From NCBI RefSeq assembly GCF_001403875.1, contig NZ_LN884299.1:930117-994116 (forward strand): a DNA stretch of 64,000 bases, read 5' to 3'. The notes under the pieces are model-generated. The model did not search any database and was not told the origin of the DNA. It saw only the letters and a list, made by a program, of their open reading frames with translations. Below are positions 1 to 64,000 of the stretch, in pieces. Both the position numbers and the translations under genes were made by a program. Origin of the DNA: Paenibacillus ihumii. Its GTDB lineage: Bacteria; Bacillota; Bacilli; Paenibacillales; Paenibacillaceae. Position 1 is the first letter of the stretch, and each line of letters opens with the position of its first letter.

Positions 1-89
1 CAGCGAAGCGCTAAAATTTGCTTCGGTCAGATAAACATTAGTAAATTGCTAAATTTTTAAAACACTGGAGATAAGGAGGGGCGGCCGTT

Positions 90-638
90 ATGAAAAAATC
101 AGTATATCAGCATTTTAAGCCCATCATTCTGGATTATTTCGACAAGGCCCATATCGTGCTGACCGAACAGGAGAAGGACAATCTGGAGATCGCCGACTTC
201 GGGCTGGATCAATTCGCGCAGGTGGGGCTTTCCATCGTTACCCTGATCAATACTGACCGCTGCTGTGCAAAGGAAATGGTGCTTTTGCCGAGACAGACCT
301 GTCCCGAGCACAGGCACCCGGCGATTCCCGAGCTGAATTATCCGGGCAAGGAAGAGACCTTCCGCTGCCGCTACGGCACGGTGTACCTGTACGTGGAAGG
401 CGAGCCCAGCTCGAATATTCGCGGTGTTCTGCCGGAGAGCGGCAAAGAGCATTACTCCGTATTCCATGAAATCGTGCTGAAAGAGGGCGAGCAGTATACG
501 ATTTATCCGAATACGAAGCACTGGTTCCAGGCAGGCCCGGCAGGTGCGGTCGTATCTGAATTCAGCACCAGGAGCCTGGACGAATATGACATTTTTGCCG
601 ATCCCCGCATTGACCGGATTCCTCGCATCGAGGACTGA
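90..638 (+). CDS. D-lyxose ketol-isomerase-like cupin enzyme
   Basis: Predicted 182-aa cytoplasmic cupin of the D-lyxose isomerase family, which interconverts D-lyxose and D-xylulose (and often D-mannose and D-fructose). The metal-site residues expected of the family are visible: CPEHRHP with H74 and H76, the EETF glutamate near residue 89, and NTKHW with H144. Length is close to the roughly 170-aa known members. The start is supported by AAGGAGGGG about 10 bases upstream. A polyol dehydrogenase follows 37 bases downstream, so the two probably form an operon that feeds pentoses or pentitols into D-xylulose. Family assignment is good; the preferred sugar is inferred. Confidence 0.82.
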   Translation: MKKSVYQHFKPIILDYFDKAHIVLTEQEKDNLEIADFGLDQFAQVGLSIVTLINTDRCCAKEMVLLPRQTCPEHRHPAIPELNYPGKEETFRCRYGTVYLYVEGEPSSNIRGVLPESGKEHYSVFHEIVLKEGEQYTIYPNTKHWFQAGPAGAVVSEFSTRSLDEYDIFADPRIDRIPRIED

Positions 639-675
639 TGAATCGAAATAATCACGCAAGATGGAGGCGTTTCTG

Positions 676-1716
676 TTGAACAATCGCGCAGCATTTATGA
701 CTGGCCTGAAGCAAATGGAAATCCGCGAAATTCCAGTTCCCGAGCCAAAAGAGAAGGAGGTGCTCGTCAAGCTTGAATACGTTGGCATCTGCGGATCGGA
801 CGTGCATTATTACGAGCATGGCAAAATCGGCGACTTTATTGTCAACGGCGATTTTATCCTCGGGCACGAGTGCGCGGGTACGGTTGTCGCTATCGGGAAG
901 GGCGTCAGGCAGCTGCAGGTAGGAGACCGCGTAGCTCTGGAGCCGGGCGTGACCTGCGGACAATGCGAATTTTGCAAAAGCGGACGCTACAATCTGTGCC
1001 CCGATGTGGAATTTCTCGCTACGCCGCCCTACCATGGCTGCTTTGAAAACTACATTGCATTTCCGGAGAACATGGCGTTCAAGCTTCCTAGTTCTATTAC
1101 GACTAGAGAGGGCGCGCTCGTCGAACCGCTTTCGGTCGGCATGCACGCTGCCAAGCAGGGCGGCGTCACGCTCGGCAGCTCCGTGGTCATTCTTGGCGCA
1201 GGCTGTATCGGCCTGACGACATTGCTGGCCTCCAAAGCGTTTGGCGCTATCGACATTACCGTTGTAGACGTCATTCCAAAGCGGCTGGATAAAGCGCTGG
1301 AGCTCGGCGCAACGAGAGTCATCAATGCGGCCGAGATGGACGCAGTCAAGCTGATTTACGAGCTGACGGACGGCGAAGGCGTGGATATTGTCATGGAGAC
1401 TGCAGGCGCGGTAAAAACGGTACAGCAGACAGCGTACATGGTCAAGCGGGGCGGGACAGTCGTGCTGGTTGGCATGGCTCCGCAGGATATCATTGAATAC
1501 AACTTCGCCAAGCTGCTGGGCAAGGAGGCGGAGATCAAAACGGTGTTCCGCTACCGGAACATCTACCCGCAGGCGATCAAGGCGATGGACGAAGGGCTTA
1601 TCGACGTGTCCGGCATTGTGACCCACGAGTACAGCTTCGATGAAATTGCCGAGGCGTTTGACGTCAATATCAACCGGAAAAACGACGTCGTAAAGATTAT
1701 CATCAAAATCGATTAA
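676..1716 (+). CDS. Zinc-dependent polyol (xylitol/sorbitol-type) dehydrogenase
   Basis: Medium-chain zinc alcohol dehydrogenase of the sorbitol/xylitol dehydrogenase group, oxidising a polyol to a ketose with NAD+. Counting from the TTG start, the catalytic zinc site is C39 (VGICGSD), H64 and E65 (GHE). The structural zinc cysteines are C94, C97, C100 and C108. The Rossmann motif is GAGCIG, followed by VVD, whose aspartate favours NAD+. An in-frame ATG lies at 661 but has no ribosome binding site; GGAGG at 663-667 is placed correctly for TTG at 676, so that start is chosen (346 aa). It follows the lyxose isomerase-like gene. Substrate could be xylitol, sorbitol or arabitol; this cannot be read from sequence alone. 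Confidence 0.85.
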   Translation: MNNRAAFMTGLKQMEIREIPVPEPKEKEVLVKLEYVGICGSDVHYYEHGKIGDFIVNGDFILGHECAGTVVAIGKGVRQLQVGDRVALEPGVTCGQCEFCKSGRYNLCPDVEFLATPPYHGCFENYIAFPENMAFKLPSSITTREGALVEPLSVGMHAAKQGGVTLGSSVVILGAGCIGLTTLLASKAFGAIDITVVDVIPKRLDKALELGATRVINAAEMDAVKLIYELTDGEGVDIVMETAGAVKTVQQTAYMVKRGGTVVLVGMAPQDIIEYNFAKLLGKEAEIKTVFRYRNIYPQAIKAMDEGLIDVSGIVTHEYSFDEIAEAFDVNINRKNDVVKIIIKID

Positions 1717-1820
1717 TTTAGTAAGGTAGATGTAAGGGACTGTTCCAAAAGTAGTTATTCAATGAGAGTTATCTTTAGCAGGAACAGATGAATCGAGCAA
1801 CAGGATTTCAATTATATGAA

Positions 1821-1870
1821 AAAAAGCGCAAGTTCTCGGGCTAGATCAGCCCCGGAATTTGCGCTTTTTG
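1821..1870 (+). terminator. Rho-independent terminator-like hairpin
   Basis: AAAAAGCGCAA (1821-1831) pairs with TTGCGCTTTTT (1859-1869), with partial pairing in between, giving a hairpin that ends in a T run. It is the first terminator-like structure after the polyol dehydrogenase, about 105 bases past its stop. It lies inside the IS-like patch described next, so it may belong to that element instead. Confidence 0.6.
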
Positions 1871-1924
1871 CTTCATGGTGGTATGGACCATTTGGGCATA
1901 TTATCGATGGATAAGTGAAGGCCC

Positions 1925-2015
1925 CCCGACCTTTACGCCCGACCTTTACGCCCGAACTCTACACCCGACCTGTACACCCGACCTGTACACCCGACCTGTA
2001 CACCCGACCTGTAGA
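1925..2015. repeat. 13-bp tandem repeat, seven units
   Basis: Seven consecutive 13-base units run from 1925 to 2015. Consensus is CCCGACCTGTACA; the first two units are CCCGACCTTTACG, the third is CCCGAACTCTACA and the last ends in GA. The unit length is not a multiple of three and no reading frame spans the array, so it is a non-coding minisatellite, probably variable in copy number between strains. Confidence 0.9.
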
Positions 2016-2532
2016 TGTACTTTTGGGCAGGCCGAGTAGCAGGGAGCGCCGAAATCCTTGATTTGACACTTTTATACTGGTGAATACAATGCCGAATATA
2101 GTAGCGAAGCTTTACATCGTATCCGCTTACTGCTTACCCTGCAACCTTTTGATAGTTCAACCCTTGTCTAAATGGATTTATAGTAGTTAGTTTCTGCGGC
2201 TGAGAAGAAAATGTAAATTTAACTGGATTTCATGTCGTTAGAATTAGAAAATTGCCAATCATGGAATGGATTCTTGATTATAGCAGCATGAAATCCATCT
2301 AATCCCCATAGGCATTCGTTTAGAGCATCATTAGATTCATGAAATCCATTTATGGTATGACCTGTACGATAGGTTAGTATACTCAACAGTTTATATAAGA
2401 GGATTTAAAGAATAGGTGCAGGTATGGGGGGGGGGAATTGTTCCGGAGAAACGGAGAGCTTCATGAAAGAAAGGGGTGCCTCAGCCATTTATAGCCACTT
2501 TCGGGACAGCCCCTTACTCTCTTCCTGCCTCA

Positions 2533-2651
2533 GGAAAAGAATAACGAATCGCAGGGAGTTAACGTCCGCCTTTAGGAGCCATTTGTTACATTAAAATCTA
2601 ATCCAAAAACAAATGGCGGATAGCAGCGGCCCGTAGATCGTTATTCTTTCC
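2533..2651. repeat. Nested inverted-repeat element (MITE-like)
   Basis: Outer arms GGAAAAGAATAACGA (2533-2547) and its complement at 2638-2651 enclose inner arms GCCATTTGTT (2578-2587) and AACAAATGGC (2608-2617), extended by CCGCC and GGCGG. The whole 119 bases can fold into a long two-part hairpin. There is no coding potential. It sits directly before another repeat, so the spot seems to collect small palindromic elements. Confidence 0.6.
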
Positions 2652-2661
2652 CCCTAATTAG

Positions 2662-2911
2662 AGGTTGTCAAAAAGTCAATCTTTGATCACGAAGTAAAAC
2701 AGGGAGTGTACTCGACATCGAATCTTGAATTCAGCCGAGACAAGCTAAGGCTTACGAAGCATGTTTCCTACGGAAACATTTCAGGTGCTCACGTAGGTTT
2801 CTCCAAGCATATGCTTTCGGAGTCGTTTTCTTCGAAAACGTGCAGCTCCGCTCCTCAGCCTCTAGCTTCATCCAACCTTCTCGGTGCTGAAAGACTTACT
2901 TTTTGAACACT
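2662..2911. repeat. MITE-like 250-bp repeat with terminal inverted repeats
   Basis: The left end (2662-2684) and the reverse complement of the right end (2889-2911) share the core GTCAAAAAGT/TTCAAAAAGT and nearby bases over 23 positions. Internal palindromes include GTTTCCTACGGAAAC and GTTTTCTTCGAAAAC. A 66-codon frame at 2706-2906 lies wholly inside and looks accidental. The right end stops 4 bases before the end of the neighbouring AraC gene. Repeats of this kind are, from general knowledge, common in Paenibacillus genomes; copy number needs a genome search. Confidence 0.6.
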
Positions 2912-2915
2912 TATT

Positions 2916-3869
2916 TTATATAAACGGATTGTCGCGATAATGCTGCTCGGCATCAATCTCCCGGCGGTCGGGGTGGTTGAGCTTGCGATAGCCCTGCGGA
3001 GAAAGGCCGGTCCAGCGTTTAAACTGCTTGCTGAAATGAGAGGCGTCCCGGTAGCCGAGGCGCAGGGCGATTACCTCTACGGACAGGCTGTAATTCAGCA
3101 GCAGCAGCTTGGCTTGGCGGATAATCAGCCCCGACAGGTATTGGCGCGGCGATTTGCCGTAGACCTGCCGGAACACGCGGTTGCAGTGGGCGGGGCTGTA
3201 CCCCAGCTTCGCGGCAATGTCCTCAATGCCGGCTCTCCCTTCACCGCCAGCTGCTGAAGCGCAGACAAGCTCCTCAAGATGCTTTTCAATGGCATTGGCG
3301 AGCAGAATCGCGTTCTCGGGCGGGCTTGGCTCGTACGCCGGCGGGTTATCGGGCAGCTCTGATAATGCCCAGCCGCTAAGTGCGGTGAGCAGCCGGAGCG
3401 AGGCGCGAAGCGCATTTAGGCGCTGGCGATTCGTATCCGATTCACCGGAAATTGTAGAACGGATGAAATCTTCCAGCGCCTGCCGAACCTCCGCTATTTC
3501 CGCGGTATCTCCCGTAAGAATGACCGAATCAGCCATCATGAGGGAGCGTCTTAGGGATGAATCATCGATATCAAAATTAAGAGCGTAATACGTCATTCCC
3601 TCCGGCCCGCCGGAGCCTTGGCTGGAATGCTCCACGCCGGGCCGGATAAACAGGATGTCCCCGGCTTGCTGCAGGAAGGGGCGGCCGGCAACAGTCATAT
3701 GCTGCTCGCCCTCCAGCACGATGTTGATTTCAAACGCGCGGTGCTGATGCACAGGATAACGCCAGGCGGCGTTGACCTTGCGCCAGTGGGTGGCATAAAT
3801 GCGGAAGGCGGCCTGAATATCCGGAGACATGATGCTGTCCATGGTGTTAGGTGTGCCGGTATAATCCAT
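2916..3869 (-). CDS. AraC-family transcriptional regulator with cupin sensor domain
   Basis: 317-aa one-component regulator. The N-terminal half is an AraC-type cupin (PVHQHRAFEINIVLEGEQ, about residues 40-60, then GDILFIRPGVEHS). The C-terminal 100 residues hold two helix-turn-helix units, with SPAHCNRVFRQVYGKSPRQYL and ALRLGYRDASHFSKQFKRWTG as recognition signatures. It is transcribed divergently from the GH52 beta-xylosidase 194 bases away, so it is the obvious candidate regulator of that gene, with a sugar such as xylose or xylobiose as ligand (inference). The start could also be the internal ATG of MDSIMSPD, 9 residues in. A MITE-like repeat ends just beyond its stop codon. Confidence 0.85.
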   Translation of the reverse strand: MDYTGTPNTMDSIMSPDIQAAFRIYATHWRKVNAAWRYPVHQHRAFEINIVLEGEQHMTVAGRPFLQQAGDILFIRPGVEHSSQGSGGPEGMTYYALNFDIDDSSLRRSLMMADSVILTGDTAEIAEVRQALEDFIRSTISGESDTNRQRLNALRASLRLLTALSGWALSELPDNPPAYEPSPPENAILLANAIEKHLEELVCASAAGGEGRAGIEDIAAKLGYSPAHCNRVFRQVYGKSPRQYLSGLIIRQAKLLLLNYSLSVEVIALRLGYRDASHFSKQFKRWTGLSPQGYRKLNHPDRREIDAEQHYRDNPFI

Positions 3870-4063
3870 CGCGATCGGAACCTCATCTACTGTAAATTGG
3901 TAGCTTTATTATATCATACAGCACCAGGGCAATCTGGACGGCGGGCGTCCGTTTTGCCCATTTTGTCGTAAGGTTTGACCCTGTTCCTCCTCGAATGTAA
4001 GCCTTACCATAGATTTTAACCCTATGGATTTTAGGAGAATTGCATTAAAGGAGTGTCCGAGGC

Positions 4064-6202
4064 ATGACGCCGAAAAACCAGTTTTTTAACGCCCATCACT
4101 CCCCGATCGGGGCATTTGCCAGTTTTACCTTAGGTTTTCCCGAGGCAGGCGGGGGATTCGATTTGGAGCTGGGCCAGTCGCCTATGCAAAATGTGTACAT
4201 TGGCCTTGAACGGGAGGATGGCAGCGGATACGATTCACTGCCATTCCATGAAATGACGGGAGAGGATGACCGCAAGCGCTATGACGTAGAGAAGGAAGAC
4301 GATCCTGCTGTTAAAAAGAAGCGGAGAATCATCCATCATTTTCCCCGGGAAGAGATCAAACGGGATTTCCGGCTGGCGACCGACAGCTGGAGCGCAGGCG
4401 GCCTGACCTTCCGCATCATTTCGCAGGTGCGCTCCGTTCCCGATCCAAAGACTGCTTCGGAGCAGGAATTGAAGGATGTGCTTGTCCCCGCGGTTCTGAT
4501 CGAGATGGAAGTGGATAATACGGGATGCAGCCGGTCAAGACGAGCCTTCTTTGGCTTTCGCAAGAACGACCCTGCAGGCTCCATGCGCAGGCTGGATGAT
4601 GTGTCGGACCGGCTATCCGGAATCGGACAGGGCCGATTCATCGCGATTGCAGCCGAGCGCGGGACGGCGCAGTCCGGGCTATATTTTAATATAGAGGAAA
4701 TTCTCAGACCTGCGCATGAAGAGAACTGGGGTTTCGGGCTCGGTTCGTCCGGGGCGATGCTGATGGATGTTCCGGCCGGGACGAAACAAACCTATCGGTT
4801 TGCCGTTTGCTTCCACCGCGCGGGATATGTAACTACCGGAATCGATGCGAGCTATTACTATAACCGCTTCTTTCCGAATATTGAGTCGGTCGCTGAATAT
4901 GCCTTATTCAGGTTTGATGCTCTGAAGGAGGAGGCAGAACGGGCGAATGATTTGATCGATAAATCCCCTTTGAACGAGGATCAGGCTTTCATGCTGGCCC
5001 ATGCCATTCGCAGCTATTACGGCTCCACACAGCTGCTGGATTATAACGGCGAGCCCTTCTGGGTGGTCAATGAAGGCGAATACCGGATGATGAACACCTT
5101 CGATCTGACGGTGGATCAGCTGTATTATGAACTGCGGATGAACCCGTGGACAGTGCGCAATGAGCTGGACATGTTCGTGAAGCGCTATAGCTATGAGGAT
5201 ACAGTTACGTTCCCGGGGGATCGCACCGAGTATCCGGGAGGCATCAGCTTTACGCACGACATGGGAGTCAACAATTCCTTATCCCGCCCAGGCCATTCCT
5301 CCTATGAAATATACGGCCTCGACGGCTGCTTCTCGCATATGACCCATGAGCAGCTGGTAAACTGGATACTTTGCGCGGCAGCGTATTACGACAAGACGAA
5401 CGACTCCGACTGGATGACGCAAAATATCGGCATGATGGCACGATGTCTCGACAGCATGCTGAACCGGGATCATCCCGACCCGGCCCGGCGAAACGGTATC
5501 ATGGGTCTGGACAGCACCCGCACGAAGGGTGGCGCGGAAATTACCACATACGACAGCCTGGATGTCTCCCTTGGCCAAGCGCGCAACAATATTTATCTGG
5601 CGGGCAAATGCTGGGCGGCTTATGTGGCGATGGAGAAGCTGTTTGCCGAGTTTGGGATGGCTGAGCAGGCTCAGACCGCAGGGGAGCAGGCTGTCAAATG
5701 CGCAGCAACGCTCGTGTCCAGCGTTACCGAGCAAGGCTATATTCCGGCCGTCATCGGGGAAGGCAATGATTCTAAAATCATACCAGCCATTGAAGGGCTG
5801 ATATTCCCGTATGTGACGGGCTGCCGTGATGCATTGGAGCGCAGCGGCCGCTTCGGGGCATATATCGATGTGCTGGATCGGCACCTGCGCAGCGTGCTGC
5901 AGGATGGCATCTGCCTGTTCGAAGACGGGGGCTGGAAGCTGTCCTCGACGAGCAACAACAGCTGGCTCAGCAAAATCTACCTCTGCCAGTTCATCGCCCG
6001 GCAAATTCTTGGGCTAACCTGGGATGAACAGGGCCGCCATGCCGACAGGGCCCATGTAGAATGGCTGACGCATCCCGAGCTCTCGGTCTGGAGCTGGAGC
6101 GATCAGATCATCTCGGGGCAAATCACGGGCAGCAAATATTATCCGCGGGGCGTAACGGCCATATTGTGGCTGGAAGAGGATACGGCGGAGAAGCAGGCGT
6201 AA
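4064..6202 (+). CDS. GH52 beta-xylosidase
   Basis: 712-aa glycoside hydrolase family 52 enzyme, close to the usual 705 aa, which removes xylose from the non-reducing end of xylo-oligosaccharides with retention. Family-specific blocks include FFNAHHSPIGAF at the N terminus, WVVNEGEYRMMNTFDLT with E337 as the expected nucleophile, and EITTYDSLDVSLGQARNN with D497 as the expected acid/base. There is no signal peptide, so it acts in the cytoplasm on imported xylo-oligosaccharides. The ribosome binding site is AAAGGAGTG before ATG 4064. It is divergent from an AraC regulator and followed by a strong terminator, so it forms a single-gene unit upstream of the sensor kinase and transporter operon. 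Confidence 0.95.
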   Translation: MTPKNQFFNAHHSPIGAFASFTLGFPEAGGGFDLELGQSPMQNVYIGLEREDGSGYDSLPFHEMTGEDDRKRYDVEKEDDPAVKKKRRIIHHFPREEIKRDFRLATDSWSAGGLTFRIISQVRSVPDPKTASEQELKDVLVPAVLIEMEVDNTGCSRSRRAFFGFRKNDPAGSMRRLDDVSDRLSGIGQGRFIAIAAERGTAQSGLYFNIEEILRPAHEENWGFGLGSSGAMLMDVPAGTKQTYRFAVCFHRAGYVTTGIDASYYYNRFFPNIESVAEYALFRFDALKEEAERANDLIDKSPLNEDQAFMLAHAIRSYYGSTQLLDYNGEPFWVVNEGEYRMMNTFDLTVDQLYYELRMNPWTVRNELDMFVKRYSYEDTVTFPGDRTEYPGGISFTHDMGVNNSLSRPGHSSYEIYGLDGCFSHMTHEQLVNWILCAAAYYDKTNDSDWMTQNIGMMARCLDSMLNRDHPDPARRNGIMGLDSTRTKGGAEITTYDSLDVSLGQARNNIYLAGKCWAAYVAMEKLFAEFGMAEQAQTAGEQAVKCAATLVSSVTEQGYIPAVIGEGNDSKIIPAIEGLIFPYVTGCRDALERSGRFGAYIDVLDRHLRSVLQDGICLFEDGGWKLSSTSNNSWLSKIYLCQFIARQILGLTWDEQGRHADRAHVEWLTHPELSVWSWSDQIISGQITGSKYYPRGVTAILWLEEDTAEKQA

Positions 6203-6225
6203 CGGTTGCCGTTACAAGTTCATCG

Positions 6226-6272
6226 GCCTTCGGTAGGGAACACTGCCCTACAGCGAAGGCTCTTTTCTATTT
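6226..6272 (+). terminator. Rho-independent terminator after the GH52 gene
   Basis: GCCTTCG-GTAGGG pairs with CCCTAC-AG-CGAAGGC (6226-6260) around a short loop and is followed by TCTTTTCTATTTT. It separates the beta-xylosidase from the kinase gene that begins at 6291. Confidence 0.88.
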
Positions 6273-6290
6273 TAGTGGGGGAGGGAGAAT

Positions 6291-8024
6291 ATGAATCTGA
6301 ATCATCCATGGAAAAAAAACGTGCTCAAAAGGCTGATCCTCTCGTTTATTTGCATTCTTCTTCCGCTTTATCTCCTTAGCATGATCATTTATAACTGGGG
6401 AGTCCGCACGCTGAAGGATGAAATCTCCAAATCGATGATCTCACAGGTATCTCAGTACTACAGCGGCCTGGAGGAGGAATTCAAACGAATTCAAACGCTG
6501 CAGTATGATGTCTTGAGCGATGATAATTTGAACGCGCTGGGCGCGATCCCGGAATCGATGAATGATATCGAAAAAATGCAGAGCATTCTGCGCTTGCAGC
6601 AGCGGCTTAACGCCATACGGAACAGCAGCGCTTATATCGTCGATGTGTATGCCCATATTCCGGCGATCCAAAAAAACGTATCCGCTCTAACGATCTCCTC
6701 TTTTAATCCGGAGGAATATGACGATTTCAAGAATATTCCGCTATCGCTGGATTCGAAGCTGATCAATATGAACGGCAAAACCTATTTGAGCGCCTCATAT
6801 CCTTTTGTGACGCCGGAGAGCAAGAAGTGGCCGCTCTTTATCGTGGTCATCGAAATTTCCAAAGACAAGCTCAAGGAAAATATGAAGAAGATGGTCAACT
6901 CTCCGGGGGAGGGGCTGGTATTTAAAAGCTCGCAGTTTGAGATCACGACCAGTCATGACGCTCATTTCGATCTTGCGGCTGCTTCGCAAATGTTAAGCGA
7001 TGTCGACCCCAATACGGCGCAGACCGTGACGATTACGAACAAGCAGTATTTGGCCGTGTACAGCTACTCGCATTTCTTTGGGGCGGTGCTCAGCAAATAC
7101 GTTCCGGTCCATGCCGTATTCCAGCCGCTCGAGAAGTACCGAAGCTGGTTCGTGCTGCTGCTGCTCGTATCTTTTGCCATCATCGTCGTGTATTCCCTTT
7201 ATGTCTATAAGTATATTCACAAGCCGCTGTACAAGCTGGTCAAGGCTTTCCGCAAAGTCGAGCACGGCGATTTCAACGAGCAGATCGACCATGATTTCAA
7301 TGATGAGTTCCAGTATATTTATACGCGTTTTAACGCCATGCTGGAAAATCTGAAGTCCTTAATCGACCAGGTGTACAAACAGCAGCTATTGACACACAAG
7401 GCCGAACTCAAGCAGCTGCAGTCCCAGATCAACCCGCATTTTCTGTACAACAGCTTCTTCATTCTTAATACGATGACGCGCTTGGGCGATTATGACAATC
7501 TCGAGCGGTTCACGAATCAGCTTGGGGAGTATTTCCAATTCATTACGCGGGGCGATTCCGACGAGGTGCTGCTGGGGAGGGAAATCAATCATGCCAAGGT
7601 GTACTCCGAAATCCAGGCGATGCGATTCGCGAAGCGCAACCGGATCGAGTTCGGCGAATTGCCGGAGCATGTGGGCCATATTATGGTGCCACGACTGATT
7701 GTGCAGCCGATTATTGAGAACGCCTTCAAATACGGGCTGGAGAAAAAAAGCGCCAACGGCATTTTAAGTGTCCATTTTGCCCGAACGGAAAACGAGCTGC
7801 TGCTGATCGTGGAGGATAACGGTGAGGAGCTGAAGGATGAGCAGATCCGTGCTCTGAACGAGAGCCTGTCGCGTCCGGATGAGGCGGAGACGACGGGGCT
7901 GCTCAATATACATCAGAGAATCCGCCTGAAGTTTGGACAGAACAGCGGATTGCATGTGGAGCGAAGCGAGTTGGGCGGATTAAAAGCGACGATTCGGATC
8001 GTCATTTCGGATGGAGGGATGTAA
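6291..8024 (+). CDS. YesM-type sensor histidine kinase
   Basis: 577-aa membrane histidine kinase of the His_kinase/HATPase (YesM, LytS-like) class. Transmembrane segments lie near residues 12-33 (LILSFICILLPLYLLSMII) and 283-305 (WFVLLLLVSFAIIVVYSLYVY), with a roughly 250-residue extracellular sensor region between. A HAMP linker follows, then QINPHFLYN with phosphoacceptor H383, the N-box IIENAFKYG and a C-terminal G-box (TTGLLNIHQRI). The ribosome binding site is GGGGGAGGGAG. The response regulator gene follows with one base between the stop and its ATG, so the two are co-translated. With the binding protein and permeases downstream, it probably senses extracellular xylo-oligosaccharides, perhaps through the binding protein. 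Confidence 0.93.
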   Translation: MNLNHPWKKNVLKRLILSFICILLPLYLLSMIIYNWGVRTLKDEISKSMISQVSQYYSGLEEEFKRIQTLQYDVLSDDNLNALGAIPESMNDIEKMQSILRLQQRLNAIRNSSAYIVDVYAHIPAIQKNVSALTISSFNPEEYDDFKNIPLSLDSKLINMNGKTYLSASYPFVTPESKKWPLFIVVIEISKDKLKENMKKMVNSPGEGLVFKSSQFEITTSHDAHFDLAAASQMLSDVDPNTAQTVTITNKQYLAVYSYSHFFGAVLSKYVPVHAVFQPLEKYRSWFVLLLLVSFAIIVVYSLYVYKYIHKPLYKLVKAFRKVEHGDFNEQIDHDFNDEFQYIYTRFNAMLENLKSLIDQVYKQQLLTHKAELKQLQSQINPHFLYNSFFILNTMTRLGDYDNLERFTNQLGEYFQFITRGDSDEVLLGREINHAKVYSEIQAMRFAKRNRIEFGELPEHVGHIMVPRLIVQPIIENAFKYGLEKKSANGILSVHFARTENELLLIVEDNGEELKDEQIRALNESLSRPDEAETTGLLNIHQRIRLKFGQNSGLHVERSELGGLKATIRIVISDGGM

Positions 8025-8025
8025 G

Positions 8026-9690
8026 ATGTACAGACTTTTGGTTGTCGATGACGAAATGATTATAGCGGACGGGTTGTATGAGGTGCTGTCGAATCTGCCC
8101 CAGCTGGAGCTGGATGTTTACAAGGCCTATTCCGGTGATGAGGCGGTGCGGCTGTTCGACCGGACGCGCTTCGATATCGTGCTTACGGATATCCGGATGC
8201 CGGGCCTGAGCGGACTTGAGCTGCTGGACAAAATCAGAGAGAGATGGCCAAGCTGCAGGGTTATTTTTCTGACGGGACATAATGAATTCTCCTATATTTA
8301 CTCGGCCTTCCAGTATGAGGGCGTGAGCTATTTATTAAAGACCGAAGGGTATGAAAAAGTGATTCAAATGGTCGAGCAGGCGGCTATGGATATCGAGACG
8401 GAGCTGAAGGCGGAGGCGTTGCTCCAGAAGGCCCAGGAGCAGCTTGATGCGACAAGGGAATTGCTGCAAAAAGACTACGTCAAAGGAATTTTGAACGAGC
8501 AGCTCGGCGTGCAGGAGATCCATCAGAAGCAGTTCGATGAACTGGCGATTCCCCTGCGCGCGGACCGTCCTGTGCTCATCATGCTGGGCAGGGTCAACAG
8601 CTTTGCCAGCGCGCTCACCTATGCGACGAAGTCCAGGCAGCTTTACAGAATCAGGCTTATAGCCAACCAGTATTTGTCCGCTCGCGTCTCGTTCGTTGAC
8701 GTCGTCAATGAGAGCATGGACCCGGTTTGGCTGATTCAGCCGCTGCAGGAAAGCAGCGAAGCCGAGAGCTGGGAGCGGGCCATGACGTTCATGAAGGGAA
8801 ATCTGGAGCTGATTCAGTCGGCGTGCCGCGAGTCCCTCGGCGAAGTGCTGTCGTTCGTGCTCGACGATAGCCCGGTGATGTGGAAGGACGCGGCGGAGCG
8901 CTTCTCCACGCTGAACATGCTGATGAATTACCGGATCGGGCAGGGCTGCGGCATGCTGCTTCTCGATAAGCAGATGATCGAGCAGGAGCTTCAGCCGCCG
9001 GGGGACGGAACGCGCTCGAGGCCCTTGCTGCGCCATGCCAAGCTGAGTGTGCTTGCCGATCAGCTGGAGCACGGGCAGCGGGCCGAATTCAGAGCTATTC
9101 TGCTCGATTGCGCGGCAGCGCTGGCCGGCGTCGACAGCATGCATCATGTCCCGGCCCAGGAGCTGTATTACTCCATCGGGCTGGTATTCCTGTCTTACAT
9201 GAATCGCTGGAACCTGGTCGAGACGGCAGCGACCCGGATCGGCCTGCACAAGCTGATGCAGCCGGGGGAGCATGAGTCCTGGCAGCAAGCATTCGACTAT
9301 TTGCTCCATGTCGGGGACATGCTGTTCAACCTTCAGAGTCAGGAGGAGGAGAGGCGGGCAAGGGACGTTATCACCGTTATTCAGAAGCATGTCCAGGACC
9401 ATCTGCATGATCCCGACGAGATATCGCTGGTCCGGCTGGCAGAGCTGGTCTTTTTTAACCCGTCTTACCTATCCCGGCTGTTCAAGCAGGTGACCGGCAC
9501 GAATTTATCCGAATACATCTCGGCGTGCCGAATGACGAGGGCCAAGCGGCTGCTGGAAAATCCGGACGTCAAGATCCAGGATGTGGCGGAGCTTGTCGGA
9601 TACGGAACGGCCACGAACTTCACGCGCTCCTTCCGCAAGGCGACCCATATGACGCCCCAGGAATATCGGGCTACCATATTCAACAGGTAA
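8026..9690 (+). CDS. YesN-type response regulator (receiver plus AraC HTH)
   Basis: 554-aa response regulator. The receiver domain covers about residues 1-120 with acidic pair DDE near residue 8 and phosphoacceptor D55 (VLTDIRMPG). A long linker region follows. The C-terminal AraC DNA-binding domain carries FFNPSYLSRLFKQVTGTNLSEYI and VGYGTATNFTRSFRKATHMTPQEYR. The ATG at 8026 is preferred because GGAGGG (8013-8018) is 7 bases upstream; an in-frame ATG at 8011 would overlap the kinase stop and lacks a site. It likely activates the downstream transporter gene at 9798. Confidence 0.93.
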   Translation: MYRLLVVDDEMIIADGLYEVLSNLPQLELDVYKAYSGDEAVRLFDRTRFDIVLTDIRMPGLSGLELLDKIRERWPSCRVIFLTGHNEFSYIYSAFQYEGVSYLLKTEGYEKVIQMVEQAAMDIETELKAEALLQKAQEQLDATRELLQKDYVKGILNEQLGVQEIHQKQFDELAIPLRADRPVLIMLGRVNSFASALTYATKSRQLYRIRLIANQYLSARVSFVDVVNESMDPVWLIQPLQESSEAESWERAMTFMKGNLELIQSACRESLGEVLSFVLDDSPVMWKDAAERFSTLNMLMNYRIGQGCGMLLLDKQMIEQELQPPGDGTRSRPLLRHAKLSVLADQLEHGQRAEFRAILLDCAAALAGVDSMHHVPAQELYYSIGLVFLSYMNRWNLVETAATRIGLHKLMQPGEHESWQQAFDYLLHVGDMLFNLQSQEEERRARDVITVIQKHVQDHLHDPDEISLVRLAELVFFNPSYLSRLFKQVTGTNLSEYISACRMTRAKRLLENPDVKIQDVAELVGYGTATNFTRSFRKATHMTPQEYRATIFNR

Positions 9691-9725
9691 ACAGCTGATT
9701 CAAATGTCAAGAGATGAATATTGAA

Positions 9726-9740
9726 TGAGAGCGGTTTCAA
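9726..9740 (-). promoter_or_regulatory. Catabolite response element (cre) candidate
   Basis: On the minus strand the 15 bases read TTGAAACCGCTCTCA, a full match to the WTGNAANCGNWNNCW consensus for CcpA binding. It lies 58 bases before the binding-protein gene at 9798, between it and the response regulator, so glucose repression of the transporter operon is likely. Confidence 0.65.
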
Positions 9741-9797
9741 ATCTAACATTAAACCTATAAGGGCCCTATACCACTTACAGCTTTCAGGGAGGTTCAT

Positions 9798-11456
9798 ATG
9801 AAAAAGAGAAGAACAATGAAGAAATCGGCAATTGTATGCTTGGCAGGTTTCATGCTGCTCACAGCCTGCGGAGGCGCAAAGGAAGCGAATTCGCCCGCAG
9901 CTGCTCCGGATCCGGCCAAGACCGATGTGGATTTGATGGCGAAGTATGATCCGCCCGTGGACATTACGGCATGGCGTTATACAGAATCAACTTACAAATA
10001 CGAAAACAACGATACGATCGAGGACAATATTTATACCCGCACTTATTTAAGCGATCTCGGCATCAATTTGAAGTATGTCTGGACGGTTCCCGTCGAGCAG
10101 TTCGATCAGAAGATGAACGTGTCGATCGCCTCCGGAGACTTGCCCGATATTATGTGGCTGAAGAACAAGCAGCTGACCGATCTGGCGGAGAACGACATGC
10201 TGTACGATTTGACGGACTTGTTCGAGAAATACTCATCGCCAATTACGAAGGAAATCATGCTGCAGGATGAGGCCAGCTTCAACACGGCGAAGATCGGCGG
10301 CAGATTAATGGCGATTCCGCATACGTCCTCTGCGGTCGACGGGCTGCCGATATTGTATGTCCGGACGGACTGGCTGGAGAAGCTCGGACTGCCGGAGCCG
10401 CAAACGATGCAGGATGTGCTCGCTATTTCGGAAGCGTTTACAAAAAATGACCCGGACGGCAACGGCAAAGACGATACATTTGGCCTTGCCTTCACCAAAA
10501 CATTTTTGACGGATGCTCATTTCGGTACGTCGGGATATTTCTCTGGTTACCACGTGAATCCGGGCAAATGGGTGAAGGACGATTCCGGTCAGCTCGTGTA
10601 CGGCAGCATTCAGCCCGGTGTGAAGGACGCGCTCCAGCAGCTTCAGGATTTGTACGCCAAAGGCATACTGGATAGAGAGTTTGGCGTGAAGGATCGCGCT
10701 AAGGTTACCGAATCAGTGGCGAGCGGCAAGGTAGGCATGTTCTACGGTTCCATGTCTGCTCCGCTGTCCATTATCCAGCAGAATGTCGACAATGATCCGA
10801 AGGCTGAGTGGAAGGCATTGCCGCTTGTATCCGTGGATGACAAGAAGGCAACCCCGATCGGCAAAATGCCGATTACGAGATATTACGGGGTGAGCAAGGA
10901 CAGCAAGCATCCGGAAGCGATTATCAAGCTGCTGAACTTCAGCATGCAGGGTTATGATCCGGAAGTCGCTCAAGAGAACAGTAAATTCGGGATTACCGAT
11001 ACGAACATTCCGGTCTATCTGTACAGTTTGATCAGCGCCGACCCGGCCAAGAAAAACCTGAACGCGCACTTGAATACGATGCAGGCTCTGGAAACGAATG
11101 ACCCATCCCAGCTGTCTGTTGAGGAAAAGGGCTACTATGACAGAATCGTCGACTACCGGGGCGGCAACAGAGCGAACTGGGGAACGGAACGCGTATTCGG
11201 TTCGCCAAGCAGCTTCGACGTAATCGATCATTATGTTCAGGAGGATAACTACATTTTCGATGCCTTCTACGGGGCGCCAACGCCGACAATGGTGGAGAAG
11301 CTCGCTACCCTGGAGAAGATGGAGGAAGAGGTATTCACGAAAATCATCATGGGACAGTCGCTGGATAACTTCGACAAGTTCGTAGAGGACTGGAAGAAGC
11401 TTGGCGGAGAGCAAATTACGAAGGAAGTCAACGAATGGGCTGAGAAGAACAAATAA
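9798..11456 (+). CDS. Extracellular solute-binding lipoprotein (LplA/YtcQ type)
   Basis: 552-aa sugar-binding lipoprotein of a CUT1 ABC transporter. The signal peptide ends in the lipobox LTAC with lipidated C24 (MLLTACGGAKE). The mature part begins with a Ser/Ala/Pro linker and a core opening with DLMAKYDPPVDITAWRY. The long size (about 550 aa) fits the LplA-like group that pairs with LplB/YtcP permeases, as found here. The ribosome binding site is CAGGGAGG. It anchors on the outer membrane face and delivers oligosaccharides, probably xylose-based judging by the flanking GH52 and GH43 genes. A hairpin in the gap to the permease may keep its expression higher than theirs. Confidence 0.9.
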   Translation: MKKRRTMKKSAIVCLAGFMLLTACGGAKEANSPAAAPDPAKTDVDLMAKYDPPVDITAWRYTESTYKYENNDTIEDNIYTRTYLSDLGINLKYVWTVPVEQFDQKMNVSIASGDLPDIMWLKNKQLTDLAENDMLYDLTDLFEKYSSPITKEIMLQDEASFNTAKIGGRLMAIPHTSSAVDGLPILYVRTDWLEKLGLPEPQTMQDVLAISEAFTKNDPDGNGKDDTFGLAFTKTFLTDAHFGTSGYFSGYHVNPGKWVKDDSGQLVYGSIQPGVKDALQQLQDLYAKGILDREFGVKDRAKVTESVASGKVGMFYGSMSAPLSIIQQNVDNDPKAEWKALPLVSVDDKKATPIGKMPITRYYGVSKDSKHPEAIIKLLNFSMQGYDPEVAQENSKFGITDTNIPVYLYSLISADPAKKNLNAHLNTMQALETNDPSQLSVEEKGYYDRIVDYRGGNRANWGTERVFGSPSSFDVIDHYVQEDNYIFDAFYGAPTPTMVEKLATLEKMEEEVFTKIIMGQSLDNFDKFVEDWKKLGGEQITKEVNEWAEKNK

Positions 11457-11488
11457 AAGTTTGGCTCGGATTGGATAAGAGGACGATG

Positions 11489-11524
11489 AAAAGGGAAGAA
11501 AGGGGCAACTCTATTTTCCCTTTT
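11489..11524 (+). promoter_or_regulatory. Intergenic hairpin between binding protein and permease
   Basis: AAAAGGGAA (11489-11497) pairs with TTCCCTTTT (11516-11524), with more T downstream. It looks like a leaky terminator or mRNA-stabilising hairpin that lowers permease expression relative to the binding protein. Confidence 0.55.
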
Positions 11525-11557
11525 TATTGTCAGCATGGCATGAATGGAGGGGCCGCA

Positions 11558-12457
11558 ATGGGAATGAAGAAGAAACTGCAGGAAATTCCTCTGCATCTGA
11601 TGATTTTACCCGGCATTATTTTAACAGTTATTTTTAGCTATGTCCCGATTATGGGGACGGTGATCGCTTTTCAGAAGTTCGTTCCCTCCAAGGGGATTTT
11701 CAACTCCAAATGGATCGGGTTCGACAATTTCCGCTATATGCTGGACATGCCGAACTTCACGAGCGTACTATGGAACACCATCTTTATCGCCGTATTGAAA
11801 ATTATCGCGGGACTGATCGTCCCGATTATATTTGCGCTGCTGCTCAATGAGCTGGCGGGAGCCTTTTTCAAACGTACGATTCAAACGATTATTTATTTTC
11901 CTTATTTCCTGTCCTGGGTCATCCTGGGCGGGATTCTGATCGACATATTGTCTCCTTCGAGCGGGATCGTAAATCAATTTCTGGGCGTATTCGGCATCAA
12001 GCCGATCTTTTTCCTGGGGGATGATAAGTGGTTCCCTTATACGCTCGTCTTGACAGACACCTGGAAAACCTTCGGTTACGGCACGATCGTATATTTGGCC
12101 GCCTTGACGGGGATCGATCAGAGCCTGTATGAAGCGGCCACCATGGACGGCGCGAACCGCTGGAAGCAGACGATTCACATTACGCTGCCCGGCATGCTGC
12201 CGATCATTACCCTGATGACCGTGCTCAGCTTGGGGAATGTGCTTAATGCGGGCTTTGAGCAGGTGTTCAACCTGTACAGCCCTATGGTCTACAGCACAGG
12301 GGATATCATCGATACGCTAGTGTACCGGATCGGTCTCGTGGACGCGCAATACGGCGTGGCGACGGCGGTTGGCTTGTTCAAATCGCTGATCTCCTTCGTC
12401 TTGATCGTCCTGTCCAACAAGCTGGCCAACAAATACGCCGGATACAGGGTTTTCTAG
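11558..12457 (+). CDS. Sugar ABC transporter permease (LplB type)
   Basis: 299-aa inner-membrane permease with six predicted transmembrane helices. The cytoplasmic EAA loop YEAATMDGANRWKQTIHITLPG (E192 onward) docks the ATPase. The start is set at ATG 11558 because GGAGGGG sits 7-8 bases upstream; the reading frame is open further upstream (to 11471), but that stretch contains the intergenic hairpin. It partners with the permease 12 bases downstream. No ATPase gene is present, so it probably uses a shared MsmX-like ATPase encoded elsewhere. Confidence 0.92.
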   Translation: MGMKKKLQEIPLHLMILPGIILTVIFSYVPIMGTVIAFQKFVPSKGIFNSKWIGFDNFRYMLDMPNFTSVLWNTIFIAVLKIIAGLIVPIIFALLLNELAGAFFKRTIQTIIYFPYFLSWVILGGILIDILSPSSGIVNQFLGVFGIKPIFFLGDDKWFPYTLVLTDTWKTFGYGTIVYLAALTGIDQSLYEAATMDGANRWKQTIHITLPGMLPIITLMTVLSLGNVLNAGFEQVFNLYSPMVYSTGDIIDTLVYRIGLVDAQYGVATAVGLFKSLISFVLIVLSNKLANKYAGYRVF

Positions 12458-12469
12458 GAGGGAGAAGGC

Positions 12470-13351
12470 ATGCACAAAATATCAATCAGCCGAAAAATAT
12501 TTCTGACGTTCAACTACATTCTGCTAACCGTTACGGCCATTGTATGCATTCTGCCGTTAATCAACGTGCTCGCCATTTCCTTCAGCTCCAGCAGCGCGGC
12601 TGCAGCCGGGTATGTTAAGCTCTGGCCCGTTGATTTTACGGTCGCCTCATATAAATACGCGCTGACCAAAAATGAATTTTTGACTGGATTTTTCGTTTCG
12701 GGCAAACGAGTGCTGCTCGGCTACATCGTCAACATGCTTATTACCATTTCGATCGCCTATCCGCTATCGAAGGAGAAAAAGGCGCTCGGGATGCGGAACT
12801 TGTATGCCTGGTTCTTCATCATTACGATGCTGTTCCACGGCGGGCTGATTCCGACCTATATGACGATCAAGTCCTTGGGGCTGCTGGATACGATCTGGGC
12901 GCTTGTACTGCCTGGCGCCGTCCCCGTATTCAATGTCATCCTGCTGATGAATTTCTTCCGCAACCTGCCCAAAGAAATCGAGGAAGCGGCTTATATGGAC
13001 GGGGCCGGGCATTGGCGCGTGCTGTGGAGCATCTATTGTCCGCTTTCGAAGCCAGCCTTGGCGACAATATCGCTGTTTGTTCTCGTGGGGCACTGGAACT
13101 CCTGGTTTGACGGCTTGATCTACATGAACTCGCCTGCTAACTATCCGCTGCAGAGCTATCTGCAGACGATCATTATCGAGGCCGATCCGAGCATCGTCAG
13201 CTCCAACGAGCTGCTGGATATGTCGGAGATTTCAAACCGGACGTTTAAATCGGCTCAGGTATTCCTGGCGGCCTTCCCGGTACTGATCATTTATCCGTTC
13301 CTGCAGAAATATTTCATGAAGGGGCTCGTGTTTGGAAGCGTGAAGGGATAA
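12470..13351 (+). CDS. Sugar ABC transporter permease (LplC/YtcP type)
   Basis: 293-aa second permease of the same CUT1 system, six predicted helices, with the EAA loop IEEAAYMDGAGHWRVLWSIY (E172 region). The C-terminal FMKGLVFGSVKG is typical of the MalG-like partner. The ribosome binding site is GGAGGGAGAAGG. It is co-transcribed with the LplB-type permease and followed 36 bases later by the GH43 gene, so uptake and cleavage are coupled. Confidence 0.92.
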   Translation: MHKISISRKIFLTFNYILLTVTAIVCILPLINVLAISFSSSSAAAAGYVKLWPVDFTVASYKYALTKNEFLTGFFVSGKRVLLGYIVNMLITISIAYPLSKEKKALGMRNLYAWFFIITMLFHGGLIPTYMTIKSLGLLDTIWALVLPGAVPVFNVILLMNFFRNLPKEIEEAAYMDGAGHWRVLWSIYCPLSKPALATISLFVLVGHWNSWFDGLIYMNSPANYPLQSYLQTIIIEADPSIVSSNELLDMSEISNRTFKSAQVFLAAFPVLIIYPFLQKYFMKGLVFGSVKG

Positions 13352-13387
13352 GGATAAGCTTTTTTAGAATAAAGGAGTGGAAAAAGA

Positions 13388-14884
13388 GTGGATATGAACC
13401 GAACGATGACAATGCCTGCGTGGGGGGATCTCGGCAACGGCTATTACCGCAATCCTGTGCTGAACGCGGATTTCTCCGATCCGGACGTCATCCGCGTGGG
13501 CGATGATTTCTATATGGTGTGCTCGGATTTTCATTTCATGGGCATGCCGGTGCTGCATTCGAAGGATCTGGTCAACTGGTCGATTATCGGCAAAGTATAC
13601 GAACGGCTGGATATCGATCCGGCGTATGACGACATGCGGGCTTATGCCAAAGGGAGCTGGGCGCCTGCGCTCCGCTATCACAATGGGCTGTTCTATGTGT
13701 ATTTCTGCACGCCGGATGAAGGGCTGTACATGAGCACGGCTCAGGACCCTGCCGGTCCCTGGAGTCCGCTTCATGAAGTGAAGCGCGTCGCCGGCTGGGA
13801 GGATCCCTGCCCATTCTGGGACGACGACGGCCATGCCTATCTGGGTCACAGCACCGTTGGCGCCGGCCCGATTATTATTCATCGCATGAGCGCGGACGGC
13901 AGGACGCTGCTGGATGACGGCATCATCGTCTATGTAGGAAAAATTGCCGAAGGAACGAAAATATACAAGAGAAACGGATATTATTATTTGGTAATTCCCG
14001 AGGGCGGCGTAGAGACGGGCTGGCAAACTGTGCTTCGCGCCAGGGATATTTATGGCCCGTATGAACGCCGGGTCGTCCTGCAGAAGGGAGCGACCGATAT
14101 CAACGGCCCGCACCAGGGAGCCTTGGTGGAGCTGGACAGCGGGGAGACGTGGTTCATGCATTTCCAGAGCGCGGGTGCGATCGGAAGGGTGTGTCACCTG
14201 CAGCCAGTGGAGTGGGTGGACGATTGGCCCGTCATTGGCGCGGCTGGAGAGCCCGTGGCCGTGTATGGGAAGCCGTCCGTCGCCGGGCGTCATCCGGTGC
14301 GGCTGCCGCAGACCTCGGATACGTTTGAGGGGCCGGAGCTCGGACTGCAGTGGCAGTGGAACCATAATCCGGTCAATGACGGCTGGTCTTTGCGCGAAAG
14401 GCCGGGATATTTGCGGCTGAAGGCAATGCCGGCGCCGGAGCTTCTGCAGGCGAGAAACACTTTGACCCAGAAGCTGATCGGAAGCAAAGGCATCGTATGT
14501 ACTGAGCTCAGCGTCCTGCATATGAATCCGGGACAGCGGGCCGGCTTGGCCTTCCTCTGCGCCCGGGAAGAGAACTGGATCGGCGTTGTGACAGAGGAAG
14601 GCGGCAATTATCTTCAAGCCGTTACAGGCGGAACGGTATTCCACGGTCCGAAGCTTGCCGGCGAATCGGTCTGGCTGAAGAGTCATATCGATTTATCGGG
14701 CGAGACCAGCTTCTTCTTCAGCCTGGATGGGGTAATCTTTATCCCGTTAGGCGGCGAGTGCCGCATGAGCGCAGGCTTCTGGAAGGGAGCGAGAGTCGGA
14801 CTGTTTAGTTATACGATCGGTGAGAAAGGCGGCAGAGCCGATTTTCAAGGCTTTCGCTACGAGCATGATGGACCGTGGGCGTAA
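13388..14884 (+). CDS. GH43 beta-xylosidase/alpha-L-arabinofuranosidase
   Basis: 498-aa glycoside hydrolase family 43 enzyme: an N-terminal five-bladed propeller (to about residue 300) and a C-terminal concanavalin-like domain (DTFEGPELGLQWQWNHNP onward). The expected catalytic triad is visible: general base D31 (FSDPDV), transition-state stabiliser D139 (WEDPCPFWDDDG) and general acid E188 (AEGTKIYKR). There is no signal peptide, so it is cytoplasmic. Start GTG 13388 is supported by AAAGGAG at 13371-13377; an ATG lies two codons inside. It likely removes xylose or arabinose from imported xylan fragments, complementing GH52. Exact specificity within GH43 is not readable here. Confidence 0.9.
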   Translation: MDMNRTMTMPAWGDLGNGYYRNPVLNADFSDPDVIRVGDDFYMVCSDFHFMGMPVLHSKDLVNWSIIGKVYERLDIDPAYDDMRAYAKGSWAPALRYHNGLFYVYFCTPDEGLYMSTAQDPAGPWSPLHEVKRVAGWEDPCPFWDDDGHAYLGHSTVGAGPIIIHRMSADGRTLLDDGIIVYVGKIAEGTKIYKRNGYYYLVIPEGGVETGWQTVLRARDIYGPYERRVVLQKGATDINGPHQGALVELDSGETWFMHFQSAGAIGRVCHLQPVEWVDDWPVIGAAGEPVAVYGKPSVAGRHPVRLPQTSDTFEGPELGLQWQWNHNPVNDGWSLRERPGYLRLKAMPAPELLQARNTLTQKLIGSKGIVCTELSVLHMNPGQRAGLAFLCAREENWIGVVTEEGGNYLQAVTGGTVFHGPKLAGESVWLKSHIDLSGETSFFFSLDGVIFIPLGGECRMSAGFWKGARVGLFSYTIGEKGGRADFQGFRYEHDGPWA

Positions 14885-16599
14885 GCGGTGAAAAGAAGAG
14901 CATCGATGATTACATTGTAAAGAGGCTGATGAGATTGAATGAGAGCTTATTGACAAAGCTGCGGGGGCTGGACGCGGTAGCGCTGATTGGGGAGGAGAAG
15001 CAAAGTTCTCACGGATCAGTACTTGAGGAATGGCAGCGTTCAGGCGTTAAGTTTGTATCCTCGGCGGAACGGTTCGAGGGCGTCTATTACTCCGCGGGGC
15101 GCAAGCTGCTGGATTGCATCGTTATGTCCCGAGGAGGTGCTCACGTCCTGCATGAAGGCGGAGCTTATCCGGGCACCTGGCTGGAGAGCACGGGGACGAT
15201 CAATGCCGAGCTGCTGTCACGATTCATACCCGGCGTGGCGGAGGCTACGTTCCGCCTGTTCGCCGATTATCAAAGGGACGACGGCCAGATGCCCTATAAA
15301 GTAACGGCCCAGGGGCCGGGCTACAGGCAAATCCAGATGGTAACTCCGCTGGCCAGAAGTGTATGGAATCACTATATGCTGAACGTAAGCGGTACAAGTG
15401 ATCAGGTCTTCCTGAGGGTAATGTACACCGCCATGGCCCGGTTTGACGAATGGCTCGCCCGGTATCGGAACACTCGGGGCACCGGCTGCGTAGAAGCATT
15501 CTGCACATTCGATACCGGCCATGATCTGTCGCCGCGCTTTTGGCATGTTCCTGATACCGCCCATTTGGACGATGCCCGGAAGTATAACCCGGATTCGCCC
15601 ATACTTCCATTTCTGGCGCCTGATTTGACAGCTAACGTATATTGCCAGCGCCAATATTTGGCCAGGATGGCGCGTGAATTGGGAGCAGAGGCGGAAGGGG
15701 CGGAATGGGAGCTGAAGGCCAAGCAGAGCGAGCAGAGCTTGTTCAGGCACTGCTTCGACGAAACCGACGAGTTCTTCTATGATGTGGATCGGAACGGGGA
15801 GTTCGTCCGCGTCCAGTCCGATGTATTGCTGAGGGTATTAGCCTGTGAGACAGGGGACCGTGCATTATTCGACAAGGCGCTGAGACGTTACTTGTTGAAT
15901 ACGAGCAAGTTTTTTGCTAAATATCCTTTAACCTCAGTAGCGATGGATGATCCGCGCTTTGATCCGTCCTCGGCGTATAATAGCTGGGCTGGGCCCACGA
16001 ATTTCCTGACTTTGATTCGAACGCCGCATGCTTTTGAGCATCACGGCCGATATGTGGAGTTGACCTGGGTGATGCAGCCGATATTAAGTGCAATGTCGCG
16101 TATGACTCGTTTTTCGCAAACATTAAGCCCATGGACGGGAGAAGAAGGATACACGGATACTTATTCACCATCGCTTTTATGCGTGCTGGATTTCGTAGAG
16201 CGGATGTGCGGGATTATGCCTACGCCTGAAGGAGAGCTATGGTTCACAGGGCTGCTGCCGTATCCGATGGATCATGGGGAAGAGGTGGCCGGAGAAACAG
16301 CGTATTCCCGCTTCATCGATGGCGTGCTGTATGAATTGGTGAATACCCGAGCGGGCGCCACAGTGCACCGGAACGGCGAGGTTTATATGCGTTTTCCTTA
16401 CGGCACCAGGGCAGTAACGGACCGCAATGGACAACTGCGGGAAATGGTCGGGATGACGTATGCGCCGGTACAAGGCGAGATAGAGTTCGAAGGCCGGATT
16501 TATACGCTTGAAATTAAAGGGAATGAACGAAAGACCTGGACAGGGGATACACTTGTAACCTGTGCAGACATCGGTACGGTAGTGCCTGCATATTGCTAG
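14875..16599 (+). CDS. Putative (alpha/alpha)6-barrel glycosidase (MGH1/GH63-like)
   Basis: 574-aa protein with the look of an (alpha/alpha)6 toroid hydrolase of the trehalase, GH63 and mannosylglycerate-hydrolase type. Motifs include ADYQRDDGQMPYKV, ARSVWNHYML, FDTGHDLSPRFW, YNSWAGPTNFLTLIRTPHAFEHHGR and EELAGETAYSR-like segments near the end. No signal peptide. It overlaps the GH43 stop by 10 bases, which implies co-translation; only a weak ribosome binding site is seen, and the precise start is uncertain. As the last gene of the xylo-oligosaccharide operon it may remove a side group such as glucuronate or another decoration, but no family assignment with known activity can be made from sequence. 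Confidence 0.6.
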   Translation: MGVSGEKKSIDDYIVKRLMRLNESLLTKLRGLDAVALIGEEKQSSHGSVLEEWQRSGVKFVSSAERFEGVYYSAGRKLLDCIVMSRGGAHVLHEGGAYPGTWLESTGTINAELLSRFIPGVAEATFRLFADYQRDDGQMPYKVTAQGPGYRQIQMVTPLARSVWNHYMLNVSGTSDQVFLRVMYTAMARFDEWLARYRNTRGTGCVEAFCTFDTGHDLSPRFWHVPDTAHLDDARKYNPDSPILPFLAPDLTANVYCQRQYLARMARELGAEAEGAEWELKAKQSEQSLFRHCFDETDEFFYDVDRNGEFVRVQSDVLLRVLACETGDRALFDKALRRYLLNTSKFFAKYPLTSVAMDDPRFDPSSAYNSWAGPTNFLTLIRTPHAFEHHGRYVELTWVMQPILSAMSRMTRFSQTLSPWTGEEGYTDTYSPSLLCVLDFVERMCGIMPTPEGELWFTGLLPYPMDHGEEVAGETAYSRFIDGVLYELVNTRAGATVHRNGEVYMRFPYGTRAVTDRNGQLREMVGMTYAPVQGEIEFEGRIYTLEIKGNERKTWTGDTLVTCADIGTVVPAYC

Positions 16600-16630
16600 T
16601 GTGAAGATTTGAAAAGGGAAATAAAGAAAG

Positions 16631-16660
16631 GGGCCTTGCCGCGGATGCGGCAAGGCCCTT
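16631..16660. terminator. Bidirectional terminator between convergent genes
   Basis: GGGCCTTGCCGC and GCGGCAAGGCCC form a perfect 12-bp stem with a 4-base GGAT-type loop (16632-16658 core). On the minus strand it is followed by CTTTCTTTATTTC, so it ends the stalk-protein gene well; it also serves the glycosidase gene on the plus strand. Confidence 0.85.
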
Positions 16661-16673
16661 ATGAATAAGAGAA

Positions 16674-17486
16674 CTACTTCTTGAACCCGGCATTAACGAT
16701 TCCGAAGTAGAGCTTATCTTTGTAATCCATGTCGGAGTCGGTGTTGGTAATGACGATTTTTAGTTTACTGATATTTGAGACGTTAACATCGAAATCAATC
16801 GGAAGCACGCCCTTCTCCAGTTTGTCGGAAGTATAGAGGAGTTGATCGTCTCCGTAAACTTTAAGCGTAGCGTGAGCCTCCTCCGAGGAACGGCTGTCAT
16901 AGTGGAGGACAAAGCTGCCGCTAAAAGATTTGTATTTCTGGTTCAGCAGGTATTCTCTCTCCATAGCCAGACCATGCGTAGCCCCCGTGCCGGAGCCGAC
17001 AAGCTCGAATTTCAGGCCATCATTATAATTGGTCCCGGTGTTATCCTTATCGTCTTCCGGGCTCCAGGCAGTTACTTTGTTGCTGCTGTGGCTCTGCCAA
17101 TCCAAATGTCCCCATTTGATACTTTGACTTTCGCTAAGAAAGTCGAGTGAAGACAAGGAAACATCGTGATCGGTTGCATTGACTTTGCCTATATAAATGC
17201 TGTTGCCCGGAGCGTCCCATGTTACTTTGCTGTTGAAGGCTTCCGCTACTGCCCGGACGGGAAGATACGTGGTTCCTTCATAAACGAGCGGTTCGATTTT
17301 GTTGCCCTTGGCATCAGTTGATTGGACGAGCCTGCCGTCGACGTAAATTTTCGTGCCATTAAAGAAGGCAGTAATTTGCTTTTGAAGCGGGGCCGCCCAT
17401 GCAGAGGTAGCTGTCGTCAGTACGGCCGCAGCCACGAAGCCTGTACTAAAGATGGCCATTTTTTGTTTGAAGTTTTGTTTGTTCAT
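16674..17486 (-). CDS. Secreted protein: copper amine oxidase N-like domain plus NPCBM-like domain
   Basis: 270-aa exported protein. The signal peptide ends about residue 31 (TSAWA, then APLQ). Residues 36-100 match the stalk domain often labelled copper amine oxidase N-terminal (FFNGTKIYVDGRLVQ, LPVRAVAEAFNSKVTWD). Residues 105-270 look like the NPCBM galactose-binding-like fold (LKVYGDDQLLYTSDKLEKG, then SKLKIVITNTDSD). No catalytic domain. It is likely a wall-associated sugar- or glycan-binding protein. It stands alone between convergent and co-directional neighbours. Function is inferred only from domain content. Confidence 0.75.
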   Translation of the reverse strand: MNKQNFKQKMAIFSTGFVAAAVLTTATSAWAAPLQKQITAFFNGTKIYVDGRLVQSTDAKGNKIEPLVYEGTTYLPVRAVAEAFNSKVTWDAPGNSIYIGKVNATDHDVSLSSLDFLSESQSIKWGHLDWQSHSSNKVTAWSPEDDKDNTGTNYNDGLKFELVGSGTGATHGLAMEREYLLNQKYKSFSGSFVLHYDSRSSEEAHATLKVYGDDQLLYTSDKLEKGVLPIDFDVNVSNISKLKIVITNTDSDMDYKDKLYFGIVNAGFKK

Positions 17487-17654
17487 GCTGTTATCCCTCT
17501 TTCTTTAAATGTAGGAATGATCATCCCTATTTTGTATATCGGAAAAGAGAATTTGTTTTTTTAATGGAGTCAGTTAGCTTTTACCCAGGAAGTGAATGGG
17601 CTGGGAGCTTGTAATAAATGGCCTGCTATTTCAACGATGAGTATGATAAACGGC

Positions 17655-18626
17655 TTAAAGTCCCACAGCATTTTTCGATTGCCCCTTATCTGCCCGAACA
17701 CTGCGGCCGAGCAAATAACCGACAAGGGAGGCGATCATTTGCTGAAATACCATGCCGAGTACGACCGGAACGGCAACAGGAGCGGGAAAATAAGTAACGG
17801 CCAGCACCGCCCCCGCGCTAATGTTCCGCATGCCGCCATTGAAGATGAGCGCGACTCTGTCGGGATAACTCCACCCCATGAGCTTGGAGAAGGCCAGGCC
17901 GAGCAAGTAGCCCGTAGAAGCTATGACCACGATGACGACGGCCAGACCTGCCAAATGCAGACTGAAATCCGTAAGATAGGGGGCGACGACCGAGCCGTTA
18001 ATGGCCACGATGGCGGCCATCGCGAGCTTAGAAAACGGGTTGAGCCGCGGACCCCAAATGGGTGCGATACCTCCTTTGCTCCATTCATTCAAAATCATGC
18101 CGATCAGGGAGGGCACGACGATCATCCAGAACAGGCTGCTCATCATGTCGTATACATCCAATTGCACATCGGTGCCGACGAGCAAGGATAGAATGCCGGG
18201 AACAAGGAAGGGAGCCAGCATCGTGTCAATCAGAATAATCGATAGCGTCAGGGCGATGTTACCTTTGTACATGCTGACCCATACAAAGGTGCTGACCCCC
18301 GTCGGTATGCTGGCAGCGAGGATTAGCCCAGTGATCATATACATATCTCCCGGATAGACAAGATGGCCGAAGCCCATCGCAATGAGAGGCATCGCCAGAT
18401 GCAGAATGAACAGGCAGATGATCAGGGGCAAGGGCCTCTTGAGCACATTCACAAAATCTTTAAAACCGAGGCTGATGCTTCCGGCAAAGGTCATGAATGC
18501 GAACAGCCATGGGGACAAATAAGTAAATGAAGACAGGCGGCTGCCGCAAAGGAGACCAATGACGATGCTCACCGGAGTAATTATAGGCATCAAGCGGTTC
18601 AGCAGGCGGTTCATGGATTGCAGCAT
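17655..18626 (-). CDS. Bile acid:sodium symporter (BASS) family transporter
   Basis: 323-aa integral membrane protein with nine or ten hydrophobic helices and BASS-family features: FAFMTFAGSISLGFKDF near residue 40, AASIPTGVSTFVW near 115, and FNGGMRNISAGAVLAV near 265. Members carry organic anions, including pantothenate and ketopantoate, in symport with sodium; bile acids are not implied. The neighbours give no clue to substrate. The start ATG at 18626 has a modest AAAGGACG site upstream. Confidence is high for family and low for substrate. Confidence 0.85.
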   Translation of the reverse strand: MLQSMNRLLNRLMPIITPVSIVIGLLCGSRLSSFTYLSPWLFAFMTFAGSISLGFKDFVNVLKRPLPLIICLFILHLAMPLIAMGFGHLVYPGDMYMITGLILAASIPTGVSTFVWVSMYKGNIALTLSIILIDTMLAPFLVPGILSLLVGTDVQLDVYDMMSSLFWMIVVPSLIGMILNEWSKGGIAPIWGPRLNPFSKLAMAAIVAINGSVVAPYLTDFSLHLAGLAVVIVVIASTGYLLGLAFSKLMGWSYPDRVALIFNGGMRNISAGAVLAVTYFPAPVAVPVVLGMVFQQMIASLVGYLLGRSVRADKGQSKNAVGL

Positions 18627-18674
18627 GGTTGATTACGTCCTTTTCATCAGCTAGTAGAGTGGATTGTTTAGTTT

Positions 18675-18715
18675 AAGACGGGAGCTGCTAAATAAGGTGA
18701 AGCAGCTCCCGTCTT
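18675..18715. terminator. Strong hairpin between two divergent genes
   Basis: AAGACGGGAGCTGCT (18675-18689) and its exact complement (18701-18715) form a 15-bp stem with an 11-base loop, followed by TTATATTA. It lies upstream of both divergent genes, so it ends neither. It could terminate an unannotated transcript, act as an attenuator in a leader RNA, or be a small palindromic repeat. Confidence 0.6.
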
Positions 18716-18922
18716 TTATATTAAAGGAAAGAAGAGGATGTTTAAACAGAAATGCTGTATTGATTTCGGAATGAGCTGTTTTGCCTGATTGCCTGTTATG
18801 TCATGTCCAGAAATTTAATAATTTAATAACATGTCCCGGACTCTACCATGACAATCGTAAGTTACGGTTGATATGTACATATTTTTGTATAAATCTGAAT
18901 TCATGCCAGCAGGAGGAGAATT

Positions 18923-20719
18923 ATGTTTAAGTTGAAGCCGTCGAACAAAAAACGAATCGTTGTATCCTTAGCGGTATGTTTGCTGTCAGGGAGCCTTGGC
19001 GGAGGAGCAGGGGCAAGCGCCGTGGCAATCCCCGAATCGGTAGCTCCGCCGAAGCCGTCATGGGGTTACTTTGTGGACCATTACAAAAATAATGATAAAG
19101 ATCATTTATCGGCCGTCTTCAATCCCGCGATTGGAGTTCTATCGGAATATCACAAGCTCTGGACTCCCGGGGACAGCTGGGATACGGGAAGCAAATTGAA
19201 CAATGCGCTGCTGGACGCCAATATCCAGAAGGTCGTCGAAATCACTGCCAACCGGACGGTTGAAGAGGCGGAAGCCGCCTATTACGATGACCGCCGCAAG
19301 CAAAGCTACAGCGTCATTGAAGGATTAGGCCCCCTTACCGATATCTACCGCGTCAAAGCAGGAGCTAGGACGACGATCAAAAGCATTCCGGCCGACGCTA
19401 CCCGTAAAAAATATGACGATGAGGGGACGAATTCGGGCATTCCCGAATCATCGCTTGGCAGTATTGTCAGCTTAGTCGATACGCTGCGCGGCAGCTATTC
19501 TTCGACGAATCCTGCGAAGAGCTATTACAACTATGCCCGCCCTTTCCGCTGGAATGACCATGTAGCTGTCCTGCCAACTCTTGTTCCAGCTCAAAACCCC
19601 GATCCAAGCAATGACGGCGGCTATCCCAGCGGTCACACGAATGCGGCATATTTGACGGCCTACGCGATGGCTTATGCCATCCCGGAGCGTTACCAAGAGC
19701 TGCTCACCCGCGCGTCGGAGCTTGGGCATAATCGGATTGTCGCAGGCATGCATTCGCCATTTGACGTCATGGGAGGGCGGGTCATGGCGACAGCGCTAGC
19801 TGCGGCAATCCTGAATGATCCGGCCAACAGCAGCCTGAAGAAGGCGGCCTACGAGGAGGCGCACAATATATTGCTCGCTCATACGGGGGCAGCGGCAGAT
19901 CGTTTCAGCGATTATGCTGCGAACAAGCAGAACTTTACGAAGCGGTTGACTTATGATTTTCCACAGGCAGGGCCAACAGGCAAGCCGGCTGTCGTGCCGA
20001 AAGGAGCGGAGGTGCTGTTGGAGACGCGATTGCCATACCTGGACGATACGCAGCGCCGCTGGGTGCTGGCTACAACGGCTCTCCCTTCTGGATATCCCGT
20101 GCTGGATGACGAGGAAGGCTGGGGGCGTCTCAATCTCTTTGCAGCAGCGGATGGATACGGCGCATTTGCAGGTGACGTTACGGCAACAATGGATTCTACA
20201 CAAGGCGGCTTTCATGCAGAGGACCGCTGGCGTAATGACATCTCCGGCATAGGCAGGCTGATTAAGAAAGGGACAGGCACATTAAAACTGGAAGGCAGCA
20301 ATATGTATTCCGGGGGAACGCGGATCGACGGAGGGACGCTTGTTGGCGAATCCGAAACGGCGTTCGGCCTCGGGGACGTGTCCAATCAGGGAGGCACTCT
20401 CGTGGTTGCCAATGCTTCCGGCAAGCTGACGATCGGAGGAAGCTTCAAGCAGTCTGAGCAAGGAACACTGGAGCTTCGCCTTGACGGCCCAAATGATGGG
20501 CTGCGGATTAAGGGAAGCGCATCGTACGCAGGAAAGCTGCGGGTAAATTTTGCAAAGGGTTACGTGCCTAAGGGCGTCATCACGATTATTACGGACGGCA
20601 GTCCGGATAAAAATGGAGAATTTGCAACGGTAGAGACCGCCGGATTGCCGAGCGGTTATAAAGTTCAGACGATCTACAACGGTTATAGCGTTCAGTTGAA
20701 GGTGCATGCGGGCAAGTAG
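18923..20719 (+). CDS. Secreted PAP2-type acid phosphatase with autotransporter-like beta-strand repeat
   Basis: 598-aa exported phosphatase. A signal peptide ends near residue 35 (AGASA). The PAP2/class A acid phosphatase signature is complete: K199-x6-R206-P207, P235-S-G-H238, and R271-x5-H277-x3-D281 (an N replaces the usual S before R271). After the catalytic domain (to about residue 430), a stretch around 430-515 reads IKKGTGTLKLEGSNMYSGGTRIDGGTL-like, matching the autotransporter-associated beta-strand repeat. The remaining tail is YVPKGVITIITDG-like. RBS is AGGAGGAG. It probably dephosphorylates extracellular esters. The repeat is usual in Gram-negative autotransporters and is odd here; no translocator barrel is present. 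Confidence 0.85.
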   Translation: MFKLKPSNKKRIVVSLAVCLLSGSLGGGAGASAVAIPESVAPPKPSWGYFVDHYKNNDKDHLSAVFNPAIGVLSEYHKLWTPGDSWDTGSKLNNALLDANIQKVVEITANRTVEEAEAAYYDDRRKQSYSVIEGLGPLTDIYRVKAGARTTIKSIPADATRKKYDDEGTNSGIPESSLGSIVSLVDTLRGSYSSTNPAKSYYNYARPFRWNDHVAVLPTLVPAQNPDPSNDGGYPSGHTNAAYLTAYAMAYAIPERYQELLTRASELGHNRIVAGMHSPFDVMGGRVMATALAAAILNDPANSSLKKAAYEEAHNILLAHTGAAADRFSDYAANKQNFTKRLTYDFPQAGPTGKPAVVPKGAEVLLETRLPYLDDTQRRWVLATTALPSGYPVLDDEEGWGRLNLFAAADGYGAFAGDVTATMDSTQGGFHAEDRWRNDISGIGRLIKKGTGTLKLEGSNMYSGGTRIDGGTLVGESETAFGLGDVSNQGGTLVVANASGKLTIGGSFKQSEQGTLELRLDGPNDGLRIKGSASYAGKLRVNFAKGYVPKGVITIITDGSPDKNGEFATVETAGLPSGYKVQTIYNGYSVQLKVHAGK

Positions 20720-20760
20720 TTTTTGATGCCATCTAGGCATCGTCCAAACGAAACTGGAAA

Positions 20761-20797
20761 AGCCAATCTACGGTCTTCTCAACCCCGTAGATTGGCT
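20761..20797 (+). terminator. Terminator-like hairpin between convergent genes
   Basis: AGCCAATCTACGG (20761-20773) pairs exactly with CCGTAGATTGGCT (20785-20797) around an 11-base loop, followed by ATATG. It lies between the phosphatase and the convergent serine hydrolase and may serve both strands. The T run is weak. Confidence 0.7.
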
Positions 20798-20849
20798 ATA
20801 TGCATTTAAAATAATCTATCATTACGCTCTATTCTGCTGCTGTATAGGG

Positions 20850-22010
20850 TTACAAGCTGCCATAAGCCGCTGCGCGGACGCGAAGATGGTGATACTCCTC
20901 CATGTTAGGGAATAATTGATGCATGTACACGACCGAGAAACCTTCGCTTGGATCGATAGAAGTCCAGGTGCCCGCGGCGCCGGTCCAGCCGAATTCACCG
21001 ATGGAGCTGTTGGAGTGGCCGGCCGCCGGATCCATCATGGTTCTGACGCCAAGCCCATAGCCGTAACCAGCAAGGTAGGAATTGTGGAAGTCGGCCAACT
21101 GTCTGTCATTTAAATGATTAGTCCGCATTAGATCGATCGTTTTCCGGCCGATGATTCGCTCACCCTTCCAAACTCCGCCGTTGGCCAGCATTTGCGTGAA
21201 GGCCAGATAATCCTTCAAGTTGGAGTATAGTCCGACACCGCCGCCCTCATAAATAGAGTCTGCCTGATGATGCTCATCAAGCCAGCCGGGAACCTCCTGC
21301 AGAGATCCATCTGCGGCAGGGCTATAACAGGAAGCCATCCGCTCCTCGATATTATCGCGATAACGGTATCCTGTGCTGGTCATTCCCAGCGGGCTGAACA
21401 GCTCCTCCTGCAAAAACTGGCCCAGCGATTTGCCGGAAATGACCTCGATCAAAGCGCCGACCAAGTCGTGCCCGTACCCGTAAAGCCACTGTGTGCCCGG
21501 TTCAAAGGCCAGCGGAACCTGAGCTGCGGCTTTGGCTTCGGTGAGCAGGCTGTATTTTCCATGCTCCTCCTTTAGCTTCTGCTGCAGATCTCTTAGCTGC
21601 CGGGCCGATTCGGATTCCCCGAAGGGGTAAGGAATTCCTGCGGTCATGCAGAACGCGTCTTTGATAAGAATCGGGTTTTTGGCGGCTTCCATATAGATTT
21701 CGCCGTTCGGTTTGGTCTTGACGACCTGCGGATTTTTAAATTCGGGAATGTATTCATGCAGCGGCTCATTCAGGAGAAAATGTCCTCTTTCGAAGAGCAT
21801 CATGGCTGCGGTACATACGACGACTTTTGTCATAGAGAACAACCGGAACACCGTTTCGTCAGATATCGGGATTTCCTTGCTTACATTGGCATAACCGTGA
21901 TAGCCTTCATACAAAATTTCCCCATGTCTTGCTACAGCGCAGGCACAGCCAGCAAGATTCTTCTTCGTAAAGCCGTCCAGCATTGCGTCCAGATGCCGAA
22001 AATCTCCCAT
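20850..22010 (-). CDS. Serine hydrolase of the beta-lactamase/esterase (class C-like) family
   Basis: 386-aa protein of the beta-lactamase fold serine hydrolases. The nucleophile motif is S59-M-T-K62 (FRLFSMTK). The second motif is Y177-G-Y (LYGYGHDLVG) in place of YxN, and a WTGAAGTW stretch near residue 345 fits the third motif region. No signal peptide is visible, so it is likely a cytoplasmic esterase or peptidase of the EstB type and not an antibiotic-resistance enzyme. The start ATG 22010 gives the typical N terminus MGDFRHLDAMLDGF. The neighbouring MocR gene is co-directional, 122 bases upstream, but no functional link is clear. Confidence 0.82.
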   Translation of the reverse strand: MGDFRHLDAMLDGFTKKNLAGCACAVARHGEILYEGYHGYANVSKEIPISDETVFRLFSMTKVVVCTAAMMLFERGHFLLNEPLHEYIPEFKNPQVVKTKPNGEIYMEAAKNPILIKDAFCMTAGIPYPFGESESARQLRDLQQKLKEEHGKYSLLTEAKAAAQVPLAFEPGTQWLYGYGHDLVGALIEVISGKSLGQFLQEELFSPLGMTSTGYRYRDNIEERMASCYSPAADGSLQEVPGWLDEHHQADSIYEGGGVGLYSNLKDYLAFTQMLANGGVWKGERIIGRKTIDLMRTNHLNDRQLADFHNSYLAGYGYGLGVRTMMDPAAGHSNSSIGEFGWTGAAGTWTSIDPSEGFSVVYMHQLFPNMEEYHHLRVRAAAYGSL

Positions 22011-22132
22011 CCCAAGTCCTCCGTTTCATTGATTTTAATCATCATACCGTTAAAAAAGTCCATAAATCCATGAATAAAGTCATCATACTGCAAACATGAG
22101 AAATTCGCCAATAGGAGAGAAAAGATAATCAA

Positions 22133-23542
22133 TTATTTACCGGTCATTCCCCAGGCTTCGCCTAGCTTGGCAATTCCCGTTTGTATTTCATCCTCCGACA
22201 AGCTTCCAAATCCAATTAATACAGTAGAGGTCATGGCCTTTTTAGGATTCAGCCAATAGACGGAGGTCGGATAGACTTTAACTCCTGCATGTTCAGCAGT
22301 AAGAACTAACTGTTCTTCACTCATATTATTTTTAACCTTTAGCAATACATGGAGGCCTGAACCTTGCCCGATGATCTCTGCATTTTGCTCGAAAACAGAC
22401 TTTATAGAATGCAGTAAAATTTCATATTTACGTTGATATAGGGAGCGCATTTTGCGAATATGACCTGCAAAATCCTGCGATTCCATAAACAACTGCAATG
22501 TCATTTGCAGGATCGGTGATGATAGCTGGTTATAGCCATGTTTTTTACGCTGAAAGTGCTCTAATAAAGGCTGCGGCAAGACCAGGTAACTGATTCTGAT
22601 ATGAGGAGTCAGAACCCTTGAAAAAGTTCCTATGTAAATTACCTTTTCATGTTCATCGAGGCTTTGCAATGAGGGGAGAGGCCGGCTGTTATAGCGGAAT
22701 TCCCCGTCATAGTCGTTTTCTATAATATAAGCCTGCTGTTCCTTAGCCCATTGCAGCAGTCTCCGTCGTTTTTCCATGGGCAAAGTCATGCCGAAAGGAA
22801 ACTGGTGCGAAGGGGTCACATAAACCGCTTGGGCCTTGCTTTGATATAACTCGTCTATGCTGATGCCATCCTTCTCAAGCGCAAGCGGACAAAAGGAAAT
22901 TGAAGATAATTGATCGAAAATTCCCTTTACTCCTACATTGACTGCTTCCTCTGTGGCCACAACGGCCACTTCATCCTTAAATAGCTGAAATAACAAGCCT
23001 AAGGAATGATATGTGCCGGCCCCGATGATAATTTGCTCTGGCTCACAGCGGACACCGCGCATTTGATGCAAATACGATGCGATTTCTCTTCGCAACCCCG
23101 GCATGCCTTGGAGATCTCCGGATTGAAGCAGTTGAAGGTTTTCAGGCGTTAAGCATGCGTTGTTTAGCTTGTTCCACTTTTTGTAGGGGAAGTGAACTAG
23201 ATCGGTCTTGTCATAGTGAAAATCCAGAATATTGCTCTGAGGTGTGTCTTTTATCAAAGCTGTATTAGTTTCGTGTGTTACGGACAAATGCTCATTAAAT
23301 GAAGCGACATAGAAACCGCTCCGGGGCTTGCTCGTGACATACCCCTCTGCAAGCAGCAGCTCGTAGCAATCTGCAACGGGTGTTCTGCTTATTTCTAAAT
23401 AGGCAGACAGATTTCTAACCGATGGCAGCCTTGTGTTCTCTTTAATTCTTCCTGATACTATTTCATCGCGTATATATTGGTACAGCTGTAGATACAGAGG
23501 GGCTTTGGATCCTTCCTCCAGGCTAGGTATTAATTGAATCAC
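22133..23542 (-). CDS. MocR/GabR-type regulator with a substituted PLP lysine
   Basis: 469-aa fusion of a GntR winged helix (about residues 1-80; YIRDEIVSGRIKENTRLPSVRNLS) to an aminotransferase-fold domain (about 110-465). Such proteins bind PLP through a lysine in GTFSK and use it as effector. Here the motif reads GTFSRVLTPHIRISY, with codon AGG at 22616-22618 giving R309 in place of lysine, so an internal aldimine cannot form there. The rest of the PLP pocket, such as ENDYDGEFRY, is kept. It is divergent from the HisC-like aminotransferase 159 bases away, which it probably regulates, by a PLP-independent or altered mechanism (inference). Confidence 0.88.
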   Translation of the reverse strand: MIQLIPSLEEGSKAPLYLQLYQYIRDEIVSGRIKENTRLPSVRNLSAYLEISRTPVADCYELLLAEGYVTSKPRSGFYVASFNEHLSVTHETNTALIKDTPQSNILDFHYDKTDLVHFPYKKWNKLNNACLTPENLQLLQSGDLQGMPGLRREIASYLHQMRGVRCEPEQIIIGAGTYHSLGLLFQLFKDEVAVVATEEAVNVGVKGIFDQLSSISFCPLALEKDGISIDELYQSKAQAVYVTPSHQFPFGMTLPMEKRRRLLQWAKEQQAYIIENDYDGEFRYNSRPLPSLQSLDEHEKVIYIGTFSRVLTPHIRISYLVLPQPLLEHFQRKKHGYNQLSSPILQMTLQLFMESQDFAGHIRKMRSLYQRKYEILLHSIKSVFEQNAEIIGQGSGLHVLLKVKNNMSEEQLVLTAEHAGVKVYPTSVYWLNPKKAMTSTVLIGFGSLSEDEIQTGIAKLGEAWGMTGK

Positions 23543-23701
23543 AAGGCTGACTCCTTTCCTGCTAGATCAATCTGACATCTAAAATTTACAAGATCTGACC
23601 ATTTAACATTATTCCATCTCCAGATATCGTTATCATAATCTCTCTTGCAAGTGAAGTACATAGCTGTTGAATTTATTAATGGACGATAAGGAGTGGTGCA
23701 A

Positions 23702-24760
23702 ATGCCGATCATTCTCGATCATATTGAGCGAATGAAACCGTATGTTACTGCTAAACAGCCAACGGAAAGCAGCGGAGCGATCAAGCTTCATCTAAATGAA
23801 AATCCGTATCCGCCTTCCAAGGAGGTAATTAAAGTTCTCAAGGAGATGGATGAGGAAAGTCTGCGCTTGTATCCGGATGGACTTTGTGAAGAGCTTCGAA
23901 ATGAACTGGCCCAGAGGCATCAGGTCCAACCGGAGCAGATTTTGTGCGGAAACGGTTCAAGTGAAATTATTACACTTATTTTTCAAGCCTGCATTAATGC
24001 CGGGTCCAGAATTGCGATGCCTGATCCATCATTTGCTTTTTATCGTACCGCTGCTGCGGTTAGACAAGCACAGGTGGTTAACATTCCAACGAGAGAGGAT
24101 TTTTCAATTGATATTAATTTATTGATAGATAGCGGTGCTGATGTCACGGTTCTTGTTAACCCGAATGCTCCTACAGGACGTTGTCTCCCCTATTCGGAGG
24201 TGAAGAGGCTGGTACATGGATTCTCCGGATTGGTCATCATTGATGAAGCCTACATTGATTTTGCCGATGAGGCCGCTTCTGCAGTACCGCTAATTTCAAG
24301 CTGCAACAATGTCATTGTGGTAAGGACATTTTCGAAGTCCTATTCGCTGTGTGGAGTACGAGTGGGCTATTGTTTTGCCGATGAAGAGATCATCGGTGCC
24401 TTGCTCAAGGTAAAGACGGCTTATAATGTGAACTGGCTCAGCCAAAAGCTTGCCTTAGCCGCATTATGCGATCAGAATGACCTGGCAGAGAAGACATCTG
24501 CCATCCGAAGAAATCGTGATATTTTATCGATCAAGCTTCAAGCTATGGGCTTTGCAGTCATTCCGTCACAGACTAACTTTGTTCTATGCACTCCCCCCGA
24601 ACAGATGAATGCTAAGGAACTATACGAGCGCCTGCTTGAAAAACATATCTATGTACGGTATTTTGAACAACCCCGGCTTGAGGATAAACTCCGCATATCC
24701 ATCGGCACAAGAGCCGAAATAGAACTGCTGTGTGAGGAAATTGAACGGCTGCTTAATTGA
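23702..24760 (+). CDS. HisC-like (histidinol-phosphate type) aminotransferase
   Basis: 352-aa class I/II PLP aminotransferase of the HisC group. Motifs: LHLNENPYPPS at the N terminus, CGNGSSEIITLIFQA, NPNAPTGRCLP, DEAYIDFADE, and the lysine site RTFSKSYSLCGVRVGY with an intact lysine. ATG 23702 is chosen because AAGGAG at 23688-23693 is 8 bases upstream; two GTG codons at 23693 and 23696 overlap that site. It is not in a histidine operon. Position opposite a MocR regulator suggests a special transamination, with histidinol phosphate or another amino acid phosphate as possible substrate. sigK follows 125 bases later. Confidence 0.8.
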   Translation: MPIILDHIERMKPYVTAKQPTESSGAIKLHLNENPYPPSKEVIKVLKEMDEESLRLYPDGLCEELRNELAQRHQVQPEQILCGNGSSEIITLIFQACINAGSRIAMPDPSFAFYRTAAAVRQAQVVNIPTREDFSIDINLLIDSGADVTVLVNPNAPTGRCLPYSEVKRLVHGFSGLVIIDEAYIDFADEAASAVPLISSCNNVIVVRTFSKSYSLCGVRVGYCFADEEIIGALLKVKTAYNVNWLSQKLALAALCDQNDLAEKTSAIRRNRDILSIKLQAMGFAVIPSQTNFVLCTPPEQMNAKELYERLLEKHIYVRYFEQPRLEDKLRISIGTRAEIELLCEEIERLLN

Positions 24761-24804
24761 AGCGAGATACTTTCCCCGTACATGCACATCTAGGCCAGTG
24801 CCCA

Positions 24805-24812
24805 CATACAAT
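24805..24812 (+). promoter_or_regulatory. Candidate sigma-E minus-10 element for sigK
   Basis: CATACAAT at 24805-24812 matches the sigma-E minus-10 consensus exactly and lies 74 bases before the sigK ATG. Upstream the minus-35 region (ending near 24789) is weak. sigK is known to be transcribed by sigma-E in related sporulating bacteria, so the assignment is plausible. Confidence 0.45.
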
Positions 24813-24885
24813 GTAGAACTGAACTTCATTGTGAGCTGGAGCGGGGCGTTCCCCTTCGGCCAATCGACGTGGGGGTGCTTTGTAC

Positions 24886-25581
24886 ATGGAATTATTTTCT
24901 GCGATTGCCTTGTTCGTGAAACAGCTGACTTTGCTTGTGTCTTATGTGAAAAACAATGCGTTTCCCCAGCCATTGACGGAGGAGGAGGAAGCGAAGCATC
25001 TTCAGCTCATGGCTGAAGGAGATGCTGTATCCCGAAATATGCTGATTGAGCATAATCTGCGGCTGGTGGCTCATATCGTCAAGAAATTCGATAATACCGG
25101 CGAGGATCTGGAGGATCTGATCTCGATCGGGACGATCGGTTTGATTAAAGCCATTGAGAGCTTCCGGCCGAACAAAGGGACCAAGCTGGCGACATTTGCG
25201 GCGCGCTGTATTGAGAACGAGATACTGATGCATCTCCGGTCGTTGAAGAAGACGCGTAAAGATGTGTCGCTGCACGATCCGATTGGAACGGATAAAGAGG
25301 GTAATGAAATCACACTCATAGATATTCTGGGAACGGAAGCCGACGACGTAGTGGACCGGGTTCAGCTGAAGATGGAGAAGAGCAAAATCTATCAAAACCT
25401 CGATATTCTCGAGGCCAGGGAGCAGGAGGTCATTAAGGGTCGCTTTGGTCTCGAGCATGGAGGCGAGGAGCGGACGCAGCGTGAAATCGCCAAGGAGCTG
25501 GGGATTAGCCGGAGCTATGTGTCGCGGATTGAGAAAAGGGCGCTGATGAAGCTGTATCATGAGTTTTATAAGAAAAAATAA
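24886..25581 (+). CDS. sigK: Sporulation mother-cell sigma factor SigK (pro-sigma-K)
   Basis: 231-aa intact pro-sigma-K. The hydrophobic pro-sequence ([22 protein letters not shown]-like) precedes conserved region 2 ([53 protein letters not shown]) and region 4 ([35 protein letters not shown]). ATG 24886 is chosen, with GGGGGTG upstream; a TTG two codons earlier is possible. Unlike in Bacillus subtilis the gene is not interrupted by an element. Two partial copies occur at 53.2 and 63.3 kb in the same orientation, homologous from K66 onward, which makes this locus a probable recombination or integration point. Confidence 0.96.
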
Positions 25582-25678
25582 CGAGATGGATGAATCGTTT
25601 AAAAGAATTGTTTTTCAGTAATAGACTGCTTGATTTGAAAAAATGTATATTTGAAAACAACGAGCAGTTATATAATAG

Positions 25679-25723
25679 CAAACAAACCAGCTGGCAAAAG
25701 GGACTGCCAAGCTGGCTTGTTTG
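25679..25723. terminator. Bidirectional terminator between sigK and the convergent binding-protein gene
   Basis: CAAACAAACCAGC-TGGCA pairs with TGCCA-AGCTGG-TTGTTTG across an 8-base loop (25679-25723), allowing one bulge and one mismatch. It is flanked by T-rich sequence on both strands and lies between convergent genes. Confidence 0.8.
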
Positions 25724-25750
25724 TCGAATTTTAAAATTGAAGTGATTTGA

Positions 25751-27055
25751 CTACTGTTTTACAATATCTTGAACTGCCTTATCCAGCTTCTCCAGAAGCT
25801 CCTCTCTTGAGATTTGGGCTCCTAAGTATTCCTGCATCGCAGCTCCAAAGCCTTGCGTAACACCGTCCGGGAACAGGTCCCAGTACCAGCCGACAGCAGT
25901 TGAGGATTTCTCTTGGACGGCGACAGCAATTTGGCCAATGTCATTTTCTGTTGCCTCAATGCTTGTAAGGGCAGGGATAAATTTAAACTCTTTGCTTACA
26001 AATGTCTTTCCGGTTTCGGACGTTACCAGCCAGTTCAGAAAGTCTTTTGCTTCTTCCGGATGTTCCGATTTGCTGTTAACAATATAATTGCTAGGTACTC
26101 CGATTAAAACGCTGCCTTCCTTATCGTTGATTGGAGCTGGAAGCACTCCTAACTGCAGGCTAGGATCGATCTTATCGATGTCGGCTTGTGTCCAATTGCC
26201 TTGGATCATCATCGCAGCTTTACCTGCTGAAAAGTTGGCGATTTGTGAGGCGTAATCCGTTGTCATTTTATCCTTTTGTGCATGGTTGAATACCAAGTCG
26301 ACCAGATCCAGCCATTGTTTGAAAACCTCATTGTCTTTAAAGGTCGCATTTCCTGCTTTGACATCTTCAATAAACTTTTGCGGATTGGGCTGGTTGGCGA
26401 GTCCGACATTGACCAGGTGCATACCTAGTGACCACCATTCATTCGTTGCCATGAAGGGTGTAATATCTGCGGAGTTTAACTTTTCAACGGCTTCTTTCAA
26501 TTGTGAAAGGGTCTTAGGTTCTTCGGTAATTCCAGCTTTCTCAAACAATGACTTGTTATAAACAATACCGTATCCTTCCACATTCATGGGCATGCCGTAA
26601 AGCTTCCCGTCTACCGTAGTAGGGGTTTTTGACGTTTCAATCAGATCTTTGGTCCAAGGCTCGTCAGTAAGATCCGTCGTACGATCCATATAAGGAATCA
26701 TGCCGACATAGCCGCCGTTATTGAAGATCTCCGGTTCGGAGCCCGAAGCCAATTCGGCCTTTAGCAATGCGCTATAATCTTCACCGCCGCCATGTGTTTC
26801 CACTTCTACTTTAACACCGGTTTCTTTCTCGTATTCTTCGGCCAGTTTATTAAGTGATTCGGCAATTTCAACTTTGTAGTTAAACATTTTAATGCTGATG
26901 TCTTTTTTTGTCCCTTGCTGGGTTTGTTCGGTGTTATTAGTCTGTGTACCTTGGTTCCCTTCCTTGCCGTTGCCATTGTTGCCGCTTTTGCCACAGCCTG
27001 CAATCATTAAAGTGAAAACGGTTGCGACAATCAGGGCGAGCTTCCATTTTTTCAT
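25751..27055 (-). CDS. Sugar ABC transporter solute-binding lipoprotein
   Basis: 434-aa family 1 extracellular binding protein of a CUT1 transporter. Lipobox is IAGC with lipidated C21 (TLMIAGCGKSGNNG), followed by a Gly/Asn/Gln/Thr-rich linker. Motifs typical of the family include YGMPMNVEGYGIVYNKSLFEKAGI and AAMMIQGNWTQADI. The start is placed at ATG 27055, preceded by GGGAGG, although the frame is open upstream. It is the last gene of a three-gene operon (permease, permease, binding protein), the reverse of the order in the other three transporters here. Ligand unknown; no glycosidase is linked directly. Confidence 0.9.
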   Translation of the reverse strand: MKKWKLALIVATVFTLMIAGCGKSGNNGNGKEGNQGTQTNNTEQTQQGTKKDISIKMFNYKVEIAESLNKLAEEYEKETGVKVEVETHGGGEDYSALLKAELASGSEPEIFNNGGYVGMIPYMDRTTDLTDEPWTKDLIETSKTPTTVDGKLYGMPMNVEGYGIVYNKSLFEKAGITEEPKTLSQLKEAVEKLNSADITPFMATNEWWSLGMHLVNVGLANQPNPQKFIEDVKAGNATFKDNEVFKQWLDLVDLVFNHAQKDKMTTDYASQIANFSAGKAAMMIQGNWTQADIDKIDPSLQLGVLPAPINDKEGSVLIGVPSNYIVNSKSEHPEEAKDFLNWLVTSETGKTFVSKEFKFIPALTSIEATENDIGQIAVAVQEKSSTAVGWYWDLFPDGVTQGFGAAMQEYLGAQISREELLEKLDKAVQDIVKQ

Positions 27056-27163
27056 ATAATAACCTCCCTTTTTATTTTGCTTACAAGGCCATTCTATTGA
27101 AATCGCATTCAAGCAGACACTTAATATTTTGCTGAAAAAAGTGGACATTATTGTTATTGCTTC

Positions 27164-28006
27164 CTATCCTTTAACGGAACCTGCTGTCACACCCTCGAGG
27201 ATATATTTTTGGAGGGAGAGAAAGAAAATGATAATCGGTGTAGTGGCCATTACCAGGCCAGCTAGCGCAAGGTCCCATTTTTTGGTGTACTGGCCGAAAA
27301 ATTTCGTGACAGCCAAGGGTAAGGTTGTCAGATCTTTATTGCCTCCAATCACAAGTACGGGTAGCAGATAATCGTTCCAGATCCATAATGTATTCAGGAT
27401 GACGACAGTAATTGCGATTGGCATTAATAGAGGAAAAACGATGCGGAAATAAACCCCGAAAGGGTTTGAACCGTCTACCTTGGCCGCCTCTTCCAATTCG
27501 ACTGGAACCGTCTTGATAAATCCATGGAACAGAAATACGGATAACGGCATCCCAAAACCGAGATAACAAGCCACAATGCCGTATAATTCCCCGCGCAATT
27601 CCAGCAAACTTGTGACCCGAACCAATTGTAGCATGATGGACTGAAACGGTATGATCATGGCCGAAATCAGCAGTAGGAACACCAGCATATTGAATCGGGT
27701 TGGTTTCCGGACGATTTGGTAAGCAGCCATGGAACTGAACAGAACGATGAGAACTACGCTAAGTCCGGTAATTTGAAAGGAGTTCCATAATGCTTGAGGA
27801 AAGTCTATTGCGCTCCAGACGTTCCGGTAATTATCCCAGTGAAAGATTTGAGGAAAGGATGCTGCGTCGATCAGAATCTCTTTAAGCGTTTTAACCGAGT
27901 TGGTCAGCACCAGGTAAAAGGGAGCTAAAAAAAGGATGCCTAGTAATATAGCGGCGACTTCCACAATCAACAGTGTTGTTCGATATTTTTGATTTTGAGA
28001 GAACAT
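27164..28006 (-). CDS. Sugar ABC transporter permease (MalG type)
   Basis: 280-aa permease with six predicted helices and EAA loop LEEAAKVDGSNPFGVYFRIVFP (E172 region). The terminal YILEGVTAGSVKG is typical. ATG at 28006 is preferred; AAGGAGG lies upstream and the start overlaps the stop of the preceding permease by one base (TAATG), showing translational coupling. A longer open frame begins at 28039 but lacks a binding site. No ATPase gene is nearby. Confidence 0.92.
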   Translation of the reverse strand: MFSQNQKYRTTLLIVEVAAILLGILFLAPFYLVLTNSVKTLKEILIDAASFPQIFHWDNYRNVWSAIDFPQALWNSFQITGLSVVLIVLFSSMAAYQIVRKPTRFNMLVFLLLISAMIIPFQSIMLQLVRVTSLLELRGELYGIVACYLGFGMPLSVFLFHGFIKTVPVELEEAAKVDGSNPFGVYFRIVFPLLMPIAITVVILNTLWIWNDYLLPVLVIGGNKDLTTLPLAVTKFFGQYTKKWDLALAGLVMATTPIIIFFLSLQKYILEGVTAGSVKG

Positions 28007-28896
28007 TAGGCGGAAACCTCCTTGCGCTTGGTCACCCAAACCTGCGCAATTGTAATCGCCGACACGGCGAGAAAGAACAGAAGTGCTTTAGCTGTGCCCA
28101 GGCCATAACGGTTATTTATCAGAGCTTCGGCGTAGATGTTATAAGCCAATGATTGTGTTGAAGTGCCAGGACCGCCCTTCGTCAAAGACAGGTTGAGATC
28201 AAACATTTTGAAGGCGTTGGAAGTCGTAAGGAAGAGACAAATTGTAATCGCCGGCATAATCAAGGGAATGTATATTTTTCGCAGAAGTTGATGTGGACGT
28301 GCTCCGTCAATCTGGGCAGCTTCGATCAAATCTTTCGGGGTTCCTGCCAAGGCAGCAATATAGATAACCATCATATATCCTGCGGTTTGCCAGATAAACA
28401 CGATAATGAGTCCCCAAAAACCAGTGGAAGGCGTCCCAAGCCATGGCAATTGAAAAAAGGATAGGCCGGTCAATTCTCCGATCGTGCTAAACCCCTTCGT
28501 GAAAATGAACTGCCAAATATATCCGAGCAGAATGCCGCCTATCACATTAGGCATAAAGAAGACCGTTCGAAGAATTTTCCGTGTCTTTAAGGACCGGGTC
28601 AAAATTAGCGCGAGGGATAATGCTAAGATGTTGGAGAAGATCACTGAAATTACTGTAAACTTCAGCGTGAAGATAAGAGATTCCCAGAACTTGTCGTCGT
28701 TCATGAAGATTTTTCTCCAATTATCCGCCCCCGTCCAGACAGCCTTATCCAAGTCGAGACCGTTCCAATCGGTGAATGCGTAATAGAACCCGAGGGCGAA
28801 TGGGACGAGCACAATGATGACAAAAAATAAGAGACACGGACCGAGAAATATAATTTGCTGGGCCCAATCTTTTTTCGAGCGCAAGACTCTGTTCAT
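28006..28896 (-). CDS. Sugar ABC transporter permease (MalF type)
   Basis: 296-aa permease, first gene of its operon, six predicted helices, EAA loop LIEAAQIDGARPHQLLRKIYIP (E192 region). The ribosome binding site AAAGGAGAAAAC precedes ATG 28896. It is divergent from the sensor kinase at 29040 across 143 bases, so the pair of promoters between them probably links signal and transport. Substrate is unassigned. Confidence 0.92.
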   Translation of the reverse strand: MNRVLRSKKDWAQQIIFLGPCLLFFVIIVLVPFALGFYYAFTDWNGLDLDKAVWTGADNWRKIFMNDDKFWESLIFTLKFTVISVIFSNILALSLALILTRSLKTRKILRTVFFMPNVIGGILLGYIWQFIFTKGFSTIGELTGLSFFQLPWLGTPSTGFWGLIIVFIWQTAGYMMVIYIAALAGTPKDLIEAAQIDGARPHQLLRKIYIPLIMPAITICLFLTTSNAFKMFDLNLSLTKGGPGTSTQSLAYNIYAEALINNRYGLGTAKALLFFLAVSAITIAQVWVTKRKEVSA

Positions 28897-29039
28897 ATGT
28901 TTTCTCCTTTCAGTTCTGCGAGGTTAACAAATTCAGTATAGAAAGGATAGATGCTATACAACACTCATTTTTATGACAATAAAAGTGGAATATTTTGCGG
29001 CCCTTTGCTAAGATGTTGAGAAAAAAAGGGGGGATATGA

Positions 29040-30905
29040 CTGTTTCGCAAAAGTATCCGTTTTAAGTTAATAGCGCTTCTTCTGATCGCGGTAATGCTTC
29101 CGAACGGCGTTTCAATCACGGTCTCTTACTTTTATACCAAAGTATCTGTGACGGAAAAATCGATTCGCGAAAATACGAACTATCTCACGCTTGGGGGAGC
29201 GAATCTTCAAAGCTATTTCACAGGAATTCATGAATTAGCCATGTCCATTTATAGCGGAATCAATATCCCGGATTCCCTGTATACCGCGATATTGTCGGCC
29301 AAACCTCACGATTTGCCGGATGCGGGTCCAATCGAAGACTTAAAACGCAATGTTTTTTCGAGCCAGCTGCTCAATATGTTCCAATCCAATAAGGATATCT
29401 ATCAGATTCATTTGTTCGTGAACGCAAATAAACAATCCAATACCTTATTGAAGGGTTTTTTTCGTAGAGAATATAACGACTCATATCGCCCCCCAGTCTC
29501 TCCGTCAGGAAAAGTGGAGCCATATATTGAGGTCTCGCATCCTGATCACAGATATGGTATGAAATCGGGAATACCCAATCTTAAACCGGGTCTGATTGAG
29601 GTTTTTAGTGCCCACTATCCCATTTACCGTACGCCAAGCGATGAAGCCATGGGTTATCTTTCTATAGATTTTCGTTTAAGTGAGCTTGAGGAAATTTCAA
29701 AGTCAATGAATGAGCAGGGGGCGGAGCAAATTTTCTTGCTTAACGAACAGGGTGAAGCCCTTTATTCTTCCGATCCGGATTTGATAGGAAAGACGATAAA
29801 AGCGGGATGGAGTAAAGTCCCATCCGAAGAAGAAGACGGTCATTTTTCTTGGAAGGATGAACGTTTCGAAGGGATTGTGTTTTACAGGGCGATCCAAAGT
29901 CCTTTATTTAAGGGTTATCTTCTCAAACTGGTCCCCTATGATAATTTATATGGGGATGCCAAAACCATAACTCGAATCACGACAGGAATCGGTATACTGT
30001 TTTTAATTATTGGCATGATCGCTGCTATTCTGATTTCTATTCGTTTTACGAATCCGATTAAACGGCTTATCTCCTTCACGCAAAAGGTACAAACCGGTGA
30101 TATGGAGGCCCGGGTCGAGGTTGTCACCGAAGATGAATTCGGGATATTAACAAGAAAAATCAATAATATGACGCAAACCATCAATAATTTGATTTTAAAG
30201 GAATACAAGCTTGAAATCGCCAATAAGAGCAATCAGTTAAAGGCGCTCCAAGCTCAGATCAACCCGCATTTCCTGTATAATGCATTACAATCGATAGCTA
30301 CGATGTCGCTTAAGTACAAAGCATTGGAGGTTTATGAACGGATTTGTGCGCTCGGAAGCATGATGCGATATACAATGGCTACGGGGATAAACACGGTCAC
30401 GCTTCAAGAAGAGGTCGAGCATGCGGAACATTACCTCATGTTGCAAAAGGAACGATTTGGTGAAGAAAATCTTGAAGTTCATTTTGATATCGCGGAAGAA
30501 ACCAGAATGCAAGCTGTTCCAAAAATGATTTTACAACCGCTCGTAGAAAATATATTTAAGCATGCTTTTGAGGACGGAATCGTGAGTGGAAGAATACGTG
30601 TACATATGGTCAGTCGCTTGGACGAGGCAGGAAATCTGTCAATCGCCGTCTCGGATAACGGAAGGAAGCTGCCGCCGGAAAGAGTTCTGGAGATGGAGTC
30701 GGCGATCAATGCCGAGATCAGGAATGAAATTGAACAAATTGGGCTTCGAAATGTATTGGCAAGACTCCGGTTGTATTTCGGTAAAGAAGCCAGCTTGACG
30801 ATGAGGGGACATGAAAAAGGAGGCTTAACCGTATCTTTGTGGATACCTACCAAAAATTACATAAGTATGGAGGCGGACAAGGGTGAAAGCACTGATCGTC
30901 GATGA
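29040..30905 (+). CDS. YesM-type sensor histidine kinase, probable CTG start
   Basis: 621-aa kinase if started at CTG 29040, which reads LFRKSIRFKLIALLLIAVMLPN, a typical first helix for this family, and has AAGGGGGG 6 bases upstream. The first ATG in frame is 29094 and would remove half of the first transmembrane segment. An in-frame stop (TGA 29037-29039) rules out anything further upstream. The second helix is near GIGILFLIIGMIAAILISI. Then come HAMP, QINPHFLYN with H410, and an N-box PLVENIFKHAFED. It overlaps the regulator by 23 bases and is divergent from the transporter. Either CTG is a real non-standard start or a base error is present. Confidence 0.88.
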   Translation: MFRKSIRFKLIALLLIAVMLPNGVSITVSYFYTKVSVTEKSIRENTNYLTLGGANLQSYFTGIHELAMSIYSGINIPDSLYTAILSAKPHDLPDAGPIEDLKRNVFSSQLLNMFQSNKDIYQIHLFVNANKQSNTLLKGFFRREYNDSYRPPVSPSGKVEPYIEVSHPDHRYGMKSGIPNLKPGLIEVFSAHYPIYRTPSDEAMGYLSIDFRLSELEEISKSMNEQGAEQIFLLNEQGEALYSSDPDLIGKTIKAGWSKVPSEEEDGHFSWKDERFEGIVFYRAIQSPLFKGYLLKLVPYDNLYGDAKTITRITTGIGILFLIIGMIAAILISIRFTNPIKRLISFTQKVQTGDMEARVEVVTEDEFGILTRKINNMTQTINNLILKEYKLEIANKSNQLKALQAQINPHFLYNALQSIATMSLKYKALEVYERICALGSMMRYTMATGINTVTLQEEVEHAEHYLMLQKERFGEENLEVHFDIAEETRMQAVPKMILQPLVENIFKHAFEDGIVSGRIRVHMVSRLDEAGNLSIAVSDNGRKLPPERVLEMESAINAEIRNEIEQIGLRNVLARLRLYFGKEASLTMRGHEKGGLTVSLWIPTKNYISMEADKGESTDRR

Positions 30906-32499
30906 TGAGAAGCATGTAAGGGAGGCGATTCGCTATTTTGTGCCCTGGGAGGAATACGGGATCGAGTCCGTATTTGAAGCTATGAATGGGAAAGAAGCGG
31001 TTCATCTCATTATGGCGGAGCGGCCGGCAATCATTTTTACGGATATGCGGATGCCCCTAATGGATGGGGTGCAGCTTCTGGAATGGATTCATCAGCATTT
31101 TCCGGGCACCAAAGTAATTATCATTAGCGGATATCAAGATTATAAGTATCTTCAACCTGCCATTGTATATGGGGGAACGGATTATTTGCTTAAGCCGATG
31201 AATGGCAAGAAAATCGTGGAGGCGACGGAGCGAGCGGTACGGAAATGGCAGCAGGAAAAGGAGGAGAGTGACCGCTCTCTTCATCGGAATATTCAAATCA
31301 ATGAGCTGCAGCCTATATACCTAGACAGAATTTTTACGGATTTTGTAACAGGCCATAGGCGATATGAGGAACTATACCGTACACTAAATGACCACTTTAA
31401 ACTAACATCGGGAACTACTCGCTGTCAGGTTTCGGTCCTATCATTGGAACATTTGGAACAAAGGCTTATAACTCGGTTCAATGGAGATGCTTCTTTAATG
31501 TATTATGCCATCATAAATATATGCAACGATGTACTTTCCGGGGAAAAAGATAGTCATGGATACGCTTTTCGCTGCGGGATTGAGGGGATAAACATAGTTA
31601 TTTTATGCTGGGATCATGCAAAGGATATAGAGGGGATCCTCCAGAGTATTAATAAATCTATGATGGAGACCTATCAAATTCAAGTTCACTTTGGTCTCGG
31701 TGAAGTATACCCGATTTCGGAAGGGGTACCGCGTTCCTTCGAGCAGGCCAACAAAGCAATAAAACAACGCAATTTGCTTTGTTCGGAAAAACGGATTCAC
31801 AAGCATCGCAAGCCAGATCAAGTTAGTGAAGAAAACTATTCGTTTCTTCGTTTTTTTGAGCCCTTTAAATTTGCTGCATTATCCGGACAGCGCGATCGCG
31901 TTATTGAATGGGTAGATAAATGGGCCGATCATATGGAGCAGCAACCTTACCTATCCCGGATTCAGTTTGAAAAATGGCAGAGGGAATTTGAATCTGCCCT
32001 GTTAAACTGGAAGGTTGAATTTGGATGGGATGGGTGCTCCAATTCGGCCGAAACATTTGGTTTTGATCTGCCTTTGGATCCAAACGGAAATTTTTCGCTT
32101 TCCGTTTGGAAGGAGCAAGTTGCGGCCAACCTGCTTGCCTTTTCTCGGGAGTACGCCTCCGTACATACCCTGGACGGTCAATTGGTGAGAAACATTAAAC
32201 GTTATATTGACCAGAACTTCCACAAAGAAATTACGCTGCAGCATATCGCGGATCGCTTTTTTATCAGCCGAGAAAATATTTCCAGGAAGTTCAAGCAAAT
32301 CACGAATGAGAATTTAACAGACTATCTTACCCGGTTGAGAATCGATAAAGCCAAAACCTTGCTGGCAGATTCAGGTATGCGTTTAACTCAAATCGCTGAT
32401 CTTGTCGGATATCAGGATGAAAAGTATTTTAGCCGAGTATTCAAAAAGATAACAGGGCAGACCCCGCGTGAGTTCAGAAAACAATTAGATTCGAAATGA
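30883..32499 (+). CDS. YesN-type response regulator (receiver plus AraC HTH)
   Basis: 538-aa response regulator. Receiver domain residues 1-120 with DDE at 7-9 and phosphoacceptor D54 (FTDMRMPLMDG); C-terminal AraC domain with FFISRENISRKFKQITNENLTDYL and VGYQDEKYFSRVFKKITGQTPREFR. GTG start at 30883 with GGAGGCGG upstream, overlapping the kinase gene by 23 bases. With the kinase it should regulate the divergent transporter at 25751-28896. It ends 7 bases from a convergent AraC gene. Confidence 0.93.
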   Translation: MKALIVDDEKHVREAIRYFVPWEEYGIESVFEAMNGKEAVHLIMAERPAIIFTDMRMPLMDGVQLLEWIHQHFPGTKVIIISGYQDYKYLQPAIVYGGTDYLLKPMNGKKIVEATERAVRKWQQEKEESDRSLHRNIQINELQPIYLDRIFTDFVTGHRRYEELYRTLNDHFKLTSGTTRCQVSVLSLEHLEQRLITRFNGDASLMYYAIINICNDVLSGEKDSHGYAFRCGIEGINIVILCWDHAKDIEGILQSINKSMMETYQIQVHFGLGEVYPISEGVPRSFEQANKAIKQRNLLCSEKRIHKHRKPDQVSEENYSFLRFFEPFKFAALSGQRDRVIEWVDKWADHMEQQPYLSRIQFEKWQREFESALLNWKVEFGWDGCSNSAETFGFDLPLDPNGNFSLSVWKEQVAANLLAFSREYASVHTLDGQLVRNIKRYIDQNFHKEITLQHIADRFFISRENISRKFKQITNENLTDYLTRLRIDKAKTLLADSGMRLTQIADLVGYQDEKYFSRVFKKITGQTPREFRKQLDSK

Positions 32500-32506
32500 G
32501 TCTGAG

Positions 32507-33406
32507 CTATTGCGCGGAAGTTCCCCTCTCCCGAACTTTTTTATAATATTGACTGGGCGAAAGTCCCTCATACTTCTTAAATACCTTGCTAAAGTAATAC
32601 GGATCGTCCAGCCCGGACAAATAGCCAATTTCATTAAAGCTTAAATGGGTCGCTTCGATCAATTCCTTCGCATGATCGATTCGAATCCGGTTTACATAAC
32701 GCATAATGCTCCGGCCAGTCCATTTGGTGAATACCCGGTTGATGTAATCATAATTGCATTCAAATTCTTGCTCGATGTCCGTGCTGGTTATTTTTTCGGT
32801 ATAGTGCTCATGGATGTAGTCAAGCAAGGCGTGGACTTTAATGAACGATTTGGTATTGCCTCCCTCATGCGTTTGAAGCGTATCGATAAAGTATTTCCTG
32901 GAGACCTTGATCAGCCATTCGGTAAATTTTAGAGCGGTCAATCCGCGGTTGAAATATTTGCGCCTGTACAGCCCCAGTATTTCATTCATCGCAAGAAAGG
33001 AAAAAGACAGGTCTTTTTTCGACAAAGAATAGTTTTTTGGGAAATGACAAATAGAATTGTCCTGGCCGGCCTGATAGGCTTCTTCTTCCAGAATGACGTG
33101 TCTGGCTAAGGGAAGGATATCTTTCACCTCCACCGCTTTCATGTCCGAATGCTCAAAATGAACATAGTAATAGTCGCAAACGTGCTTATCTATGCCTTCG
33201 TGCTCCAAATTTGGCTCCAGGACAAGGAGATCCCCCTTCTTCAGGATATAGTCGACACCGTTTTCCCGGAGATGAAGCTCACCGCATTTGATGAAATAGA
33301 GAACCCATTCGTGCGTCGTTCTCTTAAAGTGAATCCAAGGCTGTTTATAGGAAACGAACCCCATCAATTTGATCTTCGGCATTACTTCCACATTAATAGC
33401 AAGCAT
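32507..33406 (-). CDS. AraC-family transcriptional regulator with cupin domain
   Basis: 299-aa one-component regulator. The N-terminal cupin contains LHLRENGVDYILKKGDLLVLEPNLEHEG, and the C terminus has two helix-turn-helix units (CNYDYINRVFTKWTGRSIMRYV; LSGLDDPYYFSKVFKKYEGLSPSQYY). It is divergent from the Gfo/Idh/MocA and ThuA genes (134 bases between), which it likely controls. The DNA-binding half resembles the other AraC regulators here only in family features. Confidence 0.86.
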   Translation of the reverse strand: MLAINVEVMPKIKLMGFVSYKQPWIHFKRTTHEWVLYFIKCGELHLRENGVDYILKKGDLLVLEPNLEHEGIDKHVCDYYYVHFEHSDMKAVEVKDILPLARHVILEEEAYQAGQDNSICHFPKNYSLSKKDLSFSFLAMNEILGLYRRKYFNRGLTALKFTEWLIKVSRKYFIDTLQTHEGGNTKSFIKVHALLDYIHEHYTEKITSTDIEQEFECNYDYINRVFTKWTGRSIMRYVNRIRIDHAKELIEATHLSFNEIGYLSGLDDPYYFSKVFKKYEGLSPSQYYKKVRERGTSAQ

Positions 33407-33540
33407 GATTATCCTCCCAGATCAATTTATAAAAGTCGCTTTTGTACAAAAAGGGTATCTTTCCGCCATTTCCGTCCATTCTATCACACTCTATACTGGG
33501 GTTGTGATTAAAACGATGTTAACAGGGATGGGGCGATGAA

Positions 33541-34608
33541 ATGGAAAAGCTGAAAATCGGTGTGATCGGCTTGGGCGGTATCGCGGACATGCATATTGGG
33601 GGCATATTGTCCAGCGAGGATGCCGACGTATGGTCGATTTGCGATTGCAATGAAGAAGCGCTGGCAAGAAGGGGCGAAGAACTCGGCATCCCGGAAACGC
33701 GAAGATATCTGAGTGTTACGGAATTGCTGGAGAATCCCGAACTCGACGCAGTGACGATCGGTACGCCAAATCACAATCATTATGCGATCGCCTGTGAGGC
33801 GATAAAGCGGCGTAAGCCTTTTGCCCTTGAAAAGCCGGTGTCGCTGGATACGCGGGAGGCGCGTATGCTGAGGGATATGCTGGCGAACGATTACCTGCCG
33901 CATATGGTTTGCTTCAGTTACCGTTACAAAGCGGCGGTGAGATATGCAAAATGGATGATTGACCAGGGCAAATTAGGCGATATTAAACACGTGTACAGCC
34001 AATACCTGCAAAGCTGGGGACTGGACGAAAGCATTCCGCTGGTCTGGAGATTCCGCAAAGAGCTGTCGGGATCGGGGGCGCTGGGAGACTTGGGCTCGCA
34101 TATTCTCGATCTTCAGCGTTTTCTCATCGGCGATGCAGAACGGGTGATTGCCGATGCGGATACGATTATCAAGGAACGCGGCCTCATTTCCGGAGACGGT
34201 AAGGGGGAGGTCGACGTCGACGACTTCTGTCATGTGCTGATGCGCCTTAAGGGAGGTGCTTCGGGAGCCATGTCCATTTCAAGATTCGCTTACGGGCGGG
34301 GGAACTACCAACAGCTGGAGATTTACGGTACCCGCGGAGCACTTGTGTACAATCTCGAAGAGGAAGACACTCTTTACGTCCATTTTTCCGAAGAGGGAGA
34401 CCGCGGATTCCGGAAAGCGGAAATTCCTGAATCCTTCCGAACTGATCAGATGCAGTCTTTTATCAACCTTGTCCAAGGAAAAGGGGATGGGTGTGACGCC
34501 GATATGGAAGACGGTTATATGAATCAGCTTACCCTTGACTCTATTATCGAATCATTTACGGAACAACGATGGATTCATATCAAACAGGAGGTGTTTCATC
34601 ATGTCTAA
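33541..34608 (+). CDS. Gfo/Idh/MocA-family sugar oxidoreductase (ThuB-like)
   Basis: 355-aa NAD(P)-dependent dehydrogenase. The Rossmann motif [15 protein letters not shown] is at the N terminus and the catalytic-site lysine lies in [10 protein letters not shown] near residue 100. A Gly-rich [14 protein letters not shown] follows near residue 183. The family oxidises or reduces sugars and their derivatives. It overlaps a ThuA-domain gene by 8 bases; in other bacteria ThuA/ThuB pairs convert disaccharides to 3-keto forms. A related role on isomaltose-type sugars from the dextran locus is inference. ATG start has GGGGCGATGA upstream. Confidence 0.85.
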
Positions 34609-35329
34609 CATCAATGTAACCGTATGGAACGAATACCGACATGAAAAACAAAGTGAACAAGTGAAAGCGATTTATCCGGAGGGCATTCATAGGGCCATTG
34701 CGAACTATCTGAACGGCCAGGACGGATTGGAGGCAGGAACCGCCGTGCTCGATGAGCCGGAACACGGACTGACCGATGAGGTGTTGGATAGAACCGACGT
34801 GCTGATTTGGTGGGGGCATTTGGCTCACGACGAGGTGAGCGATGAGATCGTAGAAAAAGTGCGCCAACGAGTGCTGTGCGGAATGGGTCTGATCGTCCTT
34901 CACTCGGGACACGGTTCAAAAATATTCCAAGCTCTTATGGGCACGAACACGGGAGCGCTGAAATGGCGGGATGACGGAGAAAAGGAAAGAATCTGGATTA
35001 TCGAGCCCGGCCATCCAATCGCGAAGGGCCTTGGCGAGTATATCGAAATTCCGAAGGAAGAAATGTACGGGGAACGTTTTGAGATCCCGGCCCCGGACGA
35101 ATTGATCTTTATTTCGTGGTTCGAAGGCGGTGAAGTGTTCCGCAGCGGTTGTTGTTACAAAAGAGGGCAGGGTAATATTTTCTACTTCAGGCCGGGACAT
35201 GAAACATTCCCCGTATACCACCACCCCGAGGTGCTTCAGGTGATTGCCAACAGCGTGCGCTGGGCGGCGAAGAGTGAACTTGCTAAATTCTCTTACGGGC
35301 GCGTGGCGCCTCTGGAGACAGTTCGTTAA
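34601..35329 (+). CDS. ThuA-domain protein
   Basis: 242-aa protein of the ThuA fold (class I glutamine amidotransferase-like). Features: [20 protein letters not shown] at the N terminus, [14 protein letters not shown] near residue 70, [12 protein letters not shown] near 103, and [18 protein letters not shown] near the end. The start ATG 34601 has AGGAGG 8-9 bases upstream and overlaps the preceding stop by 8 bases. A longer frame open from 34535 lies inside the previous gene and is not favoured. It probably works with the upstream dehydrogenase on a keto-sugar; catalytic role is not proven for most family members. Confidence 0.85.
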
Positions 35330-35347
35330 TTTAAAGGCAGTTATCAC

Positions 35348-35380
35348 AGGAGGGCGAATATGTCAACGCTCTCCTTTTTG
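35348..35380 (+). terminator. Terminator after the ThuA gene
   Basis: AGGAGGGCG pairs with CGCTCTCCT (one G-U) around a loop at 35348-35375, followed by TTTTTG. It separates the ThuB/ThuA pair from the GH13 gene. Confidence 0.7.
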
Positions 35381-35475
35381 ATGTTTTGGAGATTATAGAA
35401 TGTTGTACATGAAAGAGAGATTTTTTAAGATGAATTTGAAACGTTTATTTATATGCGGTATTGGGAGGAATTTAG

Positions 35476-37161
35476 GTGAAAATGGGCGCTTTTTGGCAAG
35501 AAGAAGTCGTTTATCAGATTTATCCCCGTAGCTTCATGGACAGCAACGGAGACGGGATCGGAGATTTGCGGGGGATCATCAGCAAATTAGATTATTTGAA
35601 GGAGCTCGGAGTAGGCATCGTGTGGTTGAGTCCGGTCTATAAATCTCCGAACGACGATAATGGATACGACATCAGCGATTATCAGGATATTATGGATGAA
35701 TTCGGCACAATGGACGATTGGGAGGAGCTGCTCCACGGCCTTCATGAACGCGGTATTCGGTTGATTATGGACCTCGTGGTCAATCATTCCTCTGACGAGC
35801 ATTCCTGGTTTCAGGAATCCAAAAAATCCAAAGATAATCCTTACCGTGATTTTTATATTTGGAAACCCGGGAAAGGGGACGGTTCCGAACCGAACAATTG
35901 GGTATCTTTCTTCGGCGGCTCAGCATGGCAATATGACGAGGTGACGGATGAATACTACCTGCATCTGTTTTCGAAGAAGCAGCCGGATTTGAATTGGGAA
36001 AATCCAAGGCTTCGGCGTGCGGTATACGATATGATGACTTTCTGGTTAGAGAAGGGGATCGACGGATTCCGCATGGACGTGATCAATTGTATTTCAAAAG
36101 CGGAAGGTCTGCCGAGCGCTGGGGATGACAAATATGCTTGGGGAGGCGAGTTTTTCCTCTGCGGGCCGAGGTTGGAGCAATATCTGAAAGAAATGAACGA
36201 AGAGGTATTGTCCAAATACGACGTCATGACCGTCGGGGAGATGCCGGGAGTGACGCCGGAGCTGGCTGCGCGCTATACGGATCCGGCTAACAAGGAATTA
36301 AACATGGTATTTCATTTCGAGACGATGGATATCGACGCCGGGGAAGGCGGGAAGTGGAACTTCACCAAGTGGAAGCTGGCCGACTTGAAAGCCGTTACGA
36401 ACAAATGGCAGTACGGACTGAACGGCAGAGGCTGGAACAGCCTTTATCTGAACAACCACGACCAACCTCGTATGGTGTCCCGTTTTGGCGACGACACGGT
36501 ATACCGGAAAGAGTCGGCCAAGCTTCTGGCCACGTTCCTTCACACCCTTCAGGGCACGCCTTACATTTTTCAGGGCGAGGAAATTGGCATGACGAACGTG
36601 AAATTCGATAATATCGACCAATACCGGGATATCGAGACGCTAAATTTCTTTAAAGAGGCGGTTCATGACGGGGGCATGCCGGTGGAGCAAGCGATGGCCG
36701 CGATCTATGCAAAATCCCGGGATAACGCAAGAACTCCGATGCAATGGAACGAAAGCAAACACGCTGGATTCACGACAGGAGAGCCTTGGATCGGAGTAAA
36801 TCCCAACTTTAAGGAGATTAATGTCGAGGATGCGCTGCGGGATAAGGATTCCATTTTTCATTACTACAAAAAATTGATCCAATTGCGCAAGCAGCATCCG
36901 ATTATGATCTATGGCGATTATGATATCGTGGCTGAAGAGCATGAACAAATTTATGCCTATACCCGAACTTGGCGAAACGAAAAATGGATCGTGATTCTCA
37001 ATTTCTCTGACAGGGAGGCGGAATTCACGCTTCCAGAAAAGCTAGAGGAATATCGTAGTGGAAATCAATTAATCATTTCCAACTACGAAAACGTGACTGA
37101 AACACCGATCCGTGAGTTGAACCTCAGACCTTATGAAGCGAGAGTATATAGATTGGTATAG
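35476..37161 (+). CDS. GH13 alpha-glucosidase (oligo-1,6-glucosidase type)
   Basis: 561-aa cytoplasmic GH13 enzyme that releases glucose from short alpha-glucans. Catalytic residues counted from GTG 35476 are nucleophile D201 (GFRMDVIN), acid/base E255 (VGEMPG) and stabiliser D329 (NNHDQPR). V202 follows the nucleophile; in characterised Bacillus enzymes valine here goes with alpha-1,6 preference, while Ala, Thr or Gly goes with alpha-1,4. RBS is GGGAGG 7 bases from GTG; an ATG two codons later is possible. No signal peptide. Its neighbour is a GH66 dextranase, so isomaltooligosaccharide from dextran is the likely substrate. Confidence 0.92.
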   Translation: MKMGAFWQEEVVYQIYPRSFMDSNGDGIGDLRGIISKLDYLKELGVGIVWLSPVYKSPNDDNGYDISDYQDIMDEFGTMDDWEELLHGLHERGIRLIMDLVVNHSSDEHSWFQESKKSKDNPYRDFYIWKPGKGDGSEPNNWVSFFGGSAWQYDEVTDEYYLHLFSKKQPDLNWENPRLRRAVYDMMTFWLEKGIDGFRMDVINCISKAEGLPSAGDDKYAWGGEFFLCGPRLEQYLKEMNEEVLSKYDVMTVGEMPGVTPELAARYTDPANKELNMVFHFETMDIDAGEGGKWNFTKWKLADLKAVTNKWQYGLNGRGWNSLYLNNHDQPRMVSRFGDDTVYRKESAKLLATFLHTLQGTPYIFQGEEIGMTNVKFDNIDQYRDIETLNFFKEAVHDGGMPVEQAMAAIYAKSRDNARTPMQWNESKHAGFTTGEPWIGVNPNFKEINVEDALRDKDSIFHYYKKLIQLRKQHPIMIYGDYDIVAEEHEQIYAYTRTWRNEKWIVILNFSDREAEFTLPEKLEEYRSGNQLIISNYENVTETPIRELNLRPYEARVYRLV

Positions 37162-37190
37162 AAGAAGGGGCCGCCCCTTCTTTTTTCTTT
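37162..37190 (+). terminator. Terminator after the GH13 gene
   Basis: AAGAAGGGGC and GCCCCTTCTT form a nearly contiguous inverted repeat (37162-37183) followed by TTTTTTCTTT, directly after the stop codon. Confidence 0.85.
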
Positions 37191-37349
37191 TGCTGAGATA
37201 AAAAGTAAAAGAAGACACGATCAGAGTAATTAAATCCACTTTTTGCATAATTTAGGATGTTATTCTATAGAGGGAAGGGGGTGGTGACTTTTATCATACC
37301 GATGAAAAAGATTGTGCACGAGTAAAATCTATGAAGGGAGTAGGTAAAT

Positions 37350-40091
37350 TTGATCGGCAAGAGTTTGAGGAGGATGCTTGCGGTATCTTTAACATGCACG
37401 CTGCTTTTTAGTCAAATGGGTTGGGGCTCGGATGAAGCAGCCGCCGCAAGTACGGGGAAAGTCGTTTATGACGTAACGACGGATAAAGCAATGTATGATC
37501 CGGGCTCGACAGTGGAAGTACGGATTGACTTGAAAAACAGGCTAGGGAGGGATCTCACCGGAGGAACCGTAGAAATCAAGGCCAAGCATTTAGAGAGCCA
37601 GATTGGTGAGACGATCCGGAAACCTCTGGATTTGAAGCATAGTGCAGATGTCATCATGGTCGCGAATTGGCAGGCTCCTAACCAGGATTTTAAAGGCTAT
37701 TTGCTAGAGGTTGATGTGAAGGATGCATCAGGGAACGTTGTAGATTCGGACACGGTAGGAGTAGATGTCTCGTCATCCTGGGTTAAATTCCCGCGATACG
37801 GGTATGTATGGGATTTCGGACAAAACACGAATACTGCCGAACGCATAGATAAGCTGAAAAATTATCATATTAATGCCCTTCAATACTATGACTGGAAATA
37901 CCGCCATCACAAGCCGGTAGCCCCCGATTTGAGACAGTGGGACGACTGGTCGGGACGGCCGATCTACGGCGACACGGTTCGAAGTTATATTGCCAACGCA
38001 AAGGCCGTCGGAATGGCGAATATGGCCTATAACATGATTTATGCGGCCACCTCGGGATATGACAAGGATGGTGTTAAACAGGAATGGGCTTTATATTACG
38101 CAGATGACAACCCGAGGGGGCAAGGTCACTTCAGTTTTAAAATGGCGGATTCCACACCGACGGGCATTACACATCTTTACTTCTTCAATCCGCTAAACCC
38201 CGGTTGGCAAAATTATATTTTTGCGGAAACGAATAAAATATTCGAACACTTCGATTTTGACGGGTGGCATGGGGATACGGTTGGAGAATGGGGGAAGATG
38301 AAAACCTCGGATAACCGGACCTTGTACGTGAAAGACACGTATACTGAATTTTTGAACAAAGCAAAGCAGGCGATCGGCGGTAAATATCTGGTGTTCAATC
38401 CGGTTGGAGCCCAAGGTATTGAAAATGCTAGCAAGGCGAATGTTGACGCGATCTATGCGGAAATCTGGCCATGGGACAGAGACAGTGAGGGTGAGCTATA
38501 TGACACGTATTATTCATTGAAGAAAGAGATCGAGCAATCCCGAAAAGAGAGCGGAGGCAAGTCTCTAATTGTTCCCGCCTATATGAGCTACGATTATGGG
38601 GAGCAGAACCCAGGCAGTCCGTTTAATACGGCGGCTGTTCTGCTGACCGACGCCGCTGTGTACGCAGCCGGCGGTTCACGAATGGAGTTGGGCGACAACG
38701 GGAACATGCTCAGCAATGAATATTTTCCCGCCCAAAATTTATATATGACCGAGGATTTGAAATATCGTATCGGCAAGCTGTATGACTTTATCGTGGCTTA
38801 CGAAAACCTGCTTCGAGATGGGCAAACGGAAACGGCGAACCGGATTGAGTTTCCTCAGTACGCAAGCAGTGCAACGGGCGAGCCTAATAAAATATGGGCT
38901 TACGGCAAAAAGGACAATCGGTATGAAATTATCCAGATGATCAATTTGCTGGGAGTGAGCAAGAACGATTGGCGTGCGAACGATGGACGCAAGGAGACGC
39001 CCCAGAAGATCAGCAACTTTGAGGTGAAGTACTACTATACGAATGACGTGAACAGCGTATGGCTTGCCTCACCGGATTCCGACGACGGACGTTCAAAACG
39101 GCTGCAGTTTACCAAAGGTAGCGACGGAAAAGGCAAGTATGTGCTGATCTCGGTGCCTTCGTTGGAATACTGGAACATGATTTATATGAGCAGTGACCGT
39201 TCCGGAGGAGAAGAGGAGCAACCTGGCGGAATCGGGAAACTGATGAACGGCGGTTTTGAGAGTGGAGAAGCAGGATGGACATATGCAGGTACAGCTGCCC
39301 ATGGTGTCGACAGCAACGATGCTTTTGAAGGAAGCAAGTACTGGATTTGGGGTCCCGATGCTTATACGGCTAAAGTATCGCAAACCGTTTCGGGCCTGGA
39401 ACCGGGGACTTACTCGGTAAGCGCAAAGGTTAAACAAAATACCGGCACGCCCATGATCAGCAGAATGGAACTATCCGGTCTTGGCGGAGAGACGGTTTTC
39501 GTGAACATTCCTCACAGCGGTCAGTACGAAAATATATCTGGTACCGTTCAAGTAGTAAATGGTGAGCTCAACATCGCTTTTTACCAGGAAGCCCCGGGCA
39601 ATACGAATCTGCAAATCGACAACGTCGAATTAATTGCAGGCACCGGAAGTAGTGAAGAGAATCCTCCAGGCAGCTTTCCGGCATTGGTCAACGGCGGGTT
39701 TGAAAGCGGTGACATTTCGGGCTGGAAGGCAACGGGTACAAATGTTGGCGTGGATGGTTCCGACGTCAATGACGGTAGTTTTAAATGTTATTTCTGGAGC
39801 GGACAAAATTATCAGCAAAAGATAGAGCAGGAATTGACGGGCTTGGAAAATGGCAAATACACGGTTTCAGCCATGGTGAAGCAAAATACCGGAACCCCTT
39901 TGCTTAGCAGAATGGAACTATCCGGTTATGGCGGCAGTCCCGTTTACACAAACATTTCTCACGGAAATGACTACTCCATGATTAAGGGCACAGTTCAGGT
40001 TACGAACGGCAAGTTGAATATAGCTTTTTATCAGGCAGCTCCGGGCGAGACAAATTTACAAATTGACAAGGTTGAACTTGTGAAAGATTAA
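37350..40091 (+). CDS. Secreted GH66 endodextranase with two C-terminal CBM repeats
   Basis: 913-aa extracellular GH66 enzyme that cuts alpha-1,6 bonds inside dextran. Signal peptide near residues 1-34 (ending AAAA). An Ig-like module (VVYDVTTDKAMYDPG) precedes the catalytic barrel, with D309 in FDGWHGDTVG as expected nucleophile and E371 in AIYAEIWPWD as expected acid/base. No CBM35 insertion follows, unlike in cycloisomaltooligosaccharide glucanotransferases, so endodextranase is favoured. After residue 625, two homologous modules of about 135 aa each start with LMNGGFESG and ALVNGGFESG and contain SAKVKQNTGTP or SAMVKQNTGTP (CBM4/9- or 22-like). Start TTG 37350 with AAGGGAG upstream. Likely feeds the transporter at 41217. 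Confidence 0.92.
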   Translation: MIGKSLRRMLAVSLTCTLLFSQMGWGSDEAAAASTGKVVYDVTTDKAMYDPGSTVEVRIDLKNRLGRDLTGGTVEIKAKHLESQIGETIRKPLDLKHSADVIMVANWQAPNQDFKGYLLEVDVKDASGNVVDSDTVGVDVSSSWVKFPRYGYVWDFGQNTNTAERIDKLKNYHINALQYYDWKYRHHKPVAPDLRQWDDWSGRPIYGDTVRSYIANAKAVGMANMAYNMIYAATSGYDKDGVKQEWALYYADDNPRGQGHFSFKMADSTPTGITHLYFFNPLNPGWQNYIFAETNKIFEHFDFDGWHGDTVGEWGKMKTSDNRTLYVKDTYTEFLNKAKQAIGGKYLVFNPVGAQGIENASKANVDAIYAEIWPWDRDSEGELYDTYYSLKKEIEQSRKESGGKSLIVPAYMSYDYGEQNPGSPFNTAAVLLTDAAVYAAGGSRMELGDNGNMLSNEYFPAQNLYMTEDLKYRIGKLYDFIVAYENLLRDGQTETANRIEFPQYASSATGEPNKIWAYGKKDNRYEIIQMINLLGVSKNDWRANDGRKETPQKISNFEVKYYYTNDVNSVWLASPDSDDGRSKRLQFTKGSDGKGKYVLISVPSLEYWNMIYMSSDRSGGEEEQPGGIGKLMNGGFESGEAGWTYAGTAAHGVDSNDAFEGSKYWIWGPDAYTAKVSQTVSGLEPGTYSVSAKVKQNTGTPMISRMELSGLGGETVFVNIPHSGQYENISGTVQVVNGELNIAFYQEAPGNTNLQIDNVELIAGTGSSEENPPGSFPALVNGGFESGDISGWKATGTNVGVDGSDVNDGSFKCYFWSGQNYQQKIEQELTGLENGKYTVSAMVKQNTGTPLLSRMELSGYGGSPVYTNISHGNDYSMIKGTVQVTNGKLNIAFYQAAPGETNLQIDKVELVKD

Positions 40092-40121
40092 TAACAATTC
40101 CATTTCAGGAGGGAATAACTT

Positions 40122-40994
40122 ATGGAAAGTTTTATCTGCTTAAAAGAGCGTGTGTTTGTTGGGCCGGTAAATAAGTTGATGGTTACCCTAGGAATTTCAG
40201 TGCTGTTATTCGCATTGTCCATTATGTTCGCGGACAAGGCATCCGCTCACGGTTTTGTTGAGAATAGCCGGGCGGATCTGTGCGCCAAAGGAATTAATAC
40301 GGATTGCGGCTATGTGAAATATAATCCCGCCGATTTGGAGGCACCGGGCGGATTTCCTAACGGTGGACCTGAAGACGGAAAAATTGCCAGCGCCAATGGC
40401 CGATATCCGGAGATGGACCAACAATGGACTGACCGGTGGGAAAAAATAAATATCGCAAGCGGACTCAATACGTTTACCTGGGTTCATACGGCAAACCATA
40501 ATACAGCGAATTGGAGATACTACATTACTAAGCCTGATTGGAACCCCAACCAGCCGCTTACTCGTGATTCATTTGATGCTCTCTCTTTTTGTACGGTGTC
40601 GCATGATGGATCGCTTCCTGAATTTAAAGATAATCACCTCTGTAATGTACCATCGGATCGAAGTGGCTATCATGTGATTCTCGCTGTTTGGGAGGTTGCG
40701 TATACGGGAAGCACTTTTTATCAAGTAATAGATGTTAATATTGACGGCGATATCGATCCTGGCAACGGCGGGAATCCCGGTACCGGGGAGGGAAATGAGA
40801 ACCCTGAAGAATGCGGGCACCTTGCTTGGAGTTCCACTCAAGTATACAATTACGGCGATATTGTTTCGTTTAACGGGGGAGACTGGAAAGCCAGATGGTA
40901 CTCCCAGGGGCAGGAACCTGGAGTTTCCGGCGAATGGGGGGCCTGGGAGTACCTGGGGAAATGCGCTGATGCCGATGGCCACCAGCATCCATAA
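40122..40994 (+). CDS. AA10 lytic polysaccharide monooxygenase with CBM5-like module
   Basis: 290-aa secreted copper enzyme. Signal peptide cleavage after ...KASA leaves H43 as the new N terminus, as the histidine brace needs; the second histidine is in TANHNTANWRYYITKP. A GFVENSRADLCAKG start and SFCTVSHDG-type motifs fit AA10. A Gly/Asn/Pro-rich linker (near residue 210) leads to CGHLAWSSTQVYNYGDIVSF and ARWYSQGQEPG, a CBM5-type chitin-binding module. A short HQHP tail ends the protein. RBS is GGAGGG. AA10 enzymes attack chitin or cellulose, so location 30 bases after a dextranase is unexpected; dextran oxidation is not established for the family. Confidence 0.92.
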   Translation: MESFICLKERVFVGPVNKLMVTLGISVLLFALSIMFADKASAHGFVENSRADLCAKGINTDCGYVKYNPADLEAPGGFPNGGPEDGKIASANGRYPEMDQQWTDRWEKINIASGLNTFTWVHTANHNTANWRYYITKPDWNPNQPLTRDSFDALSFCTVSHDGSLPEFKDNHLCNVPSDRSGYHVILAVWEVAYTGSTFYQVIDVNIDGDIDPGNGGNPGTGEGNENPEECGHLAWSSTQVYNYGDIVSFNGGDWKARWYSQGQEPGVSGEWGAWEYLGKCADADGHQHP

Positions 40995-41038
40995 TAAAAA
41001 TAACGTTAACTTTTTAGGAGTTTGGTAGTAGAAGGTGT

Positions 41039-41086
41039 AAAGGTGCATTATTTTGAGATCATATCAAAATAAAATGCACCTTTTTT
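41039..41086 (+). terminator. Terminator after the AA10 gene
   Basis: AAAGGTGCATT...TTTTGA pairs with TCAAAAT...AATGCACCTTT (41039-41083) and ends in TTTTTT. It separates the dextranase/LPMO unit from the transporter operon. Confidence 0.88.
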
Positions 41087-41099
41087 ATTTTGCATATAT

Positions 41100-41114
41100 T
41101 TGGAAACGCTAACT
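41100..41114 (+). promoter_or_regulatory. cre site 1 upstream of dextran-oligosaccharide transporter
   Basis: TTGGAAACGCTAACT matches the WTGNAANCGNWNNCW consensus at all fixed positions. It lies 103 bases before the binding-protein ATG and 26 bases before a second site. Confidence 0.65.
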
Positions 41115-41140
41115 TCACAATATTGTTCACCATGAGCCAA

Positions 41141-41155
41141 ATGTAAACGGTTTCT
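41141..41155 (+). promoter_or_regulatory. cre site 2 upstream of dextran-oligosaccharide transporter
   Basis: ATGTAAACGGTTTCT also matches the consensus fully, on the same strand and starting 41 bases after site 1 (about four helical turns). The pair suggests strong CcpA control of the 41217 operon. Confidence 0.68.
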
Positions 41156-41216
41156 CACTGAGAAGTCCCGCCTCATAATAAAGGAGTAAGTTAAATCGAT
41201 AAGGGGGTTTCAAAGT

Positions 41217-42530
41217 ATGAAGTTTTACAAAAAAATATCTATTGGTGTAATGTCAGCCGTTTTGGCATTTTCATTATCTGCCTGCGGCGGAACTAATGGC
41301 GGATCGGCTTCAAACGGGAATTCGGACAAGACGGGCGGCAACCCAGGAAATACTGGCTCAAAGAAAGTGACAATCGAGTACTGGCATACCTACGGGGAGC
41401 AGGAAGAAAAAGTGCTGACGGAACAAGTAGTTCCGAAATTCGAAGAAGAACACCCTGAAATCAAAGTAAACTTGACCAGAATGCCTTATGAAGGATTAAA
41501 GGAGCAAGTCATTGCCGGTGTAGCTGGCGATGCAGCGCCGGATTTGATGCGCATGGATATTATCTGGGTTCCTGAATTCGCCAAAATGGGAGCACTGCAA
41601 GACGTCAGCAAAATGGATGGATTTGAGGAAGTGAAGTCCAGTGTATTTAAAGCGCCGATGGAAACGAACTACTTCAATAATGGCTACTATGGCGTTCCAT
41701 TGAATACGAATACCAAAATTGCCATTTATAATAAGGCGCTTTTGGAGAAGGTCGGGCTTAAGGAAGCTCCAAAAACAATGGATGAATTTGTGGCAGCTTC
41801 CAAAAAGGCAATGGAGCAAGGAGCCAAAGGGGCGATTGGTATCTCGGGACCGCATGTTTGGGGTGCTTCCCCTTATTTCTGGAGTCTTGGCGGCGCTTTG
41901 ACTAACGAGGATTATACCGAAGTTGAAGGTTATCTGAACGGTCCGGAAAGCGTTAAGGCGTTGGAGACGATCGTACAGTGGGGCAAGGAAGGGCTGATTA
42001 TCCCAACCATGCTCGGCGGAGAGCCGGGTGTATGGGATGGATTGAAGAACAATGAATATTTCATGATAGATGACGGCCCTTGGTTCTTCAGTACATTGAT
42101 GAATGAAGAGAACGCAAACTTTAACATCGAAGATACAGTATGGACGCAAATGCCTGAAGGAATTGGTGGAAGTCGTTCGGTTGTTGGCGGTGAAAACTTG
42201 GTCATCTTCGCGAATTCTAAACACCCGGCAGAAGCTTGGACATTTGCCAAGTGGTTGATTACGGAAGAACCCCAAAAAATATTGGCCAAAGCTGGATTGA
42301 TTCCGACAAATCAAAAGGCCGCAAACGATCCATCCGTTTTGAAAGAACCATACATGACAGAATACGTAAAGCAATTGGAAACGGCCCTTCCGCGGACACC
42401 GATCCCACAGTATGGTGAAATGGAGACCATCGTGAACCTGGCGATCGAAAAAGCGGTTCGCGGTGAGTCTGAACCGAAGGCGGCTTTGGATGAGGCAGCT
42501 AAAAATATCGAATCTATTCTTAATAAATAA
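41217..42530 (+). CDS. Sugar ABC transporter solute-binding lipoprotein (dextran locus)
   Basis: 437-aa family 1 binding protein with lipobox LSAC and lipidated C23. Motifs: IEYWHTYGEQEEKVLTEQVVP, AAPDLMRMDIIWVPEFAKMG, VPLNTNTKIAIYNKALLEK, MIDDGPWFFSTLM. A paralogue at 51902 shares [21 protein letters not shown] and TDEGPWFYS. The RBS is a GGGGG run upstream of ATG. It is first gene of an operon with two permeases and a lipoprotein GH66, so isomaltooligosaccharides are the probable ligands. Two cre sites precede it and a perfect hairpin follows it. Confidence 0.92.
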   Translation: MKFYKKISIGVMSAVLAFSLSACGGTNGGSASNGNSDKTGGNPGNTGSKKVTIEYWHTYGEQEEKVLTEQVVPKFEEEHPEIKVNLTRMPYEGLKEQVIAGVAGDAAPDLMRMDIIWVPEFAKMGALQDVSKMDGFEEVKSSVFKAPMETNYFNNGYYGVPLNTNTKIAIYNKALLEKVGLKEAPKTMDEFVAASKKAMEQGAKGAIGISGPHVWGASPYFWSLGGALTNEDYTEVEGYLNGPESVKALETIVQWGKEGLIIPTMLGGEPGVWDGLKNNEYFMIDDGPWFFSTLMNEENANFNIEDTVWTQMPEGIGGSRSVVGGENLVIFANSKHPAEAWTFAKWLITEEPQKILAKAGLIPTNQKAANDPSVLKEPYMTEYVKQLETALPRTPIPQYGEMETIVNLAIEKAVRGESEPKAALDEAAKNIESILNK

Positions 42531-42549
42531 TTGAAGCTAGTACTATAAG

Positions 42550-42585
42550 GATGCATCGCCTGATGACGCCATCAGGCGATGCATC
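42550..42585 (+). promoter_or_regulatory. Perfect 16-bp hairpin between binding protein and permease
   Basis: GATGCATCGCCTGATG (42550-42565) pairs exactly with CATCAGGCGATGCATC (42570-42585) around the loop ACGC. The following TTTAC is too short for a strong terminator, so it likely stabilises the upstream mRNA and partly limits downstream expression. Confidence 0.8.
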
Positions 42586-42616
42586 TTTACCCGGATAAGG
42601 GAAAGGAGTGGTGAAG

Positions 42617-43576
42617 ATGTCAATTCCATTGGCCAGCCAGCCGCAAGCCGGAAAAAAACCGCCGACAGCAACACGGATGAAAAAAGGCCTCAAACAATGG
42701 ATGGCTGTTTTGCCTTTTATTTTTTTAGGGGTGCTGGGTACCGCGGTATTTGTCGTCTACCCGATGATCCGAAATATTTTTATCAGCTTTCAAGATTACA
42801 GTATCATGCCAAATGCGGAGAATCCATTCGTTGGGTTTGAGAATTATGTTTCCGCTTTTACGGATCCTAACAACAAAGTATTGATGGCGATTCGAAATAC
42901 GATTTTGAACGTGATCGTGACCGTGCCGATCAACTGGCTTTTGGCGATCGTTTTCGCTGTATTAATTAATCTTCACTTTGTAAAGTACAAGCTTGTGTTC
43001 AGGACCGTGTATTACTTGCCGATTATTACCTCTTGGATCGTTGTTGCATTTCTGTTCAGATTCTTGTTTGCGGGCGGGGAATACGGTTTAATCAACTTCA
43101 TTTTTTATAAGGTACTCGGTATTTTTCCGGAACCGGTCAATTTTCTTTCCAACTACTGGACGGCTATGGTCGTAATTTGGTTGTTCCATATCTGGAAGAC
43201 GGTCGGTTGGGGGGTTGTTATCTATTTGGCGGGGCTTCAAGGGATATCGAAGGAATACTATGAGGCTGCCCAAATTGATGGAGCTAGCGGAATCAGGCAA
43301 TTTTGGAACATTACAGTACCGATGCTCGCTCCGGTTACCGCGTTTGTGATCATAAATCTCGTTAATGGGGCTTTTAACTTCTTCCCGCAGGTGTATTTCA
43401 TCACTCGTGGAGGGCCAATGGATCAGACACAAACGCTCCCGAGTTTGATGTATATGCAGGCGTTCAAAAACTTTAACTTTGGATATGCTTCCGCTGTTGC
43501 CGTTATGATGGGTATCACTGTATTTTTGGTGACCTATACCCAGATGAAAAAATTCGGCAATCAGAAGATGCTGTAG
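42617..43576 (+). CDS. Sugar ABC transporter permease (MalF type)
   Basis: 319-aa permease with six predicted helices and the EAA loop YYEAAQIDGASGIRQFWNIT (E216 region). Start ATG 42617 is favoured because AAAGGAG at 42602-42608 is 8 bases upstream; two GTG codons at 42608 and 42611 overlap that site. It is coupled with the next permease (12 bases apart). Uptake of isomaltooligosaccharides is inferred from the operon. Confidence 0.92.
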   Translation: MSIPLASQPQAGKKPPTATRMKKGLKQWMAVLPFIFLGVLGTAVFVVYPMIRNIFISFQDYSIMPNAENPFVGFENYVSAFTDPNNKVLMAIRNTILNVIVTVPINWLLAIVFAVLINLHFVKYKLVFRTVYYLPIITSWIVVAFLFRFLFAGGEYGLINFIFYKVLGIFPEPVNFLSNYWTAMVVIWLFHIWKTVGWGVVIYLAGLQGISKEYYEAAQIDGASGIRQFWNITVPMLAPVTAFVIINLVNGAFNFFPQVYFITRGGPMDQTQTLPSLMYMQAFKNFNFGYASAVAVMMGITVFLVTYTQMKKFGNQKML

Positions 43577-43588
43577 GAGGGGCAGACA

Positions 43589-44422
43589 ATGAAAACCAAA
43601 TGGTATCTTCAACTCCTCGTATACACGGTCATTATTATGGGGGCTCTCGCGTTCTTGTTTCCCTTCGTATATATGATCTTGACCAGTTTTATCAAGAGCG
43701 CGTATTCACTACCACGACCGAAAGAAATTTTCTCGGTGGTTCCCAATCTGGACAACTATTTTCTTGTTTGGAACAAAAATAATTTCGCCCGTTACTTCCT
43801 GAACAGTGCACTGGTGACGGTCGTATCCATGGTCGGCAGTATGCTGCTGGGATGCTTAACGGCCTACGGATTTGCCAGATTTCAATTTCCTGGAAAGGAA
43901 CTGCTTTTCCGCGTATTCTTGTTGACGACGATGATTCCAGGTGTCATTAACATTATCCCGCAGTTTCTTATTATCAAAAATCTTGGACTGGTAAGCACTT
44001 ATTGGGGACTGTGGTTGATTTATATCGGTGGGGGAGTTGTTGGAAGTACGTTCTTCCTTCGAGGATTTTTCCAGAGCATCCCCAAGGAATATGAAGAATC
44101 CGTTCTCATTGACGGTGGTGGAAACTGGCGTATTTTCTGGAATATTTATTTGCCGCAATCCCTTCCGGCGATCGGAACTCTGGCGGTATTGTCCTTCCAG
44201 GGCACGTGGGAAGAATATTTTACGGCTCTCGTAATTATCAAAGACGAGGCGATGAGAACACTGCCGATTGCCTTGCTGATGTTTAACGATAAATACGCAA
44301 CTAACTACGGATGGGTGTTTGCGGCTTCAATCATTGCGCTGATCCCAACCGTGCTGCTCTATATTGTTTTCCAGAAAAGGTTTGTTCAAGGCGGATTTAA
44401 TGAAGGCGGTGTAAAAGGGTAG
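43589..44422 (+). CDS. Sugar ABC transporter permease (MalG type)
   Basis: 277-aa partner permease. The EAA loop is slightly altered, reading EYEESVLIDGGGNWRIFWN (E170-S), with the usual conserved glycine. C terminus FVQGGFNEGGVKG is typical. RBS AGGAGGGG precedes ATG. The lipoprotein GH66 gene follows 33 bases later. Confidence 0.92.
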   Translation: MKTKWYLQLLVYTVIIMGALAFLFPFVYMILTSFIKSAYSLPRPKEIFSVVPNLDNYFLVWNKNNFARYFLNSALVTVVSMVGSMLLGCLTAYGFARFQFPGKELLFRVFLLTTMIPGVINIIPQFLIIKNLGLVSTYWGLWLIYIGGGVVGSTFFLRGFFQSIPKEYEESVLIDGGGNWRIFWNIYLPQSLPAIGTLAVLSFQGTWEEYFTALVIIKDEAMRTLPIALLMFNDKYATNYGWVFAASIIALIPTVLLYIVFQKRFVQGGFNEGGVKG

Positions 44423-44455
44423 TTCAATAAACAGGAAGACAGGAGAACTAGCGAA

Positions 44456-46243
44456 ATGATAATGAAATTTTGGAGATTACGGCGGACTTCACTTGTAATT
44501 TTATGCTGTCTGACGGTCTTGATTGCAGGCTGCAGCAAGAAGCAATTGCTGAAAGCGGAAGAGGTGACGGGTGAGTCAAAGATGGACAGAGTCGCAACGG
44601 ATAAGGCGGCTTATAAGCCGGGGGAACAAGTAAACTTCACGCTTTATTTAAAGGAAAACGTCAGTGATGCAGAGGTCAGAGTCCAGTATCGCCATTTGGA
44701 GGAAGTGATTGAACAACAGGAGCTGAAAGCTGCTGGCGAAAAGCTGAATTGGACCTGGAATCCTCCGAAAGAGGACGGAAAAGGGTACATGGCCGAGATT
44801 TTTCTGATGAAGAAAGGAGAGGCGCAGGATCATCTTAATATCGCGGTCGATGTTTCTTCCGATTGGACTAAATTTCCGCGTTACGGGTATTTGGCGGATT
44901 TTCATGCTATGAGCCAGGATGAGATGGCATCGATCATTGAACGTCTGAATCGGTTCCACATCAATGGGGTGCAATTTTATGATTGGCAATATAAGCATCA
45001 AACGCCGATTAAGATGGATGCAGACCAGCCGGCAAAAAGCTGGGACGACATTGCCAACCGACCGGTCGCTTTTGATACGGTGAAAGGTTACATTGATCTG
45101 GTCCACGGGTACAACATGAAAGCAATGAATTACAATCTGATCTTTGGCGCGTATGAAGACGCGGAGCAGGACGGAGTCAAACGGGAGTGGGGGCTTTTTA
45201 AAGATCCCAGTGCGATGAATCAGGATAAACACCCGCTTCCGGAAAATTGGGCAAGTGATATTATGTTGTATGATCCGTCCAACACGGATTGGCAGAAATA
45301 TTTGATCGAAAAGGAAGCCGAGGTGTTTAAGCATCTGCCCTTTGACGGGTGGCATGTCGACCAGCTGGGAGATCGGGGAGGTCTCTGGAATGCGCAGGGA
45401 GAAAGTGTCAAACTGCCCGAAGGCTATGTCTCCTTTTTGAAAAGTGCAAAGGAGCGCCTGGATATCTACTACGTCATGAACGCGGTTGGTCAGTACGGTC
45501 AAGCCTTTATGGCCCCGAACGCACCACTGGATTTTCTATATACGGAAGTATGGGATGGACATCCGAAATATAAAAACCTCAAAGAAATCATCGATCAGAA
45601 CGCCAAGTACAGCAAAAATCAGTTGAATACGGTACTGGCTGCCTATATGAATTATGATTTGGCCAATACTCCGGGTGAGTTCAACACACCGGGGGTGTTA
45701 CTGACGGATGCGGTCATCTTTGCTTCAGGCGGATCACATCTCGAGCTTGGGGAGAACATGTTGGCCAAGGAATATTTTCCAAATAAAAATTTGAAAATTC
45801 CCGCTGAGCTTGAGGAACAACTAATTCATTACTATGACTTCCTGGTAGCTTACCAGAATATTTTGCGAGATGGAATGGAAGAGTCTGAGGTTACGGTAGA
45901 AGGAACGGACGAGGTACAAATTTCTGCTTCTGCGGATCAAGGAAAGGTCTGGTCTTTTGCTAAGCACAAGGATGGGGAGGATATTGTTCACTTTATTAAC
46001 TTCACCGATGCAGTAACTATGGACTGGAACGATTCAGCAGGGGAACAGACTGAGCCTGCCGAACGTCAGAATGTGAAGGTCATAGTCCAAACCAGTGGGA
46101 CAGTGGACCGGATCATGTTCGCATCTCCTGATTATTATGGAGGTTCGCCTGTAGAACTCTCGTTTGAACAAAAGGACGGTCAAATTTCTATAGAGCTACC
46201 TAAGCTGAAATATTGGGATTTAATCAAAATATCTTATAAATAA
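44456..46243 (+). CDS. Lipoprotein GH66 dextranase
   Basis: 595-aa GH66 enzyme anchored to the membrane by lipobox IAGC (LIAGCSKKQ). An N-terminal Ig-like module (ATDKAAYKPGEQVNFTLYL) is followed by the barrel, with D302 (FDGWHVDQLG) and E364 (LYTEVWDGH) aligned to D309 and E371 of the secreted enzyme at 37350, the same 62-residue spacing. It lacks the CBM modules. The motif reads HVDQ in place of HGDT. As the last gene of the transporter operon, it likely trims long isomaltooligosaccharides at the cell surface before import. RBS is AGGAGAACTAGCG. Confidence 0.92.
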   Translation: MIMKFWRLRRTSLVILCCLTVLIAGCSKKQLLKAEEVTGESKMDRVATDKAAYKPGEQVNFTLYLKENVSDAEVRVQYRHLEEVIEQQELKAAGEKLNWTWNPPKEDGKGYMAEIFLMKKGEAQDHLNIAVDVSSDWTKFPRYGYLADFHAMSQDEMASIIERLNRFHINGVQFYDWQYKHQTPIKMDADQPAKSWDDIANRPVAFDTVKGYIDLVHGYNMKAMNYNLIFGAYEDAEQDGVKREWGLFKDPSAMNQDKHPLPENWASDIMLYDPSNTDWQKYLIEKEAEVFKHLPFDGWHVDQLGDRGGLWNAQGESVKLPEGYVSFLKSAKERLDIYYVMNAVGQYGQAFMAPNAPLDFLYTEVWDGHPKYKNLKEIIDQNAKYSKNQLNTVLAAYMNYDLANTPGEFNTPGVLLTDAVIFASGGSHLELGENMLAKEYFPNKNLKIPAELEEQLIHYYDFLVAYQNILRDGMEESEVTVEGTDEVQISASADQGKVWSFAKHKDGEDIVHFINFTDAVTMDWNDSAGEQTEPAERQNVKVIVQTSGTVDRIMFASPDYYGGSPVELSFEQKDGQISIELPKLKYWDLIKISYK

Positions 46244-46261
46244 AAATTCTTCTATACAGAT

Positions 46262-46305
46262 ACCAAAATGAGGCGGGATTCTGAGCTCACTCGTTTTGGT
46301 TTTCT
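46262..46305 (+). terminator. Terminator after the lipoprotein GH66 gene
   Basis: ACCAAAATGAG pairs with CTCGTTTTGGT-type sequence ending at 46300 (one G-U), followed by TTTCT. It closes the transporter operon. Confidence 0.75.
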
Positions 46306-46312
46306 GTAATAT

Positions 46313-46327
46313 TTGAAAACGTTTGCT
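46313..46327 (+). promoter_or_regulatory. cre candidate upstream of the chemoreceptor gene
   Basis: TTGAAAACGTTTGCT matches WTGNAANCGNWNNCW at all fixed positions. It lies between the operon terminator and the chemoreceptor start at 46370, placing that gene under likely CcpA control. Confidence 0.6.
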
Positions 46328-46369
46328 TTAGTTAGTTTTATCACTATAAGACTAGGATGTGAGCATCCA

Positions 46370-48409
46370 TTGAATTTTTTATCGTTCAACTATCGTAATA
46401 TTAACCTTCACTCAATTAAATGGAAGCTGTTAAGCCTGTTATTGGCATTGATTCTAATCCCATTAGTTGCTGTTGTCTTGGTCTTCTACTATCGTTCATC
46501 TGCTATTATCAAAAGTACGGTTACAGATGTATCTATAAAATCGGTGTCACAGGCTAATGAGAAACTGGATTTAATGCTGTCGCAATACGAAATGCTGACC
46601 ATGCAAGTGTTGCTCGATAAAGACGTGCAAAGTGCTTTAAATATGGAAACGGTAAAGACGGGAAAGACAGATCAAATTAATAAAACGAATAACAAACTTA
46701 AAGAGTTGAAAGGGCCTTATAAAGATTTAATAGGTATCTATATGATTGCGGATGATCTAGAAAGACAGAGAAAACTTCCGTTATTTTACAATATTTCCGA
46801 TGATGTTCGGGAAAGATTGATAGGTCAGGTTGGGACAGCAGGAGGCACCGTATATTTAGGTCTTGAGAATAGCATTGCTTCCGATGAGTTTCTCAACAAA
46901 CAGAAGGTATTTGCGTTTGGTCGTCCACTGAAGCGGCTGAGTGACAATAAGACGGTAGGTTTTCTCCTTCTAGAAGTGAAGGCAGATGCGATAAAGCAAA
47001 CGCTGGCAGACCTTCGTTTGGATGACGAGGGAAATTCATATATCGCCTCTGCGGATGGCAAAGTATTGGTTGCCGAAGAAGAATCCTTGTTAGGAACCAA
47101 GCTGTCATTCGGCTTGAAAGAAAATGAACAGGAGAATAGCTGGCAGGAGGTAATTAATGGGAATAAATTTATTGTTACTCGGGCGGCATCCGCTATAGCG
47201 GGTTGGCAGGTTGTGTCGGTATATCCGGTGGACAAGCTGCTAGAAGATATGCGCCAGATTCGGTCTGAGGTTATCTTCATCGCGCTTGTTTGTTCAGCAA
47301 TCATTATCGTACTTGCATATTTCAGTGCAAGACGCTTCACGCACCCGATTGAAAAGCTCCGCATGATGATGAGTCATGGCGAGGCAGGAGATTTGACAGT
47401 ACGGGCTGATTTAGCGGGAAAGGATGAGCTTGCTGCGTTAGGCGGAAGTTTTAATCAAATGATAGGAAAAATCCGTAAACAGTTTATTCAGACATTTGAA
47501 GCTGCAGATGAAGTTCTTGGTACCTCTACTCATCTGAGCGAATCCTCAGGGGAAATGTCCAAGTATGCGAAGGAAATTGCCAACGCTACCGAGAGTATCG
47601 CGAAAGGCGCTGAACAACAAGCTACGGCGCTTGAGAAAGGGAATGGTCTAGTTCTAGAGATGACCTCCAATGTGAAACAGATGACGGAGGATGTTCAAGA
47701 CCTGATTGAGGTTTCCAATCAAGCCCAAGAACGAAGTGTGCAAGGTACCCAACATATGACACTGATGATTGGCAAAAATCGGGACACAGCTCAAATTATG
47801 AAGGAAATCTCCAGTCATGTGAGCAAACTCTTTGATAGACTTGGGGAAATCGACAGCATTCTTGAACTTATCCGCAACATATCTAAGCAAACAAATATTT
47901 TGTCACTGAATGCCACAATTGAAGCCAATCGTGCGGGGAACGCGGGCAAGGGCTTTATGGTGATTGCATCGGAGGTACGTGCTCTGGCCATGCAGTCGGG
48001 GGATTCGGTTACCCGAATCGTACAAACGCTGGATAATATTCGCAAGGATATGGATGCAACTAAAGTTGCTTTGCTTAAATCCGGTCCGATCATGGAAGAA
48101 CAGATTCATTCTGTAGAACAGGCTAACTTGATCTTTAATCAGGTGCAGGAAGGAATGGATGAGGCGAATAAGAGATTATCTACGTTTACTATGACTATGG
48201 AGCGAATGGACCAATCGCAGCAACAAATTATGGAGTTTATTTCAGATGCTGCTGCCGTTGCTGAGCAATCTATGGCGATGTCTCAGCAGGTGGCTTCATC
48301 TGCCGCGGATCAACAGCAGTTAACCGAACAGTTTGTCCGTTGGTCGGTTCAACTTGAGCAAGTATCAGAGCGACTTAGAGTTTCATTAAATCATTTTAAA
48401 ACTTCATAA
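46370..48409 (+). CDS. Methyl-accepting chemotaxis protein
   Basis: 679-aa receptor if started at TTG 46370, preceded by AGGATGTGA (8 of 9 matches to AGGAGGTGA) about 7 bases away. An upstream TTG at 46313 lies in the cre site and is unlikely. Transmembrane helices near residues 17-37 ([22 protein letters not shown]) and 300-320 ([18 protein letters not shown]) flank an extracellular Cache-like region. HAMP follows ([14 protein letters not shown]), then the signalling hairpin with [33 protein letters not shown]. It sits between dextran uptake genes and a sensor kinase, so chemotaxis to an alpha-glucan product is plausible but inferred. Confidence 0.92.
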
Positions 48410-48557
48410 ATATCACTTCGGATGGCGGTATGGTTAGGAAACTAAGTTTTTTATGGCAGGGGAGATGCCTAATAGACCTTTGCACCGAATGATATAATAA
48501 TGTAGCACTTGTAACATGGATTAAAATTATGAAACGAATTAGGGAGATGAACAACAA

Positions 48558-50339
48558 ATGCCACTTTTTGATCGAATTAAGAATCGGTTCGCTACCAAAA
48601 TGATATTGGCGTTTTTGTTCATCATCCTTATTCCGACTACGTTGTCGGGGCTTTCCTTCTATTTGGAATCTTCCGCCTTGGTGAAGAAAAATGTCCGGGC
48701 TTCGGCCCTGCAGCTGACTAAACAAACGGCTGATTCCTTATCATCGATTTTCAATGCGGGTAGTGACACATCGGATTTGATATATAGTGACTTAATTATC
48801 CAACAATCCGTCAACCACTATAAAAGCAGCCCTCTGAGTATTCAAGTGGAGTTGAGTCAGGACATGGCAGCCCGATTAAACCATGTCGTGTTTTCGAGTT
48901 CCTTCGTAAGGAGCATAAATATCGTTAAAGACGGCAGTCTTGGTTGGGGAAGCGGTACATTCTCGTCCGTAAAGCTAAAACGTATGGACTTTAATAACTT
49001 GGCTTGGGTGAAGGATTCCAGAGAGAAGGACGGAGAATTAGTATGGAACGGTTTGCGTAGGGATCCATTTAGCGGCGGGGGGGAAAACACCGACCTGGTA
49101 CTTCCGATTAGCAGAGCCATGAAGGATTTTCAATCCTTGAATCAAATTGGAATTTTACTCGTTAATTTAAACGGGAAGACGATCGTGGATACGATTAGCC
49201 AAGTAAAGTTGGGCGAGACAGGAAGCTATATGGTCGTAAACCGGCAGGGGGTAATCATGATTGATCCCGATTTGTCCAAAGTCGGACAAGTTGTTCCAAC
49301 CCGCGAGCTTTATGATCAAATTGTGATGAATGACGCCTCGGAATTTGAGATAACGATAAAGGATACTCAGTATTACGGAGTTAAGCAGTTGCTGAGTAAC
49401 GGATGGATTTTAGTAGGTACGGTTCCGGCCTCCGAAATTATCGGAGCACTCGACAAACTGCATAGCCGCATCTTATTGACTTCCGCGGGTTTTGCCATGA
49501 TTGCCGTCATCATTGGATTGATCATCGCTAAATTGGTAACCAATCCGATCAAACAATTGACCATCGGAATGAGAAAAGTTCAGCAAGGGGATTTGAAGGT
49601 CCGTACACAAGTAAAATCCTCCGATGAATTTGGACTTATGAGCAGGAACTTTAACAAAATGCTTAATGAAATTGAGCAGTTGATGACGAGGGTGAGCGAG
49701 GAAGAACGTCAAAAAATGGAGGCTGAGATCAAGGCTATCACTTACCGGATTCATCCTCACTTTCTTTACAATACGTTAAGCACACTGCGTTGGCTGATAC
49801 GATCCGGTGAAAAAGACCGGGCTGATCAGGGACTGGCGGCTTTAACCCGGCTCTTGCAAGCCAATATGGGTAAAAACGGACAGCTTATAACCCTTGCCGA
49901 AGAACTGGAGATCATTGAGAAGTACTTAGCCATTCTGGAGATGCGTTACGATCATAAATATGAATTGGTTTTAGACATAGAGCTAGGAATCAAACAATTT
50001 AAAATTCCGCGCATGCTGCTGCAGCCCCTTGTAGAAAATGCGGTTTTCCATGGATTTGTTCCTTTAAATCGAGGGGGAACTATAAAGATTGCCTCAGTCA
50101 AAGAACCGGGGGAAATACGAATAATTGTCGAAGATGATGGAGCGGGTATGACTCCGAAACAATTAAGGGAATTGACAACGGCAAGCGGTCAAAAAAAGAC
50201 AGGAATCGGACTGAAGCATATTTCAGACTCTTTGCGTTTGTATTATGATGATGGCTCAACAATGACCGTAGACAGCGAGGTGGGGAAGGGAACGCAAATT
50301 TTGATCGCGATTCGTTTCCCGAAGGAGGTAGGAAAATGA
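48558..50339 (+). CDS. YesM-type sensor histidine kinase (dextran locus)
   Basis: 593-aa membrane kinase. Helices near residues 17-37 (MILAFLFIILIPTTLSGLSFY) and 310-330 (ILLTSAGFAMIAVIIGLIIA) frame an extracellular sensor domain; HAMP then leads to YRIHPHFLYNTLSTLRWL with phosphoacceptor H401. The usual QINPHFLYN reads RIHPHFLYN here, a mild variation. The N-box is QPLVENAVFHGF and the G-box GIGLKHISDSLRL. ATG 48558 has AGGGAGATGA upstream. It overlaps the regulator by 4 bases (ATGA). A binding protein follows in the same operon and may act as its ligand-sensing partner. Confidence 0.93.
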   Translation: MPLFDRIKNRFATKMILAFLFIILIPTTLSGLSFYLESSALVKKNVRASALQLTKQTADSLSSIFNAGSDTSDLIYSDLIIQQSVNHYKSSPLSIQVELSQDMAARLNHVVFSSSFVRSINIVKDGSLGWGSGTFSSVKLKRMDFNNLAWVKDSREKDGELVWNGLRRDPFSGGGENTDLVLPISRAMKDFQSLNQIGILLVNLNGKTIVDTISQVKLGETGSYMVVNRQGVIMIDPDLSKVGQVVPTRELYDQIVMNDASEFEITIKDTQYYGVKQLLSNGWILVGTVPASEIIGALDKLHSRILLTSAGFAMIAVIIGLIIAKLVTNPIKQLTIGMRKVQQGDLKVRTQVKSSDEFGLMSRNFNKMLNEIEQLMTRVSEEERQKMEAEIKAITYRIHPHFLYNTLSTLRWLIRSGEKDRADQGLAALTRLLQANMGKNGQLITLAEELEIIEKYLAILEMRYDHKYELVLDIELGIKQFKIPRMLLQPLVENAVFHGFVPLNRGGTIKIASVKEPGEIRIIVEDDGAGMTPKQLRELTTASGQKKTGIGLKHISDSLRLYYDDGSTMTVDSEVGKGTQILIAIRFPKEVGK

Positions 50340-51886
50340 CAGATCGTGTGCTGATCGTTGATGATGAACCCATAATCCGAAAAGGACTGAAAGGCTTTAT
50401 CGATTGGGAATTGCATGGGCTTCAGTTGGCTGGGGACTGTGCAAACGGGGTGGAAGCCCTGGAGGTGATTCGTACACAACCAATAGATATTTTGATTACG
50501 GATATTAAAATGCCTCTTATGGATGGTCTTCAGCTTACACAGAAGGCGCTTCAGATAAATCCGGATATGAAAGTCGTATTGATCAGCAGTTATAATGAGT
50601 TTGATTATGTCAGAGAAGGCATGAAATATGGTGCGGTGGACTATTTACTTAAACCATCGCTGGAAGCGGACGAATTGATCATGGTGCTGAGCCGTTGTAA
50701 AGAGATGCTTCATAAGCAGAGGCAACAAATCGTAGAACGGCAAAAATTCTCAGAACAAGTGCATACATTGGAAAGGAAAAAGTTGGAGCAAGAAATTATT
50801 CGACGGCTCGTTTCAGAGCAGGCTAATATGAAATTTATTGATATTTTTGGAGAACAAACGGGTGCTTTTGTATGTGCCTTCGGTGTATTGGACGGGCTTG
50901 AAGTATGGCAAGAACTGTACGGAAGGCTTCATATCAGTATCATTTATGAAGAAATACAGGCTTGTTTTTATAGCCAATTTCCAAAGGGGAGCGCTCCCAT
51001 TCTTGCAGGTGAGGGAATATTTATGATCTTTCCGCAAGAGGGAGATACAGAACGTATCCTTGAACAACTTAAATCTCGCATTGAGAGTGACCTTCGCGTC
51101 CGGATCACGTTGGGATATTGCGTGGAACAAGCACATGAATGGCTGGAAAGAGGGCTCAAAAAAAGCAGGGAAGCCAGCGGACGACGATTCTATGAAGGGG
51201 CCGGAAAATCGTTCGAATGGCAGGATTCGAACCCGTATGATTTTGAATCCTCTCCGGAATCCATTCAACTGCACCGTATTTTGGATATGATCCGTGAAGT
51301 AAGGGATACGGCCACCGTATTGGAGCGCTTCGTTTCCCGCTGGAAAAAGAGCAAGATTTCACCCGACCGAGTGAAGAATGAAGCCTACGAGTTGTTGTCT
51401 GCTCTAGCTTATTCCTTCGGAGATGCAAAACTGCTAGCGGATTCTCGTGACCGCATTTTACATTCTGAAACCTTGGACGGATTAATCGAGATGATCAACG
51501 GACTGGTCGACGAAATGAAGCATCCGAGTCTTCTTGTTTCCACAGATCGGGGACAAGGCGGGCAATTAATTAATAATGCTATTGATTATATTAAAACCCG
51601 TTTTACAGAGGAATTGACACTGCAGGAAGTCGCCGACTATATCCATGTCAGCAAAAGTTATTTTTCAAATTTATTCAAGAAGCACACGGGACATAATTTT
51701 ATTGATTATGTCATTGACCTTCGGCTGCATGAAGCGAAGCGACTGCTTTTGATGAAGGAGTACAAAATCTACGAAGTAGCTGAAAAATCGGGGTTCAATG
51801 ACGTGAAGTATTTTAGCAGACTGTTTAAAAAGATGACGCAAATGACGCCTGTGGAATACAGGGATAAGCATGATCGGAAGGTATAA
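50336..51886 (+). CDS. YesN-type response regulator (dextran locus)
   Basis: 516-aa regulator. Receiver residues 1-120 with DDE at 9-11 and phosphoacceptor D56 (LITDIKMPLMDG); the C-terminal AraC domain carries IHVSKSYFSNLFKKHTGHNFIDYV and KSGFNDVKYFSRLFKKMTQMTPVEYR. The ATG overlaps the kinase stop by 4 bases. Probable target: the transporter operon at 41217. RBS is AAGGAGGTAGG inside the kinase gene. Confidence 0.94.
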   Translation: MTDRVLIVDDEPIIRKGLKGFIDWELHGLQLAGDCANGVEALEVIRTQPIDILITDIKMPLMDGLQLTQKALQINPDMKVVLISSYNEFDYVREGMKYGAVDYLLKPSLEADELIMVLSRCKEMLHKQRQQIVERQKFSEQVHTLERKKLEQEIIRRLVSEQANMKFIDIFGEQTGAFVCAFGVLDGLEVWQELYGRLHISIIYEEIQACFYSQFPKGSAPILAGEGIFMIFPQEGDTERILEQLKSRIESDLRVRITLGYCVEQAHEWLERGLKKSREASGRRFYEGAGKSFEWQDSNPYDFESSPESIQLHRILDMIREVRDTATVLERFVSRWKKSKISPDRVKNEAYELLSALAYSFGDAKLLADSRDRILHSETLDGLIEMINGLVDEMKHPSLLVSTDRGQGGQLINNAIDYIKTRFTEELTLQEVADYIHVSKSYFSNLFKKHTGHNFIDYVIDLRLHEAKRLLLMKEYKIYEVAEKSGFNDVKYFSRLFKKMTQMTPVEYRDKHDRKV

Positions 51887-51901
51887 AAAGGGGGTATGGG
51901 G

Positions 51902-53155
51902 ATGAAGAGGTTGATTTGCTTTTTTATTATCATTGTTTTGTTGACCGCTTGCAACCAGAATTCAATCATCACCGATCCGGAAGCTGTCGAAAAGCTAAGC
52001 AATCCTCAGATCAGAACCATTGAGTTCTGGCACACTTACAGTGATGAAGAAACCCATCTCCTAGAACAAGAGCTTATTCCTGCCTTTGAGAAACAATATC
52101 CGGGGATAAGGGTACATCCGGTAAGACATGCAAATAATATCGAGCTCAAATACACTCTAATCGCCAAGGCGTCCGCCAACCGCTCTCCTGATGTGGTGCG
52201 TATGGATGTCGCGTGGGTTCCGGAGTTTTCCCAAAGCGGTTTACTTACTCCATTGAACGGTTTCCATGATTTTGAGGCCGTAGTAAGCCTGCTTCAATCG
52301 AGTGCAGGTTTGGCGGGGTATTATGAGGGTGCCAACTATTCGCTCCCAGTTAATATTAATACTAAAGTCGCAATTTATAACCGTTATCTTTTGAGACAAG
52401 CGGGTTTATCTTCTCCACCGGAAAGGTTCGAAGAAGTTATTACGCTGGCAAGGAAAGGGCGGTACCGGATCGGCCTTGGCGGCTTGGATACATGGAAGAC
52501 ACTCCCTTATATTTATGCAATGGGCGGCAAAATGACTGATGACCAATATACGCAGGCTACAGGGTACCTTAACAGTAAAGCAACGGTTCATGCGGTTGAA
52601 GAATTAGTTTCTTTGTATCAAGAGCAACTAATCGATAGAACCGTGGTCAATGGCGGCGGTGACAACTGGGAAGGGGTCAAGTCGGGAAACATACTCGTCA
52701 CTGATGAAGGTCCTTGGTTTTATAGCGTTTTTCAGGGAGATGAATTGAGTAGAGCCTTAAATTCAACGATCGCGGTTCCCTTTCCACATGAATTCGGTCC
52801 TTCCTCAATCGTCGGTGGTGAAGACTTAGTCATTCCTAAGGGAGCTAAACAACCTGAAGAGGCTTGGGGGGTTATGAAATTTATGACGAGTAAGCAATCT
52901 CAGGAAATCATGGCGCAAACCGGGTTAATTCCGACAAACCGAGAGGCGAAAGTAAAAAACGCAGCACTGGAATCCATTATTCGTCCTTACGAAGAGGCTT
53001 TGAACAACAGCTTTTTAAGACCGCCCGTTAAAGCCTGGAGCCAAATTGATGAAATATACACTTCTTTTATGACCCGCATTTTTCAGGGAGAATTATCGGT
53101 AGAAGAAGGACTGACTAAAGCTGCGTTTGAAATAGATATGGTTCTGGGGAAGTGA
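51902..53155 (+). CDS. Orphan sugar-binding lipoprotein downstream of kinase and regulator
   Basis: 417-aa family 1 binding protein with lipobox LTAC, lipidated C17. It is a paralogue of the binding protein at 41217 (shared [56 protein letters not shown]). No permease follows, so it is either an extra ligand supplier for the 41217 permeases or the periplasm-type sensor subunit of the preceding kinase, as in known binding protein/LytS-type three-component systems. ATG 51902 is favoured because GGGGGT is 7 bases upstream; ATG 51896 is too close. It ends just before the sigK fragment at 53.2 kb. Confidence 0.88.
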
Positions 53156-53223
53156 TTTATGTTTTGCAGAAGCGAATGAGGGAAGGGAATATATATTTAG
53201 ATATTCTAACCACTTATCAACTT

Positions 53224-53457
53224 ACATCGTTTCGTGTCCATAACCTCAAGAAATTCGATAACACCGGCGAAGACCTGGAGGATCTGATTTCGATCGGAAC
53301 GATCGGCTTGATCAAGGCAATTGAGAGATTCCGGCCGAACAAAGGGACGAAGCTGGCGACGTTTGCGGCCCGCTGCATTGAGAACGAGATACTGATGCAT
53401 CTCCGGTCGTTGAAGAAGACGCGTAAAGATGTGTCGCTGCACGATCCGATTGGAGCG
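53224..53457 (+). repeat. Direct repeat copy 1 (sigK-derived), matching 63318-63551
   Basis: 234 bases nearly identical to 63318-63551, including a 24-bp lead-in not found next to intact sigK (starts ACATCGTTTCGTGTCCA). The two copies differ at only a few positions, mostly near the lead-in. They bracket the fructan locus of about 10 kb in direct orientation. Confidence 0.9.
53248..53457 (+). pseudogene. sigK internal fragment (truncated both ends)
   Basis: Encodes [17 protein letters not shown]...SLHDPIG, aligning to residues 66-134 of intact SigK at 24886. It lacks the pro-sequence and the first 65 codons, and it ends at the DPIG codons where IS66-like sequence begins. Compared with intact sigK nearly all base changes are synonymous, except one S-to-R change (AGA for AGC). 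It cannot make a sigma factor. A 110-codon frame over 53152-53484 is a by-product. Confidence 0.92.
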
Positions 53458-53465
53458 GGATACAC

Positions 53466-53768
53466 TCAGATAATCCTATGGTAAACAACAAGGAACCTTC
53501 CTTCGACCCGTGCGATACAGCCAAAGATACGACTGGGATTCCGCTGAAATACCCGGCTCGTATGCAGTGTTGTTTCGTCGGTATGTAGAATGTCTTGCTT
53601 CGATAGATGCGTCTTCATCCGCTGGGTCAGTAGCGAAAGCCAGTGCTCCGCACCATAAATCATCTAATGCCAGGTGTTTGGAGTGATAGCGTCAGCCCCA
53701 TGCGTGCGAATTGCTGCTCCTGCCGGTACAGTGGCTGACTATCTGCATACTTCTGGCTCATCACCATC
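53466..53768 (-). mobile_element. IS66-family transposase remnant (tnpC fragment)
   Basis: The minus strand reads [21 protein letters not shown], then after a frameshift and stop near 53665 continues IYGAEHWLSLLTQRMKTHL and DILHTDETTLHTSRVF, matching the catalytic segment of IS66 TnpC (the DE of HADETT is kept as HTDETT). Both ends of the gene and the partner IS66 genes are missing, so it is inactive. It is joined to the broken end of the sigK fragment. Confidence 0.82.
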
Positions 53769-53846
53769 CCCCAAAAAAGAACCCTTAATTCGTGAAACTA
53801 AGACCATCCTCCTGTTAGGCTCTCCAGGTGGATATAGTGAATAATT

Positions 53847-54785
53847 CTAATCTTCATGTTCATGTTTATAGATTTTTTTCTTACGGTAAAAGGAAGGATT
53901 AACTCCATCTATTTTTTTAAAGGCTTTACTGAAGGAATGAATATCCGGAAAGCCGACACTTTCGGCAATGAGCGTTAACGGGTCATTAGTGAACTGAATC
54001 ATTTCCTTCGCCTTTTCTATTCTTAGTAAAAGATGATATTGAATTGGGCTCTTCCCGAATGATTGTTTGAATAATGAAATCATATAGTATTTGCTAATTC
54101 CCGAAATTTTGGAAAGTTCATCTAAGGTTACCTTTCGGTCGATATTGTGGTTCAAGTACATCCGCAACTGCTCCATTTCTCCCATATTGGTTACTAGATG
54201 TGGATTACAGTTCCAGTAGTTTTCACGTAAAAGTACATTCAATAACTGCAAAAACAATCCTTTTATATTCATTTCATAAAAGGGTAACGTCATTTGAAAT
54301 TCTTTTATGATTTCAAAGATGATTCTTTCTATAACCAAGGTATTCCTTAACCGAATGTGACTGGGAATCTGAGGGATAATTTGCTCAAGATCGTCGTTTC
54401 GAAACCATTTCATTTCATCCGCAGTCATATCTTCAAGTTTTTTAAAGGAAACCTTCACATCGGGACTATCCTCCTTATAGAACAAATCAAAATGTAAATG
54501 AGGTTGTCGTACTAATTCTGTTCCTAACTTTCTAATAGAGTGCCGTTGCTTTGGACGAAAAAGAAAGAGGTCCCCCGATTCCCCGATAAAAACATCATCC
54601 TCGACGGTTACTTGTATTCTGCCTTCCTTAACGTAAAGTAACTCATAGTCAAATAAAACTCTCTCCTCTAAATACCAAGGGAATGGGATATGACTATCCA
54701 TTGCTAACCGGATGTACGGCGATAATTGCTGAAAGTTCACATTAGTCTTTCCCTTCAGAGTGTTTTTCAAAGCAATATATGACAA
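53847..54785 (-). CDS. AraC-family transcriptional regulator with cupin domain (fructan locus)
   Basis: 312-aa one-component regulator: cupin-like N terminus with LLYVKEGRIQVTVEDDVFIGESGDLFLFRPKQRHS, and two C-terminal helix-turn-helix units (GISKYYMISLFKQSFGKSPIQYH; VGFPDIHSFSKAFKKIDGVNPSFYR). It is divergent from the transporter at 55152, with 366 bases between, and is the likely regulator of the fructan genes now that the LacI gene nearby is broken. Lower GC content than the left half of the window supports separate origin of this region. Confidence 0.87.
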   Translation of the reverse strand: MSYIALKNTLKGKTNVNFQQLSPYIRLAMDSHIPFPWYLEERVLFDYELLYVKEGRIQVTVEDDVFIGESGDLFLFRPKQRHSIRKLGTELVRQPHLHFDLFYKEDSPDVKVSFKKLEDMTADEMKWFRNDDLEQIIPQIPSHIRLRNTLVIERIIFEIIKEFQMTLPFYEMNIKGLFLQLLNVLLRENYWNCNPHLVTNMGEMEQLRMYLNHNIDRKVTLDELSKISGISKYYMISLFKQSFGKSPIQYHLLLRIEKAKEMIQFTNDPLTLIAESVGFPDIHSFSKAFKKIDGVNPSFYRKKKIYKHEHED

Positions 54786-55151
54786 ATAAAAAATAATTCT
54801 ACCTAAATACTAATTCATAAATGTATTATAGCATGTATATGTGATGAGTGAATCGTTTCCATTGATTTGAAATTATTGACAAGGAAAGCCAATCTCATCG
54901 TGAAATTAAATCAGGAACAGGACATGAACGTTTGGGCAACAAAACAGCCATTAAGCGGATTGCCATTTATCAAAGATTCACGCAGTCTACCTGAACCAAG
55001 CTGGGATCGAACGAGGGGAAACCGGGTATTTGATTGAGAGGGTATCCCTTCATGAGTGTGCAAGAGAATTATGGTCTGGTATTCTTGGTGGTTGTATGGT
55101 TTTGTCGACGGTCTTGTCCGGTAGTTCAAGATAAGTTGAGAGGAGAAAAGT
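54786..55151. other. Intergenic region between AraC regulator and transporter operon
   Basis: No gene is convincing here. A TTGACA at about 54878 could be a minus-35 box but no good minus-10 follows at the right distance. A 64-codon frame from 55034 overlaps the binding-protein start out of frame and looks accidental. The ribosome binding site GAGAGGAG precedes ATG 55152. The divergent promoters must lie here. Confidence 0.6.
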
Positions 55152-56432
55152 ATGAAAACAACACGTGTAATGATGAGTGCCGTACTGTTTCTTTGTTTCT
55201 TGGTTGTGTTAGTCGGATGTGGAAGTAACTCTGCAGGTAGCTCTAATGACAAGACGTTAACGCTATTAGTTGAAGGCGGTGGTCCTGCTTTTGAAGTGGC
55301 GAATAGAACCGCAGCGAAGTTTGAGGAACAGACAGGCTATAAAATTAAGATCGATTCTGTTCCTTATAGCGGGGTATACGATAAGTTGAAGGCTGAAATT
55401 GATGCGAAAAAATCGACTCACGATGTAGCGATTATTGATGTATTATGGTTTCCTTCGTTAGCGAAGGGACTGGAACCGTTAGGGAATGTGTTGACGGAAG
55501 AACAGATGAATGATTTCTTACCTCAGTTAAGTGAAAGCGCTACGATAAATGGGGAATTGTTAGGGATTCCGACTTGGAGCAATTCTAAAATTTTGCTCTA
55601 CCATAAAGGTTTGTTCGAGGACCCGATTAACCAGGCGAACTTCGCGAAGGAATTCGGCTATGCCTTGAAGGTGCCAACAAATTGGAAAGAGTATGAGGAT
55701 GTTGCAAAATTCTTCACGAACAATGGAATGTATGGCACATCCGTCTTCGGTCAGACCGGCGGCGATGCTGTCAGCAGTTGGCTCGACCATGTTACTCAAG
55801 CGGGCGTTGATTCCTTGGTGCTGGATCGTAATGGTGAAGTGAATATTACTGAAGAGCCGTATGTCCAATCGCTCACCTTCCTGCAGAATCTAGTCAAAGA
55901 TAAAGTTGTCCCTGAGGATTATCTGTCGATTGCAAGCAGTGAAACTGCAGAGCTGTTTAATAACGGTAAATTGGCGATGCAGCTTGCGTGGGGACATTTT
56001 TACCTCTCCTCAGATAAAGTGTTGCCAGGGCAGATCGGTGCTGCACCGATGATTGCGGGAGAGAAGGGTATTGGCGCGGTGCCAGGGCCCTGGTATCAAG
56101 TAATTTTGAAGGATTCTCAGAAGAAAGACATTGCGGAGCAATATCTCAAATTCATGTATGATCAAAATGAGCTGTATATGGAATCGTTAGGGGTAGCAGC
56201 TCGAAAGTCAGTCTTTGAAAAGTATATTGATATTCCGCAATATGCGCATGTGAAGGCGATTGAAGCGACCCTTGACGGAGCACAGACGCAGAACAGACCT
56301 CAGATTGAGCAATGGAGCCAAATTGAGAATGAAGTTCTCTCGCCGATGCTGCAAAAGGTTCTATCCGGCAGCGATCCAACCACGGAATTAACATTGGCTA
56401 AAAAGCAAATCGAAGAAATTCTAGGCAGATAG
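55152..56432 (+). CDS. Sugar ABC transporter solute-binding lipoprotein (fructan locus)
   Basis: 426-aa family 1 binding protein with lipobox LVGC, lipidated C23. Motifs: KTLTLLVEGGGPAFEVANRTA at the mature N terminus, HDVAIIDVLWFPSLAKG, IPTWSNSKILLYHKGLFEDP, LAMQLAWGHFYLSS. It is first in an operon with two permeases and a GH32 enzyme, so a fructose-containing oligosaccharide is the likely ligand. The neighbouring GH91 gene raises the possibility of difructose anhydride or inulin fragments. A hairpin separates it from the permeases. Confidence 0.9.
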   Translation: MKTTRVMMSAVLFLCFLVVLVGCGSNSAGSSNDKTLTLLVEGGGPAFEVANRTAAKFEEQTGYKIKIDSVPYSGVYDKLKAEIDAKKSTHDVAIIDVLWFPSLAKGLEPLGNVLTEEQMNDFLPQLSESATINGELLGIPTWSNSKILLYHKGLFEDPINQANFAKEFGYALKVPTNWKEYEDVAKFFTNNGMYGTSVFGQTGGDAVSSWLDHVTQAGVDSLVLDRNGEVNITEEPYVQSLTFLQNLVKDKVVPEDYLSIASSETAELFNNGKLAMQLAWGHFYLSSDKVLPGQIGAAPMIAGEKGIGAVPGPWYQVILKDSQKKDIAEQYLKFMYDQNELYMESLGVAARKSVFEKYIDIPQYAHVKAIEATLDGAQTQNRPQIEQWSQIENEVLSPMLQKVLSGSDPTTELTLAKKQIEEILGR

Positions 56433-56437
56433 AAAAA

Positions 56438-56463
56438 AGGTGGTGCGTTCGAACGTGCCACCT
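56438..56463 (+). promoter_or_regulatory. Intergenic hairpin between binding protein and permease
   Basis: AGGTGG (56438-56443) pairs with CCACCT (56458-56463) and encloses the palindrome CGTTCGAACG. There is no T run, so mRNA stabilisation is more likely than termination. The arrangement mirrors hairpins at 11489 and 42550. Confidence 0.6.
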
Positions 56464-56486
56464 AAGCAAGGAGTCTAACGATACAC

Positions 56487-57407
56487 ATGATCACGATAAC
56501 AGAAGAGTCTCTTCCAAAAAAAAAGTCTCAGAAACGAGTGTCTTCGACCATTGATCGAAAAACATTGATGTTGTTTTTCTTGCCAGCAGCTATTTTTATG
56601 TTCCTGTTCTTGTTATATCCGTTATTCATGCTCGTGTTCGACAGTTTCTTTGTTACCAATGATGTTGGGACACGCACTTTTGCGTGGGGCGATAATTACC
56701 TCCGTGCCGTAGAGTCTGCTTCGTTTTGGAAGTCGTTTAAGAATACGGTCATTTATGTGTTGTTGGCAGTAGGCTTTGAGACAGTCATTGGCTTGACCTT
56801 GGCAGTTGTTTTTACGCATAAATATCGTGGGTTCCGCTTCTTGCGCACCTTGATTTTGTCGCCATTAATGATTGCACCGCTCGTGGCCGGTTTGATCTGG
56901 AAATTCATGCTGAGCAACCAGTTCGGCATTATTAATACGTTATTGGTGAAGCTGGGGCTGATTGAATCCACCAACAGCATACTCTGGCTGGCCGACCCTA
57001 AAATTTCACTCCTGTCATGTATAATTGCGGATGTCTGGCTAACAACACCCTTTATGATGTTGATGTTTCTAGCGGGGATTCAAGGTGTTCCGGACAGTCT
57101 ATACGAAGCGGCGGAAATCGAAGGTGCAAGTCGTTCGCAAATGATTTTCAAGATTATAATACCGAATATTAAACCGATTCTTATGAGCGCTCTGGTCGTG
57201 CGGATTATTGATGCTGCGCGGTCCTTCGATATTATTTGGGTCATGACACAAGGGGGTCCTATCAATTCATCTGAGCTCTTGAGCGTGCACATTTACAAGA
57301 TGCTTCAACGGTACGGTGATGTAGGGTATGCGAGTGCAATGGCCGTGATTTTCATTGTGCTATTGGTAGGAATTACATTGCTATCTATGCGAAAAGTAAA
57401 AGAATAG
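56487..57407 (+). CDS. Sugar ABC transporter permease (MalF type, fructan locus)
   Basis: 306-aa permease with six predicted helices after a charged N terminus (LPKKKSQKRVSSTIDRKT). The EAA loop reads YEAAEIEGASRSQMIFKIIIP (E207 region), with glutamate in place of the common aspartate before the conserved glycine. The RBS is AAGGAG, 11-12 bases from the ATG. Partner of the permease 13 bases downstream. Confidence 0.91.
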   Translation: MITITEESLPKKKSQKRVSSTIDRKTLMLFFLPAAIFMFLFLLYPLFMLVFDSFFVTNDVGTRTFAWGDNYLRAVESASFWKSFKNTVIYVLLAVGFETVIGLTLAVVFTHKYRGFRFLRTLILSPLMIAPLVAGLIWKFMLSNQFGIINTLLVKLGLIESTNSILWLADPKISLLSCIIADVWLTTPFMMLMFLAGIQGVPDSLYEAAEIEGASRSQMIFKIIIPNIKPILMSALVVRIIDAARSFDIIWVMTQGGPINSSELLSVHIYKMLQRYGDVGYASAMAVIFIVLLVGITLLSMRKVKE

Positions 57408-57420
57408 GGAGGCGATTGCA

Positions 57421-58275
57421 TTGTTTGCAGAACAACTCGGGCGAAATAGAAAAGACAATGTTTGGATCTTTATCATGTATGGAGTAGCTGCATTGTTCTT
57501 AGTCCTCTTTATATTTCCGTACCTATATATGTTGCTATCCTCACTTAAGCCGTCCAATGAAGTGATTTCCACGTCGCCAACTTTTTTTCCAAAGGCTTTC
57601 TCGATCGAGAATTATATTCAATTATCGCAATATGCGGGGATGGGTAAATTCTTTCTCAACAGTATTGTAGCAGCAACAGTGGGTACTCTTATTTGTCTTA
57701 TCTTAGGATCTATGGCTTCGTATGCTATTTCCAGAACAGCAGCATCGAAATTAAGCGGATTTTTCTTGGTGCTTGTCCTGTGCCTCAAGATGATTCCGAT
57801 GTCTAGTATCGCGGTTCCAATTTACGCATTGATCCAAAAATTCGGTTTATATGATTATTTGCCTGCTCTAGTCGTGGTGTATGCAGCTGTTAATATGCCA
57901 TTTGTACTGTGGATGATGATTAGCTTTTTTAAAGCCGTTCCAATCGATATGGATGAGGCGGCTTCGATTGACGGGGCTTCCCCGATTGTGAGCTTTCGAA
58001 AAGTCATTCTGCCGATCACCATTCCCGGGATCATTTCGACGGGGATCTTCACCTTTTTGTTGGCGTGGAACGATTTCTTGCTAGCACTTCTACTGACGAG
58101 CAGCTCAGCAAAGACCGTGCCCGTTGCGTTGTCGGAGTTTTTGACGGCATACAATTTGGATCTGGGACCGATGACTGCGGCAGCAACTTTATTTAGTTTT
58201 CCGGTGATCGTCATCTCGTTCTTCTTACAGAAATATCTGGTATCTGGCATGATGGCCGGGTCCGTGAAGGAATAA
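57421..58275 (+). CDS. Sugar ABC transporter permease (MalG type, fructan locus)
   Basis: 284-aa permease, TTG start at 57421 with AGGGAGG upstream. EAA loop DEAASIDGASPIVSFRKVILP (E179 region); C terminus YLVSGMMAGSVKE. No ATPase is encoded in the operon. GH32 follows 24 bases later, suggesting coupled import and hydrolysis. Confidence 0.91.
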   Translation: MFAEQLGRNRKDNVWIFIMYGVAALFLVLFIFPYLYMLLSSLKPSNEVISTSPTFFPKAFSIENYIQLSQYAGMGKFFLNSIVAATVGTLICLILGSMASYAISRTAASKLSGFFLVLVLCLKMIPMSSIAVPIYALIQKFGLYDYLPALVVVYAAVNMPFVLWMMISFFKAVPIDMDEAASIDGASPIVSFRKVILPITIPGIISTGIFTFLLAWNDFLLALLLTSSSAKTVPVALSEFLTAYNLDLGPMTAAATLFSFPVIVISFFLQKYLVSGMMAGSVKE

Positions 58276-58299
58276 TACAACGATGTCGGAGGGATCAGC

Positions 58300-59739
58300 A
58301 TGGATTTGCATGAGCAAAGAATTGCAGAAGCGAATATCTATTTGAACCAGTATCGAGATAAAATCAGTCAAAGTCAATATCGCCAAAATTATCATTTCTG
58401 CACACCTGTTGGTTGGTTGAATGACCCGAATGGATTCATTCAGTATCGAGGCGAGTATCATTTATTCTATCAATTTCATCCGTACAAGCCTTATTGGGGT
58501 GCAATGTACTGGGGTCATGCCAAAAGTAAAGACTTGATTCACTGGGAGCACCTCCCTGTGGCATTGGCGCCGAGTGAAGCTTATGACGATCATGAAAAAG
58601 GCGGTTGTTTCTCAGGAACAGCGATTGAGAAAGACGGTCGATTATATATCTTCTACACCGGAACGATCCTCCAAGGGGAAAAAGTGATTCAGACCCAATG
58701 TCTTGCGATCAGTGAAGATGGGGTGAAGTTTACGAAGTATGCGGGAAATCCGATTATCGAAGCGGATTATCCGGGTGTTACGCCTGAGAATTTTCGTGAT
58801 CCGAAGGTATGGGAGCATAATGGCCGGTATCATATGATTGTCGGTACGAGTATTTCGGGAAGAGGAAACGCCTTGTATTACACGTCGGATAATCTAGTGG
58901 ATTGGGAACTCTCGGGCCCATTCGTTGATTATCAAGGCAATTATGGGACCATGTGGGAATGTCCGGATTTCTTTAGGATCGGAGAGAAGGCGGTCCTTCT
59001 TTTTTCACCAATGGGCCTCGGCGAGACGACAACGCTATATTTGATTGGAACCATTGATGATGCGACGGGGAAGTTTAGGATTGAATCCGAAGAAGTGATT
59101 GATTATGGGTTTGATTTTTACGCGCCGCAATCGATTTTAGACCATCAAGGTCGAAGGATTATGATGGCTTGGCAGAATGGATGGGATTGGATGCCATGGT
59201 GGAAAGATTTTGGCCCGACGTCAGAGATGGATCAGTGGTGCGGGGCGATGAGCTTGCCAAGAGAAGTGACTTTGAAGGGTTCTCAATTAAGTTTCAGACC
59301 TATTCCAGAAATCTCGCAATATATGAAGAATCAGTATCTGTTTCAAGAGATTTTTGTCTGGAAAGAAGAGCGTCTGTTAACCGCAGAAATGTCGGAGAGT
59401 TTTATGCTCGAATTAGATCGAACGGATCTTCAGGGTACTTTAACGTTGACCATCAGAAATGAGCAGGGAGTCGCCGATCAGATTGTTTGCTCTCGAACGC
59501 GTGTAGAATACTTCAATGTTAACAATCCGTTTGGAAAAACAGGGAAATCAATGGTGGCTGCTGACAATGAACCGCTTCTTTTGTATTCCGATAGCTGCAG
59601 CTTGGAGATTTTTGGAGTGGAATCAGGAAAAATGTTCTCTGTAAATAACTTCATGAAAAAGGGCAAGCGAATAATTACGGTGACGAGCGATTCTCCAAAT
59701 ACAATAATTAGATTAAACCTTAGTGAAATACGTAATTAG
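58300..59739 (+). CDS. GH32 beta-fructosidase (intracellular)
   Basis: 479-aa GH32 enzyme that hydrolyses terminal beta-fructosides such as sucrose, inulo- or levan-oligosaccharides. The nucleophile D42 is in WLNDPNG, the stabiliser D167 in FRDPK, and acid/base E220 in WECPDF. No signal peptide, so it acts on imported oligosaccharides. RBS GGAGG precedes ATG 58300. It lies in the transporter operon; the position and size fit sucrose or sucrose-6-phosphate hydrolases and intracellular fructan hydrolases equally. Confidence 0.93.
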   Translation: MDLHEQRIAEANIYLNQYRDKISQSQYRQNYHFCTPVGWLNDPNGFIQYRGEYHLFYQFHPYKPYWGAMYWGHAKSKDLIHWEHLPVALAPSEAYDDHEKGGCFSGTAIEKDGRLYIFYTGTILQGEKVIQTQCLAISEDGVKFTKYAGNPIIEADYPGVTPENFRDPKVWEHNGRYHMIVGTSISGRGNALYYTSDNLVDWELSGPFVDYQGNYGTMWECPDFFRIGEKAVLLFSPMGLGETTTLYLIGTIDDATGKFRIESEEVIDYGFDFYAPQSILDHQGRRIMMAWQNGWDWMPWWKDFGPTSEMDQWCGAMSLPREVTLKGSQLSFRPIPEISQYMKNQYLFQEIFVWKEERLLTAEMSESFMLELDRTDLQGTLTLTIRNEQGVADQIVCSRTRVEYFNVNNPFGKTGKSMVAADNEPLLLYSDSCSLEIFGVESGKMFSVNNFMKKGKRIITVTSDSPNTIIRLNLSEIRN

Positions 59740-59743
59740 TTGG

Positions 59744-60318
59744 TTGCAAGATGAGAAGGGTGCACGTAATTTATTCAAAAATAAGACTTATTTGATCGGC
59801 CTCGTGATTCTGGATGTGAAACGCCCTTTTTTCTCGACGATCACGGCATTTAATGAGAATAACTGAATTCCAGGAACAAGTGAAAAAAAAGGTTACATTA
59901 AGATACTGCAACAAGCGTTATCGCACCTTTAAATTTGAAATAAACAGCCATCATATTCCGTGTGCTACGTACGAGCTCGCTTGGAATCAATTTGATTTAT
60001 GTAGCTATATTGAGGTGGCTGATGAAATACTGACGCAGTATCCAGATATTGATGGGATCTTCTCGGTAAATCTGGTCATCATTGCGATGCTTAGACAAGC
60101 TTTGAAGCGATACATTCGGGTTCCTCAAGCATTGAGATGAGTCGGATATGATGGGACCTATGTGTCGTTAGATGACCTATCCTTCTTTTCCAAGCGTCAT
60201 CTAGCCTTATGAGGAGCTGGCCAAGAAAGCCGTCGCGCTCTTGGTGGAGTTAATGGACAAGAAGGAAATCGATTAAATGATCTATGAATTGGATGTTCAT
60301 CTGACGGAAGAACAATGA
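59744..60318 (+). pseudogene. LacI-family repressor pseudogene (ScrR-like)
   Basis: Broken effector-binding domain of a LacI repressor. Segment 59762-59866 reads ARNLFKNKTYLIGLVILDV...FFSTITAF and then hits a stop. A later segment (to about 60140) reads IPCATYELAWNQFDLCSYIEVADEILTQYPDIDGIFSVN, and a third reads ELAKKAVALLVELMDKKEID with the usual C-terminal tail. Frame changes, stops and a central deletion separate them, and the N-terminal DNA-binding domain is missing. In related bacteria such a repressor sits beside sucrose/fructan genes. A 95-codon frame at 59853-60140 is part of the remnant. Confidence 0.85.
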
Positions 60319-60332
60319 TGGGAGGAAAAGAA

Positions 60333-61202
60333 ATGCTACTGGGCTCGATTGAAGCGGGCGGGACGAAATTCGTCTGCAGCGTAGGCACGCCAGAACTGGA
60401 GATTATCAAGAGAGTCAGCTTTCCTACAACGACGCCAAGTGAGACGCTAGCGCTCGTGATCGATTTTTTTCAACAATATGCAGAGGAATTGCAGGCGATT
60501 GGAATCGGCTCATTCGGTCCAATTGATATTCATCCGGCTTCGCCAACGTATGGCTATATTACCTCGACACCGAAGCTGGCCTGGAAGTACTTTGACTTTG
60601 TAGGGACGATGACCGAGGCAATGCATGTGCCAATCGCATGGACAACCGATGTCAATGCAGCAGCCTATGGGGAATATGTGAAAGGGCACGGCCAAGGCTT
60701 GTCCAGTATCGTCTACTATACGATCGGAACAGGCGTCGGCGGCGGGGCCATCCAGCAGGGGCAATTCATCGAAGGATTCAGTCACCCTGAGATGGGACAT
60801 ATCTTCGTTCGTCAGCACCCCGACGATCTCTTTGAAGGGGCTTGTCCCTATCATCAGAATTGTCTGGAAGGGTTGGCGGCGGGGCCGGCGATCGAGAAGC
60901 GATTCGGTGTGAAGGGCCAAGAACTTCCAGTAGATCACCTGTACTGGGAGATCGAAGCGTATTACATTGCACAATGTGCGTATACCGCAACGCTCCAGCT
61001 TTCCCCGGAGCGGATTATTTTCGGTGGGGGCGTTATGCAGCAAGAACACATGGTTCAGCGCGTACGCGTGATATTCAAGGATTTGCTGAACAATTATGTC
61101 CGAACGCCCGATCTCGCCCAATATATCGTGACGCCGGCGTTAGCAAATAATGCAGGGACGATCGGCTGCTTTGCCTTAGCGAGGGATCGGGTGGAAGTGT
61201 AG
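60333..61202 (+). CDS. ROK-family fructokinase
   Basis: 289-aa sugar kinase that phosphorylates fructose from the GH32 reaction. The phosphate-binding motif SIEAGGTKFVCSVG opens the protein, and the zinc site reads GHIFVRQHPDDLFEGACPYHQNCLEGLAAGPAI. The start is ATG 60333, with GGGAGG 7 bases upstream; a longer frame from 60315 covers that site. It follows the LacI remnant and precedes the GH91 gene. Bacillus fructokinases of this family (YdhR/ScrK-like) support the call. Confidence 0.9.
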   Translation: MLLGSIEAGGTKFVCSVGTPELEIIKRVSFPTTTPSETLALVIDFFQQYAEELQAIGIGSFGPIDIHPASPTYGYITSTPKLAWKYFDFVGTMTEAMHVPIAWTTDVNAAAYGEYVKGHGQGLSSIVYYTIGTGVGGGAIQQGQFIEGFSHPEMGHIFVRQHPDDLFEGACPYHQNCLEGLAAGPAIEKRFGVKGQELPVDHLYWEIEAYYIAQCAYTATLQLSPERIIFGGGVMQQEHMVQRVRVIFKDLLNNYVRTPDLAQYIVTPALANNAGTIGCFALARDRVEV

Positions 61203-61611
61203 AATGCTTGTGATAGGGAGCCCGCAGAAGCTGGTTAGCTTTGTTAGTCTTTGATTTCAAGACTAACTCTATGTCTAAATTGGCAGGGGAAGCTCCTGCT
61301 GCGGATTAAAGGTTGGTAATCCTCCCCTAAACTCCGACGTGCATTCGGAATATACTAATGTTGTCGACAAGTAGACAACGTTTTTCGTCTTAAATGAAAG
61401 ATAATCAGAATTGAGCGAGTTCATAAAGTCTTATTAAGAATCTGAACGTCTTTCGGAAAAAACTGGTTTTTCTTGTCAAGTAATGATCCTTCTGAGCGAA
61501 AATAATCGGAAAAGCTGTAGGAAAAGTACGAGTTCTTAGGCTTTACTTCCAGCTATATCAGGAATAAGTAGTTTATGAACAAACACAATTAATTGATAGG
61601 AGAATTTATCT
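61203..61611. other. Intergenic region before the GH91 gene
   Basis: No gene seen. Inverted repeat GTTAGTCTT (61243-61251) with AAGACTAAC (61259-61267) is followed by little T. A second hairpin, GTTGTC (61360-61365) with GACAAC (61374-61379) plus TTTTT, is a plausible terminator for the fructokinase gene. The remaining 225 bases, AT-rich, should carry the GH91 promoter, but no clear box was found. RBS AGGAG lies before ATG 61612. Confidence 0.6.
61360..61386 (+). terminator. Terminator after the fructokinase gene
   Basis: GTTGTC-GACAAGTA-GACAAC-G followed by TTTTTC. The stem is short (6 bp) but well placed, so GH91 is probably transcribed separately. Confidence 0.55.
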
Positions 61612-62955
61612 ATGGCTAGTAAAAATTATTACGACGTAACAGAGTGGCCTGTCGGTAATCCGTATGAGGATATTGGTGAGGTAATTAATAGCATTATAGC
61701 AGATATTAAAAGTAGGCAAACGAAGACTGATGTGAATAAAGGCGGAAAGCCGGGTGCGGTTATCTATATTCCACCGGGAGATTATCATCTTGTCAGTCAA
61801 GTAGTTATAGACATCAGTTATCTTAAAATTATGGGTTCTGGACACGGGTTTACATCTTCGAGTATTCGTTTTAATATTCCTGAGAATGAATGGCCTGATT
61901 TGCATGAATTATGGCCGGGAGGAAGTCGCATACTCGTAGATATTCCCCTAGAAGTAAATGACGAGGAATATAAAGGAGCTGCATTTTATGTTGAACGAAG
62001 TGGAAATCCCCGAATAAGTTCGGTAGAGTTTTCTGATTTTTGTATTGATGGTTTGCATTTTATTGAAGATGGTTCAGGAGAAATATATCCGGAAAACACA
62101 TACATGAATGGGAAAACGGGTATTTATGTTGCGAGCGCTTGTGACTCATTTCGGATTACAGGCATGGGCTTTGTGTATTTAGAGCATGGAATTACGATCT
62201 ATCATGCTGATGCACTGACTATACATGATAATTTCATTGCTGAGTGTGGTAACTGTATAGAACTACGAGGTTGGGGACAGGCTTCAAAAATAACCGATAA
62301 CTTGATAGGAGCTGGTTTTAAAGGATATTCAATTTACGCTCAAAATTTTGGTGGACTTTTGATTACAGCGAATAATGTTTTTCCACGAGGTGCGAGCAGT
62401 ATCTATTTTGATGGTGTGACACGTTCCAGTATCACAAATAATAGACTTCATTCATTTTATCCAGGAATGGTGGTATTCAGGGAAAATTGTTCGGAAAACT
62501 TGGTTTCTTCAAATCACTTTTTACGTGACCATGAACCTTGGACCCCTTTTCTGGGAATAGACAATGGTTTAGATGATTTGTATGGTCTCCTCTATATCAG
62601 TGGTAATAATAATTCTATAATAGCTAACCACTTTTCTGAAGGAATTAATACTCAGAACATCAAGCCGGAAGGTGCCACACCTGTAATCATACGTATTGTT
62701 TCGGGTAATGGAAATTATATTTCTACCAATCATGTTGTTGCCACTGAGGTTCATGCCAAGGTAAGTGATTCTTGTTTCTCTGCACAAGTAGACGCTTTGT
62801 TGACTACCGAAGCATCAGAGCCGCTTACCGTAACAACAGTATTGGTAGAAAAAGAATCGCTTTACAATACGATTCTTGATTCGGGAAGCGATGCACAGGT
62901 TGTTATGGACAAGACTGTAAATGCATTCAGAGCCACACCAACGCCAGGAGCATAA
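61612..62955 (+). CDS. GH91 inulin fructotransferase / DFA III hydrolase
   Basis: 447-aa right-handed beta-helix enzyme of family GH91, full length (NYYDVTEWPVGNPYEDIGEVI at the N terminus, ATPTPGA at the C terminus). The catalytic aspartate/glutamate pair is seen as D206 and E217 in HDNFIAECGNCIELRGWG, with the 11-residue spacing of the family. GH91 members either make difructose anhydride III from inulin or hydrolyse it to inulobiose. There is no signal peptide, so the protein is cytoplasmic, which suits hydrolysis of imported DFA III; the secreted transferases carry a leader. The choice between the two activities is inference. Confidence 0.9.
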   Translation: MASKNYYDVTEWPVGNPYEDIGEVINSIIADIKSRQTKTDVNKGGKPGAVIYIPPGDYHLVSQVVIDISYLKIMGSGHGFTSSSIRFNIPENEWPDLHELWPGGSRILVDIPLEVNDEEYKGAAFYVERSGNPRISSVEFSDFCIDGLHFIEDGSGEIYPENTYMNGKTGIYVASACDSFRITGMGFVYLEHGITIYHADALTIHDNFIAECGNCIELRGWGQASKITDNLIGAGFKGYSIYAQNFGGLLITANNVFPRGASSIYFDGVTRSSITNNRLHSFYPGMVVFRENCSENLVSSNHFLRDHEPWTPFLGIDNGLDDLYGLLYISGNNNSIIANHFSEGINTQNIKPEGATPVIIRIVSGNGNYISTNHVVATEVHAKVSDSCFSAQVDALLTTEASEPLTVTTVLVEKESLYNTILDSGSDAQVVMDKTVNAFRATPTPGA

Positions 62956-63317
62956 ATAATATACTCAACTATTTTGTGGTAGTTTTTGTTCAAAAGTTTC
63001 AATTGCAAGGCAGACACTTGAATTATTTCGTTTGTCATTTATTTTTTTGGGGCGCTTCCAGCGATGGAAGTACCTCTTTTTTATATTTCCCATATTTGGA
63101 TAAATGACAATAAAGTCCACAGAAAAAAGGATTTTCTTAGGGTGGGTTCCAGAAAATGCTTTATTTTAAGTTTCGAGAAAGCATGACAATGGTCTGAATC
63201 ATTGAGCTCAGCAATATCATCCCCTGAAATATCCAGCATAATATACCCTTTGTATAATGGCTAAAGCTCTTTAACTGACAAACAATTTAAAAGTCCGTTA
63301 CTTTTCTTTAGAAATTA
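62956..63317. other. Intergenic region between GH91 and the sigK fragment
   Basis: 362 bases, AT-rich. It contains the terminator at 63051-63082. No gene or transposase trace was found; the island boundary probably lies at or near 63318. Confidence 0.6.
63051..63082 (+). terminator. Terminator after the GH91 gene
   Basis: GCTTCCA-GCGA-TGGAAGT (63053-63071 stem) followed by CCTCTTTTTTATATTT. It lies about 95 bases after the GH91 stop. Confidence 0.7.
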
Positions 63318-63551
63318 ACATCGTTTCGTGTCCACAACCTCAAGAAGTTTGACAACACAGGCGAAGACCTGGAGGATCTGATTTCGATCGGAACGATCGG
63401 CTTGATCAAGGCAATTGAGAGCTTCCGGCCGAACAAAGGGACGAAGCTGGCGACGTTTGCGGCCCGCTGCATTGAGAACGAGATACTGATGCATCTCCGG
63501 TCGTTGAAGAAGACGCGTAAAGATGTGTCGCTGCACGATCCGATTGGAACG
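63318..63551 (+). repeat. Direct repeat copy 2 (sigK-derived), matching 53224-53457
   Basis: Carries the same 24-bp lead-in (begins ACATCGTTTCGTGTCCA, one base different in the second half) followed by sigK sequence. It is the right-hand partner of the copy at 53.2 kb. The spacing between copies is 10,094 bases. Confidence 0.9.
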
Positions 63552-63841
63552 GATAAAGAGGGCAATGAGATCACGCTTATAGATATTCTGGGAACGGAAG
63601 CCGACGATGTGGTGGACCGGGTTCAGTTGAAGATGGAGAAGAGCAAAATCTATCAAAACCTCGATACTCTCGAAGCCAGGGAGCAGGAGGTCATTAAGGG
63701 GCGCTTCGGTCTCGAGCATGGGGGCGAGGAGCGACGCAGCGTGAGATCGCCAAGGAGCTTGGCATTAGCCGGAGCTATGTGTCGCGGATTGAGAAAAGGG
63801 CACTGATGAAGCTGTATCATGAGTTTTATAAGAAGAAGTGA
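63342..63841 (+). pseudogene. sigK 3-prime fragment, frameshifted
   Basis: Aligns to SigK residues 66 to the end, including the stop. A one-base deletion near 63732 (GAGCG-ACGCAG against GAGCGGACGCAG) breaks region 4. Compared with intact sigK nearly all differences are silent third-position changes, with one I-to-T change, so this copy comes from a sigK that evolved under selection before it was truncated. It lacks the first 65 codons and promoter, so it is inactive. Confidence 0.93.
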
Positions 63842-64000
63842 GTGTAGGAGAGAGCCGTCTTTTAGGTAGTTCCTAAACTGTTGCAAAATTTAAGAGGGAT
63901 ATTTTGACATTTAAAACTTAAAGTAGAAGGTCTTTTTTGAGGCTAGCTCCTTTAAGTTTTATTTTAATCGGTTATATAAATTGTTTGTCATGCTTATATT
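63842..64000. other. Right-end intergenic sequence
   Basis: No gene, hairpin or repeat recognised. Sequence after the sigK fragment does not match that after intact sigK. AT-rich; the window ends here. Confidence 0.5.

Follow-up and report, generated by a model that had tools for sequence, protein, structure and literature searches.

An AA10 LPMO with an altered chitin-contact face beside a dextranase-type gene in Paenibacillus ihumii

The window analyzed here, a stretch of 64,000 nucleotides from Paenibacillus ihumii (contig NZ_LN884299.1, positions 930,117 to 994,116), carries the gene for an AA10 LPMO directly behind that for a dextranase-type enzyme of family GH66 (GH66a). The LPMO gene is real and intact; it is unusual in one respect and otherwise ordinary, being one AA10 gene among five in the genome. 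Half of the chitin contacts defined by mutagenesis in CBP21 are replaced in its product, and the copper-site residues are kept. The linkage of this LPMO to dextran genes rests on one case. The reading preferred here, tentatively and at somewhat less than an even chance, is that of an accessory LPMO of the chitin clade with a remodelled contact face, probably co-transcribed with the dextranase, which would attack a polymer containing GlcNAc where the surrounding matrix is rich in dextran.

The LPMO and its structural relatives

40122-40994, + strand: AA10 LPMO with CBM5/12, 290 amino acids, ATG start behind an AGGAGG ribosome site
LPMO residues: signal peptide, about 1-42; catalytic domain, 43-207; linker, about 208-232; CBM, 235-275

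The protein matches the Pfam profile LPMO_10 over residues 43-205 (E 1.1e-37, 130.9 bits against a cut-off of 23) and, as the preliminary description had proposed for a CBM5-like module, CBM_5_12 over residues 235-275 (E 1.7e-7, 31.6 bits against a cut-off of 26.2). The leader ends in KASA directly before HGF, so the mature chain should start at His43; the N-terminal histidine claimed earlier is in place behind the ASA of the leader, with cleavage predicted at this point. The copper-site residues comprise the brace of His43 and His126 and the axial Phe199, the TAxH motif reads TANH, and the equivalent of E60 is Glu73. From its residues, the copper site looks intact. Four cysteines of the catalytic domain (54, 62, 157, and 174) are kept and presumably pair as in CBP21. 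The AlphaFold model (45 rows) has a mean pLDDT of 79, with values of 86-97 for the ten-residue blocks between 41 and 210, and superposes on the solved AA10 structures 5wsz and 2bem at 0.8-0.9 Å. The C terminus (40962-40994) reads CADADGHQHP, a short tail whose histidines may coordinate metal; from residue 284 on, pLDDT stays under 50.

BtLPMO10A (5wsz) shows 53% identity and an rmsd of 0.8 over the catalytic domain, CBP21 (SmLPMO10A; 2bem) 52% identity and an rmsd of 0.9. Both share the histidine brace, A112, E60, T111, and F187 with the LPMO; all four cysteines are shared with CBP21, and BtLPMO10A as aligned lacks the second pair. BtLPMO10A is active on chitin. Unlike both enzymes, the LPMO has two residues fewer after the N-terminal histidine, carries a CBM5, and stands in a dextran-type operon.

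An alternative to the preferred reading is an ordinary chitin LPMO whose place behind the dextranase is accidental, which cuts like CBP21 and takes from its neighbors at most the timing of its expression. In its favor are the CBP21-type nearest structures, the CBM5, the intact brace and TAxH motif, and a host genome with four further genes for AA10s and 8 matches to GH18, which make the use of chitin and cellulose plausible in this organism. Weighed against the contact face described below, this alternative is rated as rather unlikely.

At least one of the other AA10s of the genome adjoins enzymes for a likely target. One (L085) lies in a GH5-AA10-GH44-GH10 cluster in which every member has a CBM3; this cellulose-type cluster (6540-15058 of L085) places an AA10-CBM5-FN3-CBM3 protein between the GH5 and the GH44/GH10 genes. 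Another (L082) is found near a GH4 enzyme and, on the other strand, a BadF-type kinase, with a GH18 match ∼7 kb away. The domain scan of neighbors covered these two loci; the remaining AA10 genes are L083 and L084.

The GH66a-LPMO unit and the surrounding operon

35476-37161, + strand: GH13 enzyme of the core operon, above the NCBIfam phosphotrehalase subfamily cut-off and below that of treC itself
37350-40091, + strand: GH66a, secreted, dextranase-type by homology, 913 amino acids, two C-terminal CBM4_9-like modules
40092-40121, + strand: GH66a-LPMO gap, 30 bases, with the ribosome binding site inside
41039-41083, + strand: terminator-like hairpin 3' of the LPMO gene
41217-44422, + strand: sugar ABC transporter of the core operon, binding protein (SBP) and two permeases
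44456-46243, + strand: GH66b of the core operon, lipoprotein-like second dextranase-type enzyme
48558-51886, + strand: sensor kinase and AraC-type response regulator of the core operon

GH66a matches the GH66 profile (E 1.2e-202), and its best solved relative is 5axg, annotated "Dextranase" (E 1.4e-134). With 416.7 and 704.6 bits, GH66a and GH66b both fall below the NCBIfam endo-dextranase cut-off of 730, and the GH66 family also includes cyclising transferases. The dextran setting is thus one assigned by homology, from the second GH66, the ABC transporter, and the GH13 enzyme. Where the related loci L086 and L087 have one C-terminal module, GH66a has two that resemble each other (about 632-763 and 778-913), and its region 674-911 gives a match to the last part of the GH31 enzyme 5x7o.

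The open reading frame coordinates confirm the 30 bases given earlier as the distance between the two genes, and the gap contains no terminator or promoter match. This layout makes co-transcription of GH66a and the LPMO likely. From 37000 to 40472, the promoter scan detected no sigma-70-like site on the + strand; this silence weighs little, since the region upstream of GH66a is included and yields no promoter either. The LPMO gene had also been placed ahead of a terminator. A stable hairpin does follow it: the fold of 40995-41095 has a z of -4.07, with none of 200 shuffles equally stable, and the hairpin was not picked up by a simple terminator scan. It is not tied to the LPMO, since the same hairpin stands upstream of the SBP gene in L102, a locus without an LPMO, and so probably predates it. 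The core pattern of the hairpin also occurs somewhere in L104 and L128. A search for RNA elements gave no Rfam match above gathering score within the window. Two cre-like matches lie at 41101 and 41142; window-wide there are 28 (palindromes counted on both strands) against a shuffle mean of 17, a count reached by 1 of 100 shuffles.

Distribution of the GH66-LPMO linkage

The family was covered by 394 genomes, the window's own among them; a GH66 above cut-off occurs in 98 of these and a match to the LPMO protein in 204. The weak LPMO matches (∼1e-10) look like CBM-only matches. Besides the window's own genome, 89 have a GH66 at E <1e-70. Three of these were left out: G166, with a single LPMO match on contig C13 and its GH66 on C7, and G236 and G251, which have weak LPMO matches only (1.8e-11 and 6.7e-11). 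Also left out were a second GH66 place in G227 and weak GH66 matches (about 1e-4 to 1e-7). This gave 116 GH66 neighborhoods of 4 to 20 kb from 86 genomes, a few of them on short contigs that show little beyond the GH66; the GH66 places are those among the matches listed, and further ones may exist. Ten named GH66a loci from a GTDB genome scan were added, three of which duplicate L086, L087, and L096, for a total of 126 neighborhoods, 123 of them distinct.

By tblastn, no LPMO is found in the 116 neighborhoods (E up to 1e-8) or in the ten GTDB loci (E up to 1e-4), and a profile of 77 AA10 domains finds none in all 126 (E up to 10). All five controls were recovered by this profile; the control sequences were rows of it, and so they show merely that the search was running. 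Conversely, no GH66 or GH13 relative occurs in the 1.5-kb flanks of 74 loci from the LPMO search, two of which (L032 and L033) are CBM-only matches. The LPMO is likewise absent from 24 of 24 loci that share the core operon.

The description of the LPMO as embedded in a dextran locus therefore holds for this genome and, as far as the 126 GH66 neighborhoods go, for no other. A conserved partnership of LPMO and dextranase is ruled out, as the LPMO occurs in none of the GH66 neighborhoods examined. On these sequence comparisons the LPMO is a one-off addition among the related gene clusters examined. The lack of a second case of the linkage also favors the ordinary chitin LPMO. In the limited body of literature searched on AA10 and dextranase, alpha-glucan clusters, dextran and pullulan, and Paenibacillus AA10-CBM5 proteins, no report of an AA10 in a dextran locus was found, judging by titles and the beginnings of abstracts.

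History of the locus

37182-41021, + strand: stretch with GH66a and the LPMO, 3.84 kb, missing from L102, which has 186 other bases there

Core loci are defined as the 24 in which SBP and GH66b both exceed 45% identity. With variations, they carry GFO-ThuA-GH13 followed by SBP, two permeases, GH66b, HK, RR, and SBP2. An operon of this type, with AraC ahead of GFO and likewise with variations, occurs in Paenibacillaceae and in Halalkalibacter/Bacillus relatives. In core operons elsewhere no LPMO was found, and the pair of GH66a and LPMO stands only in the window. In 7 of the 24, GH13 is followed by SBP at a distance of 191-519 bases with no window protein matching in between.

L102, the closest core locus, comes from another genus. 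It matches the window at 32493-37181 with 99.5% identity, at 41022-46427 with 86%, and at 48528-53147 with 88%. On its left side the missing 3.84-kb stretch is bounded by the terminator-like hairpin of GH13, and on its right side it ends 27 bases after the stop codon of the LPMO. The two edges have no direct repeat of at least 8 bases in common and one 8-base inverted match, so that no borders of a mobile element were recognized by a shared direct repeat of this length. In Halalkalibacter alkalisediminis (L207) and Bacillus solitudinis (L209), GH66a directly precedes SBP and no LPMO is present. From the comparison of L102, L207, and L209, the position of GH66a beside SBP is probably ancient or has arisen more than once, and the LPMO is what is unique here. 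The LPMO may have arrived together with GH66a or later; less probably, the stretch was lost from L102.

Several further features of the locus were observed. The AraC-GFO-ThuA-GH13 block (32493-37181, against 19254-14566 of L102) keeps its 99.5% DNA identity across genera next to adjoining parts of 86-88%, which points to recent transfer or recombination of one operon half with an edge at the GH13 hairpin. Four flanking stretches of ∼20 kb at L102 match the window at sigma-factor genes only. Three places in the window (53239-53454, 24880-25581, and 63340-63837) show ∼78% identity to a single sigma-70-type gene of L204; the complete copy is that at 24880-25581, and the 216-base piece at 53239 lies just to the right of the region that the window has in common with L102. 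A mobile element as the source of this repeated stretch matching the L204 flank was ruled out, as it is the sigma-factor gene. The window segment 46428-48527 is also missing from L102. It belongs to a methyl-accepting chemotaxis protein (46313-48409) between GH66b and HK2, in place of which L102 has 138 bases; this protein has a 32% relative behind SBP2 in L099 and is possibly a chemoreceptor for isomalto-oligosaccharides. A second pair of sensor kinase and AraC-type regulator (29094-32499) immediately precedes the operon and is not part of the region in common with L102.

Relatives and origin of the LPMO

No close ortholog of the LPMO was found in 39 other genomes of the genus or 393 of the family, in 397 of the class and 120 of another Bacilli family (both at E up to 1e-60), in 51 of the genus g16 and 397 of the phylum (both at E up to 1e-70), samples that overlap, or on plasmids. 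The best relative among the matches listed reaches 61% over the catalytic domain. A GTDB scan with patterns of the LPMO alone, which are exact peptide patterns and insensitive, returned nothing. A plasmid source was rejected, as all 71 matching plasmid records stay below 60% identity, and identities of 47-54% to the genome's own AA10 copies rule out that the LPMO is a recent duplicate of one of them.

In a tree of 75 catalytic domains, the end branch of the LPMO measures 0.84, compared to a median of 0.021, and its placement is not supported. The nearest catalytic domains are those of AA10s from genus g16 (L067 and L072, in frames of ∼450 amino acids), at 60-61% in genome searches; L067 is 65% identical over 164 trimmed tree columns. 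These proteins are longer than the LPMO, show no violation of the contact face at the 90% threshold, and have no GH66 relative in their 1.5-kb flanks. The AA10-CBM5 proteins of Paenibacillaceae, among them L034 (from the window's own genome) and L007, share with the LPMO the two-domain layout (from a Pfam run on the own-genome copy) and the short N-terminal loop, and have a similar leader, FADxASAH. This loop is therefore ruled out as a singular feature of the LPMO. L034 and L007 are 46-47% identical to it over the shared stretch, keep E55, S58, and D182, have no GH66 or GH13 relative within 1.5 kb, and are not grouped with it by the tree. One AA10 gene of the same genus (G010, contig C1, 3168522-3169015) matches in two pieces with one internal TGA and is apparently broken.

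The chitin-contact face

The six residues Y54, E55, E60, H114, D182, and N185 of CBP21 bind chitin according to mutagenesis (PMC5589716; the same six in PMC3257281). Eight residues of CBP21 are listed from exchange NMR in PMC5589716, and PMC4144037 gives much the same NMR set. The face used here consists of the 13 residues listed in PMC5589716, with a wider version of 15, in CBP21 numbering and against 74 relatives.

The LPMO keeps H28, Y54, P56, E60, T111, A112, H114, T116, T183, and F187 and carries the changes E55N, Q57A, S58D, L110H, D182Y, and N185S. The 74 other rows all have E55 and S58, and 72 of them have D182 and 68 N185. Q57 and L110 vary anyway, being kept in just 56 and 52 rows, and Q53 is variable throughout. 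The L2 motif reads YNPADLE instead of Y(W)EPQSVE, whose E and S at positions 2 and 5 stand in all 74 other rows. The gating pair Glu60-Asn185 is broken: the glutamate is kept and the asparagine is Ser197. Only three of the six mutagenesis residues remain (E55, D182, and N185 are lost), compared to six in 61, five in 12, and four in 1 of the relatives.

At columns conserved to at least 95%, 3 of 5 violations by the LPMO fall on the 13-residue face, which makes up 5 of 53 columns (p 0.004). The corresponding figures are 4 of 8 violations with 9 of 67 columns at 90% (p 0.009) and 2 of 3 with 4 of 40 at 99% (p 0.022); the 15-residue face gives p values of 0.013 at 95% and 0.021 at 90%. These are modest tests, which treat the columns as independent, use the 74 relatives as background with no correction for relatedness, and were chosen once the motif had drawn attention. 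Of the 74 other rows, 20 break one or more face columns at 90%, 9 do so at 95%, and none at 99%; the face accounts for 2 of 5 violations in L242 at 95% and for 2 of 8 in L226 at 90%. Some change in the LPMO is expected anyway because of its long branch. In favor of the concentration on the face, L230, diverged as much as the LPMO, shows 12 violations at 90% with none on the face.

The long branch, the lack of a close ortholog in the genomes searched, and the substitutions at otherwise invariant positions would also suit a decaying or barely functional LPMO carried along with GH66a under relaxed selection. This is considered improbable, given that the reading frame, signal peptide, both histidines, four cysteines, and CBM are all kept and that violations at 95% affect just 2 of the 48 near-invariant columns that lie off the 13-residue face.

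Published variants bear on how the changes are to be read. Replacement at position 2 of L2, which is E55 in CBP21 and Asn in the LPMO, reduces chitin binding and abolishes activity in SmLPMO10A (PMC9344471); together with the replacement of half of the mutagenesis-defined contacts, this speaks against the ordinary chitin LPMO. The same paper reports CbpD (YDWNGVN) and Tma12 (YEWNEVN) as chitin-active without the consensus motif, so the L2 motif does not decide the substrate. N185A in CBP21 costs merely threefold in chitin affinity, and GbpA of V. cholerae has Ala at this position (PMC3257281). An AA11 LPMO with putative chitin activity hardly attacks chitin and is very active on soluble GlcNAc oligomers (PMC8453653), a precedent in another family for a substrate switch, and PMC11137697 cites a cellulose-active AA10 made chitin-active via surface residues beyond the copper sphere. 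The face appears remodelled rather than that of a standard crystalline-chitin enzyme, and the sequence of an AA10 cannot give its substrate with certainty.

Proposed function

The preferred reading, an accessory LPMO with a remodelled face, would work as follows. A secreted, copper-dependent AA10 of the CBP21 clade with a CBM5 is the second gene product of the GH66a-LPMO unit, which would be transcribed as a whole and is probably expressed when dextran is sensed. The LPMO, if active as predicted, would oxidise a GlcNAc-containing or composite polymer within a dextran-bearing matrix, for which fungal or arthropod wall material and chitosan-like or otherwise non-crystalline chitin are candidates. 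GH66a and GH66b would meanwhile remove the dextran, and the altered face would lower the affinity of the LPMO for plain crystalline chitin.

The preliminary description had suggested either a new substrate or chitin in a mixed biofilm, and the altered contact face lends the first half of this reading some independent weight, with no pointer to dextran. AA13 is the alpha-glucan LPMO fold, with activity on starch. Dextran itself as the substrate is possible: the remodelled face would allow dextran, or a different alpha-glucan, to be oxidised at the copper site and so boost the dextranases, in keeping with the position behind GH66a in a dextran-type operon. The CBM is of the chitin type, the 24 related core loci do without an LPMO, the AA13 fold matches weakly (4opb, E 3.7e-4, rmsd 5.0), and the AA10 substrates taken from PMC9344471 are chitin, cellulose, and, apparently for one enzyme, xylan. 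An LPMO active on alpha-1,6-glucan is hence the least probable of the explanations, very improbable indeed. A broader version, in which the face has switched the LPMO off crystalline chitin and the enzyme, recruited to a dextran-degradation operon, oxidises a novel AA10 substrate such as a dextran-bearing composite or alpha-glucan, is given a slim chance.

Implications

Since half of its known chitin-contact points are replaced, the target of this LPMO is a real and testable question. Which residues set the substrate choice of AA10 enzymes is an open question in the papers cited here, and an LPMO with kept copper-site residues, half of the chitin contacts replaced, and dextran neighbors offers a small and cheap test of it. 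Efficient cleavage of plain chitin would mean that the contacts defined by mutagenesis are less important than assumed, and cleavage of another polymer would give the AA10 family a new substrate.
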